From Bradyrhizobium sp. (GTDB lineage Bacteria > Pseudomonadota > Alphaproteobacteria > Rhizobiales > Xanthobacteraceae): a stretch of 64,000 nt of DNA. The notes under the pieces were generated by a model. That model was given only the letters and a program-made list of their open reading frames with translations, ran no database searches and was not told the DNA's origin. This document shows positions 1-64,000 of this stretch, piece by piece (within the stretch, counting starts at the first letter, position 1; the number at the start of each line of letters is the position of its first letter). The translations under genes and the position numbers were made by a program. The stretch is from NCBI GenBank assembly GCA_028290305.1, contig JAQGKC010000161.1, forward strand, positions 20,593 to 84,592, read 5' to 3'.

Positions 1-65
1 GGAGCAGCGGCCGCCAGGATGCCAGTACCGGCGAGTCGGGAAAAATTGCGGCGCGTGAACTTCAT
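1..65 (-). CDS. Start of a Tat-exported protein (partial)
   Basis: Only the first 21 codons lie in the window; the gene runs off the left edge. The start ATG (63-65) is preceded by a good ribosome binding site, GGGAGG, about 5 bases upstream. The peptide begins MKFTRRNFSRLAGTGILAAA, a textbook twin-arginine signal (TRRNFSR followed by a hydrophobic stretch), so the mature protein should be exported folded to the periplasm. Such signals are common on ABC binding proteins and cofactor-containing enzymes, but the mature part is not visible and no function can be assigned. Confidence 0.65.
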   Translation of the reverse strand, partial: MKFTRRNFSRLAGTGILAAAA

Positions 66-248
66 GAATGCCTCCCGTTATCCACGCGCATCTGTCGTGC
101 GCTCGTTGCCATACCATAAATATATCAGTGACATCGCATCAAGCGCTTTTTTCAGGCAACGCCCGCAAACAAGCCCAGAAGCTCGTTGCCAGATCTAATA
201 GATTGATGATATATCAGATGGAAAATCACGCGAGACGGAGGCGACCAG

Positions 249-1052
249 ATGGAACTAACGTCCAGCCAAATGACGGAGCGCCAGCGGAATTACAGGGCGA
301 CGTACCGCCACCGCATCGCAGGATGGTACAATGGCTGGCTTCATGCCTTCGTTATCTATGTGATCGGATTTACCGCGCTGTCGGTCTATTTCGCCAACAT
401 CAGCGACCTGCGCTGGTGGGAGCTGGGCATCGTACCTGTGACTTTTCTGTGCGCTAATTTCTTCGAATGGTGGATTCATCGCTTCGTGATGCACAGGCCA
501 TCGCAGGTAAAAGCGTTCCGCGCTATCTACAACCGACACACGCTGATGCATCACCAGTTCTTCACGGAGCAGGAGATGCGCTTCGCCGACCATAACGACT
601 GGCGCGTAACATTCTTTCCGCCCTACGCCCTGGTGACCTTCACGATGATGTCGATCCCGCCCGCTCTTATTCTAGGCTGGTTGATTTCGCCGAATGTCGG
701 TTGGTTGCTTATCTCGACGACGACCTCGATGTACCTGATCTACGAGTTCATGCACTTCTGTTGCCACGTCGATGAAAACTGGTTCGTGCGTAATGCTCCC
801 TTCGTCAACACGATCCGGCGTCATCACACAGCCCATCACAATCAATCGATTATGATGGAGCGAAACATGAACCTGACGTTCCCGGTTATGGATTGGTTGT
901 TTGGCACCTCTGATCTCGATCGCGGTCTGATTGGCCATCTCCTGAACGGTTATGACACGCGCTTCGTCAAGACCAATATGCGCAAGACCTCGCGCACGCC
1001 TAAACCGGACATGGCACAGCCCTCTGCGGGATTCATCGCACCAGCCGAATAG
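249..1052 (+). CDS. Fatty acid hydroxylase / sterol desaturase family membrane protein
   Basis: A 267-aa integral membrane protein with the histidine clusters of the fatty acid hydroxylase superfamily (PF04116 type): HRFVMH near residue 77, HTLMHH near 97, HFCCH near 173 and RRHHTAHHN near 195. In this family the clusters hold a di-iron centre that hydroxylates or desaturates lipid-like substrates at the membrane face. Four or more hydrophobic segments are visible (about 27-50, 55-75, 118-145, 150-170). The start is supported by GGAGG eight bases upstream. Two very small membrane-protein genes follow on the same strand, so it may head a three-gene unit. The substrate (fatty acid, sterol, carotenoid or other) cannot be told from the sequence. 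Confidence 0.8.
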   Translation: MELTSSQMTERQRNYRATYRHRIAGWYNGWLHAFVIYVIGFTALSVYFANISDLRWWELGIVPVTFLCANFFEWWIHRFVMHRPSQVKAFRAIYNRHTLMHHQFFTEQEMRFADHNDWRVTFFPPYALVTFTMMSIPPALILGWLISPNVGWLLISTTTSMYLIYEFMHFCCHVDENWFVRNAPFVNTIRRHHTAHHNQSIMMERNMNLTFPVMDWLFGTSDLDRGLIGHLLNGYDTRFVKTNMRKTSRTPKPDMAQPSAGFIAPAE

Positions 1053-1097
1053 CGCGGCGTCCCATCGTTCGCTGCGCAACCGAGCGGAGAGGTAGTG

Positions 1098-1472
1098 ATG
1101 AGTGTCATCGAGCCGAACTGGATCTGCCTGCTGTGGTTCGCCGCGTTCGCGACCATCTGTACGGTGGCTTTCCTCGTCGTTGCCGGCATGTTTCCGCTCC
1201 GCTCCCGCCCGGATTCAGCGAGGTCAAGCGCCGCGACGCTGCTGATTGTGGTCAACGCCGTTTTACTGACAGCACTCTTGATGGGCACGGGACTTTACGG
1301 TTACGCCGAACTCAGGTGGAGCACATTGATTGTCATAGCGGGTCTCGTCGTTCTGTTCGCGCCTGGACTTTTCGAAGTTTGGCCTTCGTCGTTACGTGAT
1401 GGAAAGACCGGACTTGTCGTACTAGTCGGCGTTCAGATATTGGCTCTCGCAACCCTTGCGAAAGTCGCGTGA
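1098..1472 (+). CDS. Small multi-spanning membrane protein, unknown function
   Basis: About 124 residues with four hydrophobic segments (roughly 10-30, 45-65, 73-93, 105-123), so almost entirely membrane-embedded. A GTG three bases upstream (1095) is also in frame, but the ATG at 1098 fits the GAGAGG motif upstream better. It starts 45 bases after the hydroxylase-family gene on the same strand and is followed 44 bases later by another small membrane protein, so co-transcription is likely. No family is recognised. It could be an accessory subunit of the hydroxylase, but that rests only on position. Confidence 0.55.
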   Translation: MSVIEPNWICLLWFAAFATICTVAFLVVAGMFPLRSRPDSARSSAATLLIVVNAVLLTALLMGTGLYGYAELRWSTLIVIAGLVVLFAPGLFEVWPSSLRDGKTGLVVLVGVQILALATLAKVA

Positions 1473-1516
1473 CCGTCATGGGCAACATGTCGTGAATTCG
1501 TTCGGAGAATACAGCG

Positions 1517-1726
1517 ATGCCGGTAAAAATTAAGCTTGGCCTTTCACTGGTTGTCGTCCTCGTGACGGCCATTGCTTTTTACTCTCAACACATGCTTGGG
1601 CATGATCGCATTCAATACGTCGTCGCATTCCTCGGCTTTTTCATGATTTTCGCCATGTGGCTGTTTCCCGAAGTTAAGCGCGAAGAGTCGGCTGGCGCAG
1701 TTCGACGAGACGCCCTGCCACGATAG
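1517..1726 (+). CDS. Tiny two-span membrane protein, unknown function
   Basis: A 69-aa product with two hydrophobic helices (about residues 6-24 and 33-50) and a charged tail. A GGAG motif about nine bases upstream supports the ATG. It is the last gene of the short plus-strand group headed by the fatty acid hydroxylase family gene and faces rocD convergently. No family is recognised. Its reality rests on the ribosome binding site, the two clear membrane segments and the operon-like position. Confidence 0.5.
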   Translation: MPVKIKLGLSLVVVLVTAIAFYSQHMLGHDRIQYVVAFLGFFMIFAMWLFPEVKREESAGAVRRDALPR

Positions 1727-1808
1727 GGACACGGTGCACTCGATCGTACAGTGCTGATCGAACCCGCTCCCTAGTCGCGTCGTTACGATCGAGCAAGGCA
1801 CCTGTTTC

Positions 1809-1829
1809 CGCGATTGACGTGAAATCGCG
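1809..1829. terminator. Possible terminator hairpin between convergent genes
   Basis: A perfect 7-bp inverted repeat, CGCGATT (1809-1815) and AATCGCG (1823-1829), with a 7-base loop. It lies in the gap between the convergent small membrane-protein gene and rocD. There is no strong T-run on either side, so termination is only suggested. Confidence 0.3.
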
Positions 1830-1855
1830 ATCTCCCTCGCTCAATTACCGAGTCC

Positions 1856-3070
1856 TCACGAGAAATCCTGCCTCAATGTCGCTCCGATCCCCTCCAGCGC
1901 CCAGTCGACCTGGTCGCTGGTGATCACCAGTGGTGGGGCAATGCGGATTGTGTGTTCATGGGTATCCTTGGCAAGGATGCCTCTGTCCTGCAGCGCCTCA
2001 CAGTAGCGACGTGCGTCGCCTGCTTCGGGGTGAAGCTCGACCGCCATCATCAACCCGCGTCCGCGCACCTCACGAATCGTATTGGCGCGGATGCTCCTTA
2101 GGCCATCGAGGAAGCGCGCGCCTTGGACGGCTGCGTTCTCAATCATCCCTTCCTCGACAAGCACGCGCAGGGCTGCCCGCGCCACCGCACAGGCGAGCGG
2201 ATTGCCACCGAAGGTCGAGCCGTGTTGGCCGGGTTTCAGGGTGCCGAGCACTGCGTTGTTCGAAAGCACGGCCGACACCGGATAGAAGCCGCCGGACAAC
2301 GCTTTGCCGAGTAGTGTCACGTCTGCCTCAATGCCATCATGCTGCTCCGCGAGCAATTTACCGGTGCGGCCGAGCCCGGTCTGGATCTCGTCGAGGATCA
2401 GCATCACGTCGTGCGCGGTGCAGAGCTCGCGTACCTTCGTGAAATAGCCTGATGGCGGGATGATGACGCCGGCCTCCCCCTGGATCGGCTCGACGAGGAA
2501 GGCGACCGTGTTCGGCGTGATCGCCTCCTCCAGCGCCTTGGCGTTGCCGAAGGGGATGATCCTGAATCCCGGCGCGAACGGCCCGAAATGCTCGCGTGCC
2601 GACGCATCGGTGCTGAAGCCGACGATACCGAGGGTCCGTCCGTGGAAATTATCGGCGCAGACGATGATCTCGGCCTGCCCATCCGGCACACCCTTCACCT
2701 CGTAGCCCCATTTGCGCACGGACTTGATCGCGCTCTCCACCGCCTCGGCACCGCTGTTCATTGGCAGCACCTTGTGGGAGCCGGTCAACTCTGCGATCTG
2801 CTCGTAGAAGGGGGCGAGTTGGTCGTTGTGGAAGGCGCGGGAGGTTAACGTCAGCTTGCCCGCCTGCTCCACCATGGCGGCCAGGATCTTCGGATGGCAG
2901 TGGCCCTGGTTCACCGCCGAATAGGCGGAGAGGCAATCGAGATAACGGTTGCCTTGCGTATCCCACACCCAGACGCCCTCGCCGCGCGACAGAATGACGC
3001 CGAGCGGTTCGTAATTGTGGGCGCCAAAGCGTGCTTCCGTCGCGATGAAATCAGTGACTGGTGGATTCAT
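1856..3070 (-). CDS. rocD: Ornithine aminotransferase
   Basis: A 404-aa class III PLP-dependent aminotransferase. It moves the delta-amino group of L-ornithine to 2-oxoglutarate, giving glutamate-5-semialdehyde, in arginine/ornithine breakdown towards proline and glutamate in the cytosol. Visible features are the ornithine-aminotransferase N-terminus with GAHNYEPL (about 17-24), the PLP-phosphate motif NSGAEA (105-110), the cofactor Asp in [14 protein letters not shown] (about 225-238) and the catalytic lysine K256 in [10 protein letters not shown]. The length matches the family (about 400). The start has GGAG about nine bases upstream. The flanking genes are not arginine-pathway genes, and no Lrp-type regulator is adjacent. 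Confidence 0.92.
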
Positions 3071-3546
3071 CTTTCGTCACTCCAATTGCAGCGTGGTTTG
3101 CCCGCAGTGTGCAGCACGAAACTACGGGGCCGCTTCCGATTTGCACAACTGAAAGCTTTTGACGTCGCGCCGATGCGCTTGACGATTTGCAACGACTGGC
3201 CTGGACGTTCTGTGCTCTCGCAGTTTTGGCCCGATGTGGAAGGGCATATTGGAGCACATTGTTACCCTCAATGAAGGATTGAAAACTAGCCAACGATCTT
3301 CCGGGGCCGACTGAGCGGATCGGATCTCAGGGTTCCTCCACGTCGCTTATAACGCCGTTTCAAATCATCGACGAATTAATTGATGAGGTTGTCTCGCATC
3401 GTGACGCCGGCATACTCCGTGCGCAACAGAGCGCGCTGCTATAAGCCGCGCAGCCGCACGCTCCACAGTACGAATCCGTGTTCTGGCCGGTCTAACCCAG
3501 CTCTGGGCAAGAAAATTCTGATCGGAATACGACCACGCCCCTTCAA
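3071..3546. other. Gene-free stretch upstream of rocD
   Basis: A stretch of 476 bases between the rocD start and the end of the downstream-facing hydrolase gene, both on the minus strand. It should hold the rocD promoter. No convincing gene, repeat or RNA was seen; the short frames here lack ribosome binding sites and family features. Confidence 0.4.
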
Positions 3547-4299
3547 TCATACGATGGAAGTCAGAAAAGGAATGAGCGCCTCCGCCAAACGAGCAGGCGC
3601 GGAAAGCTGAGGGGCGTGGCCGGTCGGTAAGGAGACCACCAATGTACCGGGCGCGAGGGCTTGCATGGCGCGCTGCACAGGCAGGATCACGGATCGGTCA
3701 TCCAAGGCTTCGACATAAAGGCGCGGGATTTTGCCGTAACGCTCGGCCGTTGCGAGCGTTGTCACCGCGCGGCCACCTTCGCCCTGCGGCGTCAATTGTG
3801 CGGCGGCGGCTGCCGCATCAGTCTCCGTGCAATCGTGCAGGAAAATAGCGATAGCCGCCTGGGCCGGAACGCTCGACACCCTGCGGTCTGCCGACCATTC
3901 GAGGTGCGGCCAGATGCCGGAGGCTTCGGGATGCTGCTGCCTGACTAACGTGACGAGATTTTCGAAGCTTGTCCCATCCGGCAACATCATCCCAACGACA
4001 TATACCAACCGCGATACACATTCGGGCCAGCGCTCGGCGAAAGCCGTTACCAGGAGTCCGCCGCCGGAATGGCCAACCAGACTGACCGGCCGGTCGAGGG
4101 CGCGGATGACGCCATAGACATGCTGCAGGCAAGCCTCGAACGTGACGTCGGCAGGATCTGAACCACCGACACCGTTGCCGGGGAGATCGATGGCGTAAGC
4201 TGCCAAGCCCGCCGCCTGAAGATAGGGCATGAAGCGCGCCCAAGCCCAAGACCCTTGCCAGGCACCATGGATGAGAATGACGGGATCGAAGTCAGACAT
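3547..4299 (-). CDS. Alpha/beta hydrolase
   Basis: A 250-aa alpha/beta-fold hydrolase of the small esterase type. It has the oxyanion motif HGAW (11-14), the nucleophile elbow GHSGG with Ser78, a likely acid around residue 200 (LDDRS) and a C-terminal TGHAP histidine near residue 227, so the catalytic triad looks complete. It begins 20 bases after the stop of the 2-oxoglutarate oxygenase gene on the same strand, implying an operon. The HGAWQGSWAW start resembles plant methylesterase/salicylate esterase-like proteins common in bacteria. The true substrate is unknown. Confidence 0.8.
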   Translation of the reverse strand: MSDFDPVILIHGAWQGSWAWARFMPYLQAAGLAAYAIDLPGNGVGGSDPADVTFEACLQHVYGVIRALDRPVSLVGHSGGGLLVTAFAERWPECVSRLVYVVGMMLPDGTSFENLVTLVRQQHPEASGIWPHLEWSADRRVSSVPAQAAIAIFLHDCTETDAAAAAAQLTPQGEGGRAVTTLATAERYGKIPRLYVEALDDRSVILPVQRAMQALAPGTLVVSLPTGHAPQLSAPARLAEALIPFLTSIV

Positions 4300-4319
4300 G
4301 CCTGATAAGCGTGGAAGCC

Positions 4320-5303
4320 CTATTTGTAGGTCCGCCGGTACATCTCCCTAAGATGGCCTTCGACCGTCGTACGCGGATATTTCGGGATGTCGCCACTCTC
4401 CAGGCAAGACGGCAGGCATTCGACCTCCTGGTCGGGATTGCCGGAAAAGAAAAACGGTACGGAATAACGCTCGCGACCCGAAGCGTTGACGACCCGGTGC
4501 ACGGTCGAGCGGAAGCGGTCATTGGTCCAGCGCGCGATCATATCGCCGAGATTGACGACGAAGGTACCTGGAATTGGGGTGGCATGAATCCACTCGCTCT
4601 TGGTTTTTCCCTGAACCTGGAGGCCGCCGACCTCGTCCTGCAAGAGCAGCGTCAGGCCTCCGAAATCGCTGTGCGCGCCAGCCCCCTTCTCGCCGGGCGC
4701 AGCATTTGCAGGCTGCGGGGGATAATGCAGGAGTCGCAGCGTGGCATGCGGGTTGCTACAATAGACCGCGAAATAATCCTCGTCGAGTTGGAGCGCCAAC
4801 GCCAATCCCCGCATCAGCTTCCGGCTCAGACCGAGCATGGTGCTGAAGTAGGTTTCGGTCACCGGCCTGAAGTTGGGCATGCCTGCGGGCCAGAGGTTGT
4901 TGGGGCCGTGATTGAAACGCCGCGCCACCACCCGGGGATCGTCGAGCGACAGCTCGGGCCCAATGTAAAAGCTCTCCTTGAGATCGGGCGGCGCCCCGAC
5001 CTCCAGCGTCTGCGCCCGCATCGGTTCGAAGCCGCGCTGGCAGAAGGAGAGACTTTTATCGACGGCACTTTTCACCGCCGCGGGGCTATCGAAGAAGCGC
5101 TTCGTTTCGTCGAAAAGCGCATCAATTAAAGCCGCCGACACGCCGTGGTTCGCGATGTAAAAGAAGCCGTTGTCGAGACAGGCCGCACAGAGACGTTCGG
5201 CAACAGCTTTCCGGTCGGTCAACGAACCGGATGAGAGGCCGCCGATATCGATGATCGGCAAAGAGGAATTCGAGACGTGGATGGCTTCGAGTGCGGATTT
5301 CAT
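4320..5303 (-). CDS. 2-oxoglutarate/Fe(II)-dependent oxygenase, isopenicillin-N-synthase-like
   Basis: A 327-aa soluble oxygenase of the IPNS-like superfamily. The N-terminal domain (about 15-130, with GFFYIANHGV) is followed by the jelly-roll core. The iron ligands are visible as H211 and D213 in HSDFGG and H269 in STVHRVV, and the 2-oxoglutarate/substrate-binding RYS motif lies at 279-281. Enzymes of this kind hydroxylate or desaturate small molecules and often act in catabolism of amino acids or nucleobases. It lies 122 bases downstream of the BMP-type importer operon, beyond a strong terminator, and just upstream of an alpha/beta hydrolase gene. A role on the imported compound is plausible but unproven. 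Confidence 0.85.
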   Translation of the reverse strand: MKSALEAIHVSNSSLPIIDIGGLSSGSLTDRKAVAERLCAACLDNGFFYIANHGVSAALIDALFDETKRFFDSPAAVKSAVDKSLSFCQRGFEPMRAQTLEVGAPPDLKESFYIGPELSLDDPRVVARRFNHGPNNLWPAGMPNFRPVTETYFSTMLGLSRKLMRGLALALQLDEDYFAVYCSNPHATLRLLHYPPQPANAAPGEKGAGAHSDFGGLTLLLQDEVGGLQVQGKTKSEWIHATPIPGTFVVNLGDMIARWTNDRFRSTVHRVVNASGRERYSVPFFFSGNPDQEVECLPSCLESGDIPKYPRTTVEGHLREMYRRTYK

Positions 5304-5357
5304 GGCTGATAAGGACGAGCGATGATCGGGGTTAGAACTTCGGCTTTAGTCAAGAAA

Positions 5358-5391
5358 TGTGCCGGCGCCATCTCACCGAGGCGCCGGCACA
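5358..5391 (-). terminator. Strong hairpin terminator closing the BMP-type ABC operon
   Basis: A perfect 12-bp inverted repeat, TGTGCCGGCGCC (5358-5369) and GGCGCCGGCACA (5380-5391), with a 10-base loop. It starts 35 bases after the stop of the binding-protein gene. On the minus strand it is followed by TTTCTT, as in a Rho-independent terminator. It separates the importer from the downstream oxygenase gene. Confidence 0.75.
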
Positions 5392-5425
5392 GCTTCAATC
5401 CTCTGGCGTCGAACTCAGACGTCGC

Positions 5426-6517
5426 TCACTTGGGAACGCTGCCATCTATGCCGTCGACATACCAGTTAAGCGAGTTGAAGGTGGCGTCGGGCATCGCGGC
5501 GTTGGCGGCAACCATTTCTTTGCCGGTATTGTCCTTGATCGGTCCGGCGAAGGGGTTCAGCGTACCGGCGACAATCGCGGCTTTCTTCTCTTCGAAAACT
5601 TTCACGGCGGCGGGCGGGATATCGGGATTGAGCGGCGCCATCACCACCATTCCTTCCTTGATGCCCCAACGGGTGTGCCGATTTCCGGTCCAGCTACCGT
5701 CCAGCACTTTCTTGGTTTCGGCGATGTAGTAGCCGCTCCAGTCTTCCGTCGTGCCCGAGAGCTGGGCCTTCTTGCCGAAGCTGGACATATCGGCGTCAAT
5801 ACTGAAGGCGTATGTGCCTTTTTCTTGCGCCGCCTGAATCGACGCCGGCGAGTCGGTGTTCTGCGCGACGTTATCGGCACCTTCCGCAATCAGAGTATCG
5901 GCCGCTTGACGTTCCTTGCCGGGATCGTACCAGGTGTTGACCCAGATAGCCTTTGTCTTGACCTTCGGATTTACGGCCTGCGCGCCAAGGGTCATGGAGT
6001 CGACGTTGCGAATGACGCTGGGAATCGGGAAGGACCCGATGAAGCCAAGCGTGTTGGTCTTCGTCATCTGGCCCGCGAGGGTACCGATCAGATAGAAGCC
6101 TTCCTCAAAGCGCGGCTCATAGACAGAAATATTTGCCGCGGTCTTGAAGCCGTTGACGTGCTCGAATTTAACATCGGGAAACAGCTTGGCGACTTTCTGG
6201 AGTGGCTCCATGTAACCGAACGAGGTTGCGAAGATCAGCTTGTTGCCGTCGGCGGCGAGCTGACGAAAGACCCGTTCGGAATCGGCGGTCTCGGGGACAT
6301 TTTCCACGAAGGTGGTCTTGATCGCGGAGCCGAGCGCTTTTTCCAAGCCCAGCCGGCCCATATCGTGCTGTTGCGTCCAGCCGCCGTCGCCGCGCGGACC
6401 CAAATAGACGAAAGCGACCTTAAGAGGCTCGGCGGCGAAGGCTGCCGCCGGCGCTGCCACCATCAGACCCGTTGCAATGCATAGAGGTAAAGATTTCAAA
6501 GTTTTACTTAGCTGCAT
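5426..6517 (-). CDS. BMP-family ABC transporter substrate-binding protein
   Basis: A 363-aa periplasmic binding protein of the basic membrane protein (BMP, PF02608) family, which binds purine nucleosides and similar compounds in characterised members. A signal peptide covers about residues 1-28 (hydrophobic run ending AAAFA, then AEPLKVAFVYLG). The family block GDGGWTQQHDMGR follows the first strand. The reading frame stays open far upstream, but the start at ATG 6517 is chosen because a signal peptide begins there and AAAGG lies upstream. It is the last gene of the importer operon, after two permeases and the ATPase, and is followed by a 12-bp terminator hairpin. Confidence 0.88.
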   Translation of the reverse strand: MQLSKTLKSLPLCIATGLMVAAPAAAFAAEPLKVAFVYLGPRGDGGWTQQHDMGRLGLEKALGSAIKTTFVENVPETADSERVFRQLAADGNKLIFATSFGYMEPLQKVAKLFPDVKFEHVNGFKTAANISVYEPRFEEGFYLIGTLAGQMTKTNTLGFIGSFPIPSVIRNVDSMTLGAQAVNPKVKTKAIWVNTWYDPGKERQAADTLIAEGADNVAQNTDSPASIQAAQEKGTYAFSIDADMSSFGKKAQLSGTTEDWSGYYIAETKKVLDGSWTGNRHTRWGIKEGMVVMAPLNPDIPPAAVKVFEEKKAAIVAGTLNPFAGPIKDNTGKEMVAANAAMPDATFNSLNWYVDGIDGSVPK

Positions 6518-6576
6518 GATGCTTACCTTTTTGGTTAGAGCTTGGAACTGCTTGTGGGGACTGGACCGCGAAGCCC

Positions 6577-7497
6577 TCACGCGGCCGAATGAAAGCTGCG
6601 GCCAAGAGAAGCCGGTTGGTTCAGCAGAATCGTTTTGGGATCGCGACAGATGATGACCAGAACGATCACCGTGGCTGCGTAAGGCAACATCGACAAGAAC
6701 TCGGTCGGGATCGGCAGGCCGAACCCTTGCGCGAACAGCTGAAACTGGGTGACGCCGCCGAACAGATAGGCCCCGATCACAACACGCGCTGGCTTCCACG
6801 TACCGAACACGACAAGCGCGAGCGCAATCCAGCCCTTGCCGGCCGACATGCCTTCGACCCACATCGGCGTCTGCACCAGCGACAGGTAGGCGCCGGCGAT
6901 ACCGGCGGTCGCGCCACCAAACATCACCGCCAAATAACGGGTCGCCAAGACCGGTTTTCCGATGGCGTGAGCGACACCCGGCGATTCCCCGATCGCGCGC
7001 AGCGTCAGGCCTGCACGGGACTTCGTCAGGAACCATTGCACGCCGAGGAACAGCGCGACCGAAAGATAGACCATGATGTCGTAATGGAACAAAAGATCGC
7101 CCAGAACGGGAATGGCGGTCAGTCCAGGAATTGTGATCGGCGACAGCCGGTTCACCGGCAACCCAGCCAGATTGTAACCGACGAAGGCTGACAGCCCGAT
7201 CCCGAACAAAGTCAGCGCGAGACCGGTCGCCACCTGATTGGTCTGCAGGTTCAGCGTGAGAAAACCAAAGATCAGGGACAACGCAACTCCGGCTGCAGCC
7301 GCAGCAATGAACCCGACCGTATCGCTGCCGGTTGCCCGGGTAGCGGCAAAGCCGGCCACCGCGCCGATCAGCATCATGCCTTCAATGCCGAGATTGAGGA
7401 CGCCGGATCTTTCGACGACGGTTTCGCCGAGCGCGGCATAGATCAGCGGCGTGGCTGCTACCACGGTGCTGGCAATCATTGGAATAAGAGGATTCAT
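6577..7497 (-). CDS. ABC transporter permease 2 (BMP/nucleoside type)
   Basis: A 306-aa inner-membrane permease of the branched-chain/ribose/nucleoside type (BPD_transp_2 fold), with about eight to ten hydrophobic segments. The family motif ERSGVLNLGIEGMMLIGA lies near residues 29-46 and GESPGVAHAIGK in the cytoplasmic loop near residue 170. Its ATG overlaps the stop of the first permease gene as ATGA, showing translational coupling. It pairs with the first permease to form the membrane channel of the BMP-type importer. Confidence 0.88.
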   Translation of the reverse strand: MNPLIPMIASTVVAATPLIYAALGETVVERSGVLNLGIEGMMLIGAVAGFAATRATGSDTVGFIAAAAAGVALSLIFGFLTLNLQTNQVATGLALTLFGIGLSAFVGYNLAGLPVNRLSPITIPGLTAIPVLGDLLFHYDIMVYLSVALFLGVQWFLTKSRAGLTLRAIGESPGVAHAIGKPVLATRYLAVMFGGATAGIAGAYLSLVQTPMWVEGMSAGKGWIALALVVFGTWKPARVVIGAYLFGGVTQFQLFAQGFGLPIPTEFLSMLPYAATVIVLVIICRDPKTILLNQPASLGRSFHSAA

Positions 7498-8600
7498 ATC
7501 GCGCTCTCCACCGGTGCCGCCGGTTTCGCCGCGGTACTCTCGACTACTCCGACCCGCTTTAGCCGGAAGGTGATGAACAAATCCGCGGCCAGCAGGTAAA
7601 ACAACAACAATCCCTGAAACAGTCCGGTGATCGCGGACGGCAATCCCATCCCCATCTGCGCCGACTCGCCGCCGAGATAAAGCAAGGACATCAGCAACGC
7701 GCCGAACACGACGCCGATCGGATGCAACCGTCCGATCCAGGCGACAATGATCGCGGCGAAACCATAGCCCGGCGAAATCTGCTGCTGCAGCCGTCCAATC
7801 GGGCCCGCGACTTCGCAAATGCCGGCAAGGCCGGCGGTAGCTCCGCAGAGCATCAGCGCGATCCAGATATTGCGCTTCTCCGAAAAGCCGGCGTAGGCCG
7901 CGGCGGCGGGTGCAAGCCCTGCTACCTGCATCCGAAAGCCGGCAAAGGTCTTCTGGGAGAACACCCAGGCGACCAACGCCAGTACCAGGGCGTAAACGAT
8001 ACCCCAGGTCACGCGCGTTCCGTTGATAAGAACCGACATGGTCTCGGCGTCCCCGAAGCCTTGCGACTGCGGATAGTTTTGTCCCTGGGGATCGCGCCAT
8101 GGCCCATGCACCAGCCAGGACAATAGCAATTGGGCAATGTACACCAGCATCAACGTGACGAGAATTTCGTTGGTGTTGAATCGGGTTCGCAGGAACGCGG
8201 GGATCGCAGCCCAAGCCATCCCGCCGAGGACTCCGGCCAACAGCATCAGCGGCATCGCAAAACTGGAATCGCTTTCACCGAACCAGAGCGCGACGCCACC
8301 TCCGGCGATCGCGCCCATGGTGAGTTGCCCCTCGGCGCCGATGTTCCAGACGTTAGCCCGAAAGCCCAGGGCCAGACCTAACCCGCACAGCAATAGCGGC
8401 GTCGTCTTCAGCAACAATTCGCCAAAGCCGTAGGTCGTCGACAGCGGCTTGATAAAGAACAGATAGAAAGCTTCCACCGGATCCTTGCCCAACGCGCTGA
8501 ACAACAAAAATCCAGTCACGAGCATACCAATCGCCGCCAGCAAAGGCGAAACGACACTCATTGTGGAAGAAGGCGTGGCGCGTCGCTCAAGCCTGAACAT
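7494..8600 (-). CDS. ABC transporter permease 1 (BMP/nucleoside type)
   Basis: A 368-aa multi-spanning permease. The family motif GFRANVWNIGAEGQLTMGAI lies near residues 78-97, followed by further membrane helices and the FRMQVAGLAPAAAAYAG coupling loop near residue 220. It overlaps the ATPase gene by 14 bases upstream and the second permease gene by 4 bases downstream (ATGA). The gene order ATPase, permease, permease, binding protein matches known nucleoside (YufOPQ/NupABC-like) importers. The substrate is inferred from family only. Confidence 0.88.
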   Translation of the reverse strand: MFRLERRATPSSTMSVVSPLLAAIGMLVTGFLLFSALGKDPVEAFYLFFIKPLSTTYGFGELLLKTTPLLLCGLGLALGFRANVWNIGAEGQLTMGAIAGGGVALWFGESDSSFAMPLMLLAGVLGGMAWAAIPAFLRTRFNTNEILVTLMLVYIAQLLLSWLVHGPWRDPQGQNYPQSQGFGDAETMSVLINGTRVTWGIVYALVLALVAWVFSQKTFAGFRMQVAGLAPAAAAYAGFSEKRNIWIALMLCGATAGLAGICEVAGPIGRLQQQISPGYGFAAIIVAWIGRLHPIGVVFGALLMSLLYLGGESAQMGMGLPSAITGLFQGLLLFYLLAADLFITFRLKRVGVVESTAAKPAAPVESAI

Positions 8601-10167
8601 AGGCAGCCTCCAGGTGCGAAGCCGCCGGAGCCGAGCCGTCGCTTACGCCATCACCGAATTTTCCGCTCATCCATGTCCCGATTTGCTCGATCGATGTCTC
8701 GGCTGGCTTGACCGAGGGCGAAAGCCGCCCCCCAGCCAGCACCGCGAGCCGATCGCTGATCGTGAAAAGCTCGTCGAGCTCTTCGGATATCACGAGGAGC
8801 GCCACGCCCTGGTCGCGCAGATCAATCAACGCTTGCCGGATCAGTTGTGCAGCCCCGACATCCACACCCCACGTTGGCTGGGCCACGATCATCATTTTGG
8901 GCTGCAGCATGGTCTCTCTTCCAACGATGTACTTCTGCAGATTTCCGCCTGAAAGACTCGAGGCGACAGATTGCTCGTCGCCGCATTTGACCTTGAAGCG
9001 TTCGATGACGGCTTTGGAAAAGGTCTTCATGACCGCAGGATGGATCATTCCACTCAGCACCATGCCCTTTCGTGCGCCAGTGAGAAGGGCGTTGTAGGCC
9101 AGACTCATCGGCGGCACCGCTCCGCGTCCGAGACGCTCTTCGGGAACGAAGGTCAGCCCAAGCGCGCGGCGCTTTGCCGGATTGAGATTGCCAACGGGTT
9201 GCCCGAATAACCTGATCATCGATCCGCCGCTCAGACGTTCGCCCGAGAGCGCTGTCATCAGTTCTTTCTGACCGTTCCCGGAAACGCCGGCGATGCCTAA
9301 GATCTCGCCGCCCCGCACCTGCATACTGATATCCTTGAGCGACGTGCCAAAGGGATCTGGCGTCGCCAGCGTCAAATGCTCGACATCGAGCCGCACCTCT
9401 TGGGGTTCGCGCGGGGTGAGATGGCATTCCGCCAACTCGCCGCCGATCATCAATCGAGCGAGACTCTCGTTGGTCTCGTTCCGAGGAATCGCGCTGCCGC
9501 TGACACGCCCACCGCGCAATACCGTCGCGGTGTCGCAAAGCGCACGTATTTCGTCGAGCTTGTGGCTGATGTAAAGAATGCTGCATCCTTCCGACGCCAA
9601 ACGACGAAGGGTCTTGAACAAGATCAAGACGGCCTGCGGCGTAAGGACAGAGGTGGGTTCATCCATGATCAGAAGCTTGGGCTCTTGAAGCAGGCAACGC
9701 ACGATCTCGACGCGCTGCCTCTCGCCTACGGACATGCTGTGAACGAGACGATACGGGTCAATCGGGAGCCCATATTTCTCCGATACCTCGGTTATCTGGG
9801 CCGCCAGTTGCCCCGTCGGGACATGCTCGTCTAATGCCAGGGCGATGTTTTCCCAGACCGTCAGGGTCTCGAACAAGGAGAAATGCTGAAACACCATGCC
9901 GATCCCCATGCGCCGGGCTTGTGATGGCGCGACGATGGTTTCGTACTGACCATTCCACATGATGGTTCCGACATCAGGTTTGGTGACGCCGTAGATGATC
10001 TTCATCAGCGTGCTTTTGCCGGCACCATTCTCACCCAACACCGCATGAATTTCGCCCGGACGGACGCTCAAGGAGACGTCTTCGTTGGCCACGACGCTCG
10101 GGTAGCGCTTGGTAATGCCGGTAAGAACCAACCGCGGCTTCAGATCTGCCAATTCCGAATGGTCCAT
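8587..10167 (-). CDS. ABC transporter ATP-binding protein with two ATPase domains (BMP/nucleoside type)
   Basis: A 526-aa tandem ATPase. The first half has a full Walker A (GENGAGKST, 45-53), Q-loop (FQHFSLF), a degenerate signature MSVGERQRVEI and Walker B LLIMDEPTSVLT. The second half has a degenerate Walker A (GVSGNGQKEL, no GKT) and a good signature LSGGNLQK, as is usual for nucleoside and sugar importers where one site hydrolyses ATP. The start at ATG 10167 (MDHSEL) is preferred over an upstream in-frame codon because the extra 20 residues do not fit the family. It is the first gene of the importer operon and is divergent from the catabolic gene run starting at 10882. Confidence 0.9.
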   Translation of the reverse strand: MDHSELADLKPRLVLTGITKRYPSVVANEDVSLSVRPGEIHAVLGENGAGKSTLMKIIYGVTKPDVGTIMWNGQYETIVAPSQARRMGIGMVFQHFSLFETLTVWENIALALDEHVPTGQLAAQITEVSEKYGLPIDPYRLVHSMSVGERQRVEIVRCLLQEPKLLIMDEPTSVLTPQAVLILFKTLRRLASEGCSILYISHKLDEIRALCDTATVLRGGRVSGSAIPRNETNESLARLMIGGELAECHLTPREPQEVRLDVEHLTLATPDPFGTSLKDISMQVRGGEILGIAGVSGNGQKELMTALSGERLSGGSMIRLFGQPVGNLNPAKRRALGLTFVPEERLGRGAVPPMSLAYNALLTGARKGMVLSGMIHPAVMKTFSKAVIERFKVKCGDEQSVASSLSGGNLQKYIVGRETMLQPKMMIVAQPTWGVDVGAAQLIRQALIDLRDQGVALLVISEELDELFTISDRLAVLAGGRLSPSVKPAETSIEQIGTWMSGKFGDGVSDGSAPAASHLEAAYVQA

Positions 10168-10561
10168 GTTTTCAATCAGCCCCGGCCATAGATAACGCAG
10201 CGGCAGCTGCCGCCTTCGAATGCACAAGCAATCCGCGCGCCAAGCCGGCGAAGCCGGCTCGATTCAGCGGTTAAATCCGACCGCCGGACGCCAATTGGAG
10301 CCAAAATTCAGTGGCCGGCGGGCTAAATTCACCAGCCGGCCAGGCCAAAAATACCTTAGGAGCAGCAAAACCGATTATTGCGATCAAACTGCAACGTCGC
10401 CGCCGGCCCTGTCCAAACGATCAAATTGGCTTCCGCGGCCGGCATTTCGGCGCTGGCTCGCTGATCCGTGGACCATGCGATCTCGAGCAGCCAAGCTGCA
10501 AATCAGCGCTTAGCGATCAGCGACAGCCGTCACAACGGCGTAGCTTCAACTCAAAAGAAAA

Positions 10562-10580
10562 GCGGCGCCTTCGAAGCCGC
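10562..10580 (-). terminator. Hairpin with T-run, minus strand
   Basis: GCGGC (10562-10566) pairs with GCCGC (10576-10580). On the minus strand the hairpin is followed directly by TTTTCTTTT. This is a Rho-independent terminator pattern about 50 bases downstream of the small minus-strand frame 10632-10832. Confidence 0.45.
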
Positions 10581-10631
10581 GCCACAAGTGTCTGGATGCC
10601 GCAAAATGCCACAACCGAAAATCGTCTGAAT

Positions 10632-10832
10632 TTAATAGTACCGCTCTTGGACGTAGGGCGTCCTCGTAACTCTTGCAGTCTTCGCGGAAATCCACGTGAC
10701 GCCGCGCTCGATGCAACGCGACCATACGGGTGTACATGCAGGTATCAGAACGCGAGGTGGGAAAAGCACCTGCGTCCCGCTTATCGCGTGAAGATCGCCG
10801 TCGCGCAATGTTGCAGAAGCAGAATATGCCAA
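10632..10832 (-). CDS. Possible small protein of unknown function
   Basis: A 66-aa frame in the divergent intergenic region, ending TPYVQERYY. It contains two cysteines but no membrane segment or known motif. Its only support is a hairpin with T-run about 50 bases after the stop, which implies a minus-strand transcript ending there. No clear ribosome binding site was seen. It may be real, a decayed gene or chance; low confidence. Confidence 0.25.
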   Translation of the reverse strand: MAYSASATLRDGDLHAISGTQVLFPPRVLIPACTPVWSRCIERGVTWISAKTARVTRTPYVQERYY

Positions 10833-10881
10833 TTAGCATCCACCCTTGCTCATGAATTCCTTTTGGGCTTAAGGAGGTGGA

Positions 10882-11742
10882 ATGCCTTACGTTCAGGCGC
10901 TTGACGGCACTCAACTTTATTACGAAGAGACCGGGACCGGAAGCGCCGTCATTTTCGTCCATGAATTCGCCGGCGACCACCGGACTTGGGAGCCGCAGCT
11001 CAGATTTTTCTCGCGCTCGCATCGATGCATCACGTTCAGTCAGCGCGGCTATCCGCCATCTGATATTCCGGAAGATCCAGCGCGCTATAGCCAGAACATC
11101 GCGCGTGACGATATTGCTGCCGTTCTCGATGGATTGGGAATCGAGCAGGCTCATGTCGTCGGTCATTCGATGGGTGGCTACACCGCGCTGCATTTCGGCA
11201 TCCACGCGCCACAACGCTGCATCTCGGTGGTGGCCGCTGGATGCGGCTGGGGTTCTCTCCCGGATGCCGAACGTTCCGAGGCGATGAAGCGGCAGGCCGC
11301 CGAGACCGGCAAGATGTTTGCCGAAGAAGGTATTACGTCGGCGGCGGCGAAATATGCCGACGCGCCGATGCGTCAGGCCCATAAGAATAAGGACCCGCGC
11401 GGTTGGTCCGAATTCGCACGCATGCTCGGCGAGCATTCCGCGGTGGGCCATTCGCTCACCATGTTCGGTGTGCAACTCAAGCGCCCAACCCTTGGGGAAA
11501 TGGAAGCCGAACTGAAGCGCTTCACGCCGCCCTTGCTTGTGATTGTCGGCGACGAAGACGAACCGTGTCTTGAAGGCAGCTTCTTTCTGAAACGCACGGC
11601 ACCGACCGCGGCTCTCCTGGTCATTCCTCGCACCGGCCACAACGTCACCAGCGAAGAACCGGACGCATTCAATGCCGCGCTGGCCGAGTTGTTTTTCGCG
11701 GCGGAATCAGGCCGCTGGCTCGCGCACAAGAAGGCCACCTAG
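10882..11742 (+). CDS. Alpha/beta hydrolase
   Basis: A 286-aa soluble alpha/beta hydrolase. The triad is visible: nucleophile Ser96 in GHSMGG, acid in VGDEDEP (about residue 230) and His in TGHNV (about 254), with the oxyanion-region motif VHEFAGDHRTWE near 26-37. The start is marked by a near-perfect Shine-Dalgarno, AAGGAGG, four bases before the ATG, so it should be well translated. It is the first gene of the catabolic run and ends 13 bases before the deaminase-like gene. It could hydrolyse an ester, lactone or ring-cleavage product of the imported compound. Confidence 0.82.
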   Translation: MPYVQALDGTQLYYEETGTGSAVIFVHEFAGDHRTWEPQLRFFSRSHRCITFSQRGYPPSDIPEDPARYSQNIARDDIAAVLDGLGIEQAHVVGHSMGGYTALHFGIHAPQRCISVVAAGCGWGSLPDAERSEAMKRQAAETGKMFAEEGITSAAAKYADAPMRQAHKNKDPRGWSEFARMLGEHSAVGHSLTMFGVQLKRPTLGEMEAELKRFTPPLLVIVGDEDEPCLEGSFFLKRTAPTAALLVIPRTGHNVTSEEPDAFNAALAELFFAAESGRWLAHKKAT

Positions 11743-11755
11743 CCGTGCGGAATCG

Positions 11756-13092
11756 ATGAAAACCTGGATTCGCGATCCGATCGCAATGCTGGCGGAAGGA
11801 GGCAAGCGCGGGCTTGTCGTCGAGAATGGCAAGATCATCGAACTTGTCGGGCAGGATGGCCCGGCAACACCCTGCGACGAGATTTTCGATGCCCGGCGGC
11901 ACGTCATCATCCCAGGCCTTGTCAACGCTCATCATCATTTTTTCCAGACGCTGACGCGCGCGCATCCGCAGGCCATCAACAAGGACCTGTTTCCATGGCT
12001 GAAGCAGCTTTATCCGATCTGGGGCGCAGGTCTTGATCGCAATAGCTTCCGTCTCGCCGTACGCGTCGCGCTGACCGAACTGCTGATCTCCGGCTGCAGT
12101 ACCGCCTCGGATCACTTGTTCGTCTTTCCGGACGATATGGCCGACGCCGTTGACATCGAGGCCGAAGAAGCTTCGAAACTGGGAATGCGCATCACGCTGA
12201 CGCGTGGTGCCATCAATCTCGGCTTTACGGACGGTGGCATTGCCGACGAACGATTGATCCAGGACTACGACACGGTCATCTCCGACTGCGAACGGGTTCT
12301 CGCCAAATATCACGATCCGAGCGAAGGCTCTTTCCTGCGCGTCGCCTTGGCCCCGTGCGCTCCTTTCAACGTCACCAAGCAACTCATGATCGATACGGCT
12401 GGTCTCGCCGAGCGGCATAATTGCCTGCTTCATACCTGGGAGAAACCCGCGACGAGGATGCTTATTGTCTTCATCACTTTGGCTGTCGACCACTCGACTA
12501 CCTCGAAGAAGTGGGTTGGCTGAATGAACGCGTCTGGCTGGCGCACGGCATCCACTTCAACGATGCGGAGATCGCGCGTCTCGGCAAGCATGGGATGGGA
12601 ATTTGCCACTGTCCGACATCGAACATGGTGCTGTCGTCGGGCATCTGTCGGACCAAGGATCTGGAGGCGGCCGGCGTGACAGTTGGCCTTGGCGTCGACG
12701 GCTCCGCCTCGAACGATAGTTCGAACCTGATGGAGTCGGTCCGACACGCCTTTCTGCTGGGGCGTCTAGCCTACGGCGCATCCTCGATCACTCATCTGGA
12801 TGCTTTTCGGTGGGCGACCGAAGGATCCGCCAAGTGTCTCGGACGCCGTGATATCGGCAGAATAGAAGTTGGGCGCCAGGCGGACCTCGCCTGCTTCACC
12901 TTGGACGAATTGCGGTTTTCCGGAGCGGGTGATCCGATTGCCGCGCTCGTGCTTTGCGGTGCGCACCAGGCCGACCGGGTGATGATCGGCGGCGAATGGC
13001 GCGTTACCGATGGCGTGCCGGTTGGGATGGATCTAGCGCGGCTGCGTTTCGAACATGGCCGAGCAGCTTCCGCGTTCATGACAAGCATATAG
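11756..13092 (+). pseudogene. 8-oxoguanine deaminase-like amidohydrolase, frameshifted
   Basis: Two overlapping frames together encode one ATZ/TRZ-family amidohydrolase of about 445 residues. The first frame (from ATG 11756) carries the HxH metal motif in GLVNAHHHFFQTLTR and runs through LPWLKQLYPIW-type sequence typical of 8-oxoguanine deaminases. The second resumes at GETRDEDAYCLHHFG near 12440 and carries WLAHGIHF, CHCPTSN and the Asp of LGVDGSASND. At about 12434 the expected His-Thr-His-Leu-x-Glu motif reads CAT ACC TG: four bases are missing relative to an intact reading, which shifts the frame and removes the second, metal-binding His. The product would be inactive unless this is a sequence error. 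Confidence 0.8.
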
Positions 13093-13336
13093 GTCAGTTG
13101 CCAAATCTGGCGCGTAAACGGTCGATGGTATGCAATTGCACAATTTTCGTATCTTTGTGCTCAATCGCTGATCACACCATCGGATCCGACCCGAAAAAGT
13201 CAGTGAAGCCGACGACCACCCTGCTCAACGGATCGGCTTGACCACCAATCTTCCCCAACCATACTGTTCATGACAATTCCGGCTGCAATGGGTAAATGCC
13301 TGGCGTCGGATTCCAGCACGTTTTGCGGAGTCCTCC

Positions 13337-14821
13337 ATGGCCAAAGACGGAAATGCCTACCTTTCAAGTCTGCGCGACAATCGCTCTATCTACATCGACG
13401 GACGCAAGGTCGTTGATGTTACGAGCGACAGTTGCTTTCGGGGCGTAGTCGGCACTGCCGCCACCCTTTACGATTATCAGGCTGCGCCCGAAAACCTCGA
13501 ACAGATGACGTTCCAATCGCCGACCAGCGGCGAGCGGGTCAATTTGGCCTGGCAGCTTCCAAAGACCTATGGAGACCTGGTCAGGCGCCGTCAGGCCATT
13601 GAAAAATGGTCGACGCTTTCATGCGGCATGATCGGCCGATCGCCAGACCACGTCGCGTCCACGCTGGCGGGCTTCCGGATGGGAATCGCGGCCTTTCGCG
13701 ATTACGACCCGGCCCGCGCGGCCGCCCTGGAATCCTATTTTCAATACGCCCGGGATAACGACCTTTTCCTGTCCTACGTCATCATCAACCCGCAATCCGA
13801 CAAAGCCAAATCAGCAGGCGGGCAACCCGATCCGCATCTTGTGGCGTCCGTCGTTGACGAAGATTCAGGGGGGATAACCATTCGTGGCGCGAAAATGCTG
13901 GCCACCAGCGGCGTCATGGCGAACGAACTGCTGGTTTCGGGCTTCCAGGCATTGCAGGCCGGAGACGAAGCCTACGCTTTCACGGCCGTCGTTCCGCTGG
14001 GCGCCAAGGGCCTCACCTTGATGTCCAGGCGCAGCTACGAACAAAACGCGACATCGACGTTCGATTACCCGCTTTCGTCCAGGTTCGATGAGAACGACGC
14101 TGTCGTCCACTTCAACGATGTCAAGATCCCCTGGGACCGTGTCTTCGTCTTCAAGGACCTGAGGATGGCGCATGCGCAGTGGCACGATACCAGAGCCCAT
14201 GTTTTTCAGAACTATCAGTGCATCGTCCGCCTGATGGTGAAGCTGAGGTTCATGCTCGGGCTGGCGCGTAAAATCGCCGAGACCAACAACATCATCAACT
14301 ATCCTCAGGTGCGGGAGACCTTGGGACTGATGGCCGCGAAGGTCAGCAACATCGAAGCGCTCGTGATCGCGATGGAGCTCAAGGGCGAGAACTTCGGGGA
14401 ATTCTATGTACCAGATCGGGCTATGCTTTGCGCAGCTCAGGTCATCGCCCAGACGACCTATCCCGAGATCGCCGAAGCGATCCGCTCGCTTTCAGGCGGC
14501 GGCATGATCATGGTCCCGTCATCCTACGCCGATTTCGCAACCCCGGAAACCAACGCCATCATTCACAAGACGCAGCGGTCGCCGATTGCGACGTCGGAAC
14601 AGCGCGTCAAGCTGATGAAGCTCGCATGGGACGCCGTCGGCTCCGAATTCGGCTCGCGTCACCTGCAATATGAAATGTTCTACTCAGGCGCTCCTTTCGT
14701 GACGCGCGGAAATTCCTTCCGGTTTTTCGATTGGGATGACGTAAAGGGCGCCGTCGACCAGTTCATGGGCTCTTACGGGTTGCCTGAGGGACATCTGAAG
14801 CTCCCCGACGCCGCTGAGTAG
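13337..14821 (+). CDS. HpaB-type flavin-dependent hydroxylase (4-hydroxyphenylacetate 3-monooxygenase family)
   Basis: A 494-aa protein of the HpaB/pyoverdin-chromophore hydroxylase family (acyl-CoA-dehydrogenase-like fold). These enzymes use FADH2 from a separate reductase to hydroxylate aromatic or heteroaromatic rings. Family features are the N-terminal YIDGRKVVDVT and F-RGVVG blocks (about 18-40), the central LVASVVDEDSGGITIRGAKMLATSG region (about 175-200) and the C-terminal SGG-MIMVPSS, RSPIATSEQRVKLMKLAWD blocks. The length is typical. It sits between the broken deaminase and the amidase gene (8-base gap). No HpaC-type flavin reductase is visible nearby, so a reductase would have to come from elsewhere. 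Confidence 0.85.
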   Translation: MAKDGNAYLSSLRDNRSIYIDGRKVVDVTSDSCFRGVVGTAATLYDYQAAPENLEQMTFQSPTSGERVNLAWQLPKTYGDLVRRRQAIEKWSTLSCGMIGRSPDHVASTLAGFRMGIAAFRDYDPARAAALESYFQYARDNDLFLSYVIINPQSDKAKSAGGQPDPHLVASVVDEDSGGITIRGAKMLATSGVMANELLVSGFQALQAGDEAYAFTAVVPLGAKGLTLMSRRSYEQNATSTFDYPLSSRFDENDAVVHFNDVKIPWDRVFVFKDLRMAHAQWHDTRAHVFQNYQCIVRLMVKLRFMLGLARKIAETNNIINYPQVRETLGLMAAKVSNIEALVIAMELKGENFGEFYVPDRAMLCAAQVIAQTTYPEIAEAIRSLSGGGMIMVPSSYADFATPETNAIIHKTQRSPIATSEQRVKLMKLAWDAVGSEFGSRHLQYEMFYSGAPFVTRGNSFRFFDWDDVKGAVDQFMGSYGLPEGHLKLPDAAE

Positions 14822-14829
14822 TTGCAACC

Positions 14830-16023
14830 ATGTACAGTGTGGAAGAAATCAGGCGCCTCGCATTCGTCGAGCACGGTCCGTCCTCGCTAAGACTGATGAA
14901 GGATGGACCGCTGGTGGACCTGTCATTTGCGGCGAAGGACCTTATCGATATTGCGGGATACAAGTCCGCCTGGGGCAACCCGGACCGGTTGCGCGATGCC
15001 GATCCCGCCGTGACGACCGCGCCCGCCGCGCTGGTACCGTTGGTGGCTGGCGCACATCTCATCGGAAAGACGCATACGGACGAGATCGCCTGCGGAATGT
15101 TCGGAATGAATCCGCATTTCGGCACGCCGATCAATCCCAAGGCCCCGACCCGCGTTCCCGGCGGATCTTCGAGCGGTTCTGCCTCCGCCGTGGCGGCAAA
15201 CTTTTGCGACTTCGCACTCGGCACCGATACCGGCGGGTCGATCCGCGTCCCCGCGAGTTTTTGCGGGCTCTATGGCTTGCGCACCACATATGGCCGCTTG
15301 TCAGTGGCGGGAATCATGGCGATGGCGCCGAGCTTCGACGCCGTCGGCTGGCTCGCGCGCGACGCGACGACGTTGAAGCGCGTCGGCGAAATCTATTTCG
15401 GTCCGATCGGAGAATTCAGGTCTGTACGATTGATGCTCGCCCGCGATGCGTTCGATATCCCCGTGCGCCATATCGGCGAGGCGCTTTTGCCGGTCGCGAG
15501 ATCGCTCGGAAGCATGACCGAGCTGACCTTGTTTGCAGAAGGCGTCGAATACTGGCTGGAGACATTCAGGCCGCTGCAGCTCTACGATCTCTGGTCGACG
15601 CTCGGCGCCTGGGGCAAGGTGCCCGGGCGGACGCTCAGCCCAGCCGTGGCGGAAAGAATCGAACTCTCGTCACACGTCGACTCCACAAAATTCGCGAGCG
15701 CTGTCATCAGACGCGAATCCCTGACGGACCGGCTGGCGACGCTGCTCGGCAGCGACGGCGTATTGGTCCTTCCGACCGCGCACGATCTCCCGCCGCTTCG
15801 CGATGCGCCGGTGTCCGCGCAGATCGAGTTCAGGGAAAAGACACTCGCTCTCACCTGTGTAGCGAGCCTGTGTCGGTTGCCGCAGATCAACATCCCGGCC
15901 GTTATCGTCGACGGCTGCCCCGTTGGCCTGTCGTTCATCGCCGGCCCGCGGGGAGATCAACTGCTACTGGATCTCGCTGAAAAGATCGGAAATGCCTTGC
16001 CTGTGGCGTCGCTCGCAAGATGA
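14830..16023 (+). CDS. Amidase (amidase signature family)
   Basis: A 397-aa amidase-signature enzyme that hydrolyses a carboxylic amide to acid and ammonia. The Ser-cisSer-Lys triad is visible: Lys36 in SFAAKDLI, the cis-Ser in GGSSSGSA (about 111-118) and nucleophile Ser137 in GTDTGGSIRVPAS. It is at the short end of the family, close to AtzF/indoleacetamide-hydrolase-like members. It starts 8 bases after the HpaB-like gene and its stop overlaps the next start (ATGA at 16020-16023), so the two genes are tightly coupled. In context it could release ammonia from a ring-opened amide. Confidence 0.88.
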   Translation: MYSVEEIRRLAFVEHGPSSLRLMKDGPLVDLSFAAKDLIDIAGYKSAWGNPDRLRDADPAVTTAPAALVPLVAGAHLIGKTHTDEIACGMFGMNPHFGTPINPKAPTRVPGGSSSGSASAVAANFCDFALGTDTGGSIRVPASFCGLYGLRTTYGRLSVAGIMAMAPSFDAVGWLARDATTLKRVGEIYFGPIGEFRSVRLMLARDAFDIPVRHIGEALLPVARSLGSMTELTLFAEGVEYWLETFRPLQLYDLWSTLGAWGKVPGRTLSPAVAERIELSSHVDSTKFASAVIRRESLTDRLATLLGSDGVLVLPTAHDLPPLRDAPVSAQIEFREKTLALTCVASLCRLPQINIPAVIVDGCPVGLSFIAGPRGDQLLLDLAEKIGNALPVASLAR

Positions 16024-16937
16024 AGGCCAATAACGATCGCGATTTCATCGGCTACGGCAGCACGCCGCCAAATCCGCGGTGGCCGAACGGTGCGCGCCTG
16101 GCGCTGGTGGTCGTGCTCAATGTCGAAGAAGGTGCGGAGCCGTCCATTCCCGATGGCGACAATGCCACGGAAACCGCCCTCACCGATGGTATTCAACAAG
16201 AAGTGCCCGCAGGCACCCGTGATTTCGTCGCGGAGTCACTGTTCGAATATGGCTCGCGAGTAGGCTTCTGGCGGATCATCAACCTGATGAGGGAACGCGC
16301 TATACCGGTCACGGTCAATGCGTGCGCCCAAGCAGTTTTGCGCAATCCTCAGATCGCGGAAGCGATCAAGCAGTATGATTTCGACCTTTGTTGTCACGGC
16401 GACCGTTTCGTCCGGCATTTTTTGATGGCCGAAGACGAAGAGCGAAAAATCATAGCCCGTTCCGTTGCCGGCCTCGAACGGGCGATCGGACGCCGGCCGC
16501 TCGGCTGGCAGAGCCGCTACTCCCCCAGCCGAAACACCCGCGCGCTGCTCGTCGAACACAGCGGCTTCCTCTACGATTCGGACAGCTACGCCGACGACTG
16601 GCCTTATTGGGTGAAAGTCGGCGGGCGCCCGCATCTCATCATTCCCCACAGTTTCACCAACAACGACAACCGGCTGGCTACCGCAAAACTCGGTACCGCG
16701 AACGATTTCTATAATCACTTGGCATCGGCGCTGCGCGTGCTTTACGCGGAAGGCGCACGCCACCCGCGCATGATGACGGTCAGCCTGCACAGCCGCGTTT
16801 CGGGCCAGCCTGCGCGGTTCGAGGCCGTCATGAGGTTTCTCGATTTCGCTGCGACGCATGAAGGAATCTGGTTCGCCAGCCGCTCAGACATTGCCCGTCA
16901 TTGGATCGATACCCACCCCGCGGAGCAATATCGATGA
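16020..16937 (+). CDS. PuuE-like polysaccharide deacetylase / allantoinase family hydrolase
   Basis: A 305-aa NodB-fold metalloenzyme closest in motif to the PuuE-type allantoinases: LNVEEGAEPSIPDGD near residue 34, the ESLFEYGSRVGFWRI block near 70-84, HGDRF near 127 and the YSPSRNTRALLVEHSGFLYDSDSYADDWPYW block near 165-195. Allantoinase PuuE opens a cyclic ureide ring, so a cyclic amide or ureide substrate is a reasonable guess. The usual HG-W/Y-R motif reads HGDRF here, a small departure in the active-site loop. Start and stop both overlap the neighbours as ATGA. Confidence 0.82.
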   Translation: MKANNDRDFIGYGSTPPNPRWPNGARLALVVVLNVEEGAEPSIPDGDNATETALTDGIQQEVPAGTRDFVAESLFEYGSRVGFWRIINLMRERAIPVTVNACAQAVLRNPQIAEAIKQYDFDLCCHGDRFVRHFLMAEDEERKIIARSVAGLERAIGRRPLGWQSRYSPSRNTRALLVEHSGFLYDSDSYADDWPYWVKVGGRPHLIIPHSFTNNDNRLATAKLGTANDFYNHLASALRVLYAEGARHPRMMTVSLHSRVSGQPARFEAVMRFLDFAATHEGIWFASRSDIARHWIDTHPAEQYR

Positions 16938-18439
16938 AGGCCAATGAAGGTCTGCTCCTGACCGGTGGGCTTGTCCTCGATCCCCAGTCAGGAAAGGCCG
17001 ATCTCAAGGACCTGCTGATCGAAGACGGCAAGATCGCCGAGATCGGTGCGCCCGGCTCGTTGGCTGCCACCACCGCCAAGCAGCACGACGCCTGCGATCG
17101 CCTGATCATTCCCGGTCTCGTGAACGCCCACACCCATGGCCATGCCAATCTCATGAAGGGCGTTGCCGAAGCGTGGACCCTCGAGGCTTCCCTGACAAAT
17201 GGACCATGGCTCGCCGGGCCGAGAGATCCCGAAACGATCTATCTGTCCACGTTGCTCGGTGCGATCGACATGCTGTCGAAGGGCTGCACCGCCTGCTTTG
17301 ACCTCGTCTACGAATTTCCACGGCCGACCAAAGAAGGTTTTCTAGCCGCAGCGAGAGCTTATGCCGATGCCGGCATGCGCGCTGTGCTTGCACCGATGGT
17401 CGCCGATCAAAGTCTTTTTAAGTCAATTCCGGGATTGGCCGACGCGTTACCCGAAGATTTGCGCCATTCAGTTGCCAACTTCGACTTGGCAAGCGGAGAG
17501 CAGACCATTGCCGCCGTGGAAGCGATTGTGGCCGCACGAACGGAAATGCCGGATTCCGTAACGATCGCCATCGCACCCACGATTCCGCATCACTGTTCCG
17601 AGCGCTTCCTGAGGGATTGCATGGACATCGCGGATCGGCATGAACTTCCCATCCACATGCATATCGCGGAATCCCGGCTGCAGGCTGTCGTCGCCCGGAA
17701 GATCTATGGCCGCTCCGCGGCGCGCTATCTGGCCGATCTCGGCATGCTCCGGCCGCGCTTCACCGCAGCACATTGCGTGTGGACCGACGAGCACGATCTC
17801 GACCTGCTCGCCGAACATGGCTGCTCCATTGCCCACATCCCCGCCAGCAATTTCAGGCTTGGATCCGGCGTTGCGTATGTCCGGCCCATGCTGGAGCGGG
17901 ACATCAATGTGGGCCTGGCAACCGACGGCGCCAATTCCTCGGATTCACTCAGCATGTTGCAGGCGATGCGGCTGGCATCCTTTGGCGCACGGATATTCAC
18001 TGGCTCGCGTGACGGCTGGCTGCACGCAACCGAGATCGTCAGGCTCGCGACACAGGGCGGCGCGAAACTTCTGGGACTCGAATCATGCGGTCGAATAGAG
18101 CAAGGCGCTTGCGCCGACCTCGCGTTATTCGACCTTGGCCACATCGATTTCGTCCCCGGCACCGATCCTGTCAATCAATTGGTGACATCAGCCGATTCGG
18201 CATCGGTGACCGACGTGATGGTTGGCGGCATGTTCAGGGTACTCAACCGGAAGATCATTTCAGTCGATCTGACCGACCTGCGCCGCCGCGTCCACGAGAG
18301 CGTCGCAAGGCTTTCCGCAGCGACCAGCCAGTCCCGGGCCCTGGCAGGCCGGCTTGAACCGCACGTCGTCGCCTTTGCCCAATCGATGTCGCGTGAGCCG
18401 CTTTCGATCGAACGCCGCATCCAGCCGGAGATTGGGTAA
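16934..18439 (+). CDS. Amidohydrolase, ATZ/TRZ (SAH/MTA deaminase-like) family
   Basis: A 501-aa metal-dependent amidohydrolase. All key residues are visible: the HxH of GLVNAHTHGHANLMKG (about 66-81), the HMHIAES motif (about 238-244), the third His in TAAHCVW, and the catalytic Asp in LATDGANSSDSL. Family members deaminate or dechlorinate N-heterocycles (adenosine derivatives, triazines, guanine-like bases). The start at ATG 16934 is set by the ATGA overlap with the preceding stop. Unlike the related gene at 11756 it is intact, so it could supply the deaminase activity of this cluster. About 60 extra C-terminal residues beyond the usual 440-450 have no clear motif. Confidence 0.86.
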   Translation: MKANEGLLLTGGLVLDPQSGKADLKDLLIEDGKIAEIGAPGSLAATTAKQHDACDRLIIPGLVNAHTHGHANLMKGVAEAWTLEASLTNGPWLAGPRDPETIYLSTLLGAIDMLSKGCTACFDLVYEFPRPTKEGFLAAARAYADAGMRAVLAPMVADQSLFKSIPGLADALPEDLRHSVANFDLASGEQTIAAVEAIVAARTEMPDSVTIAIAPTIPHHCSERFLRDCMDIADRHELPIHMHIAESRLQAVVARKIYGRSAARYLADLGMLRPRFTAAHCVWTDEHDLDLLAEHGCSIAHIPASNFRLGSGVAYVRPMLERDINVGLATDGANSSDSLSMLQAMRLASFGARIFTGSRDGWLHATEIVRLATQGGAKLLGLESCGRIEQGACADLALFDLGHIDFVPGTDPVNQLVTSADSASVTDVMVGGMFRVLNRKIISVDLTDLRRRVHESVARLSAATSQSRALAGRLEPHVVAFAQSMSREPLSIERRIQPEIG

Positions 18440-18443
18440 TCTC

Positions 18444-19901
18444 ATGGTTGCAGCGGAAGAAACAAATTCCGATCTCGCCGAGTTGGAACGGCGCGTTCGT
18501 TTTGAACTGGACTGCCTCGGATACCCGGCCCGGCCGTGGATAATTCCCGGCAGCCGAAACGGCACGGCCGTACATGACGTCATTATCGTCGGCGGCGGCC
18601 AGAGTGGAACATCGATAGCGTTCAGGCTGTTACGCGAGCGAATAACAAATCTGCGCGTGCTCGACCGGAATCCGGCAGGCCTTGAAGGACCGTGGCTGAC
18701 CTTCGCCCGCATGCATACGCTGCGCACGCCAAAGATCGTGACAGGACCGGATCTAGATATTCCCAGCCTGTCGGCCCGCGCCTGGTGGCAGGCGCGTTTC
18801 GGTGAACAATCGTGGGAAGGATTGAACAAGATGCCGCGCGAGTTGTGGCAGGCCTATCTTGTGTGGGTCCGCAAGACGGCCGGCATCAACGTCAGCAACG
18901 AGGCCGAGGTCACCGACATCGAACCGCTGGATGACGGCCTGCTCGCGATCCACGCGAGAATCGGCGGCGTCACACAGAAACTGCTTGCCCGCAAGGTCGT
19001 GCTTGCGACGGGCATCGAAGGATCCGGCCGCTGGTTCGTACCGGCCGCGATTACAGATGCCCTGCCCCGAAAATGCTACGCTCACACCTCCGAGCCAATC
19101 GATTTTCCCTTGCTGGCAGGAAAGACGGTCGCCGTGGTGGGCGCCGGAGCCTCTGCCTTCGACAATGCCGCGATGGCGCTCGAAAGCGGAGCGGCGTCGG
19201 TCGAACTCTTCGTCCGCAGGAAGCAGCTTCCAACCGTCAATCCGAACCGGTGGATGGAGTTTGCCGGATTTCTTCGCCATTTCGGCGATCTGGACGACGA
19301 ACGAAAATGGCGCTTCATGAAGATCATTTTCGACATGAACCAGCCGCCTCCGCAGGAAACCTTCGACCGCTGCACCCGTCATGAAAATTTCTCCATGCGG
19401 CTCGGCTGTTCGCTTGAAGACGTTCGTTTCGAGAATGAAAAGATTCGGCTGCCCACGTCGGACGGCACGGAGGCGTTCGATTTTCTGATTGCGGGGACCG
19501 GATTTACCGTCGATCTCGCGGCGCGGCCTGAATTGGCGCGATTCCACGACAAGATCGCTTGCTGGTCCGATCGCTATCGTCCGCCGGCTGGTGAGGAACA
19601 TTCGCTGCTTGGCGGCTACCCTTATCTTTCTCCCAGTTTTCAGTTCACCGAAAAGTCCAAGGGATCAGCGCCGTTTCTGGCGAACATTTTCAGTTACACC
19701 TTTGCGGCCATGCCGAGCCTTGCCTGCTCGGCCGGTATCTCCGCGCTCAAATTCGGAGTTGACCGGATCGCCACTGGAATTAGCCGCGGGCTGTTCGTCG
19801 AAGATGCCGACGCCCATCTGCAATCGTTGCGCGACTACGATGAGCAGGAGCTTGATCCCATAATCACAAGAATTCCCGGGGGGGATGATCGGCCATGGTG
19901 A
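18444..19901 (+). CDS. FAD/NAD(P)-binding monooxygenase-like oxidoreductase
   Basis: A 485-aa two-dinucleotide-fold flavoprotein. FAD-binding VIIVGGGQSGTS lies near residue 46, LARKVVLATGIEG marks the ATG motif, and a second Rossmann motif AVVGAGASAFDNAA lies near residue 235 (NAD(P)H), followed by FLIAGTGFTVD. This arrangement is that of flavin-containing or Baeyer-Villiger-type monooxygenases. The start at ATG 18444, four bases after the amidohydrolase stop, is preferred; an in-frame upstream extension would overlap that gene. Its role is likely oxygenation of a pathway intermediate, though a dehydrogenase role cannot be excluded. Confidence 0.82.
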   Translation: MVAAEETNSDLAELERRVRFELDCLGYPARPWIIPGSRNGTAVHDVIIVGGGQSGTSIAFRLLRERITNLRVLDRNPAGLEGPWLTFARMHTLRTPKIVTGPDLDIPSLSARAWWQARFGEQSWEGLNKMPRELWQAYLVWVRKTAGINVSNEAEVTDIEPLDDGLLAIHARIGGVTQKLLARKVVLATGIEGSGRWFVPAAITDALPRKCYAHTSEPIDFPLLAGKTVAVVGAGASAFDNAAMALESGAASVELFVRRKQLPTVNPNRWMEFAGFLRHFGDLDDERKWRFMKIIFDMNQPPPQETFDRCTRHENFSMRLGCSLEDVRFENEKIRLPTSDGTEAFDFLIAGTGFTVDLAARPELARFHDKIACWSDRYRPPAGEEHSLLGGYPYLSPSFQFTEKSKGSAPFLANIFSYTFAAMPSLACSAGISALKFGVDRIATGISRGLFVEDADAHLQSLRDYDEQELDPIITRIPGGDDRPW

Positions 19902-20957
19902 CCGTTGAAGATCGATCCAAGCGAGTCCTCGAATCGGCGCTCAAGATCGAGAGCCCGTTTCAGCTCGACGAGACATTGTGCCTCTATAGTCCGCAGGACA
20001 ATGTCGACTCGCTTGGGCATCCGCGCATAGCCGAGTGGCTGGACTTCATTCAGAACGAATACGAGCCCGAGCTTCCCGAGGCCGAACGTCGCGTGCTGCT
20101 GTTCATGCCTTGCACCAAGACCAAGCCCTATCCTTTTTCCTCCGAGCATATGGCGATCAATCAGCGGCTGCTAGACGAAGGATACCGGCCATCCGGCCGC
20201 TCGTACCTGCCTCAGGAATTGCAGGCACGGCTCGAACCGCCATTTTCGCCCGAGGTTCTGAACTTATCGCCGCTCATCGACAACAGCGGGACGGTTCTGC
20301 ACCGCATGGTCATTTCGGAACCGATGGCCGTCGTGCCTTATGAGCATATCGCCGAATTCCGCGGAAAGCCTTCTCCGGCGGTCGCATATGACGATCCTGG
20401 GCTTTTCGAGAACAGGGGGAATGCAGTGTCTCCCTGGAGACCGGACTCGCATGACAGCGACGCGCTGGAAGTGGGGCGATGAAGAGCGCCGGCAATATGT
20501 CGCCATGCATAATGAGATGGCGCGCATATTGGCGAACCTCGTCTCCCGGATCGGGCGAAACTATACCGACGTGATTTCCTGGGTTGCCCCGGGCCTCACC
20601 CATCGAAGTTTCGTGCTGGCACGGGACGAGCGCGCTTTTCATCACGTTTCCACGTCGCGGAAGGTGGGCGCCAAGCGGCTAGAGCTGATCGGCGCCAACG
20701 ATCACCTCTCTGCAGAACGCAGGATCGCCTGCCTTCCGGTGCCTGACGACTGCAAGACCGCGATTGCGCGTCTTTCGCATCGCCTCAAGATCGATATTCC
20801 CCGGGCAACAGCCATCTACGCGCGCGGAGGCGCCAATGCTACTCCCCTCGCCTTGCCAGAACTGCTGGATGTTCTGATGAAACGACTGGCCCACAACCAC
20901 CTCAGTGTCGAAGGAACGAAAAGTCATGCCCGCGTTGCCGCTCAAAATAGGCGTTAG
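19895..20957 (+). pseudogene. DUF5591-like protein split by a frameshift
   Basis: Two frames that look like halves of one protein of about 350 residues. The first (19895-20482, 195 aa) contains RRVLLFMPCTKTKPYPF, resembling the conserved PC-x-x-KPY motif of the DUF5591 domain found in archaeosine-synthase-type proteins. It goes on to a conserved-looking YDDPGLFENRG, after which it becomes nonsense and stops. The second, in the +1 register, carries RWKWGDEERRQYVAMHNEM and DVISWVAPGL, which read as the natural continuation. The switch must fall near 20445-20460. An ATG at 20451 could instead start a separate 168-aa protein, so two coupled genes cannot be fully excluded. It overlaps both neighbouring genes. 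Confidence 0.6.
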
Positions 20958-21903
20958 CGATTCCGACCGGACCAGGCCGATCGCCAGTGGCGAGGTATCG
21001 ATCGAAGGGGTTGCCGCCGAGGTGACGCTGATGGGCGTACAGGCGCTGTTCAACCAGCAACTGACCGAGCACACTTTCGACTGCTGCGAATTCCCGCTCT
21101 CATCCTATCTGAGATCCCTGGAACGTCCGGAAAGACCGTATGTCGCCGTGCCGGTATTTCCTTCACGGCATTTCCGGCTCTCCGACGTTTTCGTCAATGC
21201 GGCGAAGGGAATAAAGAAACCTGCTGACCTCGCCGGCAAACGCATCGGCGTTCCCGTATTCGACATGGCTGCGGCGGTCTGGCTTCGCGGCATCTTTCAG
21301 GATCATTTCGATCTGGCGCGCACCGCGCCGATTTATGTCGCGGGAGGATTGGAGGCTGCCCGCACTGGAGACGAGCATCCGCAGTTCTATCCCGACCGCT
21401 TCAAACACGAGCAGAGAAACGACAGGAGTCTGGCCGTTCTGCTGGCGGAGGGTGAAATCGATGCGTTGTACACGGCGCGAGCGCCCAGCACCTGGCCCTC
21501 GGCGTCGGTGAGCCGCTTGTTCGACGATCCGATGCAGACAGAGCTCGATTATTTTTCGAAGACCGGGATATTTCCGCCGATGCATGTCATTGCGGTCAAA
21601 CGGACACTCGCCGAATCCAACCCTGGTCTGATGATAGCCATCTTCCATGCCTTTGCGCAGGCCCAGAAAATCGCCCGCGAAAGGCTGTTCGATTCAGCCG
21701 CGCTGTGCACGATATTGCCGTGGCAGCTCGAAAACCTGCTTTTGACGGAGCAGCGGCTTGGCAATGATTACTGGCCGGCGGGGCTTGCGAAGAACCGCGC
21801 GATGCTGAAGGTCGTCACCCGCTACATGGTCGAGGATGGTCTGATCGCGACCGAATTTTCGCCCGAGGAATTGTTTTCCGACGCCGACATCTTGAAAACG
21901 TAG
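20926..21903 (+). CDS. 4,5-dihydroxyphthalate decarboxylase-like / NMT1-like protein
   Basis: A 325-aa protein of the periplasmic-binding-protein type-2 fold that includes Pht5-like decarboxylases. Markers are the N-terminal LKIGVSDSDRTRPIASGEV, DCCEFPLSSYLRS, VPVFPSRHFRLSDVFVN, the PADLAGKRIGVPVFD motif and YTARAPS. It has no signal peptide, which fits an enzyme-like member rather than a secreted binding protein. The start at ATG 20926 is favoured by GAAGGA about ten bases upstream; an in-frame GTG lies at 20905. It is the last gene of the plus-strand run and overlaps the broken DUF5591-like gene. Decarboxylation of a ring acid is the family-based guess. Confidence 0.78.
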   Translation: MPALPLKIGVSDSDRTRPIASGEVSIEGVAAEVTLMGVQALFNQQLTEHTFDCCEFPLSSYLRSLERPERPYVAVPVFPSRHFRLSDVFVNAAKGIKKPADLAGKRIGVPVFDMAAAVWLRGIFQDHFDLARTAPIYVAGGLEAARTGDEHPQFYPDRFKHEQRNDRSLAVLLAEGEIDALYTARAPSTWPSASVSRLFDDPMQTELDYFSKTGIFPPMHVIAVKRTLAESNPGLMIAIFHAFAQAQKIARERLFDSAALCTILPWQLENLLLTEQRLGNDYWPAGLAKNRAMLKVVTRYMVEDGLIATEFSPEELFSDADILKT

Positions 21904-22251
21904 GAAGAGTTTCGTCGCGATATTATTCCCAGAAGAAACGCAGGCAGCCCGTCATCGCCAGAGAAGCCACCACCGCGAAAACCGCGCGGGCGGCATTGGC
22001 TTCAACGGCTTCAAAGAGGTGTTCAATTGTTCGTCGCATACAAATGCCTCGAAGGTTTTAGCTGCGCGTGCGTTACTCCGGAATTCGCACCTTGGTCAGT
22101 CCCGAGCTACTGAAACAATGCTGAGACATGCCGGGAAGTTCCGGTTCTCTATTGGTGGCCGGTGAGCCTCCGTTTCGGGAAGTTTGGCGCATAAATATTG
22201 CTCAATGGTTGATGACCATCCAGGGAGATGCGCGTGAGCGCCATTCCTGTA
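21904..22251. other. Gap between convergent genes
   Basis: A stretch of 348 bases between the end of the catabolic run and the end of the MFS remnant. It holds one short minus-strand frame with a ribosome binding site (listed separately) and otherwise nothing recognised. Confidence 0.4.
21923..22039 (-). CDS. Possible 38-aa single-span membrane peptide
   Basis: A short frame starting at ATG 22039 with GAGG about nine bases upstream and ending at TAA 21923. The peptide is MRRTIEHLFEAVEANAARA followed by a hydrophobic run (VFAVVASLAMTGCLRFFW). The Lys/Arg-poor amphipathic start and one membrane-length segment suggest a small membrane peptide. No family is recognised and the support is only the ribosome binding site and composition. 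Confidence 0.4.
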   Translation of the reverse strand: MRRTIEHLFEAVEANAARAVFAVVASLAMTGCLRFFWE

Positions 22252-23042
22252 TCAAGTGACCGCAGGAAATCTCGCGCCTCGCTCCCGCACGAACAGCATG
22301 CAGAGCGCGCCCAGCAACGGACCGGCAGCCAAAGTGACAAATGCCATATAGAATGAGTTGGTGGCCTGAAATGCCAGACCGACCACAATCGGCACGATGA
22401 CGCTGCCCAATTGCCAGAAAGCTGCGGTGATACCTGTCGCGGCCCCGGCGCGCTGCAGGCCCACCGTCTCCGTGACCATCGCTCCCATCAGCGGGCTGTA
22501 AACGAACGCCGTGACACCAAGAATTGGCGCCGCAAATCGAAATTGCAGTTCAGTCGACAGCAGACCGAACAACAACAGCATGGCTCCGAATGCGGCCAGG
22601 CAAATGATGATCGGGATCTTGCGAACGCCGCCGAACCAGTCAGACAGCAGGCCGACGAGCGGCTTGCCGGCGATCGCGCCCGCTCCGACGAGCGCCACGA
22701 TAAAACCAGCGTTGACGGGCGACAGTCCGTGACCACGGATCATCAGGGCGTTCGCCCAGAAGGCAAAGCCCCAGGTCCCCCAGAACGCGCCAAAGCCAGC
22801 CAGCGCGAGAAAGATGAGATCGCGTTTCTTCAGGAGAATCGCCAGATCGGGCTTTGTCGTGATCATGACCGGTTCGCCGTCGGGTTTATCGCGCAGCAGA
22901 ACGTAACTCAAAATCCCGATCAGGATCGTAACCGACCCCAGGATCTGATAAACGGCATTCCATGAAATCGTCTGCAAGATCGTTGGAACGATCGCACGTT
23001 CGACTCGGCAGCCTCTAGGCTGGTCCTCTGGGAAACGTCCAT
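22252..23042 (-). pseudogene. MFS transporter with internal deletion
   Basis: The 3' two thirds encode the C-terminal half of a major facilitator transporter (IVPTILQTISWNAVYQIL onward, about seven hydrophobic segments, with the GLLSDWFGGVRK loop typical of MFS). The first half is missing. Just upstream a strong ribosome binding site, GAGGAGGAG, precedes ATG 23042 and the peptide MDVSQRTSLEAAESNVR, a typical cytoplasmic N-terminus for anion:cation symporter-type MFS proteins. That frame then breaks near 22990. The simplest reading is that about 150 residues (helices 1-5) were lost in a deletion that also shifted the frame. The gene probably served import in the adjacent catabolic cluster. Confidence 0.75.
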
Positions 23043-23136
23043 CGAAACTCCTCCTCAACTATCTGAACTTGCGATCTTCTGGCGAGCCGCTTAATGAAAG
23101 TGCCGTCGTCGCATGACGAGGCAGACGACGATGCGG

Positions 23137-24492
23137 TTACATGTCGGTCCCCAAATAGACGCCGTTATGCGTGAGAGTCCTCTGAAGCGCGCCGACATCG
23201 ACATCCCGGCACGCACCGTTGCTCTGGACGACCATTGCTGCAGCGGTCCCGGCAGCTTCGCCCATGACGAAACAGGCCCCGGAAACGCGGGCGGCGGATT
23301 GTCCGCGGTGAGTCATTGACGCACAGCGGCCGACCACGAACAGGTTGTCGACCTGCTTCGGCAGCAGCATTCGGAACGGCAGATGATTGAAGCCACGGCT
23401 TCCCGGAATGTCGGGCCAGCGGAAAATGATGTCGCCGGCGACATGATCCTCGATCGGCCAGCCGTTGACGCCGATGGTGTCAGGGAAGCTCGCGCATTGC
23501 AGAACATCGTCTTCGCTCAACTGATAGTCGCCGAAGATTCGGCGGGTTTCGCGAATGCCCAGTTGCGGCGGCAGATCGACGACATAAGCATTAGCGAAAG
23601 CCGGCACGTTCTGCTTGAGAAACTCAAACGTATCGCGGACCTGCCGGCGTCCCTCGATCTCGCCATAGGTAAGCTGGTCGGCATCGGTGCCGTCGACCGC
23701 GCTGCCATCGCTGTTGCCGACCTGGGTAATGTTGGCGCGCCATTCGATCCCGTGCTTTTGCGGGCGAACGATGGGCGTCTGGCGCGGAAATTTTCGCCCA
23801 GTGTCACGCGTCGCGGCCTGCATCATGCCGGCGATCGGCTCCCACGCCCTCGCCGCTTCCGCCTCCCGGTCGACATCATTGATGCGGAACATGGTCGAGG
23901 GAAACATCATCGAACCGGCGCCGTCACCGAGTTCGTAAGGCGCGCCGGCCCATGCGGCGAGATCGCCGTCGCCGGAACCGTCGATGAAGACGCGGCCGCG
24001 CACCGCACGCCGGCCGGATTTGGTTTCGATGAAAAGTGTATCGATCTGCCGCGTTGCACTCATCAATACACCTGCGCCGAGACTGTGAAACAGGATCTTC
24101 ACCCCGGCGTCGAGCAACAATTGATCGGCCGCGAACTTGTAGGCCGCAGTGTCGTAGGCCTGGGCCTGGATTTTGCCGAAAACGGTGTGAGGCTCCTTAA
24201 GGCCGTCGAGACGCGCGATGCCGTCGAGCAGATCGTCCGCGATCCCATGCACGACCCGATCGATGCGGCCGAAACGGTTGGCATGCAGGCCGCAGAAATT
24301 GGTCACCCCCGCGGCGGTCCCCATGCCGCCGAGGAAACCATAACGTTCGATCAGCAGCGTCGTAGCGCCCGACCGTCCGGCGGCCACCGCGGCAGCGATG
24401 CCGGCAGGTCCGCCGCCGAGCACGACGACATCGAACGTGCCGTAAAGTTCGGTGCGGCGCGCAGGCTCGGCGACGGTTTCAATGCCACTCAT
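23137..24492 (-). CDS. FAD-dependent oxidoreductase
   Basis: A 451-aa flavoprotein of the FAD_oxidored (PF12831-like) type. The FAD-binding VVVLGGGPAGIAAAVAAGRSG lies near residue 21 and the E of LLIERYGFLGGMGTAAG follows. FIDGSGDGDLAAWAG and a C-terminal LFVVGRCASMTHRGQSAARVSG close the FAD site. The frame is open far upstream; ATG 24492 is chosen because the family N-terminus starts there. It follows a sister flavoprotein gene at 24528 with a 35-base gap, so the two are co-transcribed under the divergent IclR-type regulator. Confidence 0.82.
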   Translation of the reverse strand: MSGIETVAEPARRTELYGTFDVVVLGGGPAGIAAAVAAGRSGATTLLIERYGFLGGMGTAAGVTNFCGLHANRFGRIDRVVHGIADDLLDGIARLDGLKEPHTVFGKIQAQAYDTAAYKFAADQLLLDAGVKILFHSLGAGVLMSATRQIDTLFIETKSGRRAVRGRVFIDGSGDGDLAAWAGAPYELGDGAGSMMFPSTMFRINDVDREAEAARAWEPIAGMMQAATRDTGRKFPRQTPIVRPQKHGIEWRANITQVGNSDGSAVDGTDADQLTYGEIEGRRQVRDTFEFLKQNVPAFANAYVVDLPPQLGIRETRRIFGDYQLSEDDVLQCASFPDTIGVNGWPIEDHVAGDIIFRWPDIPGSRGFNHLPFRMLLPKQVDNLFVVGRCASMTHRGQSAARVSGACFVMGEAAGTAAAMVVQSNGACRDVDVGALQRTLTHNGVYLGTDM

Positions 24493-24527
24493 GGATAGGT
24501 CTCCGTAAGGCGGAAAAGACAAAAAAA

Positions 24528-25967
24528 TCAGACCGCCGACGCCGGTACGCCCTGCCGGCGGCTTTCGCCGGCCGACGACGCCGCGCGGGCGAGGCAGGCT
24601 TCCCGGGTCGTAAGCGCTCCGTCGGCATCGAGCAGGCTTCTTACACTGGCGGCAGGAATGCTGTGCACGGCATTGGCGTGGCTGATGGCGACAAGCGCCA
24701 TCGAACCCGCCGCCTGACCGAGCGCCATCGCCGTCGCCATATGGCGCGCGCCACCGTTCGCGGCGCGCGTGGCCGAGATGGCGCGACCCGTGACGATCAG
24801 GCCTTCCACACCGGCAGGCACGAGACACCGCATCGGAATCTCGAACGGCGCGGGCGGCATGAACAGTTGGATTCCCGTTCCCTGCGCGTCGTGGATATCC
24901 ATCGGCCCGCAGCCGAGCGCGATGCTGTCGGGAAATATGACGCCTGACAGAATGTCCTGTTCGGTCAGCGTATAATCGCCGACGATCCGGCGGGTTTCGC
25001 GCACACCAATCCGGGGGGCGATCGAGGCCAGCACGGCGTTTTCGAAGCCCGGCACATCGCGCTTCAGGAATCCGACGATGCATTTAACCTGCTGACGCCC
25101 GATCCTCTCCGCGGCAGATGCCTGGCAGGGATCGAGCGGATCGATGTTCAGAATGCGGCTCATCAGGCAGATCGCATCAACGCCGCCCGGCGTGCTCATG
25201 AACGACAAGCTTTCCCAGAAGATCTCGCCTCGCCGCACGCCCTCGAGTGCAAGAGCCCGTTTCTGGTCCCGCGGGATCGAGCGAAACCGGGCCACGTCTA
25301 TGTTCGAAAGCCGGAATACCAGGCTCTGCGGTTGCCGGCCACCATGATGGGTTTCGTCGTCCGGACCTTTCATCGTCACGCCGGCCAGAAAAGACGGCGT
25401 GGCATCGCCGCTGGCATCGACGACGACGCGCGCGCGATAGGCACGCCGCCCGGCCACGTCCTCCACGATCAAGCCGCTGACGCGATCGTCGTCCTTCAAG
25501 ACACCGACGACATTGCTGTGAAGAGCCACGTCAACGCCGGCTTCGTCCGCCCATTCGTCCGCGACCCACTTCACTACCTCGGGATTGAACGGGAAGTTAT
25601 GGATTTGAACGGGATTGGCCGAGGCCTCCGCAAGCATATAATTGGCGAAGCCGTCACTACCGCCGGCAGCGACGATGCGCTGCGTGAATTCGAACGGCAG
25701 ACCCCACACCGCCTGAATGCCGTGGTTGAAGAAGCCGATATACTGGGCGACATACCCTGTCGTCGCGGTGCCGCCGAGGCATCCCTGCCGTTCGAGCAAA
25801 AGAGTTTTCGCGCCACGCCGCGCAGCGGTGACCGCAGCAACCAGACCCGCGGCGCCGCCGCCCGCAACGATCACGTCGTAGTCCGCGGCGACGGCAGTAT
25901 TCAATTGCTCGGCAATACGACCGTTCGCCTCGTCGGCGGCGGCCAAATGTCTGCCATCGCTAGCCAT
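24528..25967 (-). CDS. FAD-dependent oxidoreductase, paralogue of the next gene
   Basis: A 479-aa protein of the same family as its downstream neighbour. It has VIVAGGGAAGLVAAVTAARRG near residue 33, LLLERQGCLGGTATTG, VVDASGDATPSFLAG, IGVRETRRIVGDYTLTEQDIL and LIVTGRAISATRAANGG. The two proteins share the IGxRETRRIxGDYxLxExD block, showing common ancestry or duplication. ATG 25967 is chosen because AGGGAG lies about nine bases upstream and earlier in-frame sequence is unlike the family. It heads the two-gene unit divergent from the IclR regulator. Substrate unknown; oxidation of a small organic acid or N-heterocycle is plausible. Confidence 0.82.
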   Translation of the reverse strand: MASDGRHLAAADEANGRIAEQLNTAVAADYDVIVAGGGAAGLVAAVTAARRGAKTLLLERQGCLGGTATTGYVAQYIGFFNHGIQAVWGLPFEFTQRIVAAGGSDGFANYMLAEASANPVQIHNFPFNPEVVKWVADEWADEAGVDVALHSNVVGVLKDDDRVSGLIVEDVAGRRAYRARVVVDASGDATPSFLAGVTMKGPDDETHHGGRQPQSLVFRLSNIDVARFRSIPRDQKRALALEGVRRGEIFWESLSFMSTPGGVDAICLMSRILNIDPLDPCQASAAERIGRQQVKCIVGFLKRDVPGFENAVLASIAPRIGVRETRRIVGDYTLTEQDILSGVIFPDSIALGCGPMDIHDAQGTGIQLFMPPAPFEIPMRCLVPAGVEGLIVTGRAISATRAANGGARHMATAMALGQAAGSMALVAISHANAVHSIPAASVRSLLDADGALTTREACLARAASSAGESRRQGVPASAV

Positions 25968-26060
25968 CGAGATAACTCCCTGAGTTTTCTTCGGGTTTCC
26001 TGGCCTTGCCCGCACAAGCGGCACGGTCGGCTGAAACTCAATTTTTGATTTGTGCACTCT

Positions 26061-26076
26061 ATGCACGTTAGTGCAT
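26061..26076. promoter_or_regulatory. Palindromic operator candidate for the IclR-type regulator
   Basis: ATGCAC-GTTA-GTGCAT is a perfect 6-bp inverted repeat with a 4-base spacer. Related half-sites flank it (TGTGCAC at 26051 and ATGTACA at 26080). It lies in the 194-base divergent gap between the flavoprotein pair and the regulator gene. IclR-family regulators bind short palindromes in such divergent promoters, so this is a likely control site for both directions. Confidence 0.55.
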
Positions 26077-26161
26077 TAGATGTACATTGACGCCATCGGG
26101 CTTGTCAAATGAAGATCGCGGGCCCATTCCGGTCGTCCGGACAGCGTACCCGCATACGGTC

Positions 26162-26941
26162 ATGATGCTCAAAACAACCGAAAAACCGCGCAGTCAGTCG
26201 TTCGTCACCGCGTTTGCACGCGGGCTGACGGTGATCGAAGCGTTCGGCGGCGGCGCGGAGACGCTCAGTCTCGCCGAGATCGCGGCGAGGTCCGGTGTCG
26301 ACCGGGCGGTCGCGCGGCGCTCGTTGTTGACGCTGATCGAACTGGGCTACGCGGTCTTCGAGAAGAAAAACTATCGTCTGACGCCGCGGATTTTACGGCT
26401 CGGCTACGCTTATTTGTCCCAGTCCGGGATGGACGGCCGGCTACAGCCGTTTGTCGAGGCCGTCGCGAAAAAAACCGGAGAGTCCTGCTCGGTCAGCATT
26501 CTCGACGGCCTGGAAACGGTCAGCGTGGCCCATGCGCCTTCGATCCATAAAATGGGTTTCCTGCTGAAGCCGGGCACGCGAATGCCGGCCTACGTCATGA
26601 CCTCCGGCCGGGTTCTACTAGCCGCCAAATCCGACGACGAAGCGATCGCGCTGCTGCGGCAGATGGACCGAAAAGCCATGACCAAGACGACGCGGACGTC
26701 GCTCGGCGCGCTGATGGAATCGATTCGAAAAATCCGCGACGCTGGATATGCGACGATCGAAGAGGAGCTTGAAGTCGGCTTGCTGTCGATTGCGATGCCC
26801 ATCAGGAATCGCCGTGGCGAAACCGTGGCATCGCTCAATGTCAGTTCCAGCGCTGCGCGCACCACGTTGGCGGATCTTTGCAAGACCGCCCTGCCGGTGA
26901 TGCGACAGACGGCGATCGAGATCGGAAGTGTTCTGCCATAA
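26162..26941 (+). CDS. IclR-family transcriptional regulator
   Basis: A 259-aa regulator with an N-terminal winged helix-turn-helix (about residues 14-75: FARGLTVIEAF, LSLAEIAARSGVDRAVARRSLLTLIELGYA) and a C-terminal IclR effector domain (about 85-255, with GTRMPAYVMTSGRVLLA and GYATIEEELEVGLLSIAMPI). It resembles the PcaR/PobR branch that controls aromatic catabolism in response to a pathway compound. ATG 26162 gives the usual length; an in-frame TTG at 26087 is less likely. It is divergent from the flavoprotein pair across a palindromic operator candidate and probably regulates them, perhaps with the whole island. Confidence 0.88.
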   Translation: MMLKTTEKPRSQSFVTAFARGLTVIEAFGGGAETLSLAEIAARSGVDRAVARRSLLTLIELGYAVFEKKNYRLTPRILRLGYAYLSQSGMDGRLQPFVEAVAKKTGESCSVSILDGLETVSVAHAPSIHKMGFLLKPGTRMPAYVMTSGRVLLAAKSDDEAIALLRQMDRKAMTKTTRTSLGALMESIRKIRDAGYATIEEELEVGLLSIAMPIRNRRGETVASLNVSSSAARTTLADLCKTALPVMRQTAIEIGSVLP

Positions 26942-27085
26942 CGGAGGATGAGTAGCTGACGAAGCCGAACGATGTTTATAAGATCCGAACCGATAACGAT
27001 CATCCAATCCCAAATGGACTTTCAACGGCGACCAGGGGCCCTAGTCCCGGAAGCCAGAGGGCGGATCAGGGATCGTGCCGTGACA

Positions 27086-28222
27086 TCATACTGGATCAGC
27101 CGTCCGAGGGCGTGACGGGTTGCCTTGTTCTTGAGTGGACCGAGGGACCAAGCTCGCTGCTTGATCGTTACCAGGATCAGCGGCAAGCCCGAGATCCGTA
27201 ATTCCCGGTGTCGTGCCGGCCATTAGTTCCCCCACCTCGCCCCGCACGTTTGCTGCGAGATGCCAAGCCCAAGCCGATGAAATGATGGTGTGAAGGTCGG
27301 AAAACTCCGGCTCGAAATTCAAAACCGATCTTGCAGCAGAGGAATCAGCAACCAGGACGGCTGGATCCCCTGGTCGGCGATCCCTGATCGTGTAAGGCAC
27401 CTGCCTTCCGGCCGCTTTGGCAATTGCGGAGAGTACTTCCTTGACTGAAAACCCATTGCCCGTACCGAGATTGTAGGAGCCCCCTTCATGTCCTTGCAAC
27501 AGAAGCCGCAGTGCGCCCAGATGGGCTCCGGCTAAATCGACCACATGGACGTAGTCCCGGATGGCCGTTCCATCCGGCGTGTCATAATCGTCCCCGTAAA
27601 TTGAAAATTCGTTCAGGTTTCCAGACAGGGCCATCATGGCACGCGGAATCAGATGGGTCTCAGTCGCGCGCCATTCTCCGATGCCAGCGGTGGCATGTGC
27701 GCCGCTCGCGTTGAAATACCGCAAGGAGAACGAAGTCATTCCGTACGCGGATCGGTAGTCCGAAAGTATTTGCTCGACTGTGAACTTGGAGCGGCCATAT
27801 GGATTTACCGGTTGGCACCCGCGCTGCTCCGACAACACTCCGCTGCCTTGATCTCCGTACACAGCGCCGGTGCTGGAGAACACGATTCGTTCGCATCCAG
27901 CCTCTTGCATTGCATCCAGAACGGCAACGCTGCCGACGACATTATTGTGGTAATATTTCTGCGGGTCTGTGATCGATTCACCAACCAGGCTTGCCGCCGC
28001 AAAATGCATGACGGCAGCCACCTGGTGAGATTTCAGCGTTTGAATAACTTTACTCTTGTCCCGAATGTCACCGACGATCAATGGTCCCCACTTAACGAAG
28101 CTCGCATGTCCGGTCGACAAGTTATCATAGGTAATTGGCAGGAAACCAGCGTCCGCCAAGGCCTTGCACGAGTGAGAGCCAATGTATCCAGCTCCTCCCG
28201 TCACCAGCACCGCGCGTGTCAT
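27086..28222 (-). CDS. galE: UDP-glucose 4-epimerase
   Basis: A 378-aa short-chain dehydrogenase-fold epimerase that interconverts UDP-glucose and UDP-galactose for glycan synthesis. It has NAD-binding VTGGAGYIGSHSCKAL (7-22), DNLSTGH, the catalytic Ser in FSSTGAVYG, the YxxxK pair in NPYGRSKFTVEQ, and RYFNASGAH. It is about 40 residues longer than most GalE proteins; the tail after about residue 335 is low-complexity and probably non-essential. Its ATG overlaps the rfbD stop as ATGA, placing it as third gene of the rfbC-rfbD-galE unit. Confidence 0.92.
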   Translation of the reverse strand: MTRAVLVTGGAGYIGSHSCKALADAGFLPITYDNLSTGHASFVKWGPLIVGDIRDKSKVIQTLKSHQVAAVMHFAAASLVGESITDPQKYYHNNVVGSVAVLDAMQEAGCERIVFSSTGAVYGDQGSGVLSEQRGCQPVNPYGRSKFTVEQILSDYRSAYGMTSFSLRYFNASGAHATAGIGEWRATETHLIPRAMMALSGNLNEFSIYGDDYDTPDGTAIRDYVHVVDLAGAHLGALRLLLQGHEGGSYNLGTGNGFSVKEVLSAIAKAAGRQVPYTIRDRRPGDPAVLVADSSAARSVLNFEPEFSDLHTIISSAWAWHLAANVRGEVGELMAGTTPGITDLGLAADPGNDQAASLVPRSTQEQGNPSRPRTADPV

Positions 28223-29166
28223 GAAAGTCCCTTCACTAGGTCATTGGCTTGAATTTCGCCCGAAGGCTCTGCGAGTCGATGCGCAAGTTCGTCCAACTCG
28301 ACCGAAAGAGCTTCGCGCCAAGACGGCATTGCAATTCCGAAGGTATCATTGAGCCGGCTATGATCGAGCCGGCTGTTGTGCGGCCGCGTTGCCTTGGTTG
28401 GATAATCCGCTGTTTTGATAGGAACAATATACTCAGTCTTGACTTCGATACCTCGGTCCTTCAACCCCGCGAGAATGGCTGTAGAAAAACCGTGCCAACT
28501 GGTCTCTCCAGAAGCTGATATGTTGACCAATCCGGCGTCACGATCGAATGACCTGCCGCCATCAGACATCTCCATCTTCAGGATTTTCATAACCGCAGCG
28601 GCAATAATCCGCGCCGAGGTTGGCGCGCCGAATTGGTCGGCGACAATCCTCAATTCCTTCCTCTCCCCAGCCAGCCGCGCGATCGTCAGCATGAAGTTTT
28701 GCCCATGGTTGGAATAGACCCACGATGTCCGAACGATCAGATGCGGACCGCCAACCGCCCGAATTGCAACTTCGCCCGCGAGCTTCGAAGCCCCGTAGGT
28801 TGAGAGAGGCGCGGGCGCGTCATCTTCGCGCCATGGTGTCGTTCCCGATCCGTCAAACAGGTAATCGGTCGAAAAATGAACGAAAGGAACTTTATGGCGA
28901 GCCGCCCAGACGGCCATGGCGCCGGGAGCATCGGCATTCACGCGAAATGCCAGCGGCCGCTCGTCTTCAGCCCGGTCCACCGCGGTATATGCCGCGGGAT
29001 TGACGATGAGATCGGGCTTCAGACGATCAAATGCTTCAGAAATTGTCTCGGGTCGCGAAAGATCGAGTTGACTACGGTTCGCGATGAGTACGTTTCCAAG
29101 AGCTGCAAGCGGAGCGGAAAGAGCCCGGCCTACCTGCCCCGTTGCGCCGGTCAGCAGAATCCGCAC
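28219..29166 (-). CDS. rfbD: dTDP-4-dehydrorhamnose reductase
   Basis: A 315-aa NADPH-dependent reductase, the last step of dTDP-L-rhamnose synthesis. MRILLTGATGQVGRAL carries the GxxGxxG motif. NPAAYTAVDRAEDE, VHFSTDYLFDG, PLSTYGASKLAGE (Tyr and Lys) and RTSWVYSNHGQNF are family signatures. The start codon is GTG, immediately after the TAA of rfbC (zero spacing), so the two genes are translationally coupled. The length is slightly above the usual 290-300. Confidence 0.93.
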   Translation of the reverse strand: MRILLTGATGQVGRALSAPLAALGNVLIANRSQLDLSRPETISEAFDRLKPDLIVNPAAYTAVDRAEDERPLAFRVNADAPGAMAVWAARHKVPFVHFSTDYLFDGSGTTPWREDDAPAPLSTYGASKLAGEVAIRAVGGPHLIVRTSWVYSNHGQNFMLTIARLAGERKELRIVADQFGAPTSARIIAAAVMKILKMEMSDGGRSFDRDAGLVNISASGETSWHGFSTAILAGLKDRGIEVKTEYIVPIKTADYPTKATRPHNSRLDHSRLNDTFGIAMPSWREALSVELDELAHRLAEPSGEIQANDLVKGLS

Positions 29167-29721
29167 TTAATTCACTCCATATTTCGGAAGCGAAGTCATC
29201 TCAGCCAACCGGCGCCCGGCAGCATCGCGAGTCGAGATCGCCGGCTCTTTCACCCCCCATTCTATTGCAAGATCGGGATCGTCCCAGCGAATGACCGCTT
29301 CATCATCCGGACTATAATATTCGTCGCATTTGTAGAAAAAGTCTGCGGTCTCCGAAAGCACAACAAAACCATGCGCAAAGCCGCGCGGCACCCATAATTG
29401 CCGACGATTTTCCTCGGTGAGTTCGACCGCTACATGCCTGGCGAAAGTCGGGCTGCCTATCCGAACATCGACCGCGACATCAAGCACCCGTCCACGCAGC
29501 ACTGTTACCAGCTTTCCCTGCGCCTTTGGATTCTGGATGTGAAGACCTCGCAGCACACAGCACGACGAGCGTGAGAGATTGTCCTGCAGGAACGGCATTT
29601 TTATTCCTGCCGCCGCGTAGCGCTCCGACTGGAACGCCTCCAGGAAAAAACCGCGTGGATCCCCGAACACTTTGGGCTCGATGATCACGACATCGGGGAT
29701 ATCAGTTCGAATGACTTGCAT
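29167..29721 (-). CDS. rfbC: dTDP-4-dehydrorhamnose 3,5-epimerase
   Basis: A 184-aa cupin-fold epimerase in dTDP-L-rhamnose synthesis. Recognised by DPRGFFLEAFQSERYA near residue 20, QDNLSRSSCCVLRGLHIQ near 45-62 (with the catalytic His), VDVRIGSPTF, FAHGFVVLSE and the YSPDDEAVIRWDDPDLAIEW block. ATG 29721 is chosen over an upstream in-frame codon because it gives the family N-terminus MQVIRTDIPDV and has GAGG seven bases upstream. First gene of the minus-strand rfbC-rfbD-galE unit. Confidence 0.93.
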   Translation of the reverse strand: MQVIRTDIPDVVIIEPKVFGDPRGFFLEAFQSERYAAAGIKMPFLQDNLSRSSCCVLRGLHIQNPKAQGKLVTVLRGRVLDVAVDVRIGSPTFARHVAVELTEENRRQLWVPRGFAHGFVVLSETADFFYKCDEYYSPDDEAVIRWDDPDLAIEWGVKEPAISTRDAAGRRLAEMTSLPKYGVN

Positions 29722-29772
29722 CAGAATCCTCGCATTGGTCAAACTTTAGCAAACCCCTTTATCTCCTCTGCA

Positions 29773-29803
29773 TTGACTATCCGGTATAAAAAATCCGTAA
29801 AAT
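29773..29803 (+). promoter_or_regulatory. Possible promoter for rfbA-rfbB
   Basis: TTGACT (29773-29778) and TAAAAT (29798-29803) resemble -35 and -10 boxes in the 98-base divergent gap between rfbC and rfbA. The spacing of 19 is longer than ideal, so this is only a candidate. Confidence 0.25.
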
Positions 29804-29819
29804 CATTATGAGGTGGTCC

Positions 29820-30749
29820 ATGAAGGGTATCATTCTTGCTGGCGGTACGGGCAGTCGGCTCTATCCGATCACCACGGTGGTTTCAAAACAGCTGCTGCCT
29901 GTTTTCGATAAACCAATGATTTATTACCCTCTTGCCACGTTGATGCTCGCGGGCATTCGCGAGATTCTCATCATCTCCACCCCGCAAGATCTACCGCTGT
30001 TCGAACGATTGCTTGGGGACGGCTCGAATATCGGGCTGGAATTGTCCTACGCGACACAAGGCAAGCCTCGTGGCCTCGCAGACGCCTTCATTGTCGGACG
30101 CAAATTCGTCGGAGACGACGATGTTGCGCTGATCCTCGGTGACAATATTTTTCACGGCCATGGCCTCCCCGATCTGATGAACCGGGCCGCGATGCGGAGC
30201 AATGAAGCGACGGTGTTTGGCTACGTCGTGAGCACCCCGGAGCATTACGGCGTGGTCGAACTCGATGGTCGCGGACGTGCCATCAGTATTGAAGAGAAGC
30301 CCGTGAAGCCAAAGTCGAACGTGGCAGTGACCGGCTTGTATTTCTACGACAATGACGTGCTCGACATCGCAGCTTCCCTGAAGCCCTCAGCGCGCGGCGA
30401 AATCGAAATCACCGATGTAAACCGGGCTTATCTCGAGCGTGGCGACCTCTTCGTCGAGGTGCTCGGCCGAGGATTTGCCTGGCTGGACACTGGAACCCAC
30501 GAGACACTGGTGGAAGCGAGCCATTTTGTGCAGATCCTCGAACAGCGGCAGGGTTTGCGCATCGCATGCATCGAGGAAATCGCGCTGCGTCTACGTTACA
30601 TCAGCATAGATCAGTTTCATCAGCTTGCGCAGCAAGCTTCGAAGAGCAGCTATGGGCAATATCTGTTGTCCGTCCACGGTTCGTTTGTCTCGGATTCGAA
30701 AAGCACAGGTTCGCAATCATGGGTTTCGACGGCTCAACTATTTTCGTAA
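29820..30749 (+). CDS. rfbA: Glucose-1-phosphate thymidylyltransferase
   Basis: A 309-aa nucleotidyltransferase making dTDP-glucose from glucose-1-phosphate and dTTP, the first step of dTDP-L-rhamnose synthesis. [18 protein letters not shown] is the signature N-terminus, with [29 protein letters not shown] and [11 protein letters not shown] following. ATG 29820 is preferred over one four codons earlier because AGGTGG sits just before it. The last ~20 residues go beyond the usual YGQYL end and overlap the rfbB start by 31 bases. Confidence 0.94.
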
Positions 30750-31804
30750 CGGGTGGGGCCGGCTTCATCGGCTCTGCTGTTGTTCGGCACTTGCTCAGCC
30801 ATACCGGCGCATACGTCGTCAATATCGACAAACTGACGTATGCTTCAAATCTGTCGTCGATCCCCCAGGCGGTCGGGCATCCCCGCTACGCCCTCGCTAA
30901 CGTAGATATCTGCAATGGGCCTGCGCTCGGTGCTCTGTTCGACGGATATCAGCCCAACGCCGTCATGAACTTGGCGGCGGAGAGCCATGTCGACCGGTCC
31001 ATTGACGGTCCGGGCGAGTTTATCCAGACCAACATCGTCGGAACATTTACGCTGCTTCAGGAAGCATTGCGATATTGGCGCGGCTTGACGCCGGCGCGAC
31101 GCGATCCATTTCGCTTTCATCACATTTCGACCGATGAGGTTTACGGGTCGCTCGGCGCTGAAGGCCTGTTTACCGAGGCGACCGCTTACGCGCCGAACTC
31201 GCCATATTCCGCCAGCAAAGCCTCGTCCGACCATCTGGTTCGAGCCTGGTACGAAACTTACGGCTTGCCGACGTTGGTGACGAACTGCTCCAACAATTAT
31301 GGACCGTATCATTTTCCGGAGAAGCTGATACCGCACATCATTATCAAAGCGCTGGCCGGTCAACCGCTGCCCGTCTATGGCGATGGCCAAAACATTCGCG
31401 ATTGGCTGTATGTCGAAGACCATGCAAAAGCTTTGGCGTTGGTCCTCGAACGCGGTGAAGTCGGAGAGACTTATAATATTGGCGGGCGCAACGAGCGACG
31501 AAATCTCCATGTGGTGGAGAGTATTTGCGACTTGCTGGACCGTAAGCGACCATCAAAGGACGGGCCGCGCCGCCAACTGATATCTTTCGTGACCGACCGC
31601 CCGGGTCATGACCGCCGTTACGCCATCGACGCCACCAAGCTCGAACGCGATCTTGGCTGGCGTGCTGAGGAAACTTTCGAGACCGGGCTCGAAAAGACGG
31701 TGGAATGGTATCTCGACCATCAAAACTGGTGGCAGGAAATCCTCGATCGCGGTTACCAAACCGCGCGCATTGGGTTGGTCCAGCGGAGTGAGGCGGCAGC
31801 GTGA
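30719..31804 (+). CDS. rfbB: dTDP-glucose 4,6-dehydratase
   Basis: A 361-aa NAD-dependent dehydratase, second step of dTDP-L-rhamnose synthesis. Visible are [17 protein letters not shown] (about 9-25), [26 protein letters not shown] (catalytic Asp-Glu), [15 protein letters not shown] (Tyr-Lys), [17 protein letters not shown] and [13 protein letters not shown]. The start MGFDGS lies inside the end of rfbA in another frame; no better downstream start exists before the Rossmann motif. With rfbA it forms the plus-strand half of the rhamnose cluster. Confidence 0.94.
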
Positions 31805-31866
31805 ACCGCACATCGCGGTGCCGTTCCTCACAGGCGAAGAGCGACAATTGACCGGGTGCCGAAGGC

Positions 31867-32496
31867 TTAGTTGGCGATCCGGTTTCCGAATTGCGAAATG
31901 GCACTTCTATGTTGGATTAAGTTGAACAGCGGATCGCCCGTGGAATCGAAGGCAACTTCGACTTCCTCGAGCACCAGCGGCACCGCGTTTGCCACCGCGC
32001 CCAAGTCGAATATGAAGCCGTGAGCGCCATCACCAACTCCAGCCTCGAATAGATCCTGACGGAAGCCATCTGCGACGAGCGTGGTAAGGATCTCTCCCTT
32101 GTGCCGTACGATCACCGAAACACGTTCAGTCGGCCGCCCGGTATGCCATGCCCATCCCCCGATGGTGGATCCCGCTACGAAATCCAATACGCCCTCGAGG
32201 CGGGCGGCTCCCTCCAGGACGGGCAGCATGATGTCGGCCCCGACAACTCTCACTGCCATCTTCTGGGCATCCAGCGGCGTCCCGTAGGGTACGGCCAGTT
32301 CGAACCCGAAATCATTCCGATCGCATGAAATTTGTTGCGCGACCTCCAATCTTTCGATCGTCGCCGGTGCCGATGTGATCTGTCGCTCTCCCACGTAGAG
32401 TTCGACGACATGCCGTCGATCCGGCTTCTTCTGATCAATAACCCAACCTGTGATTTTTTCCCGATTGATCCGTTCTACAAATCCAAGAACTGCCAT
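31867..32496 (-). CDS. GWxW-module protein, unknown function
   Basis: A 209-aa protein built from two copies of a roughly 95-residue module. The first contains ITGWVIDQKKPDRRHVVELYV, the second TIGGWAWHTGRPTERVSVIV then FRQDLFEAGVGDGAHGFIFDL. The pattern G-W-x-W/I-D followed by a beta-rich stretch and R-x-DL-x-x-G-x-GDG-x-HGF recurs in the N-terminus of the large glycosyltransferases at 33694 and, more weakly, 49153. No catalytic domain is present. It could be a carbohydrate- or partner-binding module supplied in trans. ATG 32496 is preferred over an in-frame GTG two codons earlier. Confidence 0.65.
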   Translation of the reverse strand: MAVLGFVERINREKITGWVIDQKKPDRRHVVELYVGERQITSAPATIERLEVAQQISCDRNDFGFELAVPYGTPLDAQKMAVRVVGADIMLPVLEGAARLEGVLDFVAGSTIGGWAWHTGRPTERVSVIVRHKGEILTTLVADGFRQDLFEAGVGDGAHGFIFDLGAVANAVPLVLEEVEVAFDSTGDPLFNLIQHRSAISQFGNRIAN

Positions 32497-32528
32497 GCGC
32501 ACTCTCTTCGACTGTTAGGGAAATACCA

Positions 32529-33665
32529 TCAGCTTGCATAAGCGACTTGACGGACCGGCTGATTGTAGGTCCCGGCGACGAGAAGCGAGTTGTTGGCCAT
32601 GTAGTCCAGAAAATTACAATAATAGCCGGAGTATTTTTCCACGAAGTCCTGCATTTGAACGCGGGAGTACAATCGGGGAATGTCGATGTCCCGATCGCAT
32701 GGAATATCCTGCCAATGGACAACGGGCACGCCCATGATATCCGCCATCTCCACGGTACGGGAATCATGCACGATCAGCGCGGCGGGTGTTCCGGCGATTA
32801 AGGCCGCGATGGTTCCGTGGATACGGGTTCCGAAACAGAAGGACCGCTGCTTCATATAGTCGATCCAGTCCTGGTACAGCGTAAAAACCTGCCCGTGACG
32901 GATCAGGAAAGCTTCTGCCTGGTCTGCCTGCGTTGCGCCATAAACGGCCATCACCGCCTGCTCCGCCCTGGTCGGAACTGGCTCGCCTGTTCTGTGATGC
33001 ATGATGTAATGGATGTCGGCAATTTCGGATTGCAATACGAGATCGATCTGGCGGCTGATGGCCTGTCGATACAGGAACGTCTGGAACGAATCCGCTTTCT
33101 CAAAGCCATGTCTTGTGGCGTGCATGCAGCAGGCATCAAACCTGGCTTCATTCAGAAGAGAGGCACTTGGTCCCTCTCGGCCGATCAGCATCAGCGAGGG
33201 GCAGCCAGTCGGCTGAACGTTCTTGATGCCGTACCGGCTGAGAACTTCACAACTAAACGTGCCGCGAACCGACATACTCGCGGAGCGATCCTGCACAAGG
33301 CTGAGTAGCCGCAGCGTGCCCTCGGTGACGTTCGGTATCTCTTTGGAATTTGACGCCTGCGCACCCACCCCGATCAGAAAAACCGGCAGCTTGGTCTTCT
33401 CAAGCCGGTCTGCGAGCCAGCCAAAATCATCGAAATGATTGACCCAGTTCGCCGCCGCCAGGACGATGGCATCATGCCCCTCGATCTCTTCCGGCGAGAG
33501 GGCAAACGAACCCCATTTGGCGCCGTCGAGGACGCGGGTCAGCGACTGGGTAAACATCATGTTGCCAGTGTTTTGCCCGAGACAAAGCATCGTCTGCTCG
33601 ACGGTCGCCTCCTCGCCACGCTGATCCACCTGGCGGACACCAACCACGAGTGCGTTCCGAAACAT
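32529..33665 (-). CDS. Polysaccharide pyruvyl transferase family protein
   Basis: A 378-aa protein of the polysaccharide pyruvyltransferase family (PF04230 type), which adds ketal-linked pyruvate from phosphoenolpyruvate to sugars of exopolysaccharides or cell-wall glycans. Supporting features are the N-terminal NTGNMMFTQSLTRVL, IGVGAQASNSKE, the GCPSLMLIG block and the C-terminal FGTRIHGTIAALIAGTPAALIVHD, which carries the conserved R-x-HG motif. It lies between the GWxW-module gene and the first giant glycosyltransferase gene, all on the minus strand with short gaps, so it belongs to the surface-glycan operon. Confidence 0.82.
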   Translation of the reverse strand: MFRNALVVGVRQVDQRGEEATVEQTMLCLGQNTGNMMFTQSLTRVLDGAKWGSFALSPEEIEGHDAIVLAAANWVNHFDDFGWLADRLEKTKLPVFLIGVGAQASNSKEIPNVTEGTLRLLSLVQDRSASMSVRGTFSCEVLSRYGIKNVQPTGCPSLMLIGREGPSASLLNEARFDACCMHATRHGFEKADSFQTFLYRQAISRQIDLVLQSEIADIHYIMHHRTGEPVPTRAEQAVMAVYGATQADQAEAFLIRHGQVFTLYQDWIDYMKQRSFCFGTRIHGTIAALIAGTPAALIVHDSRTVEMADIMGVPVVHWQDIPCDRDIDIPRLYSRVQMQDFVEKYSGYYCNFLDYMANNSLLVAGTYNQPVRQVAYAS

Positions 33666-33693
33666 TCAAATAACTCCGAGCATCGTCATGGTG

Positions 33694-36600
33694 TTAACCC
33701 GCTCTGACCGATATTCGCTTAGTAATTCGCTCTGTTTGGTTTATCAATTTAGTGAACAGATCGTTATAAACTTGAGCAAGCCGCGTCATGCTGAAACGGC
33801 TGGAAGCTTCGACGGCGTTTGCGCGCATTCGCTCGTAACGAGCCGAGTTCCGCAGCAGACCTGCAATTGCCTCTGCCATGGCATAGACGAGATCAACGCG
33901 ACTTGCCTGATGGGGCACGAGAATGCCAGCGCGTTTCTTCGCATCGTCACCGAGTATGCTTGGTATCTCACCAATGTCAGTTGCCACAACGGGCTTGCCC
34001 GCCTGGAAACACTCTACCAGAAAAAGAGGAAAGGTCTCCCCGCTAAAGGTGCTGGGAAAGACGGCCAGGTCGAAGCACCCAAAATAACGCGAGGGATTGT
34101 CCACGTGGCCGAGGAAAATGACCCAGTCGAGGGAACCGTAAACGTGGCGTAACTCCGCCGCACTTGGCCCATCGCCGATCAGCACCAGCCATACTGGCTG
34201 GTTCCCAAGGGCTCGCACAAGCTGAATAGCCTCAATGGCCAAACGCCAGCCCTTTTCCGGGATGGCACGCGAGCACAGAAACGTAACGAAACCGCTTCCG
34301 GGAATTCCATGCTCGCGCCGGAAATCCGCGCGGCCAATGACGCCGCTACTGACGGCCGGAACGGCGTTAAAGCTGCGCTCGAACCGCCCTTCCGGAATAC
34401 CCGCCTTTTTCAACAGAGTGGTGTTTTTCGCCGCAAGAAATAGCCAACTGTCCACCGTCCGGCGCAAGTAGTCGGAGAAGTCTGCCGTCAGCAGGTCCGG
34501 AACGGTCTCGTAGCCGCCGTGCAATGAGCTGACGTAGGGAATGTTGACATCTATGTGCTTGCAATAGAGCGAAAACTCCACGCTCACATTATGCGAATTG
34601 AATAGCTGGATTCCGAAGCTGCTTAGAAAGGCCCCGAAGCCATCGCAGACATCCGGCCAATACACGACGGGTATGTCGGAGCGTAGTCTGGAGCGCACGC
34701 TCTTGCGGGAGCTGGCCAGTTCATCCTCCATGACGAGATAGGTCACATGAAGACCGAGCTGCTTTAGTCCATTGGCCAGCTCAAGCGGCAGGATCTCGCC
34801 TCCACCGACTTCGAAACTGTGGGCCGCGATGCATATCCGCAACGGAGGCTGGACGGTCCTATCGGGTGCAAGTCGCGTCAAGAGATCGCCATGTTGCCGA
34901 TCGGGAAAATAGCCAAGCAACGTATCGACGTGGGCCCGAATCGCAGCGTCGCCGACGGTGTATTCGGACGACAGGTCCTCCAGCACCATCCCGTGCTCTT
35001 TAAGGTGGCGGTCTGTAAGAAAAGCGCTCCTCGATGTACCGGACCGGCTCAGCCGGAAATAGGACTTTGCCTCGCATTCATAAGCGATGCTGCCGCCGCG
35101 CAGCAACAACGCATAGAAGTACCAATCGCCCGCAAATCGATACTGCAGCAATCGCTCGCGCTCCCTCTCGGAAAGCTGGGGCCTGCGAAATACAAAGCCG
35201 GAAGCGTTCGGGACCACGTTTCTAATGACAAAGTCCCGCTTGAAAGCCTGATAGGCAGGTACAACGCACGAACTGTCCCAGGAAAAATTCAATAAATTGT
35301 CGAAGTATGTGTCGAGATCGGGCAACATCTCGCCATTGTCGTCGATACACCGGATGTGGCCGAAGGCGCCGGCGACGTCTCGTCGCGCGAGGTAGGGAGT
35401 AAGCTTGGCCAGAAAGTCCGGATCCGCGGAGTCATCGGTCTCCGCAATCCAGATTAATTCGTTGCGAGCCAGCTCCAATCCCTTCAGCCATTGCCGAAAC
35501 ACGCAGCCGGAATTTTCCTTGTTGAGAATGATTCTGTAAGGGATATCCGATTCGCTGAGGATCGATTCAGCCAGGGCAACACTGCCGTCGGATGAGCAAT
35601 CGTCCAGGAAAATGATTTCGTCAGGCCTATGGCTTTGCGCCAACACGGATTCGATGCGTTCTTTCAGGAAGCGTTCATGGTTGAAGTTCGGAAAGATAAC
35701 TGAAACAGGCAGAGACAGCGCCTGCTCGCGGCGAACGAAGGCGACCGGCACACGCGTGGTGCCTGCGGCCTGCGTCACCGCACGGGCTGTGGCGTTGAGA
35801 TAGGCCGCACCAAAATGGACGTCCGGTTCAAGATAGGCGCCCTCTGCCCACTCATTCCAGGCGTTTATTGCGACGATGGGTTTGCCAAACACGGGTTTTG
35901 CGGTTGCCCGCTCGATCAGCACCTGAAGCCATTGCTGATATTTCTTGGGGGATATGTTCTCAAGCGACAGACCTCGATTGGGACGCCGGGAATCATTGTC
36001 CCAGCTCGGCACTACAGTCTTGATCAGCGGGAACGGCTTCTCGCCCTCATTCAGGGAGGCCTCGCAAAAGTCATCATAGTCGATCACACGCCCGGTAAAG
36101 TCGGAACTGTACGCGTCGGGCGTCGGACGTCCTGGCAGATTGTCCGAGAGCTTGTGTGGCGGAAATTCAATAGCTCCGTCCAGGCCAAAGGGCTCCGGAT
36201 CTTGCGCGCCAAAAGTTTGAGCCATGAAAATAATGGGGTCGAGACCATGCTGGCTCTTCAACAATTGCCGCCAGCGCGCGATCGTTACCTTCGGATCGGG
36301 AATGTGGATCGGATTGTAGATGATGAACAAAGGCCGCCCTTGCAGCCTGACGTACCGGCGGTCGTCAAAATGACGCGCCAGATCGCGCACCAGCGCCTCT
36401 TCGTCCTCCTCTCTGTAGTTTTGCTGCAATAAAACTGAGGTTTCGGCGCCATCCCAGGTCCGCGTCCAGTTCTCGTTCGCCCAGATCAGAAGGAAGGGCA
36501 TATCGACATCAGATTCAAGCAACGCCTCAAGCGGACGGTCCAGTACGCGTTTTGTATTGAACCAATAATAGTAGTAGGCGAACGCGTTGATGCCGGCCGA

Positions 36601-37716
36601 CTTTGCCAAGGTAACTTGTTGCGTGAGCACGTCAGATTCCATCAGGTCATAGAATCCGAGGTCGCGCGGGATCCGGGGTTGATAGTGGCCGGGATACCGC
36701 GGCAACCCACGCGGCATCTGCCGCCATTCCGTAAAACCCTTGCCCCAAAACTTGTCGTTTTCCGGAATTGGATGGAACTGGGGCAGGTAAAAGGCGAGCA
36801 GCAGCGGCTCCTGTGCGCTCGAATAGGACTTGCCCTGCTCCAGAATGCTGGCATCGAACTCTTCGAATTCCGGACCACGTGAGGTGAAATGCGAATGATC
36901 TTGCAGGAGCTTGTTGATGGTGCCGCGCACTTGCGGCACCTTTGATTTGGCATCCTGAGGGGGCAGTTCCTGTGCGCCAGGGAGCCGCGTCGGAACGTTC
37001 AAAAGCGCGCGAAATTCCGGAAGCTCTTCCTGCAGCGCCTCATCGAATTTCATGATGAAGCCGTACTGGCCGGTACCTTTTCCCCATTTTGCAAGATCCG
37101 GGCGCGGTTCGGCGGCCCGCACACGTCCGATGACGCGATCGCCGAGTACCGCCTCGATCAGAACGCTCTGATCCGGCGCCTTTGGCGCCCACGCCCAACC
37201 GGTGGCTCCCCAGCGCGTGAGGTTGTCCACATGCCCTTCAACTTCCAGATTGCGCGCCGGTTGAGCGTTCCGTGAAGCGGCGGCGATGGACGGCGGAAGC
37301 TTTGTGGCCCCCTGCAAAGATGCATCACCAAAGCCCACGCCGCGAAATTGCGGGGGCTCTTCGCCCTCCAGCAAATGGTCGAACGTAAGCGTGAAGCCGT
37401 AGAGACCCGTCCCTTTTTTCCATTTCAGCAAATCAGGCCGAGGCTGCTGCGCCCGTGCCCGGCCGATGATTCGACCTTGATGGACAGCCTCGATTTCCAC
37501 GACGGTCTGCGGGGCTTCCGGCAACCAAGCCCAACCGGAAGCGCCCTCTCGCGTCAGCGTATCAACAAATCCTTCCATACGCGGCATAGCGCCCGTCGGT
37601 TTGAGTGACCGTATGGAATCGTCAACTAGGCCGGCGGGTTCATTCATTGCAATGCTCGCATGCGCGTTCTCTGCCATGGCGTTCGGACTAAGTTCGGAGT
37701 GGGCGCCATCAGACAT
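33694..37716 (-). CDS. Giant multidomain glycosyltransferase (2x GWxW, WbsX, GT2, GT4)
   Basis: A 1340-aa cytosolic or membrane-associated protein with five parts. Two GWxW modules occupy about 48-125 and 158-240 (GWAW at 61 and 173). A WbsX/GH99-like domain spans about 303-650: AFYLPQFHPIPEND, YYYYWFN, IWANENWTRTWDG and INAWNEWAEGAYLEPD. A GT2 domain spans about 668-880: VSVIFPNFNHERFL, DDCSSD and ETDDSADPDFL. A GT4-like domain fills about 970-1325: GGGEILPLELANGL and SGETFPLFLVECFQAGKPVVATDIGE. It probably makes or trims several linkages of a rhamnose-containing surface glycan. The neighbouring 38092 protein has the same domains in another order. Confidence 0.85.
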   Translation of the reverse strand: MSDGAHSELSPNAMAENAHASIAMNEPAGLVDDSIRSLKPTGAMPRMEGFVDTLTREGASGWAWLPEAPQTVVEIEAVHQGRIIGRARAQQPRPDLLKWKKGTGLYGFTLTFDHLLEGEEPPQFRGVGFGDASLQGATKLPPSIAAASRNAQPARNLEVEGHVDNLTRWGATGWAWAPKAPDQSVLIEAVLGDRVIGRVRAAEPRPDLAKWGKGTGQYGFIMKFDEALQEELPEFRALLNVPTRLPGAQELPPQDAKSKVPQVRGTINKLLQDHSHFTSRGPEFEEFDASILEQGKSYSSAQEPLLLAFYLPQFHPIPENDKFWGKGFTEWRQMPRGLPRYPGHYQPRIPRDLGFYDLMESDVLTQQVTLAKSAGINAFAYYYYWFNTKRVLDRPLEALLESDVDMPFLLIWANENWTRTWDGAETSVLLQQNYREEDEEALVRDLARHFDDRRYVRLQGRPLFIIYNPIHIPDPKVTIARWRQLLKSQHGLDPIIFMAQTFGAQDPEPFGLDGAIEFPPHKLSDNLPGRPTPDAYSSDFTGRVIDYDDFCEASLNEGEKPFPLIKTVVPSWDNDSRRPNRGLSLENISPKKYQQWLQVLIERATAKPVFGKPIVAINAWNEWAEGAYLEPDVHFGAAYLNATARAVTQAAGTTRVPVAFVRREQALSLPVSVIFPNFNHERFLKERIESVLAQSHRPDEIIFLDDCSSDGSVALAESILSESDIPYRIILNKENSGCVFRQWLKGLELARNELIWIAETDDSADPDFLAKLTPYLARRDVAGAFGHIRCIDDNGEMLPDLDTYFDNLLNFSWDSSCVVPAYQAFKRDFVIRNVVPNASGFVFRRPQLSERERERLLQYRFAGDWYFYALLLRGGSIAYECEAKSYFRLSRSGTSRSAFLTDRHLKEHGMVLEDLSSEYTVGDAAIRAHVDTLLGYFPDRQHGDLLTRLAPDRTVQPPLRICIAAHSFEVGGGEILPLELANGLKQLGLHVTYLVMEDELASSRKSVRSRLRSDIPVVYWPDVCDGFGAFLSSFGIQLFNSHNVSVEFSLYCKHIDVNIPYVSSLHGGYETVPDLLTADFSDYLRRTVDSWLFLAAKNTTLLKKAGIPEGRFERSFNAVPAVSSGVIGRADFRREHGIPGSGFVTFLCSRAIPEKGWRLAIEAIQLVRALGNQPVWLVLIGDGPSAAELRHVYGSLDWVIFLGHVDNPSRYFGCFDLAVFPSTFSGETFPLFLVECFQAGKPVVATDIGEIPSILGDDAKKRAGILVPHQASRVDLVYAMAEAIAGLLRNSARYERMRANAVEASSRFSMTRLAQVYNDLFTKLINQTERITKRISVRAG

Positions 37717-38091
37717 TCAGCTGCAAACCCGAACCCGCGCGTTCGCAGCCATAAACCGCGCCGGCAATCTTGCACCGACGCATGCGTTCGATTTTAGTAA
37801 AATTTGGCAAGCCGGAAGAAGGCGCGCAGATATCAGCTTCACACTGCCAGGTTTGCTCGTCTGCTTCCGGTTCATCTTCGCTTCTCCACGATCATGATGA
37901 AGTAAAATCCCTTTCTCAGAACATAACTCGTCCGTCTGCCGGGCGCTGATGCCTGATATGTTTAATCGAGCGTCTTTCTGCTCCATTAAAAAAGCTTCAA
38001 ATTCTCATTTGAACGATCGGGCCAAGAAGAACCGAAGTGGGAGATTGGATACTCTGCTTTCCGGTCACCAAAATTTCGGTCATGGCCGTCG
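37717..38091. other. Leader region between two giant glycosyltransferase genes
   Basis: A stretch of 375 bases on the minus-strand side, upstream of the 33694-37716 gene and downstream of the 38092-41712 gene. It is more AT-rich in parts than the genes and probably holds a promoter for the downstream operon. No gene, hairpin terminator or repeat was recognised. Confidence 0.35.
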
Positions 38092-41000
38092 TCACAGCGC
38101 GACTTCTTCTGAGCGTTTGTCATGGCGTCTGTCGTTGCGCAGCGGATTGGCCAAAACAGCAGCACCAAGCCACTGCTGGCTGACTTCATCGAGATATTGC
38201 GCTTGCGAGGCGAGCGTCGCCGGCGGCAGCGACCACCGCTCGCGAATCATGCGATGGATATAGTTTATCTCATCGAGATATTGTTGCGCGTCCGCTGAAT
38301 CGGTCACGTCCCGAGGGTGACGTCGATAGATATTGAGCGGTTCGGAGACGAAGGCGAGTTTAGCTCCCGGCGCAGACAGGCACTCGAGATAGATCCTCCA
38401 ATCCCCCACTACACGATAGCGATCAAGTTCCGCTTGGCAGCCGGCAAGCGCCCGTATCAACGCCTCGCGGCGCCAGAGTACCGAACTGACGTTCAGAATA
38501 GGGTTCTTGATCGAGAGAAATCGCGAGATGAATTCATGACCGTCAAAGATTTCCGATCTCGACATCGTATCTGGTTCGATGATGGAGAAAAATGGCTTGT
38601 AGCCGGTATGCAGCGCGGGTGCATCGAGGGATTTGGAGACACAAAAGCCCATGCTGATCGACGGGTCGGCCGCCATCATTGCAATCAGGCTGGAGAGGAA
38701 GGACGGCTCCGAAAGATCATCCGCCCTCGCGATCCAGATAAACTCTCCGGTCGACAGTTCCGCGGCTTTCACCCACGGCTCAAATACCAAGCCGGAACTT
38801 ACTTCATTGATGACGAGTGTGAGATCGCGCTCGTGCTCGTCGGCAATCGCCTCAATCACCTCGACGCTGTCGTCGGACGACGCGTCGTCGAAGATGATGA
38901 TTTCCTCAAGCGGATGGCTTTGAACAAAGATGCTGGACAGCCGCTCCGACAGACAGTGAGCGCTGTTCTGGTTTAGAACAGCGGCGGAGATCGAAGGCGT
39001 TCGCGGCAGTGCCAGATGCAGGAGGTCGCGGACATAGGGCGTGAAAGCAAAACGGGACTCGCATACAGCCTTCGTCCGTTCGCGCTCGGCCTGGTCGACC
39101 CCGTTCGTCAGCAGCGTTCGCAATTGGGCGGCCATCGCCTGGGTGTCGCAATAGGCAATGACATAACCGAGCCTGGCCTCTTTGAGGAATTCCGGAATGC
39201 CACCCGAATGGTCGAACGCGACCACCGGGGTTCCCGCATGCATTGCCTCGATCGCGGGCGCGGGGAAGGGATCTTCTCGCGAGACCAGCGCGAACACATC
39301 TGCGATCCCATAGAAAGCCCCGACATCGTGCCGGGCACCGGCCAGGTGGAAGGATCCGGCCGCGGCGGCTTCATCGATCTCTGCTGCTAGCCATTCGCGC
39401 AGTCCGGGCTCGATGTCGCCGAGCCAGACGAAGTGGACAGGTTCATGAGCCGTGCGCAACAGACGCCAGACCTGGAGAAACAGGTCGAAGCCCTTGCGCA
39501 AGTCCGCATAGCCCGCCCCCAGCACCACCGCGGCATTCGACGGTATCCCCAATTCCCGCCGTAACGCGGCCGTCTCCTCGTCGGTCGCGGCCTCGGTTTT
39601 GTGGATTCCCTGCGGCCGGATCAGCGATTTATCATCAGCGGCAATGCCGAGGGCCTCGGTCAGCCAGTCGCGCATGAACGCCGAAGCAAAGACCGCACAA
39701 TGGGCGCTGCCGATGGCAGCGCGAGCGGATGATTCCAGACCCTTGTCGTGCAAGGCTCGGGGCAATTCGTGTACCAGAAGGACCGTTCGGATATCTCGCC
39801 CCGCCAGCACGGCAACGACCTCGCCGGAGGCCATTGTATTGACGATTGCGGCGGTCAATCCGCCCTCGCGCAGTTCCTGAATCCTGTCGGCGAGTGATTG
39901 CGGGTCCTTGGCAATGGTCAAGCGAGCGACGGCGGCATATTCCGCAGCCATTTCGCCGTCATCCAACAGCAAGAACTCGATATCGACATCGAATTCGGCG
40001 CGCAGGGTCTTTCCTATGTTCAGCAACAACTGTTGCGCCTCACCCCGAGACGCGTTGTGCCCGACCAGCAGCAGCCTTGGCTGTGACGTGCTGCGCGTCT
40101 TGCCCGATGCGGCACGGCCGGTGGCATTCAGATAAGCCGCGCCGAAATGCAGGTCCGGCTCGAGGTAAGCGCCTTCGCACCACTCGTTCCAGGCATTGAC
40201 GCAGACGATCGGCTCACCAAAAAAAGGCTCGCGCTGCGCCTTCTCTATCAACGCATCCAGCCAAGCTTCATATTTCGCCGGTGTGGATCCCTGGATCACC
40301 AGCCCCTTGCCCTCCCGCCGGGCGTCATTGTCCCAACTCGGTATCGCGGTTTTGATCAAGGGAAATGGTGGGGGAGTTTCGTCGAGCGAATACCGCACGA
40401 CGTCCTCATAGCGATAGACCTCACCTGTGAACGTGTCGTCGAGGCATTGAAGCTCGGAACCGATCTGCGGAATGAACTTGGTGACTTTGTGAGGCGGAAA
40501 CTCAACTGCGCCATCCAGGCCGAATGGTCGCGGATCGAAATCGTCAAAACTCTGGCCCATGACGATGATCGGATCTTCATTGTATCGATCCGAGAACAAT
40601 GCGCGCCAGCGCGCTATCGTACGCTCTGTGTCCGGGATCAGCCGGGGTCGGTAAACCATCAGGAGCGGACGTCCCTGCAAGCGAATATAGCGTGGATCGC
40701 CGAAATGCCGCGCAAAGTCCTGCACCAGAAAGTCGTCATCCTCGGGCAGGTAGTCTTGCGAGATCAGCACTTCGCCTTCCCTGCCGTCCCAGCGACGCGT
40801 CCAGTTTTCGTTCGCCCACATCAGGCAGAACGGCATGTCGATGTCGAGATCAGCAAGAAATTGCTCGAGCGGCCGGTCCATCAACCGTTTGCCGTTGAAC
40901 GAATAGTAGTAAAACACGAAGCCGTACACTCCGGCCGCCTTGGCGAGTGCCGTCTGCTTGCGAATCGTATTCTTGTCTTCAAGCGAATAAAAACCGAGGT

Positions 41001-41712
41001 CGCGCGGAATTTTGGGTTGATAGTGATTTCTAAAGCGCGGAACCCCACGCGCGATGTTGGTCCATTCGGTAAAGCCAGTGCCCCACCATTGGTCGTTCTC
41101 CGGAAAGGCGTGGAATTGCGTCAGGTAATTTGCCAGTATCTTGGCCCGCGGCTTGGCATCCGCGGCAAGTGGCCTCGGTTCTTCGAACGCCGGGCCGGGT
41201 CTGGTAAAGCGCTTGATCTCCGACGGTATCGTGGCTTCATTTTCCGGAGGCCGCGGGAAAACCCCGGCTTCGTTGCGATGTTCGAGATAGTGCAGCAGTG
41301 GATTCTGCGTAACCTCGCCCTTGAGGTAGCGCTGAATATAGAATTTAGTGTCAAACATGTTCGAGGGATTGCGGCCCTCGCGGAACCCATGAAGCATAAA
41401 GTGCTCGAACGGATCGACCTTAGCCTCGGCAATATCGGGGTAGCTGTCTTTGTAAAATTCTTCGTCGAATAATCCAATCGAGCGTAAATATTTGGAAAGC
41501 ATTTCGAGCTCCGCTTGCGAAGCGAGTGCTGATGTCCCATCAACCTTTCTTCGCCCTACGTGCGATTCATCGATTCGCGGCGCTTCGACGGAGCCGGCAG
41601 ATGCGACTGCGGCGCTAACCGAGAAAAGATACGTCTCGAGAGCCGATCGACTATTCCCGCTCTCCTTGTTCGTTTGGGAATTTCCGGCGAAATCTAACGG
41701 AACTTCTGACAT
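38092..41712 (-). CDS. Giant multidomain glycosyltransferase (WbsX, GT4, GT2)
   Basis: A 1206-aa protein. Residues about 68-155 hold two short tandem helical repeats of the kind found before WbsX domains (FDEEFYKDSYPDIAEAKVDP, HFMLHGFREGRNPS; then FDTKFYIQRYL and HYLEHRNEAG). A WbsX/GH99-like domain follows at about 190-535 (YLTQFHAFPEND, FYYYSFNGKR, WANENWTRRWDG, VNAWNEWCEGAYLEPD). A GT4-like region spans about 540-880 (GAGYADLRKGFDLF, DPFPAPAIEAMHAGTPVVAFD) and a C-terminal GT2 about 890-1110 (AVLNQNSAHCLSERL, FDDASSDDS, RADDLSEPSFL). ATG 41712 is preferred over an in-frame TTG at 41787. Role: surface-glycan assembly. Confidence 0.84.
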   Translation of the reverse strand: MSEVPLDFAGNSQTNKESGNSRSALETYLFSVSAAVASAGSVEAPRIDESHVGRRKVDGTSALASQAELEMLSKYLRSIGLFDEEFYKDSYPDIAEAKVDPFEHFMLHGFREGRNPSNMFDTKFYIQRYLKGEVTQNPLLHYLEHRNEAGVFPRPPENEATIPSEIKRFTRPGPAFEEPRPLAADAKPRAKILANYLTQFHAFPENDQWWGTGFTEWTNIARGVPRFRNHYQPKIPRDLGFYSLEDKNTIRKQTALAKAAGVYGFVFYYYSFNGKRLMDRPLEQFLADLDIDMPFCLMWANENWTRRWDGREGEVLISQDYLPEDDDFLVQDFARHFGDPRYIRLQGRPLLMVYRPRLIPDTERTIARWRALFSDRYNEDPIIVMGQSFDDFDPRPFGLDGAVEFPPHKVTKFIPQIGSELQCLDDTFTGEVYRYEDVVRYSLDETPPPFPLIKTAIPSWDNDARREGKGLVIQGSTPAKYEAWLDALIEKAQREPFFGEPIVCVNAWNEWCEGAYLEPDLHFGAAYLNATGRAASGKTRSTSQPRLLLVGHNASRGEAQQLLLNIGKTLRAEFDVDIEFLLLDDGEMAAEYAAVARLTIAKDPQSLADRIQELREGGLTAAIVNTMASGEVVAVLAGRDIRTVLLVHELPRALHDKGLESSARAAIGSAHCAVFASAFMRDWLTEALGIAADDKSLIRPQGIHKTEAATDEETAALRRELGIPSNAAVVLGAGYADLRKGFDLFLQVWRLLRTAHEPVHFVWLGDIEPGLREWLAAEIDEAAAAGSFHLAGARHDVGAFYGIADVFALVSREDPFPAPAIEAMHAGTPVVAFDHSGGIPEFLKEARLGYVIAYCDTQAMAAQLRTLLTNGVDQAERERTKAVCESRFAFTPYVRDLLHLALPRTPSISAAVLNQNSAHCLSERLSSIFVQSHPLEEIIIFDDASSDDSVEVIEAIADEHERDLTLVINEVSSGLVFEPWVKAAELSTGEFIWIARADDLSEPSFLSSLIAMMAADPSISMGFCVSKSLDAPALHTGYKPFFSIIEPDTMSRSEIFDGHEFISRFLSIKNPILNVSSVLWRREALIRALAGCQAELDRYRVVGDWRIYLECLSAPGAKLAFVSEPLNIYRRHPRDVTDSADAQQYLDEINYIHRMIRERWSLPPATLASQAQYLDEVSQQWLGAAVLANPLRNDRRHDKRSEEVAL

Positions 41713-41920
41713 GGATCGCCGTTCAACACCAAAATCAACCACCAAAAGCCTCCGATCATCTTTGGCTGTGAACCGGATCGCTTCCAACAGCTATTTCGCA
41801 GTTGCACATGTCCTCATCAGGTTGCGGGTGACAAACCGTTAACGCCGTGTGGCTCAAGTTGAGTCGCATTATTCGGAATTTGTCAGCGTTTGAAAATCCA
41901 ATCCGTGTATGAAGGACCGC

Positions 41921-42592
41921 ATGATCACTCTCCAGAACGACAACCGGAAACTTCGCCCGAGGCCGCACGACTCGAAAACGAGACGAGTGCTGAATGCCGG
42001 CTCGGGGCCGAGGTCGAACCGCAAACTGAACGCGGTGTTCGAACCCGCGGACTGGCAGGAAATCCGCATCGACCTCGATCCGAGGGTCGAGCCGGATGTC
42101 GTCGGTTCGATGACGAACATGCGCGCGCATTTCGGCACGGGATGTTTCGACGCGATCTGGTCGTCGCACAGCCTTGAACACCTGCACGCCCACGAGATCC
42201 CGGTCGCGCTGGCGGAGTTCCGGCGCATTCTTCGGGATGACGGATTCGCGCTCATTACCTGTCCGGACCTGGAAACGGTGATGACTTTGTTTCTCGAGCA
42301 CGGATCGGATCACGTTGTTTACCAGTCTGCGGCCGGGCCGATCACTCCCCTCGATATGATGTTTGGCCATTCGCCGTCCATTGCCTCAGGCAACCCCCAT
42401 ATGGCGCATCACTCCGGGCTAACGTCCGAGCGTTTGGGCGATCTGCTGCTGCGAGCGGGTTTTGCCGAGGCGATCACGAGACGGCAAGATTTCGATCTCT
42501 GGGCACTGGCACTGACGGAACACGCAAACCGGGACGCTATCCAGCACAGGCTGCGAGCCGCCGGTCTTGATATGTCCGCCAAACCGGAATGA
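41921..42592 (+). CDS. SAM-dependent methyltransferase
   Basis: A 223-aa class I methyltransferase. The SAM-binding motif VLNAGSGPRS lies near residue 24, the acidic loop RIDLDPRVEPDVVG near 48-61, FDAIWSSHSLEHLHAHE near 80-96, and the post-core EFRRILRDDGFALITCPDL follows. ATG 41921 is chosen because AAGGA lies about five bases upstream; another ATG at 41909 lacks one. It is the first of three genes coupled by ATGA overlaps with two SapC-family genes and is divergent from the giant glycosyltransferase gene. It likely methylates a glycan or a surface-protein precursor. Confidence 0.8.
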   Translation: MITLQNDNRKLRPRPHDSKTRRVLNAGSGPRSNRKLNAVFEPADWQEIRIDLDPRVEPDVVGSMTNMRAHFGTGCFDAIWSSHSLEHLHAHEIPVALAEFRRILRDDGFALITCPDLETVMTLFLEHGSDHVVYQSAAGPITPLDMMFGHSPSIASGNPHMAHHSGLTSERLGDLLLRAGFAEAITRRQDFDLWALALTEHANRDAIQHRLRAAGLDMSAKPE

Positions 42593-43437
42593 CCGTGCCG
42601 CATTTCGAGACATCGAAGGATGGACCGGCACCAGCAAATGTGTTGTGCGAGCGGCCGATCCCGCTGCAGAAGGACGCGCTTCGCCGGCGTATCTATGCCC
42701 CACAGGCCTACGCAGCCGTTCGCAATGTTGCCGTTGTTCCGATCGTTCATTCCGAATGCGGGGAACTCGCATCATGGTTTCCCCTTGTCTGGCGGCGGGG
42801 CCAAGAAAGAAACGAATTTGTCGCTGTCCGCGCTTTGTTGAATGATCAGCGCGCGCAGCCTCCCGCCGCGCGTGGCTTGTTGCCCTTGATTCTTCATGCC
42901 TATCCCTTCGTGCTTGACCCCAATCAGCCGGCTGGGCCGAACACCCAAAGGATGCTGGACGATGTCTTTGCTGATGCGCCGACCGATGTCGGCGCATCAA
43001 TTACGACCGTTCACTTGAAGCTGTCTCGCGCTACCACGAGCCGGTTCCGTATGCTGGACCGGTTCACGCATGAGGCTGCCATCACGGCCGAGATCAGCCA
43101 AGCCGTCGCCGAACTTGATGTGCTCGATCCCTGGGCTTTGAAATTCGACATCGACGAACATCGCGTCGAAATCCCGGACCTGCTGGTGATCCGTCCCTCG
43201 GCATTCGATGATGGCCGGCTCTCGCCACTACTCGAAAAATATGGAATGCCATGCGCTCAAATGTTGGGCCTTCATCGCATCTCGCTGTTTCGGGCTGGCG
43301 TTTTATTATCCATGGCAAAGGCATTCTTCAGGGATAATCGTGACGTCACCCACGACGATGGTCGCGACGCCGGCGCACATCGGCGGCCGGAACATCATGT
43401 TGCTATCGACACTCACGGGGCGCCGACTCAGTCATGA
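42589..43437 (+). CDS. SapC-family protein (copy 1)
   Basis: A 282-aa protein resembling the SapC family (named after the Campylobacter S-layer locus; molecular function unknown). It has the N-terminal YAAVRNVAVVPIVHSECGELASWFPLVWR block, LPLILHAYPFVLD (the conserved R/H-YPF region) and the C-terminal DPWALKFDIDEHRVEIPDLLVIRP and LLSMAKAF. There is no signal peptide. The start overlaps the methyltransferase stop as ATGA and the stop overlaps the next SapC-family gene the same way. SapC proteins are often encoded next to RTX or S-layer proteins and type I exporters, as here. Confidence 0.72.
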   Translation: MTVPHFETSKDGPAPANVLCERPIPLQKDALRRRIYAPQAYAAVRNVAVVPIVHSECGELASWFPLVWRRGQERNEFVAVRALLNDQRAQPPAARGLLPLILHAYPFVLDPNQPAGPNTQRMLDDVFADAPTDVGASITTVHLKLSRATTSRFRMLDRFTHEAAITAEISQAVAELDVLDPWALKFDIDEHRVEIPDLLVIRPSAFDDGRLSPLLEKYGMPCAQMLGLHRISLFRAGVLLSMAKAFFRDNRDVTHDDGRDAGAHRRPEHHVAIDTHGAPTQS

Positions 43438-44294
43438 CCCGGCTCGTTCCCGTTCGTGAGATCGCACATCTTCAGCTGGCGATGCCCGCTGATAACAGGT
43501 GGATCGAGAATTTCAGCTGGGTACCGGTCAGCCCGACTGAACTTCATCTGGCGTGCCGCTATTATCCGGTCGCGGTCCGTCTTGAGAAACAACAGCCCCG
43601 GCTTGGATTGCTCGTCCACCAGCGTTACCTTACCCGTGCGCTGCTGGATGCGTCCGGACGCTGGCGCGGCGCTTACCGGCCCATCGCACTTCGGTGCTTC
43701 CCCTTCGAAGCCCCAAACGTCGGCGACGACTCGCTTTCCGATATCCTCATCGACGCCGACTCCGAATATTTGTCGCCAACTGCCGGTGTTCCGATCGTCG
43801 ACAAGGCCGGGCGGCCCGAGCGGCTGTTGACCGAAATGCACCGGCTGTTTTGCCTCCTCAAACGCGGACAGGAATCGTTCGCCGGCGTGTTGGATCAATA
43901 TCTCATCGCCGGCCTACTGGTGCCCCTCGCCGGCAAGGACGGCGCAGGTACAAACGATGAGCCGTTCTACGTGATCGATCCCACGCGCTTCTTGCAGACG
44001 GACAGAGCGGCGCTTGGCGCCATGACGCGCCGCAACTTCCTGAGCGTCGATGTGGCCGTTGCCTGCCTTTTTTCGCTGCAGAATCTGCGATCCGACTACC
44101 GGCCGAAAGCCGCGGGCAGCGTCAGCCATCCATCGTTCACGTCGTCCTCAATCGCGCCGGACACGATCATGATAGACGACTTGTCTCTGGTGCTCGATGA
44201 TGGCGAACTCATTTCGTTCTCGGATATCGACGTGACGCGGCCCGAGGCTCGGCTTGGACACCAATCGGCACCCAAGCCATTTGAAACCCTCTGA
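43434..44294 (+). CDS. SapC-family protein (copy 2)
   Basis: A 286-aa second SapC-like protein, only distantly similar to the one upstream. It shows the family order more clearly: MTRLVPVREIAHLQLAMPADN, the WVPVSPTELHLACRYYPVAV block, QRYLTRALLDASGRW, YRPIALRCFPFEAP, and a tail with DPTRFLQTD. No signal peptide or membrane segment is seen. It is the last gene of the methyltransferase-SapC-SapC unit and faces the type I secretion genes convergently with a 21-base gap. Two diverged copies side by side suggest they act as a pair, perhaps in maturation of the RTX protein encoded nearby. Confidence 0.72.
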   Translation: MTRLVPVREIAHLQLAMPADNRWIENFSWVPVSPTELHLACRYYPVAVRLEKQQPRLGLLVHQRYLTRALLDASGRWRGAYRPIALRCFPFEAPNVGDDSLSDILIDADSEYLSPTAGVPIVDKAGRPERLLTEMHRLFCLLKRGQESFAGVLDQYLIAGLLVPLAGKDGAGTNDEPFYVIDPTRFLQTDRAALGAMTRRNFLSVDVAVACLFSLQNLRSDYRPKAAGSVSHPSFTSSSIAPDTIMIDDLSLVLDDGELISFSDIDVTRPEARLGHQSAPKPFETL

Positions 44295-44315
44295 AGAGAA
44301 ATCTGCGTGCAGGGA

Positions 44316-45653
44316 CTAGCGTTCCCGCATCGACTTCGCCAGTCGGTTCCGAAGCGGAGCTATTAAATACGACAGCACCGTACGCTCTTGGGTACGAATG
44401 ACCGTATCGACCGTCATGCCGGAGATCATCCGGTCCCGAATCCCCTCTGGAATGGAAGCACGATCGACCGCGATCTCCACCGCGAAATAGGTCAGCGCCT
44501 GCCCGGACGCATTCGGTGAGTCGACGATGCTGTCACGCGAGATGCTGCGAACAGTGCCCATAAGCGGCTGCAATTCAAATTTCATGAACTGCGGAACGCG
44601 AATTTCAACCTTTTCCCCAGTCAGGATCCGGTCCACATCGATCGGAAGCACCTTGGCGCGCACCACCAGCGTGTCGCTCGACGGTACGATATCGAGAATT
44701 GGGTCGCCAGGCTTGATGACGCCGCCAATCGTGAACATTTTGAGTTGCTGCACCGTACCGGTCACCGGCGCCTTGATTTCGATCCGTTGCAGGACATCAT
44801 TGGCGATGGCCAGTTGCTGTTTGGCGTCGCTGATCGTCTTTCGAACGTCGGGAAGCGCGTTGGCAGCCTCCTGGCAAAAGTCCTGCTTGAGCTGTTCAAT
44901 GCGGGCTTGCAGTTCGGCTACTTTTTCCTTGGCCTTGGTCCTGCTGATCTCCGCCCCTTCGAACTGACCCTGGACCTGGATGAGCTGACGCTCGAGCGTT
45001 GTCACGCGTGGAAGCGCGACAAGACCCTTGTCAAGCAGCACTCTGAGGTTGGGAAGTTCGACACCAATGGAATCGATCTGCTGCTGCGCGGTCTTTTCAT
45101 CCAGGCTGGCTTGTCTGATTTCATCTTTCGCCTGTGCAATTTGCTGTTCGATGACTTCGATGCCGCGCAGCAGGCTTTGACGGCGGTTGTCGAACTGGCT
45201 TTGATTGTCGTGGATCGCGTTCGCGATCAGCGGATCGTCCTTTAACGCTGTGACTTCCACAGGAAAGTCGATCTTATCAGACAGGTCGCGTTGTGCCATG
45301 AGCCGCGCCTGCAGCGCGCTCGCGATCGCCAGTTGCTGGCGAGAGCCCTTGTCCGTGGCTTGGTTTCGTGTCGGATCCAGCCGGATCAGGGTGGCGCCTT
45401 GTTGGACGGTGTCGCCGTCGCGAACCAGAATTTCCCGGACGATTCCACCTTCGAGATGCTGAACCGTCTTGCGGTTGGACTCGACCGCGACGGCGCCATC
45501 GGCGACCACGGCTGAATCGATACGCGCGACGGCAGACCAGCCGCCCAGCACCACGAATGTGAAAACAATCGCGCCCGCCGCGGCCCACACCATGACGCGC
45601 CAATCGGTCGGTGCAATGGGTGCAGGAAGCAACTCGATCCGCTCGGCTTCCAT
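44316..45653 (-). CDS. Type I secretion membrane fusion protein, HlyD family
   Basis: A 445-aa periplasmic adaptor. A single N-terminal membrane helix (about 20-42) is followed by the biotinyl-lipoyl-like VQHLEGGIVREILVRDGDTVQQGATLIRLD near 68-97, a long coiled-coil hairpin (about 100-290, rich in Gln/Glu/Lys) and the returning VTGTVQQLKMFTIGGVIKPGDPILDIVP block near 305-335. It links the inner-membrane ABC transporter to an outer-membrane TolC-type channel. It lies 2 bases after the ABC transporter gene. No TolC homologue is visible in the window. Confidence 0.9.
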   Translation of the reverse strand: MEAERIELLPAPIAPTDWRVMVWAAAGAIVFTFVVLGGWSAVARIDSAVVADGAVAVESNRKTVQHLEGGIVREILVRDGDTVQQGATLIRLDPTRNQATDKGSRQQLAIASALQARLMAQRDLSDKIDFPVEVTALKDDPLIANAIHDNQSQFDNRRQSLLRGIEVIEQQIAQAKDEIRQASLDEKTAQQQIDSIGVELPNLRVLLDKGLVALPRVTTLERQLIQVQGQFEGAEISRTKAKEKVAELQARIEQLKQDFCQEAANALPDVRKTISDAKQQLAIANDVLQRIEIKAPVTGTVQQLKMFTIGGVIKPGDPILDIVPSSDTLVVRAKVLPIDVDRILTGEKVEIRVPQFMKFELQPLMGTVRSISRDSIVDSPNASGQALTYFAVEIAVDRASIPEGIRDRMISGMTVDTVIRTQERTVLSYLIAPLRNRLAKSMRER

Positions 45654-45655
45654 CG

Positions 45656-47395
45656 CTAAGACCTCCGGCTCTCAAGCGCCCCGGCGATGACCGTCAACGC
45701 CGGTGGCGCTGTCGACCGCGGAATTCTGTTGACGATCTGATCACGCGGGCCGAATGCCTGAACGGTACCGTTGTTCAGGACCAGAACATCGTCGCAATAA
45801 TTCAAGATATTGAGCTTATGCGTGATGATGACCACGGTCGTATTGATCGCCCGCAGCTTCTGTACCATCGACAGGAAGGACTGTTCGGCAATCGCGTCCA
45901 AATTAGAATTCGGTTCGTCCATCACAACGAACCGTGGGTTGCCATAGACGGCGCGCGCCAATGCGATCCGGCTGCGCTGTCCTCCCGACAACACAAGGCC
46001 GTTCAACCCGACCGGCGTGTTGTAACCGCTTGGCAACGATCTGATCAGGTCTTGAATTCCGGCAAGCTCGGCTGCCGCGATAAAACCATTGGGATCGGAC
46101 GCGGCCGCGGGGTCAAATCGGGAGATGTTTTCAGCGATCGTCCCGGGCAACAGCTCGACGTCCTGCGGCATGTAGCCGAGATGGCGTCCGAGCTCATCTT
46201 CGTTCCAATGGGCGAGATCGTGATCACCGATCGCGATGCTGCCGTTGCGCGGCAGCCACGCCCCTACCAGGACGCGCGCAAGGCACGATTTGCCCGCGCC
46301 GCTCGGACCGATAACACCCAGAACGCGTCCTTCGCCGAGGGTAAAGGTAACATCATTCAACAGCGGCTTGTCGGAACCCGCAGCAAACGCAAACACCCGC
46401 GAGACCGCGAGTGCTCCTCTGAGCTGAGGCAACGATACCTTCAAACCCTCCTTCTGGGCATCGCGCAGCACCTCATCCAACCGGGCTACCGCGCCGAGAC
46501 AGTCGGAATAGCTCTTCCAGTTCGTGATGACCTGATCGATCGGACCCAGCCCGCGCATCATCAAGGTCATTGCGACAAACGTATTGGACAACGTTACTTC
46601 ACCGTTCAGGAAAAGCAGTGTTCCCACCGTATAGATGCCGGCCATCTGATATGCCCGCATGAATTTTGTGGCGGACGCGAAAATCTCCATGCGCCCCGTC
46701 GCGCTCGACTTCCATCCAAGCATACGTAGATGCAGGTCGTACCAGCGGTCGCGCAACGGCGGCAGCATACCCAGTACGCGGACCGCCTCGGAATTACGCG
46801 TCACAGCCTGGCTGAATTCCTGTGACTTGAACGACAGCCTTTGATAACGGCCGGCATCCGCTTTTGTCAGGCGATGATTGAGCACCGCCAGAATCGCCGT
46901 CAATACGATCAAGACCAGCCCGATCACACCGAACATCCAGTTCACCAGTGTCATAACGATGATGAAGAGCGGCGACCAGAAAGCGTCGAATATCGCCGTC
47001 AGCGAATTGCCCGACAGGAATTCGCGCACCATGTTGAAATCGGCGAGTGCGGTGGAAGCGCGAGTCGTTGCGCCTGCTTTGCCAGAACGATTTGCGGTTT
47101 CGAAAATCACACGGCTGAGCCGCGCATCGATCGCATTTCCGATAGTGCCCAGGGCCTTTTTACGGACCCATTCGAGCACGGCGTACATCACGATCAGAAA
47201 TGTCGCGATCAGCGCCAGAACGGCGAGTGTATCGACGTTACGGCTGTACATGACGCGATCGAAGATCTGCTCGACATAGATCGGCGACGCCAGGTACAGA
47301 ACCGGGCAAAAGAAACTGAACGCGAACAGCGTCGCATATGCCGGCGTAAACGATCGCAGTTCGTTCAGAAGGGGCGACGAGAGTTTCACTTTCAA
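45656..47395 (-). CDS. Type I secretion system ABC transporter, PrtD/RsaD-like
   Basis: A 579-aa half-transporter. Six membrane helices occupy about 15-300 and an ATPase domain about 330-560: Walker A GPSGAGKSCLARVL, signature LSGGQRSRIALARAVYG, Walker B FVVMDEPNSNLD and an H-loop in VVIITHKLN. There is no N-terminal peptidase domain, as expected for exporters of RTX proteins with C-terminal signals. The listed start is TTG at 47395; a GTG two codons later (47389) is also well placed after GAGGT and may be the true start. It lies downstream of the RTX gene beyond a hairpin and is most likely its dedicated exporter. Confidence 0.9.
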   Translation of the reverse strand: MKVKLSSPLLNELRSFTPAYATLFAFSFFCPVLYLASPIYVEQIFDRVMYSRNVDTLAVLALIATFLIVMYAVLEWVRKKALGTIGNAIDARLSRVIFETANRSGKAGATTRASTALADFNMVREFLSGNSLTAIFDAFWSPLFIIVMTLVNWMFGVIGLVLIVLTAILAVLNHRLTKADAGRYQRLSFKSQEFSQAVTRNSEAVRVLGMLPPLRDRWYDLHLRMLGWKSSATGRMEIFASATKFMRAYQMAGIYTVGTLLFLNGEVTLSNTFVAMTLMMRGLGPIDQVITNWKSYSDCLGAVARLDEVLRDAQKEGLKVSLPQLRGALAVSRVFAFAAGSDKPLLNDVTFTLGEGRVLGVIGPSGAGKSCLARVLVGAWLPRNGSIAIGDHDLAHWNEDELGRHLGYMPQDVELLPGTIAENISRFDPAAASDPNGFIAAAELAGIQDLIRSLPSGYNTPVGLNGLVLSGGQRSRIALARAVYGNPRFVVMDEPNSNLDAIAEQSFLSMVQKLRAINTTVVIITHKLNILNYCDDVLVLNNGTVQAFGPRDQIVNRIPRSTAPPALTVIAGALESRRS

Positions 47396-47488
47396 ATGAC
47401 CTCGCGGTGGTAATTTCGCGCCCGTGGGTATTGCGCCACGGCACGCTGTTGAACGCAGGCCGTAACGGCGTCACATGATAAACTCGGA

Positions 47489-47522
47489 CGAGAGTCCCTG
47501 GCTTGTCTGCCGGGGACTCTCG
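47489..47522 (-). terminator. Hairpin between RTX gene and its exporter genes
   Basis: A perfect 10-bp inverted repeat, CGAGAGTCCC (47489-47498) and GGGACTCTCG (47513-47522), with a 14-base loop. It begins 21 bases after the RTX stop and about 95 bases before the exporter gene. On the minus strand it is followed by a weakly T-rich tail (GTTTATC). It probably lowers read-through so that the exporter is made in smaller amounts than its substrate. Confidence 0.65.
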
Positions 47523-47543
47523 ATCTGAATGGCCGTCGTTCGT

Positions 47544-48848
47544 TTACAAGTGATCTGTCTTGTCGGTGAACACCAGGTTTTCTACATGGCTGACGGTGAC
47601 GGACTGCCCGTCGTTGAAGTGAATGACGGTCACGCCGCCGCTGGTATGAAGCGACGAGATGTCGGTGGATGCGCGCGTCCCGAAATTGACAACGTCGTTG
47701 CCACTGCTACCATCGATCGTATCGCTGCCGTGGTGGTTGTCGACGTGGAACACATCGTTGCCGCTGCCGCCCTGTAGCGTATCGCCGCCGGTGCCGGCAT
47801 ACATTGTATCGTTGCCGTTGTTGCCGACCAGCAACTGATGGCTGCCACTTCCGCCATACATAAGGTCGCGGCCGCTGCCGCCCATCAGGGTGTCGTAAGC
47901 GCCGTCGCCTCCGTAAAGGGTGTCATTGCCGTCGCCGCCAACCAGCAATTGATGATCGCCGTTCCCGGCATGCATGTAGTCCGAACCGCCGCTTCCATAC
48001 AGCGAGTCATGGGATCCATCGCCGCCGACCAGCGTATCGTGGCCACTGCCACCAACCAGCAACTGATGATCGCCGTTTCCGGCCAGCAACGTATCCGAAC
48101 CGGAACCTCCATACAGCGAGTCATGAGAGCCATCGCCGCCGACCAGCGTGTCGTGGCCACTGCCGCCAACCAGCAACTGATTGTCGCCGCTTCCGGCCTG
48201 CAGTGAGTCCGAACCGGAACCTGCATAGAGCGAGTCATGTGACCCGTCGCCACCGACCAGGGTATCGTGGCCATCGCCGCCAACCAGCAATTGGTGGTCA
48301 CCCGTCCCGGCCGTCAGCGAGTCGTTACCCCCGCCGCCGTAAATACTATCTTGTCCATCGCCGCCCGTGACGACGTCGTTTCCTGCCCCCGTGAGAACAA
48401 CGTCATTGCCGCTATCCTGCAGTGTGACATGATCGTTTCCGGCGCCGGTAACAATCATCACGTCGTTCTCACCTTGAACGGTGAGATCTGCATCACCCGC
48501 AACGTTTTCGACAATCACCTTAAGGCTGGCATCGGTGGTAACCGTATTGGTCGCCGAGGTCAGATCCAGAACTTGTGCTTGCGGATCCAGCGGCAGTGTC
48601 CCGTCACTCACCTCAACCTTGACTGCCGGATCGGAATGGTGGTCGTGATGACTTCGGTCGTCATGATCGCGACCGTGATGGCGGTCATCATCATCGCGGT
48701 CATGGCCGTGATGATGGTCGTGGTCATCGTCGTCGTCGAAACCACCATGATTGAGAAGATAATCGACGACGGCGGCCCTGGCTGCAGGGTCGATGTTCGG
48801 CGCGAGAAGATGGTTCAGTTCAGTTCTGTCCAGATCATACGTCGCCAT
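47544..48848 (-). CDS. RTX calcium-binding repeat protein, type I secretion substrate
   Basis: A 434-aa acidic protein. After a short N-terminus, residues 37-72 are almost pure Asp/His/Arg/Gly (many DDD, HHD and DHH runs), a likely metal-binding tract. From about 133 to 385 come RTX nonapeptides (GGxGxDxLx type) that bind calcium and form a beta-roll. Within them, residues 184-335 are four near-identical 38-aa repeats (each starting DHQLLVGG or similar). The C-terminal 50 residues (GVTVIHFNDGQSVTVSHVENLVFTD) are the usual uncleaved type I secretion signal region. There is no N-terminal signal peptide. The exporter genes follow, so it is secreted, folding outside in calcium; it is probably a surface or matrix protein. 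Confidence 0.88.
   Translation of the reverse strand: MATYDLDRTELNHLLAPNIDPAARAAVVDYLLNHGGFDDDDDHDHHHGHDRDDDDRHHGRDHDDRSHHDHHSDPAVKVEVSDGTLPLDPQAQVLDLTSATNTVTTDASLKVIVENVAGDADLTVQGENDVMIVTGAGNDHVTLQDSGNDVVLTGAGNDVVTGGDGQDSIYGGGGNDSLTAGTGDHQLLVGGDGHDTLVGGDGSHDSLYAGSGSDSLQAGSGDNQLLVGGSGHDTLVGGDGSHDSLYGGSGSDTLLAGNGDHQLLVGGSGHDTLVGGDGSHDSLYGSGGSDYMHAGNGDHQLLVGGDGNDTLYGGDGAYDTLMGGSGRDLMYGGSGSHQLLVGNNGNDTMYAGTGGDTLQGGSGNDVFHVDNHHGSDTIDGSSGNDVVNFGTRASTDISSLHTSGGVTVIHFNDGQSVTVSHVENLVFTDKTDHL
47844..48299 (-). repeat. Four 114-bp tandem repeats coding RTX units
   Basis: Four head-to-tail copies of a 114-base unit inside the RTX gene, coding 38 residues each (184-221, 222-259, 260-297, 298-335), with a fifth decayed copy after them. 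The first three share HDTLVGGDGSHDSLY exactly. The close similarity at the DNA level means the copy number can change by recombination or slippage. Confidence 0.8.
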
Positions 48849-49152
48849 GCATCACCCCTTGCTTAAAAGCGCTTGGATCCGGTTGCGGATCAATCGCGCA
48901 GGCCTGAGAACATCTGTGGTTTCTCGATTGGTCACTCGTATTTTGCGCTGCAAACTTGTCTTAACCACGAGGGTCGAGTCAATCGATGATCAGTGCATCG
49001 GCGCCATCAACGGCTGCGTTCAAGATATTCGGTTACATCGCGCGTAACGAACAACAAACGTTTCAACAGAAATTCGTGTGGAGATTATTTTGAAAAAACG
49101 GTCAAAGATGAAGCGACTTCGAGATGACAAGCGCAAGACAGCATTAACGTAG
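48849..49152. other. RTX gene promoter region
   Basis: A stretch of 304 bases between the RTX start and the end of the upstream GT2 gene (both minus strand). AAGGGG about seven bases before the ATG is the RTX ribosome binding site. The stretch is partly AT-rich and should contain the RTX promoter. No gene or RNA was recognised. Confidence 0.4.
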
Positions 49153-51504
49153 TTAGAATCCCGGTGGCGCGACTATTGGCATCGGCAGAACGTTGGTGCG
49201 TGCATCCATACTCCGAAGCGGCCACGCCAGCGCAGAAAACGGAATTGGATCAAGTGATAACGCTGGACTATAGAAAGGATCGGCCACCAACACGTCCGCC
49301 CATTTTAAACGCAAGTTGCGCAATTCTCGCTCAAACCGCGCGCTGCGATCCGCTCGCTTGTCCGTTCCGCGACTGGCGGATTCCAGGTGGAGAAGCCTGG
49401 CATGCGGCGTAAACACGATCCGCTTTCCCACCGCCCGCAGTTTCAAACAATAGTCGACATCATTGAAGTTTATCGGAAAACGAAACTCGTCCAGGCCGCC
49501 CAGATCGAGATAATCCCTTCGGCGTGTCAACAAACATGCGGCCGTGACCGCGCTGCATTGGTGAGAGACAAGGAGTAGATCGCCATATCCCGCATCTCCC
49601 TGCATGCGGTCATTAAACGCATGTGTCGCCGCGAAATTCGGTCCAAGCACGACGCCGCCATGCTGCACAACCCCGCTGGGCCATGACAGCAATGCCCCGA
49701 CCGCACCGACGTCGGCTGCAGACATCCTGCCGAGCATCTCGTCAAGCCAATGGTCATCGCGCGCCTGGACATCGTTATTCAACAGACAGAGGAATTCGCC
49801 ACGCGCGATCCCGGCCGCGATATTGTTCAGGCGCGCGAAGTTGAAATCGCCTGCTACCCGCAGCACGCTTGCCTGCCGACCATCGATTGACGAAAGATAA
49901 TCAAGCGTGGCCGGCTCGGAAGAATCGTTATCAACAACAATGACTTCGCAATTCCGCCTACGAAGTGCCGGTTGGATCGATTCAATGCAGGCCTCGAGCA
50001 GATCTCGCCGATTTCGGGTCGGAATGACGATCGTAACAACCGCGTTGCCCGGCTTTTGAAAGGCTTTCACGGCTGGCAGGACCTGACCCCGGCCGGGCGT
50101 TGTCTGTGCACGAATACCTCTTCGATCCAGGTGGGCCTGGGTTGCGGCCGCGAGGGACTTGCTCGCGGCATCGAGATCGATCGAAGGCAAGGTTGCGAGT
50201 GAGCCAGGAAGGTGAGAGATTCCTACCGCAGCCTTCATCCCGTCATCGAGAAGCGAATTAAACGCACGGTAAAGACCGCAGGCGCCGTCGGCGATCACGC
50301 GTTCAGCGGCGGCCCGGCGTAGTGCAAAAACATGACTGCAATAGCCTTGCTCAAGCATTCTTTCGTAGTCGAAGGCCGGAAATGCCAGCGGCCAAAGCGA
50401 GCCATCGCCACTTGCGACATCCACGTCGCCATAGATGGCAACGATCTCTCCGTTGCTTTCGAACGCGTCGGACATTCGCATGATCGCGTTGGCTTCCAGA
50501 ATTGCCCCCGAAAGCACGAACATCACGAAGTCGGCCTCTGCCCCGTCACTCGCAAGAAATGCTTGCGCCATCGCACCATCGAACCCGGCATAGTCTTTTG
50601 TTTCAGGCAACGACGCGGCAACCCAGTCGAGATGGCATTGCGCGTTCAAACTTTCCAAAGTGTCGTCCACTGCGCCTGATCCGACGAGAATAACGGCGGC
50701 CTTCAACGAAGGACGGTTCGCGACGTGTTTCGGGAAGTGGTCGCGCCAGCGGTGATAATGCTCGAAGGGTATCGACATCGGGACAAGTTGATCGAGCATC
50801 GCGGCTCGCAAGCCTTCGAGATCAGTCGCCACGGAACCGGCAATAGCTCGTTCGAAACCACCGGCAAAAGCGACAAACGGCAGTGGACTGCCTTCCAGGT
50901 GTTCACCCCTTGAATTCAAAACCGCAAGGCGCCGCGCCGAGCCATCCGCGAATCGCTCCGGCAGGTGAAAAACAAGGGCGCGGGCTGCGATCGCGTCCTC
51001 CGCATTGCCAATATGACACCAGCCGGATGGCTGAACCTGGCTCACTTGCTCGCCATCGACAAAGATATCGGCGACCGACTGGCTTCCTTCCGCCAGCCAA
51101 CCGGAAAACCGCAGCCCTCCCAGCCAGCGTATCGCTCCAGGACTCGATAGCGCCTGACCGTGCGCTACAATACCGCGGATCGCTACCGGTTCGCCAATCA
51201 TGGTGCCGAGATTCGCGACACGGGCTTCGACAACCGCTCCATGGTCCAAGGTGACGTCGTCAAGCGAAAACGTGAACCCATAGCAGCTATCGCCGGTACC
51301 TGTTGCGGCAAGCGCGCCGACATGATCGGTAGCGCGCGCCGATTTGACCGGATATCCGTCCACAAACAGTTCAACGACAAATTTTCGACCGGGGTCGGCG
51401 GCGTCGAAGATGAAGCCGGAGAACGTCCGGTCATGCGACCACTGTAGGGAGGTCCTTAGATCGTTGTGGATCAGCTGATTGGGCGTCTTTAGCATGATCG
51501 TCAT
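49153..51504 (-). CDS. Large GT2-family glycosyltransferase with N-terminal binding modules
   Basis: A 783-aa protein. The N-terminal ~190 residues hold two diverged GWxW-like modules (FSGFIFDAADPGRKFVVELFVDG with GTGDSCYGFTFSL; then FSGWLAEGSQSVADIFVDG). A degenerate GT2-like region follows (about 265-420). An intact GT2 domain resembling rhamnosyltransferases lies at about 490-735: VTIVIPTRNRRDLLEACIESI, VIVVDNDSSEP, FNFARLNNIAA, LLNNDVQARDDHWLDEM and FPINFNDVDYCLKLRAVG. ATG 51504 is fixed by the ATGA overlap with the upstream gene's stop. It probably adds a sugar, perhaps rhamnose given the rfb genes, to the surface glycan. Confidence 0.82.
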   Translation of the reverse strand: MTIMLKTPNQLIHNDLRTSLQWSHDRTFSGFIFDAADPGRKFVVELFVDGYPVKSARATDHVGALAATGTGDSCYGFTFSLDDVTLDHGAVVEARVANLGTMIGEPVAIRGIVAHGQALSSPGAIRWLGGLRFSGWLAEGSQSVADIFVDGEQVSQVQPSGWCHIGNAEDAIAARALVFHLPERFADGSARRLAVLNSRGEHLEGSPLPFVAFAGGFERAIAGSVATDLEGLRAAMLDQLVPMSIPFEHYHRWRDHFPKHVANRPSLKAAVILVGSGAVDDTLESLNAQCHLDWVAASLPETKDYAGFDGAMAQAFLASDGAEADFVMFVLSGAILEANAIMRMSDAFESNGEIVAIYGDVDVASGDGSLWPLAFPAFDYERMLEQGYCSHVFALRRAAAERVIADGACGLYRAFNSLLDDGMKAAVGISHLPGSLATLPSIDLDAASKSLAAATQAHLDRRGIRAQTTPGRGQVLPAVKAFQKPGNAVVTIVIPTRNRRDLLEACIESIQPALRRRNCEVIVVDNDSSEPATLDYLSSIDGRQASVLRVAGDFNFARLNNIAAGIARGEFLCLLNNDVQARDDHWLDEMLGRMSAADVGAVGALLSWPSGVVQHGGVVLGPNFAATHAFNDRMQGDAGYGDLLLVSHQCSAVTAACLLTRRRDYLDLGGLDEFRFPINFNDVDYCLKLRAVGKRIVFTPHARLLHLESASRGTDKRADRSARFERELRNLRLKWADVLVADPFYSPALSLDPIPFSALAWPLRSMDARTNVLPMPIVAPPGF

Positions 51505-54005
51505 GCGGCCTGATGCCCCTGGAGCCAAGGCAGCAGACGCTCGACAACAGCGGCCGAAGGCAACAATGGATCAAGTGGCAGGTCACCACCCCGAACCATG
51601 CAATGGCCGCCCGACCAGTCGAAATATGCGACAGGCGACCCGTATGCCATGGTCGCCGACACCAGGGGATGGCCGAACAAAGGTTGCGTCAAGCACAGGA
51701 CTATCCGATTGAGTTGGAAGCGGCGAAACAGCAGATCCAGTTCAGCCGCGTCGACGGCGCCCGTGACAAACGCCTGCCCCGCCCGCATCAAGTCGGAATC
51801 GTCGTGCGTACTGCCTGTAACAATCATATGGAGATCTGGTTGGAGGCGGGTTAGTCCGGCAATGACCTCACGCATTAATTGATGTTCCCGGACGCATCCT
51901 CGCACCGGAACGAGACCCAAGTGGGCGGTGATGCCGTTCGAACGCTCCGAAGGCCGGCGCACGTTCACTGCGGAGGACGCCAAACGAACGATGCGACGAT
52001 GCAATGAAAGTGACGATGCAACGGCTTCGGCTACCGCATCTGGAACGAGCATGCGGTCAGCCCTTGAGGCGATTTCCCGCAAAAATAGCGGATCCGGATC
52101 AAGCTGATTGTTTGACGTTTGAAAAGAAGCATGATCCAGACCCACTTCAGCGTGAGCGAGGAAAACATCATAGGGAACAGATAGCTTCAAAAGCACGTCG
52201 ACAGCCGCGCGCGGAATTCTGGCAAGATCGAAAAATTCTATCCGCGCGAGCTGCAATTGCTGCAGCAACTGAAGCAGCTCGACCGCCTCTCCGACCACCG
52301 GAAGTAGGAATTCAAGAGATTGCGGCACAGCGTCGATCGCGTCACGCAATTTGGCGATGATCCGACCCGGTCCGAATTGAACCTCCAAAATCAACACAGC
52401 CGGCATTTCACCAGCCAGCAATTGTCGAGCCCGTTCACGCGCGACTTCGGCAACGGCGCCGCTGCAGGTCACCAGCAGGGCGCCGCCGGAACGTGAGGCC
52501 ATCAGGCGGGCCTCGATCGCCTGGCGTGCCGCCTTCAACGGATCGGCCAAAATGAAATCCGCGCATTCGGCGCGGTAAGCGGGAAATCGCCTTTCAATGA
52601 CTTTCAGATTTCGTACGACGAGCGACCGTTTTTGTTCTCCAAATGAGCGCGAGCCGGCATGACCAACAAAAACCGAAGCCGCGCAAACGTTGCGGAATCC
52701 ATGCATCCGGGCGCGAAGGCAGAAATCGACATCCTCCAGATAACCGCGATAGTAGCCTTCAGACAGCAAACCCACGGCATCGAGGCAGGGTCGCGTTATA
52801 TACAGGCAAAATCCAATGCCATTGGGAATGTCCACAATAATGCCGGCGTTTACCTCCGCAGCAATATGATCGGTGCGCGCGACTTGGACGGAGTCGCCCA
52901 TGGAATTTGACCGGTTTGGAACCGGAAAACTGGTAAATTCTCCATTATTGGATAGCGGCGTGACCGTTCCGATATCCGGCGACGACCACGCCGCTTTCGA
53001 GAGCCGCTCGATGAATGCCGCAGGCACGATGGTATCGGCGTTCAGCAGAACCACATCGCCGGATGTCACTTCTTGCAAGGCGCGATTGACTGCTCCGACG
53101 AAACCCATGTTTCTGACGTTGGTCAGCACGCGCACATGCTCCATATGCGCCAATCCGTCGAGCATTTCTTGAATAAGCGGATCCGGGCTCGCATCGTTGA
53201 CGATGATCACGCGGTAACGGCCGGTTCTTTCAAGCTGAGCCAGGAGACTTTCGAGACAACCCTTGGTCGCGTGATAGTCTGCATATACGGGAGCGATCAC
53301 CGTCACCGAAGCATCGGGATCAACTGTTGCAAGACGCGCCCCGGAAACCGCTGCAGACTCGCGATTGTGGTTCGTTGTCCTCACCCTGACAAGGACATCG
53401 CTGTCCTTCATCACTGAAACGAATTGTGGCGCCCGCTGCCTTGGGAGCCGAAACCCAACCGCCCTTCCCAATTCGGCGGACAAAGGATGCCGAACGTCCG
53501 CATCAAGAAGCGTTTCGACGCAATCGGATTCACCCGCAATAGAAACGCGGATTTGACCGGCGCCCTGCCATGCCGCCCATCCCTCGACCAAGTTTTCGCG
53601 AACCTGCATTCCGGCAAAGGCGGTTTGCCCGTCCTTGCGCAAGACCGCAATGGCTTGCCGCAGAATGGAAGTGTTGCGCTCGCAATCTATCAGTGTCTTC
53701 GCCGCCGTGATCTGTTGAAGCGGATTTCCCCAAACAAGCATTCTGCGATTGGCAGTGAGATCGTCTGGCGTTATCTCGATGGCTGTTGCAAGATCGTCGA
53801 CCGCAGCCCCACGGTCACCCATTCGATACAGCGCTTCAGCCCGCAGCACGTAGCAATGGGAGTCCGGCAGCGGCCGAATCCGGCAACGCCTGTCAGACAG
53901 GCGGAAGGCAGCCGCCAGGTCGCCGCGCTTCAGCGCATCCGCAGACAGCATTTCCAGAGCCTGATGATGTGGCTGGTTGAAATGCCCTAATGAATGCAAT
54001 GTCAC
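51501..54005 (-). CDS. Large GT2-family glycosyltransferase with TPR-like N-terminus
   Basis: An 834-aa protein. Residues about 17-95 form TPR-like helical repeats (LSADALKRGDLAAAFRLSDR, LRAEALYRMGDRGAAVDDLATAIEITPDD). A GT2 domain spans about 230-470: VTVIAPVYADYHATKGCLESLL, VIIVNDASPDP, NVRNMGFVGAVNRAL, VVLLNADTIVP, GYLEDVDFCLRARMHG. The C-terminal 330 residues look like a decayed GT4-like domain without a clear nucleotide-sugar motif. It overlaps the next gene by 4 bases and follows the 54027 gene after a 21-base gap, so the three form one transcription unit. Confidence 0.82.
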   Translation of the reverse strand: MTLHSLGHFNQPHHQALEMLSADALKRGDLAAAFRLSDRRCRIRPLPDSHCYVLRAEALYRMGDRGAAVDDLATAIEITPDDLTANRRMLVWGNPLQQITAAKTLIDCERNTSILRQAIAVLRKDGQTAFAGMQVRENLVEGWAAWQGAGQIRVSIAGESDCVETLLDADVRHPLSAELGRAVGFRLPRQRAPQFVSVMKDSDVLVRVRTTNHNRESAAVSGARLATVDPDASVTVIAPVYADYHATKGCLESLLAQLERTGRYRVIIVNDASPDPLIQEMLDGLAHMEHVRVLTNVRNMGFVGAVNRALQEVTSGDVVLLNADTIVPAAFIERLSKAAWSSPDIGTVTPLSNNGEFTSFPVPNRSNSMGDSVQVARTDHIAAEVNAGIIVDIPNGIGFCLYITRPCLDAVGLLSEGYYRGYLEDVDFCLRARMHGFRNVCAASVFVGHAGSRSFGEQKRSLVVRNLKVIERRFPAYRAECADFILADPLKAARQAIEARLMASRSGGALLVTCSGAVAEVARERARQLLAGEMPAVLILEVQFGPGRIIAKLRDAIDAVPQSLEFLLPVVGEAVELLQLLQQLQLARIEFFDLARIPRAAVDVLLKLSVPYDVFLAHAEVGLDHASFQTSNNQLDPDPLFLREIASRADRMLVPDAVAEAVASSLSLHRRIVRLASSAVNVRRPSERSNGITAHLGLVPVRGCVREHQLMREVIAGLTRLQPDLHMIVTGSTHDDSDLMRAGQAFVTGAVDAAELDLLFRRFQLNRIVLCLTQPLFGHPLVSATMAYGSPVAYFDWSGGHCMVRGGDLPLDPLLPSAAVVERLLPWLQGHQAA

Positions 54006-54026
54006 AGCGATGGACCGTTCCGAACG

Positions 54027-54929
54027 CTATCCCGTCGCCGAATACAATTCGCAGAATGACTCCAGCGTCGTGCGCAACCGGCTTTGATTGTTTGGCGATC
54101 GGAAGATGCGCACTCGCCCTGACGGTTTAGCCTTGGTTACGGGTGGAAGTTGGGGCTGCAGCGGCATATTGGTCTCGTCGAGCCGAAGACGGAAACCTAC
54201 CAGCGGCTCGCGCCCAGTCGGCCCCGATATCGCGACCTGTTTACCGCTCATCCGCGTGAGCGGCGCACCGAGGAAGGCCGCCTCCGCCGAAAGCTGGAAA
54301 TCGGATGCACCCGGCCCAGTGAGCTCAACTGTGACACTAACAATTGGCAAGGCCAGCCCCCGTGTGCCTGCATAGCCGCCAAGCTCCGTTATGCGGCCCG
54401 AAGCTGCATGCGGTCGCGCCAGTTTGACGGAATAGCGAATATCAAGATCGTCCGGCTTACCTGGCCAATCGATCAACAGTCCCTCAATGCGCGCAGGCGC
54501 CCCCGGCCCCGCTATCCATTCGTCCGCGCGTGCGTGGACATCGCCGGACCCGGCGACATGTCCAAGCAGGCTCAAGTGGGCGAAATCGACTTCCGCGGTC
54601 AACTCTCGCCGAACTGTTGAGGCGACTTCGCCCTGGCTCAGGGTCTCGATCTGGACGGTTGCGGCTGTCGAACCGTTATTACCAACCGGAACGACCTCAA
54701 CAAGAAGCTGCCCCGGTTTGGAAGCTCGCACGACAAGACATGAACCCGGCCGCCAAAGCACCGCATCATCGTTATCGGGACTTAGCACAAGTTCGACATT
54801 TTTTTGGTATTTTGGATTCACCAAGACTCTGACTTGTGGTGGCCGACTTTCATCGTCCGCTGTCGCGTAGCGCACAAGAAGGAGACCTCTTTCAACATTG
54901 ACCACTTTGCTTTGCTTGGTTCGTTGCAT
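54027..54929 (-). CDS. Unknown protein encoded with glycosyltransferase genes
   Basis: A 300-aa protein with no signal peptide, membrane segment or known motif. It appears rich in beta strands, with a basic start (MQRTKQSKVV) and a Pro-rich linker near 260-270 (LQPQLPPVTKAKPSGRVRIF) before a short C-terminal tail. It is the first gene of the unit that continues with the two large GT2 genes, and its promoter region is shared with the divergent GT4 gene at 55105. A glycan-binding or assembly role is possible from context only. Confidence 0.6.
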   Translation of the reverse strand: MQRTKQSKVVNVERGLLLVRYATADDESRPPQVRVLVNPKYQKNVELVLSPDNDDAVLWRPGSCLVVRASKPGQLLVEVVPVGNNGSTAATVQIETLSQGEVASTVRRELTAEVDFAHLSLLGHVAGSGDVHARADEWIAGPGAPARIEGLLIDWPGKPDDLDIRYSVKLARPHAASGRITELGGYAGTRGLALPIVSVTVELTGPGASDFQLSAEAAFLGAPLTRMSGKQVAISGPTGREPLVGFRLRLDETNMPLQPQLPPVTKAKPSGRVRIFRSPNNQSRLRTTLESFCELYSATG

Positions 54930-55104
54930 TTCAGCCCGCCGTATTGCCTTGCCTGATTCAGGCGAACATAAGAAGCATCTCTCTACCTCGGGTTAATCGC
55001 AATTAAATGATTTTCGAGACATTCGTTGTCGTTCACGTACGCTGAGGTTTCGGCGTGTGTTGAGTTTATCGGGTCTCTCGATCGATCAGTGGATTAGAAT
55101 CAAA

Positions 55105-56373
55105 ATGGACGTATTGTTCGTTCACAACAATTTTCCGGCGCAGTTTCAGCAACTGGCGCGTTATCTGGCACGGCAACCCGGCACACGGGTAGCGGCGATC
55201 GGCGCGCAGACATCGCGACCAATCAAGGATGTCAGGCTGATGAAATACGCATTGACTAATGTCGATGTGTCGTCATCGCATCCCTTTGCCCGCCGCTTCG
55301 ACCTGGAGTGCCATCGCGCCGAACAAGTGCTTTACGCGCTGACGAACCTGGCATCGTCCGGATTTATTCCGGATGTCATCGTCGCGCACCCGGGTTGGGG
55401 CGAGACGCTTCCGGTCCGCACCGTCTTCCCAAAAGCCCGCTTGATCGTTTACTGCGAATTCTTCTACGGCAGTACGGACCGCGACGTTGCGTTCGATCCG
55501 GAATTCCCTGCCATTGGAGTGGACGGGCATGTTTCACTTCAACTAAAAAATGCCGCAACACTGCTGGCGTTGTCTGAATGCGACGCAGGCCTTGCGCCAA
55601 CCGCCTGGCAGCGATCGACCTTCCCCAGCATTTTTCAGGACAAAATCGCCGTGCTGCATGAGGGCATCGATACCGCGGTGGTAAAACCAGCGCCGAAGGT
55701 CTCCTTTCGCCTGCCATCGGGGAAATTGCTCACCGCAAAGGACGAGCTGGTGACATTCGCGGCGCGGAACCTCGAGCCCCTCAGAGGTTATCACATCTTC
55801 ATGCGGGCGCTGCCGCGCATCATGGCCGAACGCCCAAACGCCGAGATACTGGTGATCGGGGGTCATGGCACCTCATACGGCGCACCGTCCCCCGCCGGAA
55901 CGACATGGCAATCGCTTTTTCACGATGAAGTGGCCGGGCAGATCGACCCGCGAAGAGTGTCTTTCGTCGGGCACCTGCCTTATGAAGATTATCTGCGTGC
56001 GTTACAGATATCCTCAGCGCATGTATATCTCACCTACCCGTTTGTATTGTCGTGGTCACTTCTCGAAGCCATGAGCGCAGGTTGTCTTGTCATCGGGGCC
56101 GACACAGCGCCGGTGCGCGAAGTTCTCAACCAGGAAAATGGCATACTGGTTCCCTTTTTTGATGTCGATCAATTGGCGAACCGAGTGATCGACGCACTTG
56201 CCGATCGCAACCGCTTCCGCAAGATTCGGAACGCTGCCCGCCAGACCATTCTTGACAAGTACGACCTCGCGCAGACATGCCTCCCCGCCCAGGTCGATTT
56301 CATTCGCAGTCATATGCGCCGCCCTTCGATCAGCCGTCCGGTCTTGAAATCGGTTGCAACGGTCTCATCTTGA
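55105..56373 (+). CDS. GT4-family glycosyltransferase
   Basis: A 422-aa GT-B-fold glycosyltransferase. The N-terminus MDVLFVHNNFPAQFQQLARYL is typical of a GT4 subfamily in surface-polysaccharide clusters. Further markers are HPGWGETLPVRTVFPKARLI, the linker VTFAARNLEPLRGYHIFMRALP, VSFVGHLPYEDYLRAL and the donor-site motif TYPFVLSWSLLEAMSAGCLVIGADTAPVRE, which carries the conserved Glu. ATG 55105 gives the family start; an in-frame upstream codon adds 16 unlikely residues. It is divergent from the 54027 unit and followed on the same strand by the Tat-exported WbsX-like gene. Confidence 0.86.
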   Translation: MDVLFVHNNFPAQFQQLARYLARQPGTRVAAIGAQTSRPIKDVRLMKYALTNVDVSSSHPFARRFDLECHRAEQVLYALTNLASSGFIPDVIVAHPGWGETLPVRTVFPKARLIVYCEFFYGSTDRDVAFDPEFPAIGVDGHVSLQLKNAATLLALSECDAGLAPTAWQRSTFPSIFQDKIAVLHEGIDTAVVKPAPKVSFRLPSGKLLTAKDELVTFAARNLEPLRGYHIFMRALPRIMAERPNAEILVIGGHGTSYGAPSPAGTTWQSLFHDEVAGQIDPRRVSFVGHLPYEDYLRALQISSAHVYLTYPFVLSWSLLEAMSAGCLVIGADTAPVREVLNQENGILVPFFDVDQLANRVIDALADRNRFRKIRNAARQTILDKYDLAQTCLPAQVDFIRSHMRRPSISRPVLKSVATVSS

Positions 56374-56479
56374 CCGGTATCGACGTAGCACTTGGCTCTT
56401 TAAGCTTTTGGCCCGTGCGGAAGCGGATCCTAACATGGGCTGCTGATGGCAGCCGAATCACCGATGAGGTTGCGCCGCA

Positions 56480-57583
56480 ATGGCGGTCTTGACGTCTCGT
56501 CGTTCCATTCTCAAGCGCGCTGCTGGCGGCATTGCGGCGGCCGCCAGCTCGTGCCTGCGCTTCGTCCATGCCCGTGATCTTGGCAAGGTCCGCGTCGGCG
56601 CGATCCGATGGGACGCGTGGTATGGGCCGGATACCGCACCCGGATCGTCGGAATGGTATGCCGCGCATGATCTGGATCCCCGGCAATATCACCGTCGTGC
56701 GCCTTTCTTCGCCCGGGAAATCAGCAAGAACCAAATGCTCATCAATGGCACGCAAGACAGCATGGACGCGGAGATTTCCTACGCCGCTGATGCTGGAATC
56801 AATTATTGGGCTTTCGGCTGGTATCAAAACGGCCGGCCGCTGCACAAGGCGTGGGAGTATTATCAATCCAGTCCGCGCAAGGCGCGCATCAATTGGTGTG
56901 CGCTGATCGGCCTCGGCTCCCTTGCGGGAAAATTTCCACCAACAAAGGATCTCATCTCTTACTTCCAGCAGTCAAATTATGAGAAGTTTGGCAGCCGACC
57001 GATCCTCTATGTGATGCATGATAAATCTCCGTTATCGGCAGCGGCAGATGCACTGGGCGCGCTGCGTGCGGAATGCGCGGCTGCTGGTGTCTCCAATCCC
57101 TATATCGTTGTGCAAAGCGGTGCTGCGAAGACGGCGGCAGCGGATGCAAAGACCATCGGAGCCGATGCGATAGGCGCTTATGCCAATGCCCCCCCCATCT
57201 CCAGCGGACCCATCCCATACGCCAAACTGGATGCTTTCGTTCGGCAGTCCTGGACCGAAATGGCCGCGACAGGCTTTCCGATCGTGCCGAACGCAATGAC
57301 AGGCTGGGACCGTCGTCCCCGGATCGATCATCCGCCGCCGTTTGATCCGGTCAAGGCCAGACCGGATGACTACGTGGTTCCGGGAACACCGATGGAAATC
57401 GCGACTCATATCGGCGCGGCGCTGTCCTTTGCAAGATCGAACCCCCAGGCGTGCCCGTCGAATAATGTCCTCGTGTACTCCTGGAACGAATGTGACGAGG
57501 GGGGCAGCGTGCTGTGTCCGACCTGGAGCGAGCGTGGGCCGGACCATTCTATCCTTGATGCAGGATCAAAGGTGTTGAAGTGA
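56480..57583 (+). CDS. Tat-exported WbsX/GH99-like protein
   Basis: A 367-aa protein with a twin-arginine signal (TSRRSILKRAAGG, then a hydrophobic stretch to about residue 32), so it is exported folded to the periplasm. The mature part is a TIM-barrel-like protein: IRWDAWYGPD near 43, ISYAADAGINYWAFGWYQNGR near 98-118 and VLVYSWNECDEGGSVLCPTW near 332-351. These match in order the FYLPQFH, AGINAFAYYYYWF and NAWNEWAEGAYLEPD motifs of the WbsX domains encoded nearby. It is probably a glycoside hydrolase or glycan-processing enzyme acting on the exported polysaccharide. It is 106 bases after the GT4 gene on the same strand. Confidence 0.7.
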   Translation: MAVLTSRRSILKRAAGGIAAAASSCLRFVHARDLGKVRVGAIRWDAWYGPDTAPGSSEWYAAHDLDPRQYHRRAPFFAREISKNQMLINGTQDSMDAEISYAADAGINYWAFGWYQNGRPLHKAWEYYQSSPRKARINWCALIGLGSLAGKFPPTKDLISYFQQSNYEKFGSRPILYVMHDKSPLSAAADALGALRAECAAAGVSNPYIVVQSGAAKTAAADAKTIGADAIGAYANAPPISSGPIPYAKLDAFVRQSWTEMAATGFPIVPNAMTGWDRRPRIDHPPPFDPVKARPDDYVVPGTPMEIATHIGAALSFARSNPQACPSNNVLVYSWNECDEGGSVLCPTWSERGPDHSILDAGSKVLK

Positions 57584-57622
57584 TCTCGATCTCCTTTGGC
57601 GAAATCTACCCCTACTGTTCTG

Positions 57623-57745
57623 GAGCATGATCGGAAAAACGGGAACCGGTTTTCCCTCGGGACAAACGCGAAGCGTTTGCCCGGAGATCATGCTCAAACA
57701 AAGAGATGAGATCATGATCCGATTCAATCTAATCTGATCATGATC
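57623..57745. repeat. Palindromic intergenic repeat element, bidirectional terminator candidate
   Basis: A nested inverted-repeat element between convergent genes. Outer arms GAGCATGATC (57623-57632) and GATCATGCTC (57686-57695) enclose GGAAAA...GGTTTTCC arms and a perfect hairpin CAAACGC-GAA-GCGTTTG (57663-57679). A second part has two copies of the palindrome GATCATGATC (57710-57719, 57736-57745). Such elements are, to my knowledge, dispersed in Bradyrhizobium-related genomes. It probably also ends transcription from both sides. Confidence 0.7.
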
Positions 57746-58572
57746 TAGATCTTTTGAACGCAAATGAAGTCCTGCGCCATGTCTGTGAGATTGCTGTGAG
57801 CAATCCGAAACGTCTTGGCCAGACGATCCATAACAAATTCAGGGGACATGAAAGTCTCACCATATCGATCCGTCGAATAGGCCTTCAGAAAGATCATGTC
57901 TCCGGACGTAAGGCGCTGACGCGCTTCGGGAATCGGCGGCAGATTTTCGATCAGAACCTTATGCCAGAAATGAATGTCCTTCTGGCCGATTTCCGCTTCC
58001 AGTTCGCTCAGCAGTTTGTACCCCAATGTCGTGAAGCACACGAGGCCGCCCGGCTTGAGAATACGATGGAATTCGTGGAACCAGGCGACAAAGAGTTCTT
58101 CCGGCAAGTGTGAGAATATCGAATAGGCGGTGATGTAATCGACGCTCTCGTTCTTGAAAATCAAGGGCGGCAGATAATCGGAGTTCAGAATCGTAATATT
58201 CGGATTGAGCTTTCGAGCCGTTTCACAAAGCGTGGCATTCGGCTCGACGGCGAAAATATTTGCGAGATTAAAATCCCGCAGAAAGGGGCGTACAATTCGT
58301 CCCCAGCCCGTGCCGAAATCCAGGAAAGTGCGGGATGGTTCAAAATCGCGCCCCGCCTCTTGCGCCGCGCGGCGGACTTCGACATAAAATCGGTATGCGC
58401 CCCTGATGGACGTCTCATTGGACGAGCTGCCATGCACGTAGCGCTGAGTTTCGACCGCCGGGAAGGCCGGAAAGTTCACATCCTTGATCGGGTCACCCTC
58501 GGCTGAATGGATCAGTGTCGTCAGCCATTCCGAATCGGAAGCGCGGGCCCAATGATTTGCAAACGGGTTCAT
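57745..58572 (-). CDS. SAM-dependent methyltransferase
   Basis: A 275-aa class I methyltransferase. The core motif FLDFGTGWGRIVRPFL lies near residues 83-98, the acidic loop IFAVEPNATL near 106-115, NSDYLPPLIF near 130, VDYITAYSIFSHLPEEL near 145-161 and RILKPGGLVCFTTLGYK near 170-186. AAGGA lies about eight bases before the ATG. It ends at the palindromic repeat element, convergent with the Tat-exported WbsX-like gene. Likely modifies a surface-glycan sugar, from context; substrate unknown. Confidence 0.82.
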   Translation of the reverse strand: MNPFANHWARASDSEWLTTLIHSAEGDPIKDVNFPAFPAVETQRYVHGSSSNETSIRGAYRFYVEVRRAAQEAGRDFEPSRTFLDFGTGWGRIVRPFLRDFNLANIFAVEPNATLCETARKLNPNITILNSDYLPPLIFKNESVDYITAYSIFSHLPEELFVAWFHEFHRILKPGGLVCFTTLGYKLLSELEAEIGQKDIHFWHKVLIENLPPIPEARQRLTSGDMIFLKAYSTDRYGETFMSPEFVMDRLAKTFRIAHSNLTDMAQDFICVQKI

Positions 58573-58820
58573 AGTGGACTTCCTTTTTAAAGCACATTGT
58601 AGACCTTCGCAGAGTCTTGCGAAGCCGAGGATGCTTGTGCACGGCTTTGATTGCCGTGCGCAGGAGACGCGAATTTCGAACCGCAGCTGCTTGGGGTACG
58701 TCAGTCAACTTAACTCGCGCTGAATCTATTGACTAAATTCTGCGATATCGTGGTGGATGTGCCGCTCGATCCCGCGCGTGTAGACGGTAATTGTTGCTCG
58801 GGCGTAAGGGCCGATTGTGG

Positions 58821-59402
58821 TCACCAGCGCTCCGGCTTCCAGTTCAAGGCCAGCCGCTGGCCCTCGACAATTTGATCGGATGACATTTTCGACGACACAG
58901 CGTCGCGAAATCTCAGATAAGCGTCTCGCTCGCGTGGGGAAGCATGTGCTGCAGCCAGGACGAGCCATTTATAGGCGAGAACGACGTTTTGCGGCACGCC
59001 GTGGCCCTTGTCGTACATCAATCCGAGCATGCTTTGGGCAAAGGGATTTCCCTGAACGGCGGCTCGGGTGTAGAGGTCGGCGGCGGCATCGTAAGCTTGC
59101 GGCGCGCCGAAGCCGTGCTCGTACATGAAGCCAAGCAGGACCAGCGCCCTTGGGTTTCCGCGCTGTGCCAGAGGCGACAGCTCCCTGACCGCGCGAACGT
59201 AATCGCCTCTGGAATAGGCTGCGTTCCCTCGCGCCAGCGCGTCGGCGTACGCCATCTGCGTCGCACCGGCGCCGAACAACAAAACAAGCAGGACGGCCGA
59301 CAGGCTCCGCCGCACGACTTGCGCCGCAAGCGCGCCGTGACGGCACGCAACGGCCGGAACTGGCATTCCGGTATCAATGGACACTGGAGGCCTTTTTGTC
59401 AT
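58821..59402 (-). CDS. Sel1-repeat periplasmic protein
   Basis: A protein of about 193 residues. A hydrophobic stretch (SLSAVLLVLLFGAGATQMAYA) acts as signal peptide. Then come at least two Sel1-type TPR repeats: GNPRALVLLGFMYEHGFGAPQAYDAA and GNPFAQSMLGLMYDKGHGVPQNVVLA, with the KWLVLAAAHA end motif. The start is uncertain: ATG 59402 overlaps gspD by 29 bases, ATG 59366 follows its stop by 7 bases, and neither has a clear ribosome binding site. Its position after gspD on the same strand suggests a partner or assembly factor for the secretin. Confidence 0.72.
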   Translation of the reverse strand: MTKRPPVSIDTGMPVPAVACRHGALAAQVVRRSLSAVLLVLLFGAGATQMAYADALARGNAAYSRGDYVRAVRELSPLAQRGNPRALVLLGFMYEHGFGAPQAYDAAADLYTRAAVQGNPFAQSMLGLMYDKGHGVPQNVVLAYKWLVLAAAHASPRERDAYLRFRDAVSSKMSSDQIVEGQRLALNWKPERW

Positions 59403-61716
59403 TTGCCACGCTTGCCGCGATGCTTCCGCGCAGTTTCGATCGAAGTTCTTCTGCCACGATGTGGGCATCCGAGCCGTCGCGAATGATCTGCGGCCGGATA
59501 AAAATGATGAGCTCGGTGCGCGCGGTGGATTTGTCCTGATGACCGAAGGCGTCGCCGAAACCGGGAATTTGATCGAGCAGCGGAAGCCCGCTGCGATTGC
59601 CGTTCTGCTGTTCGCTGATCAATCCCGCCAGCAGCACCGTCTGCCCGGTCGCCACCGAAATCGAACTCTTGACCTTTCGTTCGGACACCGTCGGCGTCAG
59701 GCTGGTAGCGGTCGCAGCCGACACGTTGCTGATTTCCTGCTCGATGTCGAGCCTGACATTGCCGTTGACGCTGATGCGGGGGGACACCCGAAGAATGATG
59801 CCGGTGTTGCGGTAGTCGATCGTGTTCACGACAGTGTTGCTCGTCGTCAGCACCGTCGCGCTACCGGTCGACACCGGCACCACGTCGCCAACCTGAAGGG
59901 TAGCCACCTGGTTGTTGATCACGACCAGCGACGGGTTGGACAGGACCTTGACGCTAGTGACGGTATGCAGGGCGTCGAGAATGAGGCTCGGCTGCGTTTC
60001 CGATCCGATCAGGAAGTTGAATCCGGGAAATGCACGATTGATGAATGCATTGGTGACCGAACCCGCGACCGACGCGACGCCGGTCGTGGGGTCCGTGACG
60101 GTCGCCGGCGCGGTCGTTGCCTGGGTGTTGAGGATCGAGCCGGTGTTCGGCTTCAATCCGATATTCTGGCTGGTCAGGTAGGTCTGCACGCCATAGCTCA
60201 GCTCATCGTTGAGCGTCACTTCGGCAATGGTCGCATCGATGGCGACCTGCAGCTGCGGCTGATCGACCTGCTGCAAGGTGGCCTCGATGATCCGGTAATT
60301 TTCCTGGTCCGCGTAGATCAGCAGCGTGTTGTTGACGATGTCTGGCGTGATCCGGACGTCCTGCAACATCGGCTGACCGCTGCCGGACCCTGAAGCACGG
60401 CTGTCAATCGCTCCGCTCCCGGCCCCACTCGCTCCTGCCGGAGTAGCCGCCGTTTGCGCGCCGAAGCCTGGCGTGCTGCCGCTTCCGGATCCGGTGTGCG
60501 AGCCGAAACCGTTCGGTGTCGATGACCCGTTGCCATTGAGCGAAAGGCGATCGCCGCTGGAAGTCGAGGAGGTGCCGGATCCCGGCGCGATCTGGTTGTC
60601 GGCGCTGTCGAGCAGGCTGGAGGACAAACCTCCGATGAACATGTCGGTGAGCACCCGCGCAATCTGGCGGGCCTCGCCGTATTTCACCCGATAGACGTGG
60701 ACGCTGGTCCTCGCGGTATCCGCGTGATCGAGCCGTTTGATCCAGGTCGCGGCCGTGCGCAACAGCTCCGGCTTCTTGCTGACCACCATGATGGCGTTGA
60801 GACGGGTGACCGGCTGAAACTTGATGACGTTCTGGCTGAGACCGTTCTCGCCGGAGTCCACGATCTTTTCGAGTTCCGCGATGATGGGCGCCGGGCCCCC
60901 ACTTGAGATGGGAAAAATTCCGACCGATTGGCCGCGCATCCAATCGACGTCGAAGCTGAGTGCAGTGTCCACAGCGGTGCGGCGCTCCGCGCCGGTACCT
61001 TGAATCAGCAGAAGATTTCGTGTCGCGTCGGCGCGAACCGTACCGGCTTTGGTGGCAAAGCTGTCCATCAGCTTCAGGAGCGTTTGCGCCGAAACATATT
61101 GCAGCGGCACGACCGAGATTCCGAAGCCGGGTTCGGGGCTGGAGGCGGCCGCATCGACCCGGCCCGTGCCGACCGCGTCGCCGAGCGGCGTCAGGCGATA
61201 GCCGGCGGTGTCGCGGACCAGAACGACTCCGCTGAGGCGCAAGGCATTTTCGAGCACGAAGACGATATCGGACTTCGCGACCGGTCTGATGGAGACGAGG
61301 CTGACAGTGCCCTGCACCCGCGGATCGATGGTGTAACCCACGCCCAGGATGTCGCCCAGCACCACTTTGGCCACGGTGGCCACGGGCGTGTTTTCAAAAT
61401 TGAGATCGAAGCCGCTGCCACTTGCCGTCGGTTGCGGACGCTCATCGGAGACGGCGGTCACCTCAGTGCCTTCGAACATCACGGGCCGGCTGCGCTGGCC
61501 GGAACTGATGGTGGCGGCATCTATCGGCTGCGGCTGACGGGGCAAGATGTCCAGCGAACGCACCTTGTCGAGCACGTCGATCTGGGAACCATCCGTAGTG
61601 GAACTGACGGTCGCTGAATTGCAGGAGACCAATAAGCCCATGGATAACAATATAAAGGCAGCGCAAACGCTGCGACCGATCGTCGGGTACCGGCCCAGCT
61701 TGCCGACGCGTACCAT
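59374..61716 (-). CDS. gspD: Type II secretion system secretin
   Basis: A 780-aa outer-membrane secretin. The N-terminus has a lipobox (GLLVSC, Cys32), so it is likely a lipoprotein. N-domains follow (NFENTPVATVAKVVLGDILGVGYTIDP near 105-130, then two KH-like domains with VYRVKYGEARQIARVL), a Ser/Gly-rich linker (about 385-440), and the C-terminal secretin domain (SNPSLVVINNQVATLQVGDVVPV, VRLDIEQEISNVS, KSSISVATGQTVLLAGLI and RTELIIFIRPQII). It forms the multimeric outer-membrane gate. It is divergent from gspE across a 324-base gap to the chosen start. Confidence 0.92.
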   Translation of the reverse strand: MVRVGKLGRYPTIGRSVCAAFILLSMGLLVSCNSATVSSTTDGSQIDVLDKVRSLDILPRQPQPIDAATISSGQRSRPVMFEGTEVTAVSDERPQPTASGSGFDLNFENTPVATVAKVVLGDILGVGYTIDPRVQGTVSLVSIRPVAKSDIVFVLENALRLSGVVLVRDTAGYRLTPLGDAVGTGRVDAAASSPEPGFGISVVPLQYVSAQTLLKLMDSFATKAGTVRADATRNLLLIQGTGAERRTAVDTALSFDVDWMRGQSVGIFPISSGGPAPIIAELEKIVDSGENGLSQNVIKFQPVTRLNAIMVVSKKPELLRTAATWIKRLDHADTARTSVHVYRVKYGEARQIARVLTDMFIGGLSSSLLDSADNQIAPGSGTSSTSSGDRLSLNGNGSSTPNGFGSHTGSGSGSTPGFGAQTAATPAGASGAGSGAIDSRASGSGSGQPMLQDVRITPDIVNNTLLIYADQENYRIIEATLQQVDQPQLQVAIDATIAEVTLNDELSYGVQTYLTSQNIGLKPNTGSILNTQATTAPATVTDPTTGVASVAGSVTNAFINRAFPGFNFLIGSETQPSLILDALHTVTSVKVLSNPSLVVINNQVATLQVGDVVPVSTGSATVLTTSNTVVNTIDYRNTGIILRVSPRISVNGNVRLDIEQEISNVSAATATSLTPTVSERKVKSSISVATGQTVLLAGLISEQQNGNRSGLPLLDQIPGFGDAFGHQDKSTARTELIIFIRPQIIRDGSDAHIVAEELRSKLRGSIAASVANDKKASSVH

Positions 61717-62040
61717 GTTTCCGCCGTTCTGATTGTCTGTTCGGGCTCGCAGATCGTGCGCGACGATCCATCCGATCCGGCCGGCATATTTAGCGGCGGA
61801 GTATGACAGGAATTATTGCCCACACTGATCACCGGTGAATCATTTCGACGGATTACAAAACTTGCGAGTCGCGACGAAGCGCTGAAATTTTTTTGAACAT
61901 CTCCGATACGACGCGCTTCGTACAGGTGTCACACTTCGGATCAATAACTATTCGGTTGCCGGCAACTGCGGTCGACGGCCGGGATGATGTTTAGCGATCC
62001 GCCGACCGGTCTCAAAAAAGCGGCGCGACTGGAAAGACGA
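61717..62040. promoter_or_regulatory. Divergent promoter region between gspD and gspE
   Basis: A stretch of 324 bases that must hold promoters for both secretion units. It contains a short palindrome CACCGGTG near 61830 and a T-run. No gene is seen. If gspE starts at 61984 instead, the region is 57 bases shorter. Confidence 0.4.
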
Positions 62041-63723
62041 ATGACCACCGACCTGTCTTCGCAGTTCGTGGAACATCTGCGTCAAAACAAGCATTTGACG
62101 AAGGTGGACAACCGTGACGATGCTGCCGAACAGGGTGGATCCGATCGACGTCGAGGCAAGCTCTGGGAGCTCACCGATCTGTCGGCCGGCGAGTTCGCGG
62201 ATGAAGCGGCGCGTTTCCACGGCCTGGAGCGTGTTGCACTGCAGGACATGCTGTCGGCCGTGCCGCTCGTGGCGTCGTTCTCGCAACGTTTTCTGCGCGA
62301 AATGATGGTGTTTCCTCATCGATCATCCGACGGCAACGCCGTGCTCGCGGTTGCGGATCCGAGCGACACCGCAGCGCGGCGTGCGGCACAAATCGTGCTC
62401 GGTGCAGGTGTCGTCATCAAGGTGGCGGCATTCGAAGATCTCGCGGTCGCCCTCAACCAGCGTCTAGGCGAGGACGACGTCGAGGCCGCGGGGGGCGTCG
62501 AAACCTCTCAGCCGCGCGAAGACGATATTGAGAGCTTGCGCGATCTCGCCAGCGGCGCGCCGGTGGTGCGCGCGGTCAATGATCTTCTGGAAAAAGCGGT
62601 CGAATTGCGCGCGAGCGACATTCATATCGAGCCCTTCAATACCGGGCTGGCGGTCCGCATGCGCATCGACGGCTTGCTGCGGCCAATCGCGGCGCCTGCC
62701 GGCGTTTTGCCGCAAGCCGTGATTTCCCGCATCAAAATCATCGCCAGCCTCAACATCGCGGAGCGTCGTCTGCCGCAGGACGGCGCCGCGCGGTTGCGGG
62801 CCGGACGTTCGGACGTCAACATTCGCGTCGCCATCATGCCCACGCAGTATGGAGAATCCGCGGTCATCCGCATCCTGCCGAAGGATCGCGGGCTGCTTGT
62901 CGTCGAAAAGCTGGGATTTTCGCCGGCTGACGATATCACGCTCCGGCGGTTGCTGAAGCTGCCCCACGGCATGATCGTCATCACCGGCCCGACCGGCAGC
63001 GGCAAGACCACGACGCTGGCGACCATCCTGTCGATCCTGAACGAGCCGGTTCGCAAAATCCTGACCATCGAGGATCCGGTGGAGTACGAAATACCCGGGG
63101 TCAATCAATCGCAGATCAAGCCGGCGATCGGGTTGACCTTTGCGGCGGCACTGCGCTCGTTCGTTCGTCAGGATCCCGACGTCATCATGGTCGGCGAAGT
63201 GCGCGATTCCGAGACCGCACACGTGGCCGTCCACGCGGCGCTCACCGGGCATCTCGTGCTGACGACGTTGCACACCGAAACCGCCGCCGCCGCGGTGCCC
63301 CGTCTGCTCGATCTCGGCGTCGAAGGCTATCTGTTGCGATCGGTGTTGCGGGCGGTGGTCGCGCAGCGGCTGGTTCGCCAGCTGTGCGAGCGCTGCAAAA
63401 CGACAAAAATTCTCGCCGAAGCCGATCTTGCCGAAGACCCCCGGCTCGGTGCGTTCGGTTTCCGCCCCGGGGAAACGATCCACGAACCGTGCGGCTGTGA
63501 GCGCTGCGGCGGCCTCGGCTATCGCGGCCGGCTCGGCGTCTTCGAGATTCTGGAACTGACCAATGATCTTCGCGAGCTGATCGGAGAAAAAACCGACGGG
63601 CTGAAGATCGACGAGATGGCGATCCGCGCCGGGATGACGACGATGCTCGACGACGGCATCGCGAAATGCCGCGCCGGACTGACCTCGCCGGCGGAGATTC
63701 TCCGCGTCACAACCATACGGTGA
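62041..63723 (+). CDS. gspE: Type II secretion system ATPase
   Basis: A 560-aa hexameric traffic ATPase that powers the type II pseudopilus. The N-terminal MshEN-like domain spans about 30-140. The core has RASDIHIEPFNTGLAVRMRIDG near 195-215, Walker A GPTGSGKTTTLATIL near 317-331, the Asp box TIEDPVEYEIPGVNQ, Walker B RQDPDVIMVGEVRDSETA, His box TGHLVLTTLHTE, and a four-cysteine zinc motif (CERC near 448 and CGCERCGGLGYRGR). ATG 62041 has GGAAAG upstream; an in-frame ATG pair at 61984/61987 has no ribosome binding site. Followed directly by gspF. Confidence 0.93.
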   Translation: MTTDLSSQFVEHLRQNKHLTKVDNRDDAAEQGGSDRRRGKLWELTDLSAGEFADEAARFHGLERVALQDMLSAVPLVASFSQRFLREMMVFPHRSSDGNAVLAVADPSDTAARRAAQIVLGAGVVIKVAAFEDLAVALNQRLGEDDVEAAGGVETSQPREDDIESLRDLASGAPVVRAVNDLLEKAVELRASDIHIEPFNTGLAVRMRIDGLLRPIAAPAGVLPQAVISRIKIIASLNIAERRLPQDGAARLRAGRSDVNIRVAIMPTQYGESAVIRILPKDRGLLVVEKLGFSPADDITLRRLLKLPHGMIVITGPTGSGKTTTLATILSILNEPVRKILTIEDPVEYEIPGVNQSQIKPAIGLTFAAALRSFVRQDPDVIMVGEVRDSETAHVAVHAALTGHLVLTTLHTETAAAAVPRLLDLGVEGYLLRSVLRAVVAQRLVRQLCERCKTTKILAEADLAEDPRLGAFGFRPGETIHEPCGCERCGGLGYRGRLGVFEILELTNDLRELIGEKTDGLKIDEMAIRAGMTTMLDDGIAKCRAGLTSPAEILRVTTIR

Positions 63724-63727
63724 GATC

Positions 63728-64000
63728 GTGCCGAATTTTCGCTATCGGGCCCTGACGCAGAACGGCGAGATCGTGCATGGCACGCTGTCGGCGCCGACGT
63801 CTGCGGAGGTCGCGCGCCGGATCGAATATCTCCGGCTGCTGCCAATCGAAACGATCGAGGATACGCGAACGACCGCGGGATCTGGCGGCTTCGGCTTGTT
63901 CGGCCGGCCGAGCCCCGCCGAGGTGACGACGTTCACCCGGGATCTGGCGCTGCTGTTGAAGGCCGGCGCCCGTCTCGACGACGCCCTCGAACTGCTCGCC
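63728..64000 (+). CDS. gspF: Type II secretion system inner-membrane protein (partial)
   Basis: Starts with GTG four bases after the gspE stop and is cut by the right edge after 91 codons. The peptide MPNFRYRALTQNGEIVHGTL, then SAEVARRIEYLRLLPIETI, and PSPAEVTTFTRDLALLLKAGARLDDALELLA matches the first cytoplasmic T2SSF domain of GspF/PilC proteins. This is the platform protein contacting the GspE ATPase. Confidence 0.88.
   Translation, partial: MPNFRYRALTQNGEIVHGTLSAPTSAEVARRIEYLRLLPIETIEDTRTTAGSGGFGLFGRPSPAEVTTFTRDLALLLKAGARLDDALELLA

Follow-up and report, generated by a model that had tools for sequence, protein, structure and literature searches.

Many bacteria and archaea synthesize 7-deazaguanines, yet the papers listed in our literature searches included none that described how these compounds are degraded. 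Some phages make them as well, according to the available part of one report (PMC6884629). The archaeosine synthase ArcS acts on the nitrile of 7-cyano-7-deazaguanine (preQ0) and, in vitro, also modifies preQ0 as a mononucleotide (accessible sections of PMC11298593); lysine transfer to free nucleosides or nucleotides was judged rare in cells by the ArcS authors because of a Km of 433 uM. Pseudomonas sp. ADP has an atrazine/cyanuric acid pathway with AtzB, AtzE and AtzT, in which the importer operon is divergent, and AtzT co-purifies with guanine and binds it at 110 nM (available part of PMC6834077). Homologues of AtzB hydrolyse N2,N2-dimethylguanine, as stated in the accessible text of PMC13054789. 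Lumichrome catabolism in Nocardioides, as far as the available part of PMC12746152 describes it, removes the pyrimidine ring hydrolytically and then decarboxylates and oxidizes the heterocycle.

The window analysed here, a stretch of 64,000 nucleotides from Bradyrhizobium sp., carries a tightly packed block of seven genes reaching from an HpaB-type hydroxylase to a Pht5-like protein, with overlaps or gaps of at most 8 bp by ORF coordinates. The set and its order, put forward in a sequence-only reading of this DNA, were borne out by ORFs and by Pfam, NCBIfam and PDB sequence searches. The features of the locus are the following:

13337..14821, + strand: HpaB-type flavin-dependent aromatic hydroxylase, oxygenase component (Pfam PF11794 and PF03241)
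14830..16023, + strand: amidase-signature hydrolase (PF01425; NCBIfam NF006169 at 410 bits, cut-off 391)
16020..16937, + strand: PuuE allantoinase-like hydrolase, candidate ring opener (TIGR03212; PDB 3cl6)
16934..18439, + strand: ATZ/TRZ-type amidohydrolase of the 8-oxoguanine-deaminase/MTA-deaminase class (PF01979)
18444..19901, + strand: single-component flavoprotein monooxygenase-like protein, FMO (PF13454/PF13738/PF13434)
19895..20957, + strand: DUF5591 (archaeosine-synthase-like) gene, broken (PF17884; ORFs 19895-20482 and 20340-20957)
20926..21903, + strand: Pht5-like (4,5-dihydroxyphthalate decarboxylase-like) protein (PDB 9jp7)
11756..13092, + strand: 8-oxoguanine deaminase gene, broken (ORF pieces; NF006055)
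10882..11742, + strand: alpha/beta hydrolase (PF00561)
8587..10167, - strand: ABC importer ATPase, BMP/nucleobase type (PF00005)
7494..8600, - strand: ABC importer permease (PF02653)
6577..7497, - strand: ABC importer permease (PF02653 within ORF 6577-8214; start revised)
5426..6517, - strand: BMP-family solute-binding protein (PDB 6pi5 match for 5426-6484)
4320..5303, - strand: 2-oxoglutarate/Fe(II) dioxygenase-like protein, possible cluster member (PF14226/PF03171)
3547..4299, - strand: alpha/beta hydrolase (esterase), possible cluster member (PF12697)

The BMP-type importer (5426-10167) is indeed divergent from the cluster, but the earlier reading had passed over the alpha/beta hydrolase (10882-11742) and the 8-oxoguanine deaminase (11756-13092) that lie between them. 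It had also presented the copy without mention of broken genes, whereas the 8-oxoguanine deaminase and DUF5591 genes are both frameshifted; for the latter the family (PF17884) stood and the single open frame did not. The deaminase sits between importer and HpaB in four of five Bradyrhizobium-type relatives (L008, L011, L012, L021) and on the opposite side of the cluster in L017. The alpha/beta hydrolase is present in two of these five loci (L011, L021) and absent from L008, L012 and L017. Beyond the importer, homologues of the dioxygenase (4320-5303) occur near the cluster in L001, L011, L012 and L017 (44-71%) and adjoin the importer in L066 (86%), and homologues of the esterase (3547-4299) adjoin the dioxygenase in L012, L017 and L066, so that both genes may belong to the cluster.

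The block shares with the Atz pathway an AtzT-like binding protein, an amidohydrolase of the 8-oxoguanine-deaminase class, an amidase-signature hydrolase and the divergent arrangement of the importer, but adds HpaB, FMO, Pht5, the PuuE-like protein and DUF5591. Neither Pfam nor NCBIfam revealed a cyanuric acid hydrolase in the block. With urate/allantoin catabolism it shares the PuuE fold of one hydrolase and a deaminase expected to yield urate; the PuuE-like protein, however, stays under the allantoinase cut-off, and the block has extra hydroxylases, a decarboxylase and DUF5591. The phthalate pathway contributes a homologue of its Pht5 decarboxylase, and none of its other genes was identified in the block with Pfam or NCBIfam. 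The logic of lumichrome catabolism is similar, but the enzymes given in the available part of PMC12746152 are a TPP-dependent decarboxylase, a P450 and xanthine-oxidase-like enzymes, where the block has Pht5, HpaB and FMO. Riboflavin/lumichrome catabolism was rejected on account of this different enzyme set.

Among 125 stretches of GTDB genomes matching two peptide patterns, a sample that misses members without both patterns, 46 loci encoded a DUF5591 relative. A gene was scored as present when its match had at least 40% identity and covered 30% of the query; by this measure HpaB, amidase, FMO and Pht5 accompanied DUF5591 in 31 of these 46 loci. In 11 of the 46 one flank is shorter than 8 kb, and among the other 35, whose flanks both extend for 8 kb or more, the count is 28. 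Each of the 31 core loci has its core genes on a single strand, and nine gene orders occur among them. L001 was scored as lacking HpaB because the locus ends inside that gene; its genome carries HpaB about 10 kb from DUF5591. In a first taxonomic order DUF5591 was found in 7 of 397 genomes, and in the reverse test HpaB reached at least 77% identity in exactly those 7 (next best, 64%). A second order had DUF5591 in 6 of 299 genomes and HpaB at 66% or more in those 6 and in one more, the contig of which ends inside the amidase. Where loci had no module, an HpaB match at E 1e-60 was seen in 1 of 9 genomes (that of L037, 53% identical). The co-occurrence is not due to chance, and we are highly confident that these genes form a conserved module. 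Distances of the core genes are correlated (r 0.76-0.93), which is compatible with joint inheritance but was given little weight because species kinship also produces such correlations.

FMO, HpaB, amidase, DUF5591 and Pht5 make up the constant core, whereas the purine-like genes are its variable part: among the 31 core loci, PuuE is present in 19, ATZ in 20 and 8-oxoguanine deaminase in 13. In L015 and L016 the PuuE gene is truncated by the end of the locus. Importers vary among lineages. Where DUF5591 occurs apart from the HpaB module, its neighbours include BMP importers in L040, L041, L045 and L046 and a deaminase-fold gene in L013; on the short contig L010 it adjoins xanthine-dehydrogenase-type genes. 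The core cluster is also present in Kaistia dalseonensis and on a plasmid of Rhizobium sp. ACO-34A, where the stretch from HpaB to 8-oxoguanine deaminase comprises 11 genes, 8 of them recorded as 'hypothetical protein' and the PuuE-like one as 'chitin deacetylase'. The genes thus do co-occur elsewhere, contrary to what would have spoken against the sequence-only reading, and its proposal of an undescribed N-heterocycle catabolic cluster is supported by the recurrence in at least three alphaproteobacterial orders (our own assignment) and by literature searches aimed at such a pathway or gene family, which showed no matching described pathway among the papers listed.

DUF5591 offers the strongest clue to the substrate. 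It is a standalone protein, about 340 residues long, in which Pfam found neither a transglycosylase nor a PUA domain. PF17884 was the sole Pfam family matched; all 93 aligned members hit it at E 0.01 (best 1.8e-9), and the match spans only about 45 of 150 profile positions; the window piece scored 26.8 bits and the protein P0005 30.9 bits, with a cut-off of 26. Among 14 control genomes the model matched only in three archaea, and whole-genome scans matched 2 of 6 known carrier genomes, one of them over the cut-off. Throughout the alignment A2 (93 sequences, 91 of 120 listed proteins and two from loci), residues C73, K77, P78, Y79, S82 and H85 of the motif PC-x3-KPY-x2-S-x2-H are invariant. We take this motif to be the catalytic motif of ArcS, as Phillips 2010 reportedly described it. 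It is followed by a second collinear motif, SxPL-x-VPxE...YD-x-P, and archaeal AF0587 has both. Of 20,000 shuffles, 19,717 were scored and 9 of these reached the real score of the second motif, which is support and not proof because the fragment was picked for following the first motif. The NCBIfam ArcS cut-offs were missed (about 25 bits versus 440 and 600), and the hhalign comparison with the ArcS-like protein of phage nt-1 gave a weak result restricted to the motif region (probability 21%, E 0.001). No archaeal ArcS stood among the best 120 of 715 matches of the A2 search, tblastn with P0005 at E 1 over 50,697 records returned no phage relative of bacterial DUF5591, and the annotation of HVTV-1 showed no ArcS homologue within the 50 kb examined. 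From these comparisons, DUF5591 appears to be a bacterial relative of the catalytic segment of ArcS, with a likeness confined to a short stretch; it differs from ArcS in being a standalone protein among catabolic genes.

The importer gave a further hint. Its ATPase (8587-10167) is conserved at 84-94% in L008, L011, L012, L017 and L021, and the nearest solved structure to the binding protein (5426-6484) is AtzT (6pi5, E 6.9e-136). When the guanine-site residues of AtzT (Tyr45, Ser97, Phe98, Glu165, Trp194, Asn218, Asn220) were mapped, Ser97, Phe98, Trp194 and Asn218 proved to be retained in the window and in all five cluster-linked orthologues, and the same proteins showed Tyr45 changed to Trp, Glu165 to Ser and Asn220 to Asp. 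Two BMP paralogues retain Glu165 and likewise have Asp at 220. The cluster-linked protein has thus kept the aromatic sandwich and lost the guanine-contacting Glu.

The other enzymes resemble named families to different degrees. HpaB stays below both NCBIfam HpaB equivalog cut-offs (320 versus 480 bits for HpaB-1, and 257 versus 885), and its cluster orthologues are 62-90% identical. The PuuE-like protein scored 328 bits with TIGR03212, under the allantoinase cut-off of 425, and matched PuuE (PDB 3cl6) at E 1.5e-83. The window copy of the 8-oxoguanine deaminase is split; the intact orthologue (L011:1809-3149) reached 606 bits with NF006055, over the cut-off of 532. For the ATZ/TRZ-type protein no NCBIfam cut-off was reached among the matches listed, and a putative cytosine/guanine deaminase, 2paj, is among its PDB matches. 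Ordinary purines, triazines and pyrimidines are also substrates of deaminases and amidases of these families. FMO had no match in a PDB sequence search at E 0.001. The Pht5-like protein matched 4,5-dihydroxyphthalate decarboxylase (PDB 9jp7, E 3.9e-57) over nearly its full length (residues 8-326 of 332), a likeness judged by sequence span.

We propose tentatively, and with somewhat less than even confidence, that this block represents one copy of a conserved module for the breakdown of a fused N-heterocycle resembling guanine. The most likely compound would be a 7-deazaguanine substituted by carbon at C7; candidates are preQ0, the base of archaeosine, 7-amido- and 7-carboxy-7-deazaguanine and nucleosides related to these. 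The guess of a modified purine or deazapurine, made before, is strengthened because DUF5591 resembles part of ArcS, because the nearest solved relative of the importer binds guanine and because the deaminase orthologue with an intact frame scores over the cut-off for 8-oxoguanine deaminase; substrate and reaction order are our proposal. We infer each step, and the order is a guess. The importer would take up the base or nucleoside. The ArcS-type conserved Cys of DUF5591 could attack a C7 nitrile or amidine to yield an amide via addition of water or an amine, and hydrolysis of this amide by the amidase would leave a carboxylate. Removal of the 2-amino group may fall to the 8-oxoguanine-deaminase/ATZ pair, which may also assist the PuuE-like hydrolase in opening the pyrimidine ring, FMO and HpaB may hydroxylate the electron-rich pyrrole, and the Pht5-like enzyme would decarboxylate the ring, by then hydroxylated and vicinally dicarboxylated. 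An HDAC-like amidohydrolase, a class III aminotransferase and an aldehyde dehydrogenase might, in some lineages, recover the amine (lysine or polyamine) spent by DUF5591. Modified tRNA, the DNA of phages or bacteria and deazapurine antibiotics could be sources of the substrate. Against this reading stand the shortness of the DUF5591 match to ArcS, the high Km of ArcS for free nucleosides or nucleotides, the patchy presence of the purine-like genes, the variation of importers among lineages and the lost guanine-contacting Glu. Moreover, no preQ1 or other riboswitch was detected at gathering score in the window and seven loci, where one tRNA was the only hit, and no queuosine or transglycosylase gene was found among the proteins run against Pfam.

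Degradation of another guanine-like fused pyrimidine (a pterin, a lumazine or an N2-modified guanine), with a different reaction for DUF5591, seems unlikely to us. It would agree with the altered guanine-contacting Glu beside a kept aromatic sandwich in the cluster-linked BMP protein, with 2paj among the matches of the ATZ protein and with the acceptance of guanine analogues by the 8-oxoguanine-deaminase/AtzB subgroup (available part of PMC13054789), but it leaves unexplained the ArcS-type motif that is invariant in 93 aligned members. We consider still less probable an ordinary purine route, in which 8-oxoguanine or guanine would become urate, opened by a urate-hydroxylase-like FMO and an allantoinase-like PuuE, with the rest incidental. 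The intact deaminase orthologue over its cut-off and the similarity to PuuE are what such a route would predict; yet the PuuE-like protein is under the allantoinase cut-off, it is FMO, HpaB, amidase, DUF5591 and Pht5 that are constant and the purine-like genes that vary, and known urate pathways, to our knowledge, require neither Pht5 nor HpaB.

HpaB relatives hydroxylate pyrrole-2-carboxylate and hydroxypyridines, which raises the possibility that the substrate is a hydroxypyridine, a cyclic imide or a simple pyrrole, with importer and deaminases as accessories. Of six loci checked that carry more distant HpaB homologues, five have a flavin reductase nearby; branched-chain-type importer genes were close by in the two examined for them (L060, L064), and L064 also has an amidase. 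Against this, none of the six distant-HpaB loci had DUF5591, FMO or Pht5 matches at E 1e-15, and purine-type neighbours persist beside DUF5591 in several HpaB-free loci; we think such a pathway improbable.

Another question concerns this copy and not the gene family. Relative to L011, the DUF5591 gene has an 11-base deletion near 20448 that splits its reading frame in two, and the 8-oxoguanine deaminase gene a 4-base deletion near 12439; both are intact in relatives. With these two genes frameshifted, the Bradyrhizobium copy as written is probably non-functional, provided that the sequence is correct. In FMO, a 4-base insertion near 19870 is followed by a C-terminal tail unlike that of L011. 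That the cluster in this genome is a decaying relic without function is close to an even possibility in our judgement: the deletions argue for it, but assembly error is an alternative source of the frameshifts, and nine cluster genes compared with one relative, L011, keep dN/dS of 0.07-0.16 (FMO, 0.16), so that any loss would be recent; these values also speak for the conserved module.

Returning to the 7-deazaguanine module, the proposal may, with appreciable doubt, amount to the first catabolic pathway for 7-deazaguanines, in which base or nucleoside would be imported, a standalone ArcS relative would convert the C7 nitrile or amidine, and both rings would be stripped and opened. If true, a standalone ArcS-like domain in catabolism would mean that archaeal tRNA-modification chemistry has moved into bacterial small-molecule metabolism, and proteins now labelled hypothetical or misnamed would gain a role.

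The gene set and order that the sequence-only reading had claimed for its candidate undescribed N-heterocycle pathway were borne out by ORFs and by Pfam, NCBIfam and PDB sequence searches:

13337-21903 (+): HpaB-type oxygenase, amidase, PuuE-like hydrolase, ATZ/TRZ-type amidohydrolase, flavoprotein monooxygenase (FMO), DUF5591 protein and Pht5-like decarboxylase, in this order, with gene overlaps or gaps of at most 8 bp

The assignment of the Pht5-like protein is based on a near full-length match to the solved 4,5-dihydroxyphthalate decarboxylase 9jp7 (E 3.9e-57, PDB sequence search); in Pfam it gave only a sub-threshold NMT1 match. The HpaB-type and PuuE-like proteins fell short of the scores that NCBI requires for 4-hydroxyphenylacetate hydroxylase and allantoinase, respectively, so that neither function should be assigned to them. 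Upstream of the block, 5' of HpaB, lie an 8-oxoguanine deaminase gene and an alpha/beta hydrolase gene and, beyond the latter, a divergent four-gene BMP-type importer, then a dioxygenase and an esterase. By kind, this is a cluster for N-heterocycle catabolism and, to our knowledge, its gene set matches no known one. Two further features were seen in the window:

22252-23058 (-): half-length MFS transporter ORF downstream of the cluster, apparently truncated (best stretch covering only positions 142-347 of the 347 in the Pfam profile)
23137-26941: two neighbouring FAD_oxidored genes (PF12831) and a divergent IclR regulator (Pfam), possibly a separate catabolic unit

Compared with the Bradyrhizobium sp. 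dw_78 locus, to which it is about 84% identical in DNA across 10795-21947, the window carries a 4-base deletion in the 8-oxoguanine deaminase gene and an 11-base deletion in the DUF5591 gene, and the C-terminal tail of its FMO diverges past a 4-base insertion. Since dN/dS was 0.07-0.16 for the nine genes compared, either the loss happened recently or there is an error in the assembly.

A DUF5591 alignment, run against GTDB genome contigs, yielded 46 loci, judging by the record titles mostly from Hyphomicrobiales, Rhodobacterales and Acetobacteraceae and also from Chloroflexi and Actinomycetota (ranks by our own assignment). HpaB, amidase, FMO and Pht5 were all there in 31 of them, always on the DUF5591 strand (31/31) and in nine different gene orders. 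Among loci flanked on either side by 8 kb or more the fraction was 28/35; the seven exceptions were L013, L031, L042, L043, L045 and L046, which have none of the four genes, and L001, an edge effect. PuuE (20/46), ATZ (22/46) and 8-oxoguanine deaminase (15/46) were less constant than this core. The reverse test, on HpaB, agreed. In the order of Kaistia, HpaB of at least 77% identity occurred in exactly the 7 of 397 genomes that carry DUF5591, the next best reaching 64%. In that of Falsiroseomonas, HpaB of at least 66% was found in the 6 DUF5591 genomes of 299 and in one further draft, on a 4.3-kb contig that breaks off after FMO-HpaB-amidase. At six loci with HpaB homologues of lower identity (55-64% to the window protein), neither DUF5591 nor FMO nor Pht5 was matched; one of these loci had an amidase. 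The locus counts and the agreeing HpaB test therefore show co-occurrence in other genomes, the absence of which would have refuted the sequence-only reading. At L060, L061, L063 and L064, more distant HpaB homologues, sharing 57-59% with cluster members, adjoin a flavin reductase and lie near ABC importer genes; they represent a different pathway.

No published pathway with this gene set was among the matches listed (titles and abstract starts), and the word DUF5591 was absent from the papers searched; since preprints and most subscription journals lay outside the search, a description may have been published elsewhere.

Clustering of ORFs over the 46 loci and the window, with Pfam run on cluster representatives, revealed that the cluster is extended at some loci by extra genes: class III aminotransferase (11 sources), HDAC-like amidohydrolase, aldehyde dehydrogenase and AraC regulator (10 each), arylmalonate-decarboxylase-family protein, second polysaccharide-deacetylase-like protein and CobW (8 each), flavin reductase (6) and asparaginase (4). 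A plasmid of Rhizobium sp. ACO-34A combines the five core genes, PuuE, ATZ and 8-oxoguanine deaminase with most extras; its HDAC-like gene (L073 19265-20385) may be frameshifted, since it is unannotated and matched in two pieces. Loci without the oxidative genes hold DUF5591 with various sets of BMP importers, ATZ-type amidohydrolases, HDAC-like protein, nitrilase-fold and isochorismatase-fold hydrolases and DUF1989. DUF5591 adjoins a cytidine/deoxycytidylate-deaminase-fold gene in L013 and xanthine-dehydrogenase-type molybdenum hydroxylase genes in L010, whose contig spans just 6 kb. In L031, L037 and L040-L046, where the stretch analysed lacks HpaB, FMO and Pht5, various sets of isochorismatase-fold hydrolase, DUF1989, AA_synth (PF06684), class II aldolase and amidohydrolases accompany DUF5591, perhaps as an alternative, non-oxidative route. 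In six Falsiroseomonas/Roseomonas-type loci (L022, L026-L029, L032) the cluster adjoins dnaA- and rpsT-like genes, named by eye, and perhaps lies beside the replication origin.

Clues to the substrate came from the importer, the deaminase and, as set out below, DUF5591. The nearest solved relative of the importer's binding protein is AtzT (E 6.9e-136), described in PMC6834077 as keeping guanine through purification and binding it at 110 nM. In the window protein, as in five orthologues linked to the cluster, the aromatic sandwich (with Trp for Tyr45, and Trp194), Ser97, Phe98 and Asn218 are kept, with Ser in place of Glu165 and Asp in place of Asn220; Glu165 is retained in the two paralogues found, which come from two of these genomes. 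These changes would fit a guanine-like but altered ligand. An intact orthologue of the 8-oxoguanine deaminase passed the NCBI cut-off. Counting against 7-deazaguanine, no preQ1 riboswitch was seen in the window or seven loci. Other guanine-like bases would fit as well, the importer and deaminases being equally compatible with them.

7-Deazaguanine comes into consideration through DUF5591. All 93 aligned members matched PF17884 and no other Pfam family at E 0.01; of 14 control genomes, PF17884 matched those of M. jannaschii, H. volcanii and M. acetivorans and no other, but the model is insensitive, having detected the family in just 2 of 6 genomes that carry it. In PC-x3-KPY-x2-S-x2-H, reportedly the catalytic motif of archaeosine synthase (ArcS) according to Phillips in 2010, the Cys, Lys, Pro, Tyr, Ser and His were invariant. 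A second motif is collinear with the archaeal AF0587 (2q07), its real score being reached by only 9 of 19,717 scored shuffles. The relation to ArcS is confined to a short segment: NCBI ArcS models scored it at about 25 bits where 440 and 600 are required, and the hhalign match to an ArcS-like phage protein was weak. PMC11298593 describes lysine transfer to preQ0 by Thermococcus ArcS, which in vitro also accepts the mononucleotide, a use its authors consider rare in cells; PMC6884629 considers an amidohydrolase-type reaction possible for phage ArcS homologues.

Observed, at the levels given, are the genes present, their conservation and linkage, and the families to which they belong; all of the chemistry is what we infer. 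DUF5591 would convert a C7 nitrile or amidine to the amide, and the amidase the amide to the carboxylate. Deaminases would take off the 2-amino group, PuuE-like and ATZ enzymes would open the pyrimidine ring, and FMO and HpaB would hydroxylate the pyrrole. By analogy with Pht5 on dihydroxyphthalate, the Pht5-like enzyme may decarboxylate a hydroxylated vicinal diacid. In some loci the HDAC-like protein, whose nearest solved relatives are deacetylases and amidohydrolases, could together with aminotransferase and aldehyde dehydrogenase recover and burn an amine that DUF5591 would use, given that N-acyl-lysines and N-acyl-polyamines are substrates cleaved by HDAC-fold enzymes. We put 7-deazaguanine forward tentatively, as a possible substrate somewhat short of a probable one. 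We are confident that a conserved, undescribed catabolic module exists.
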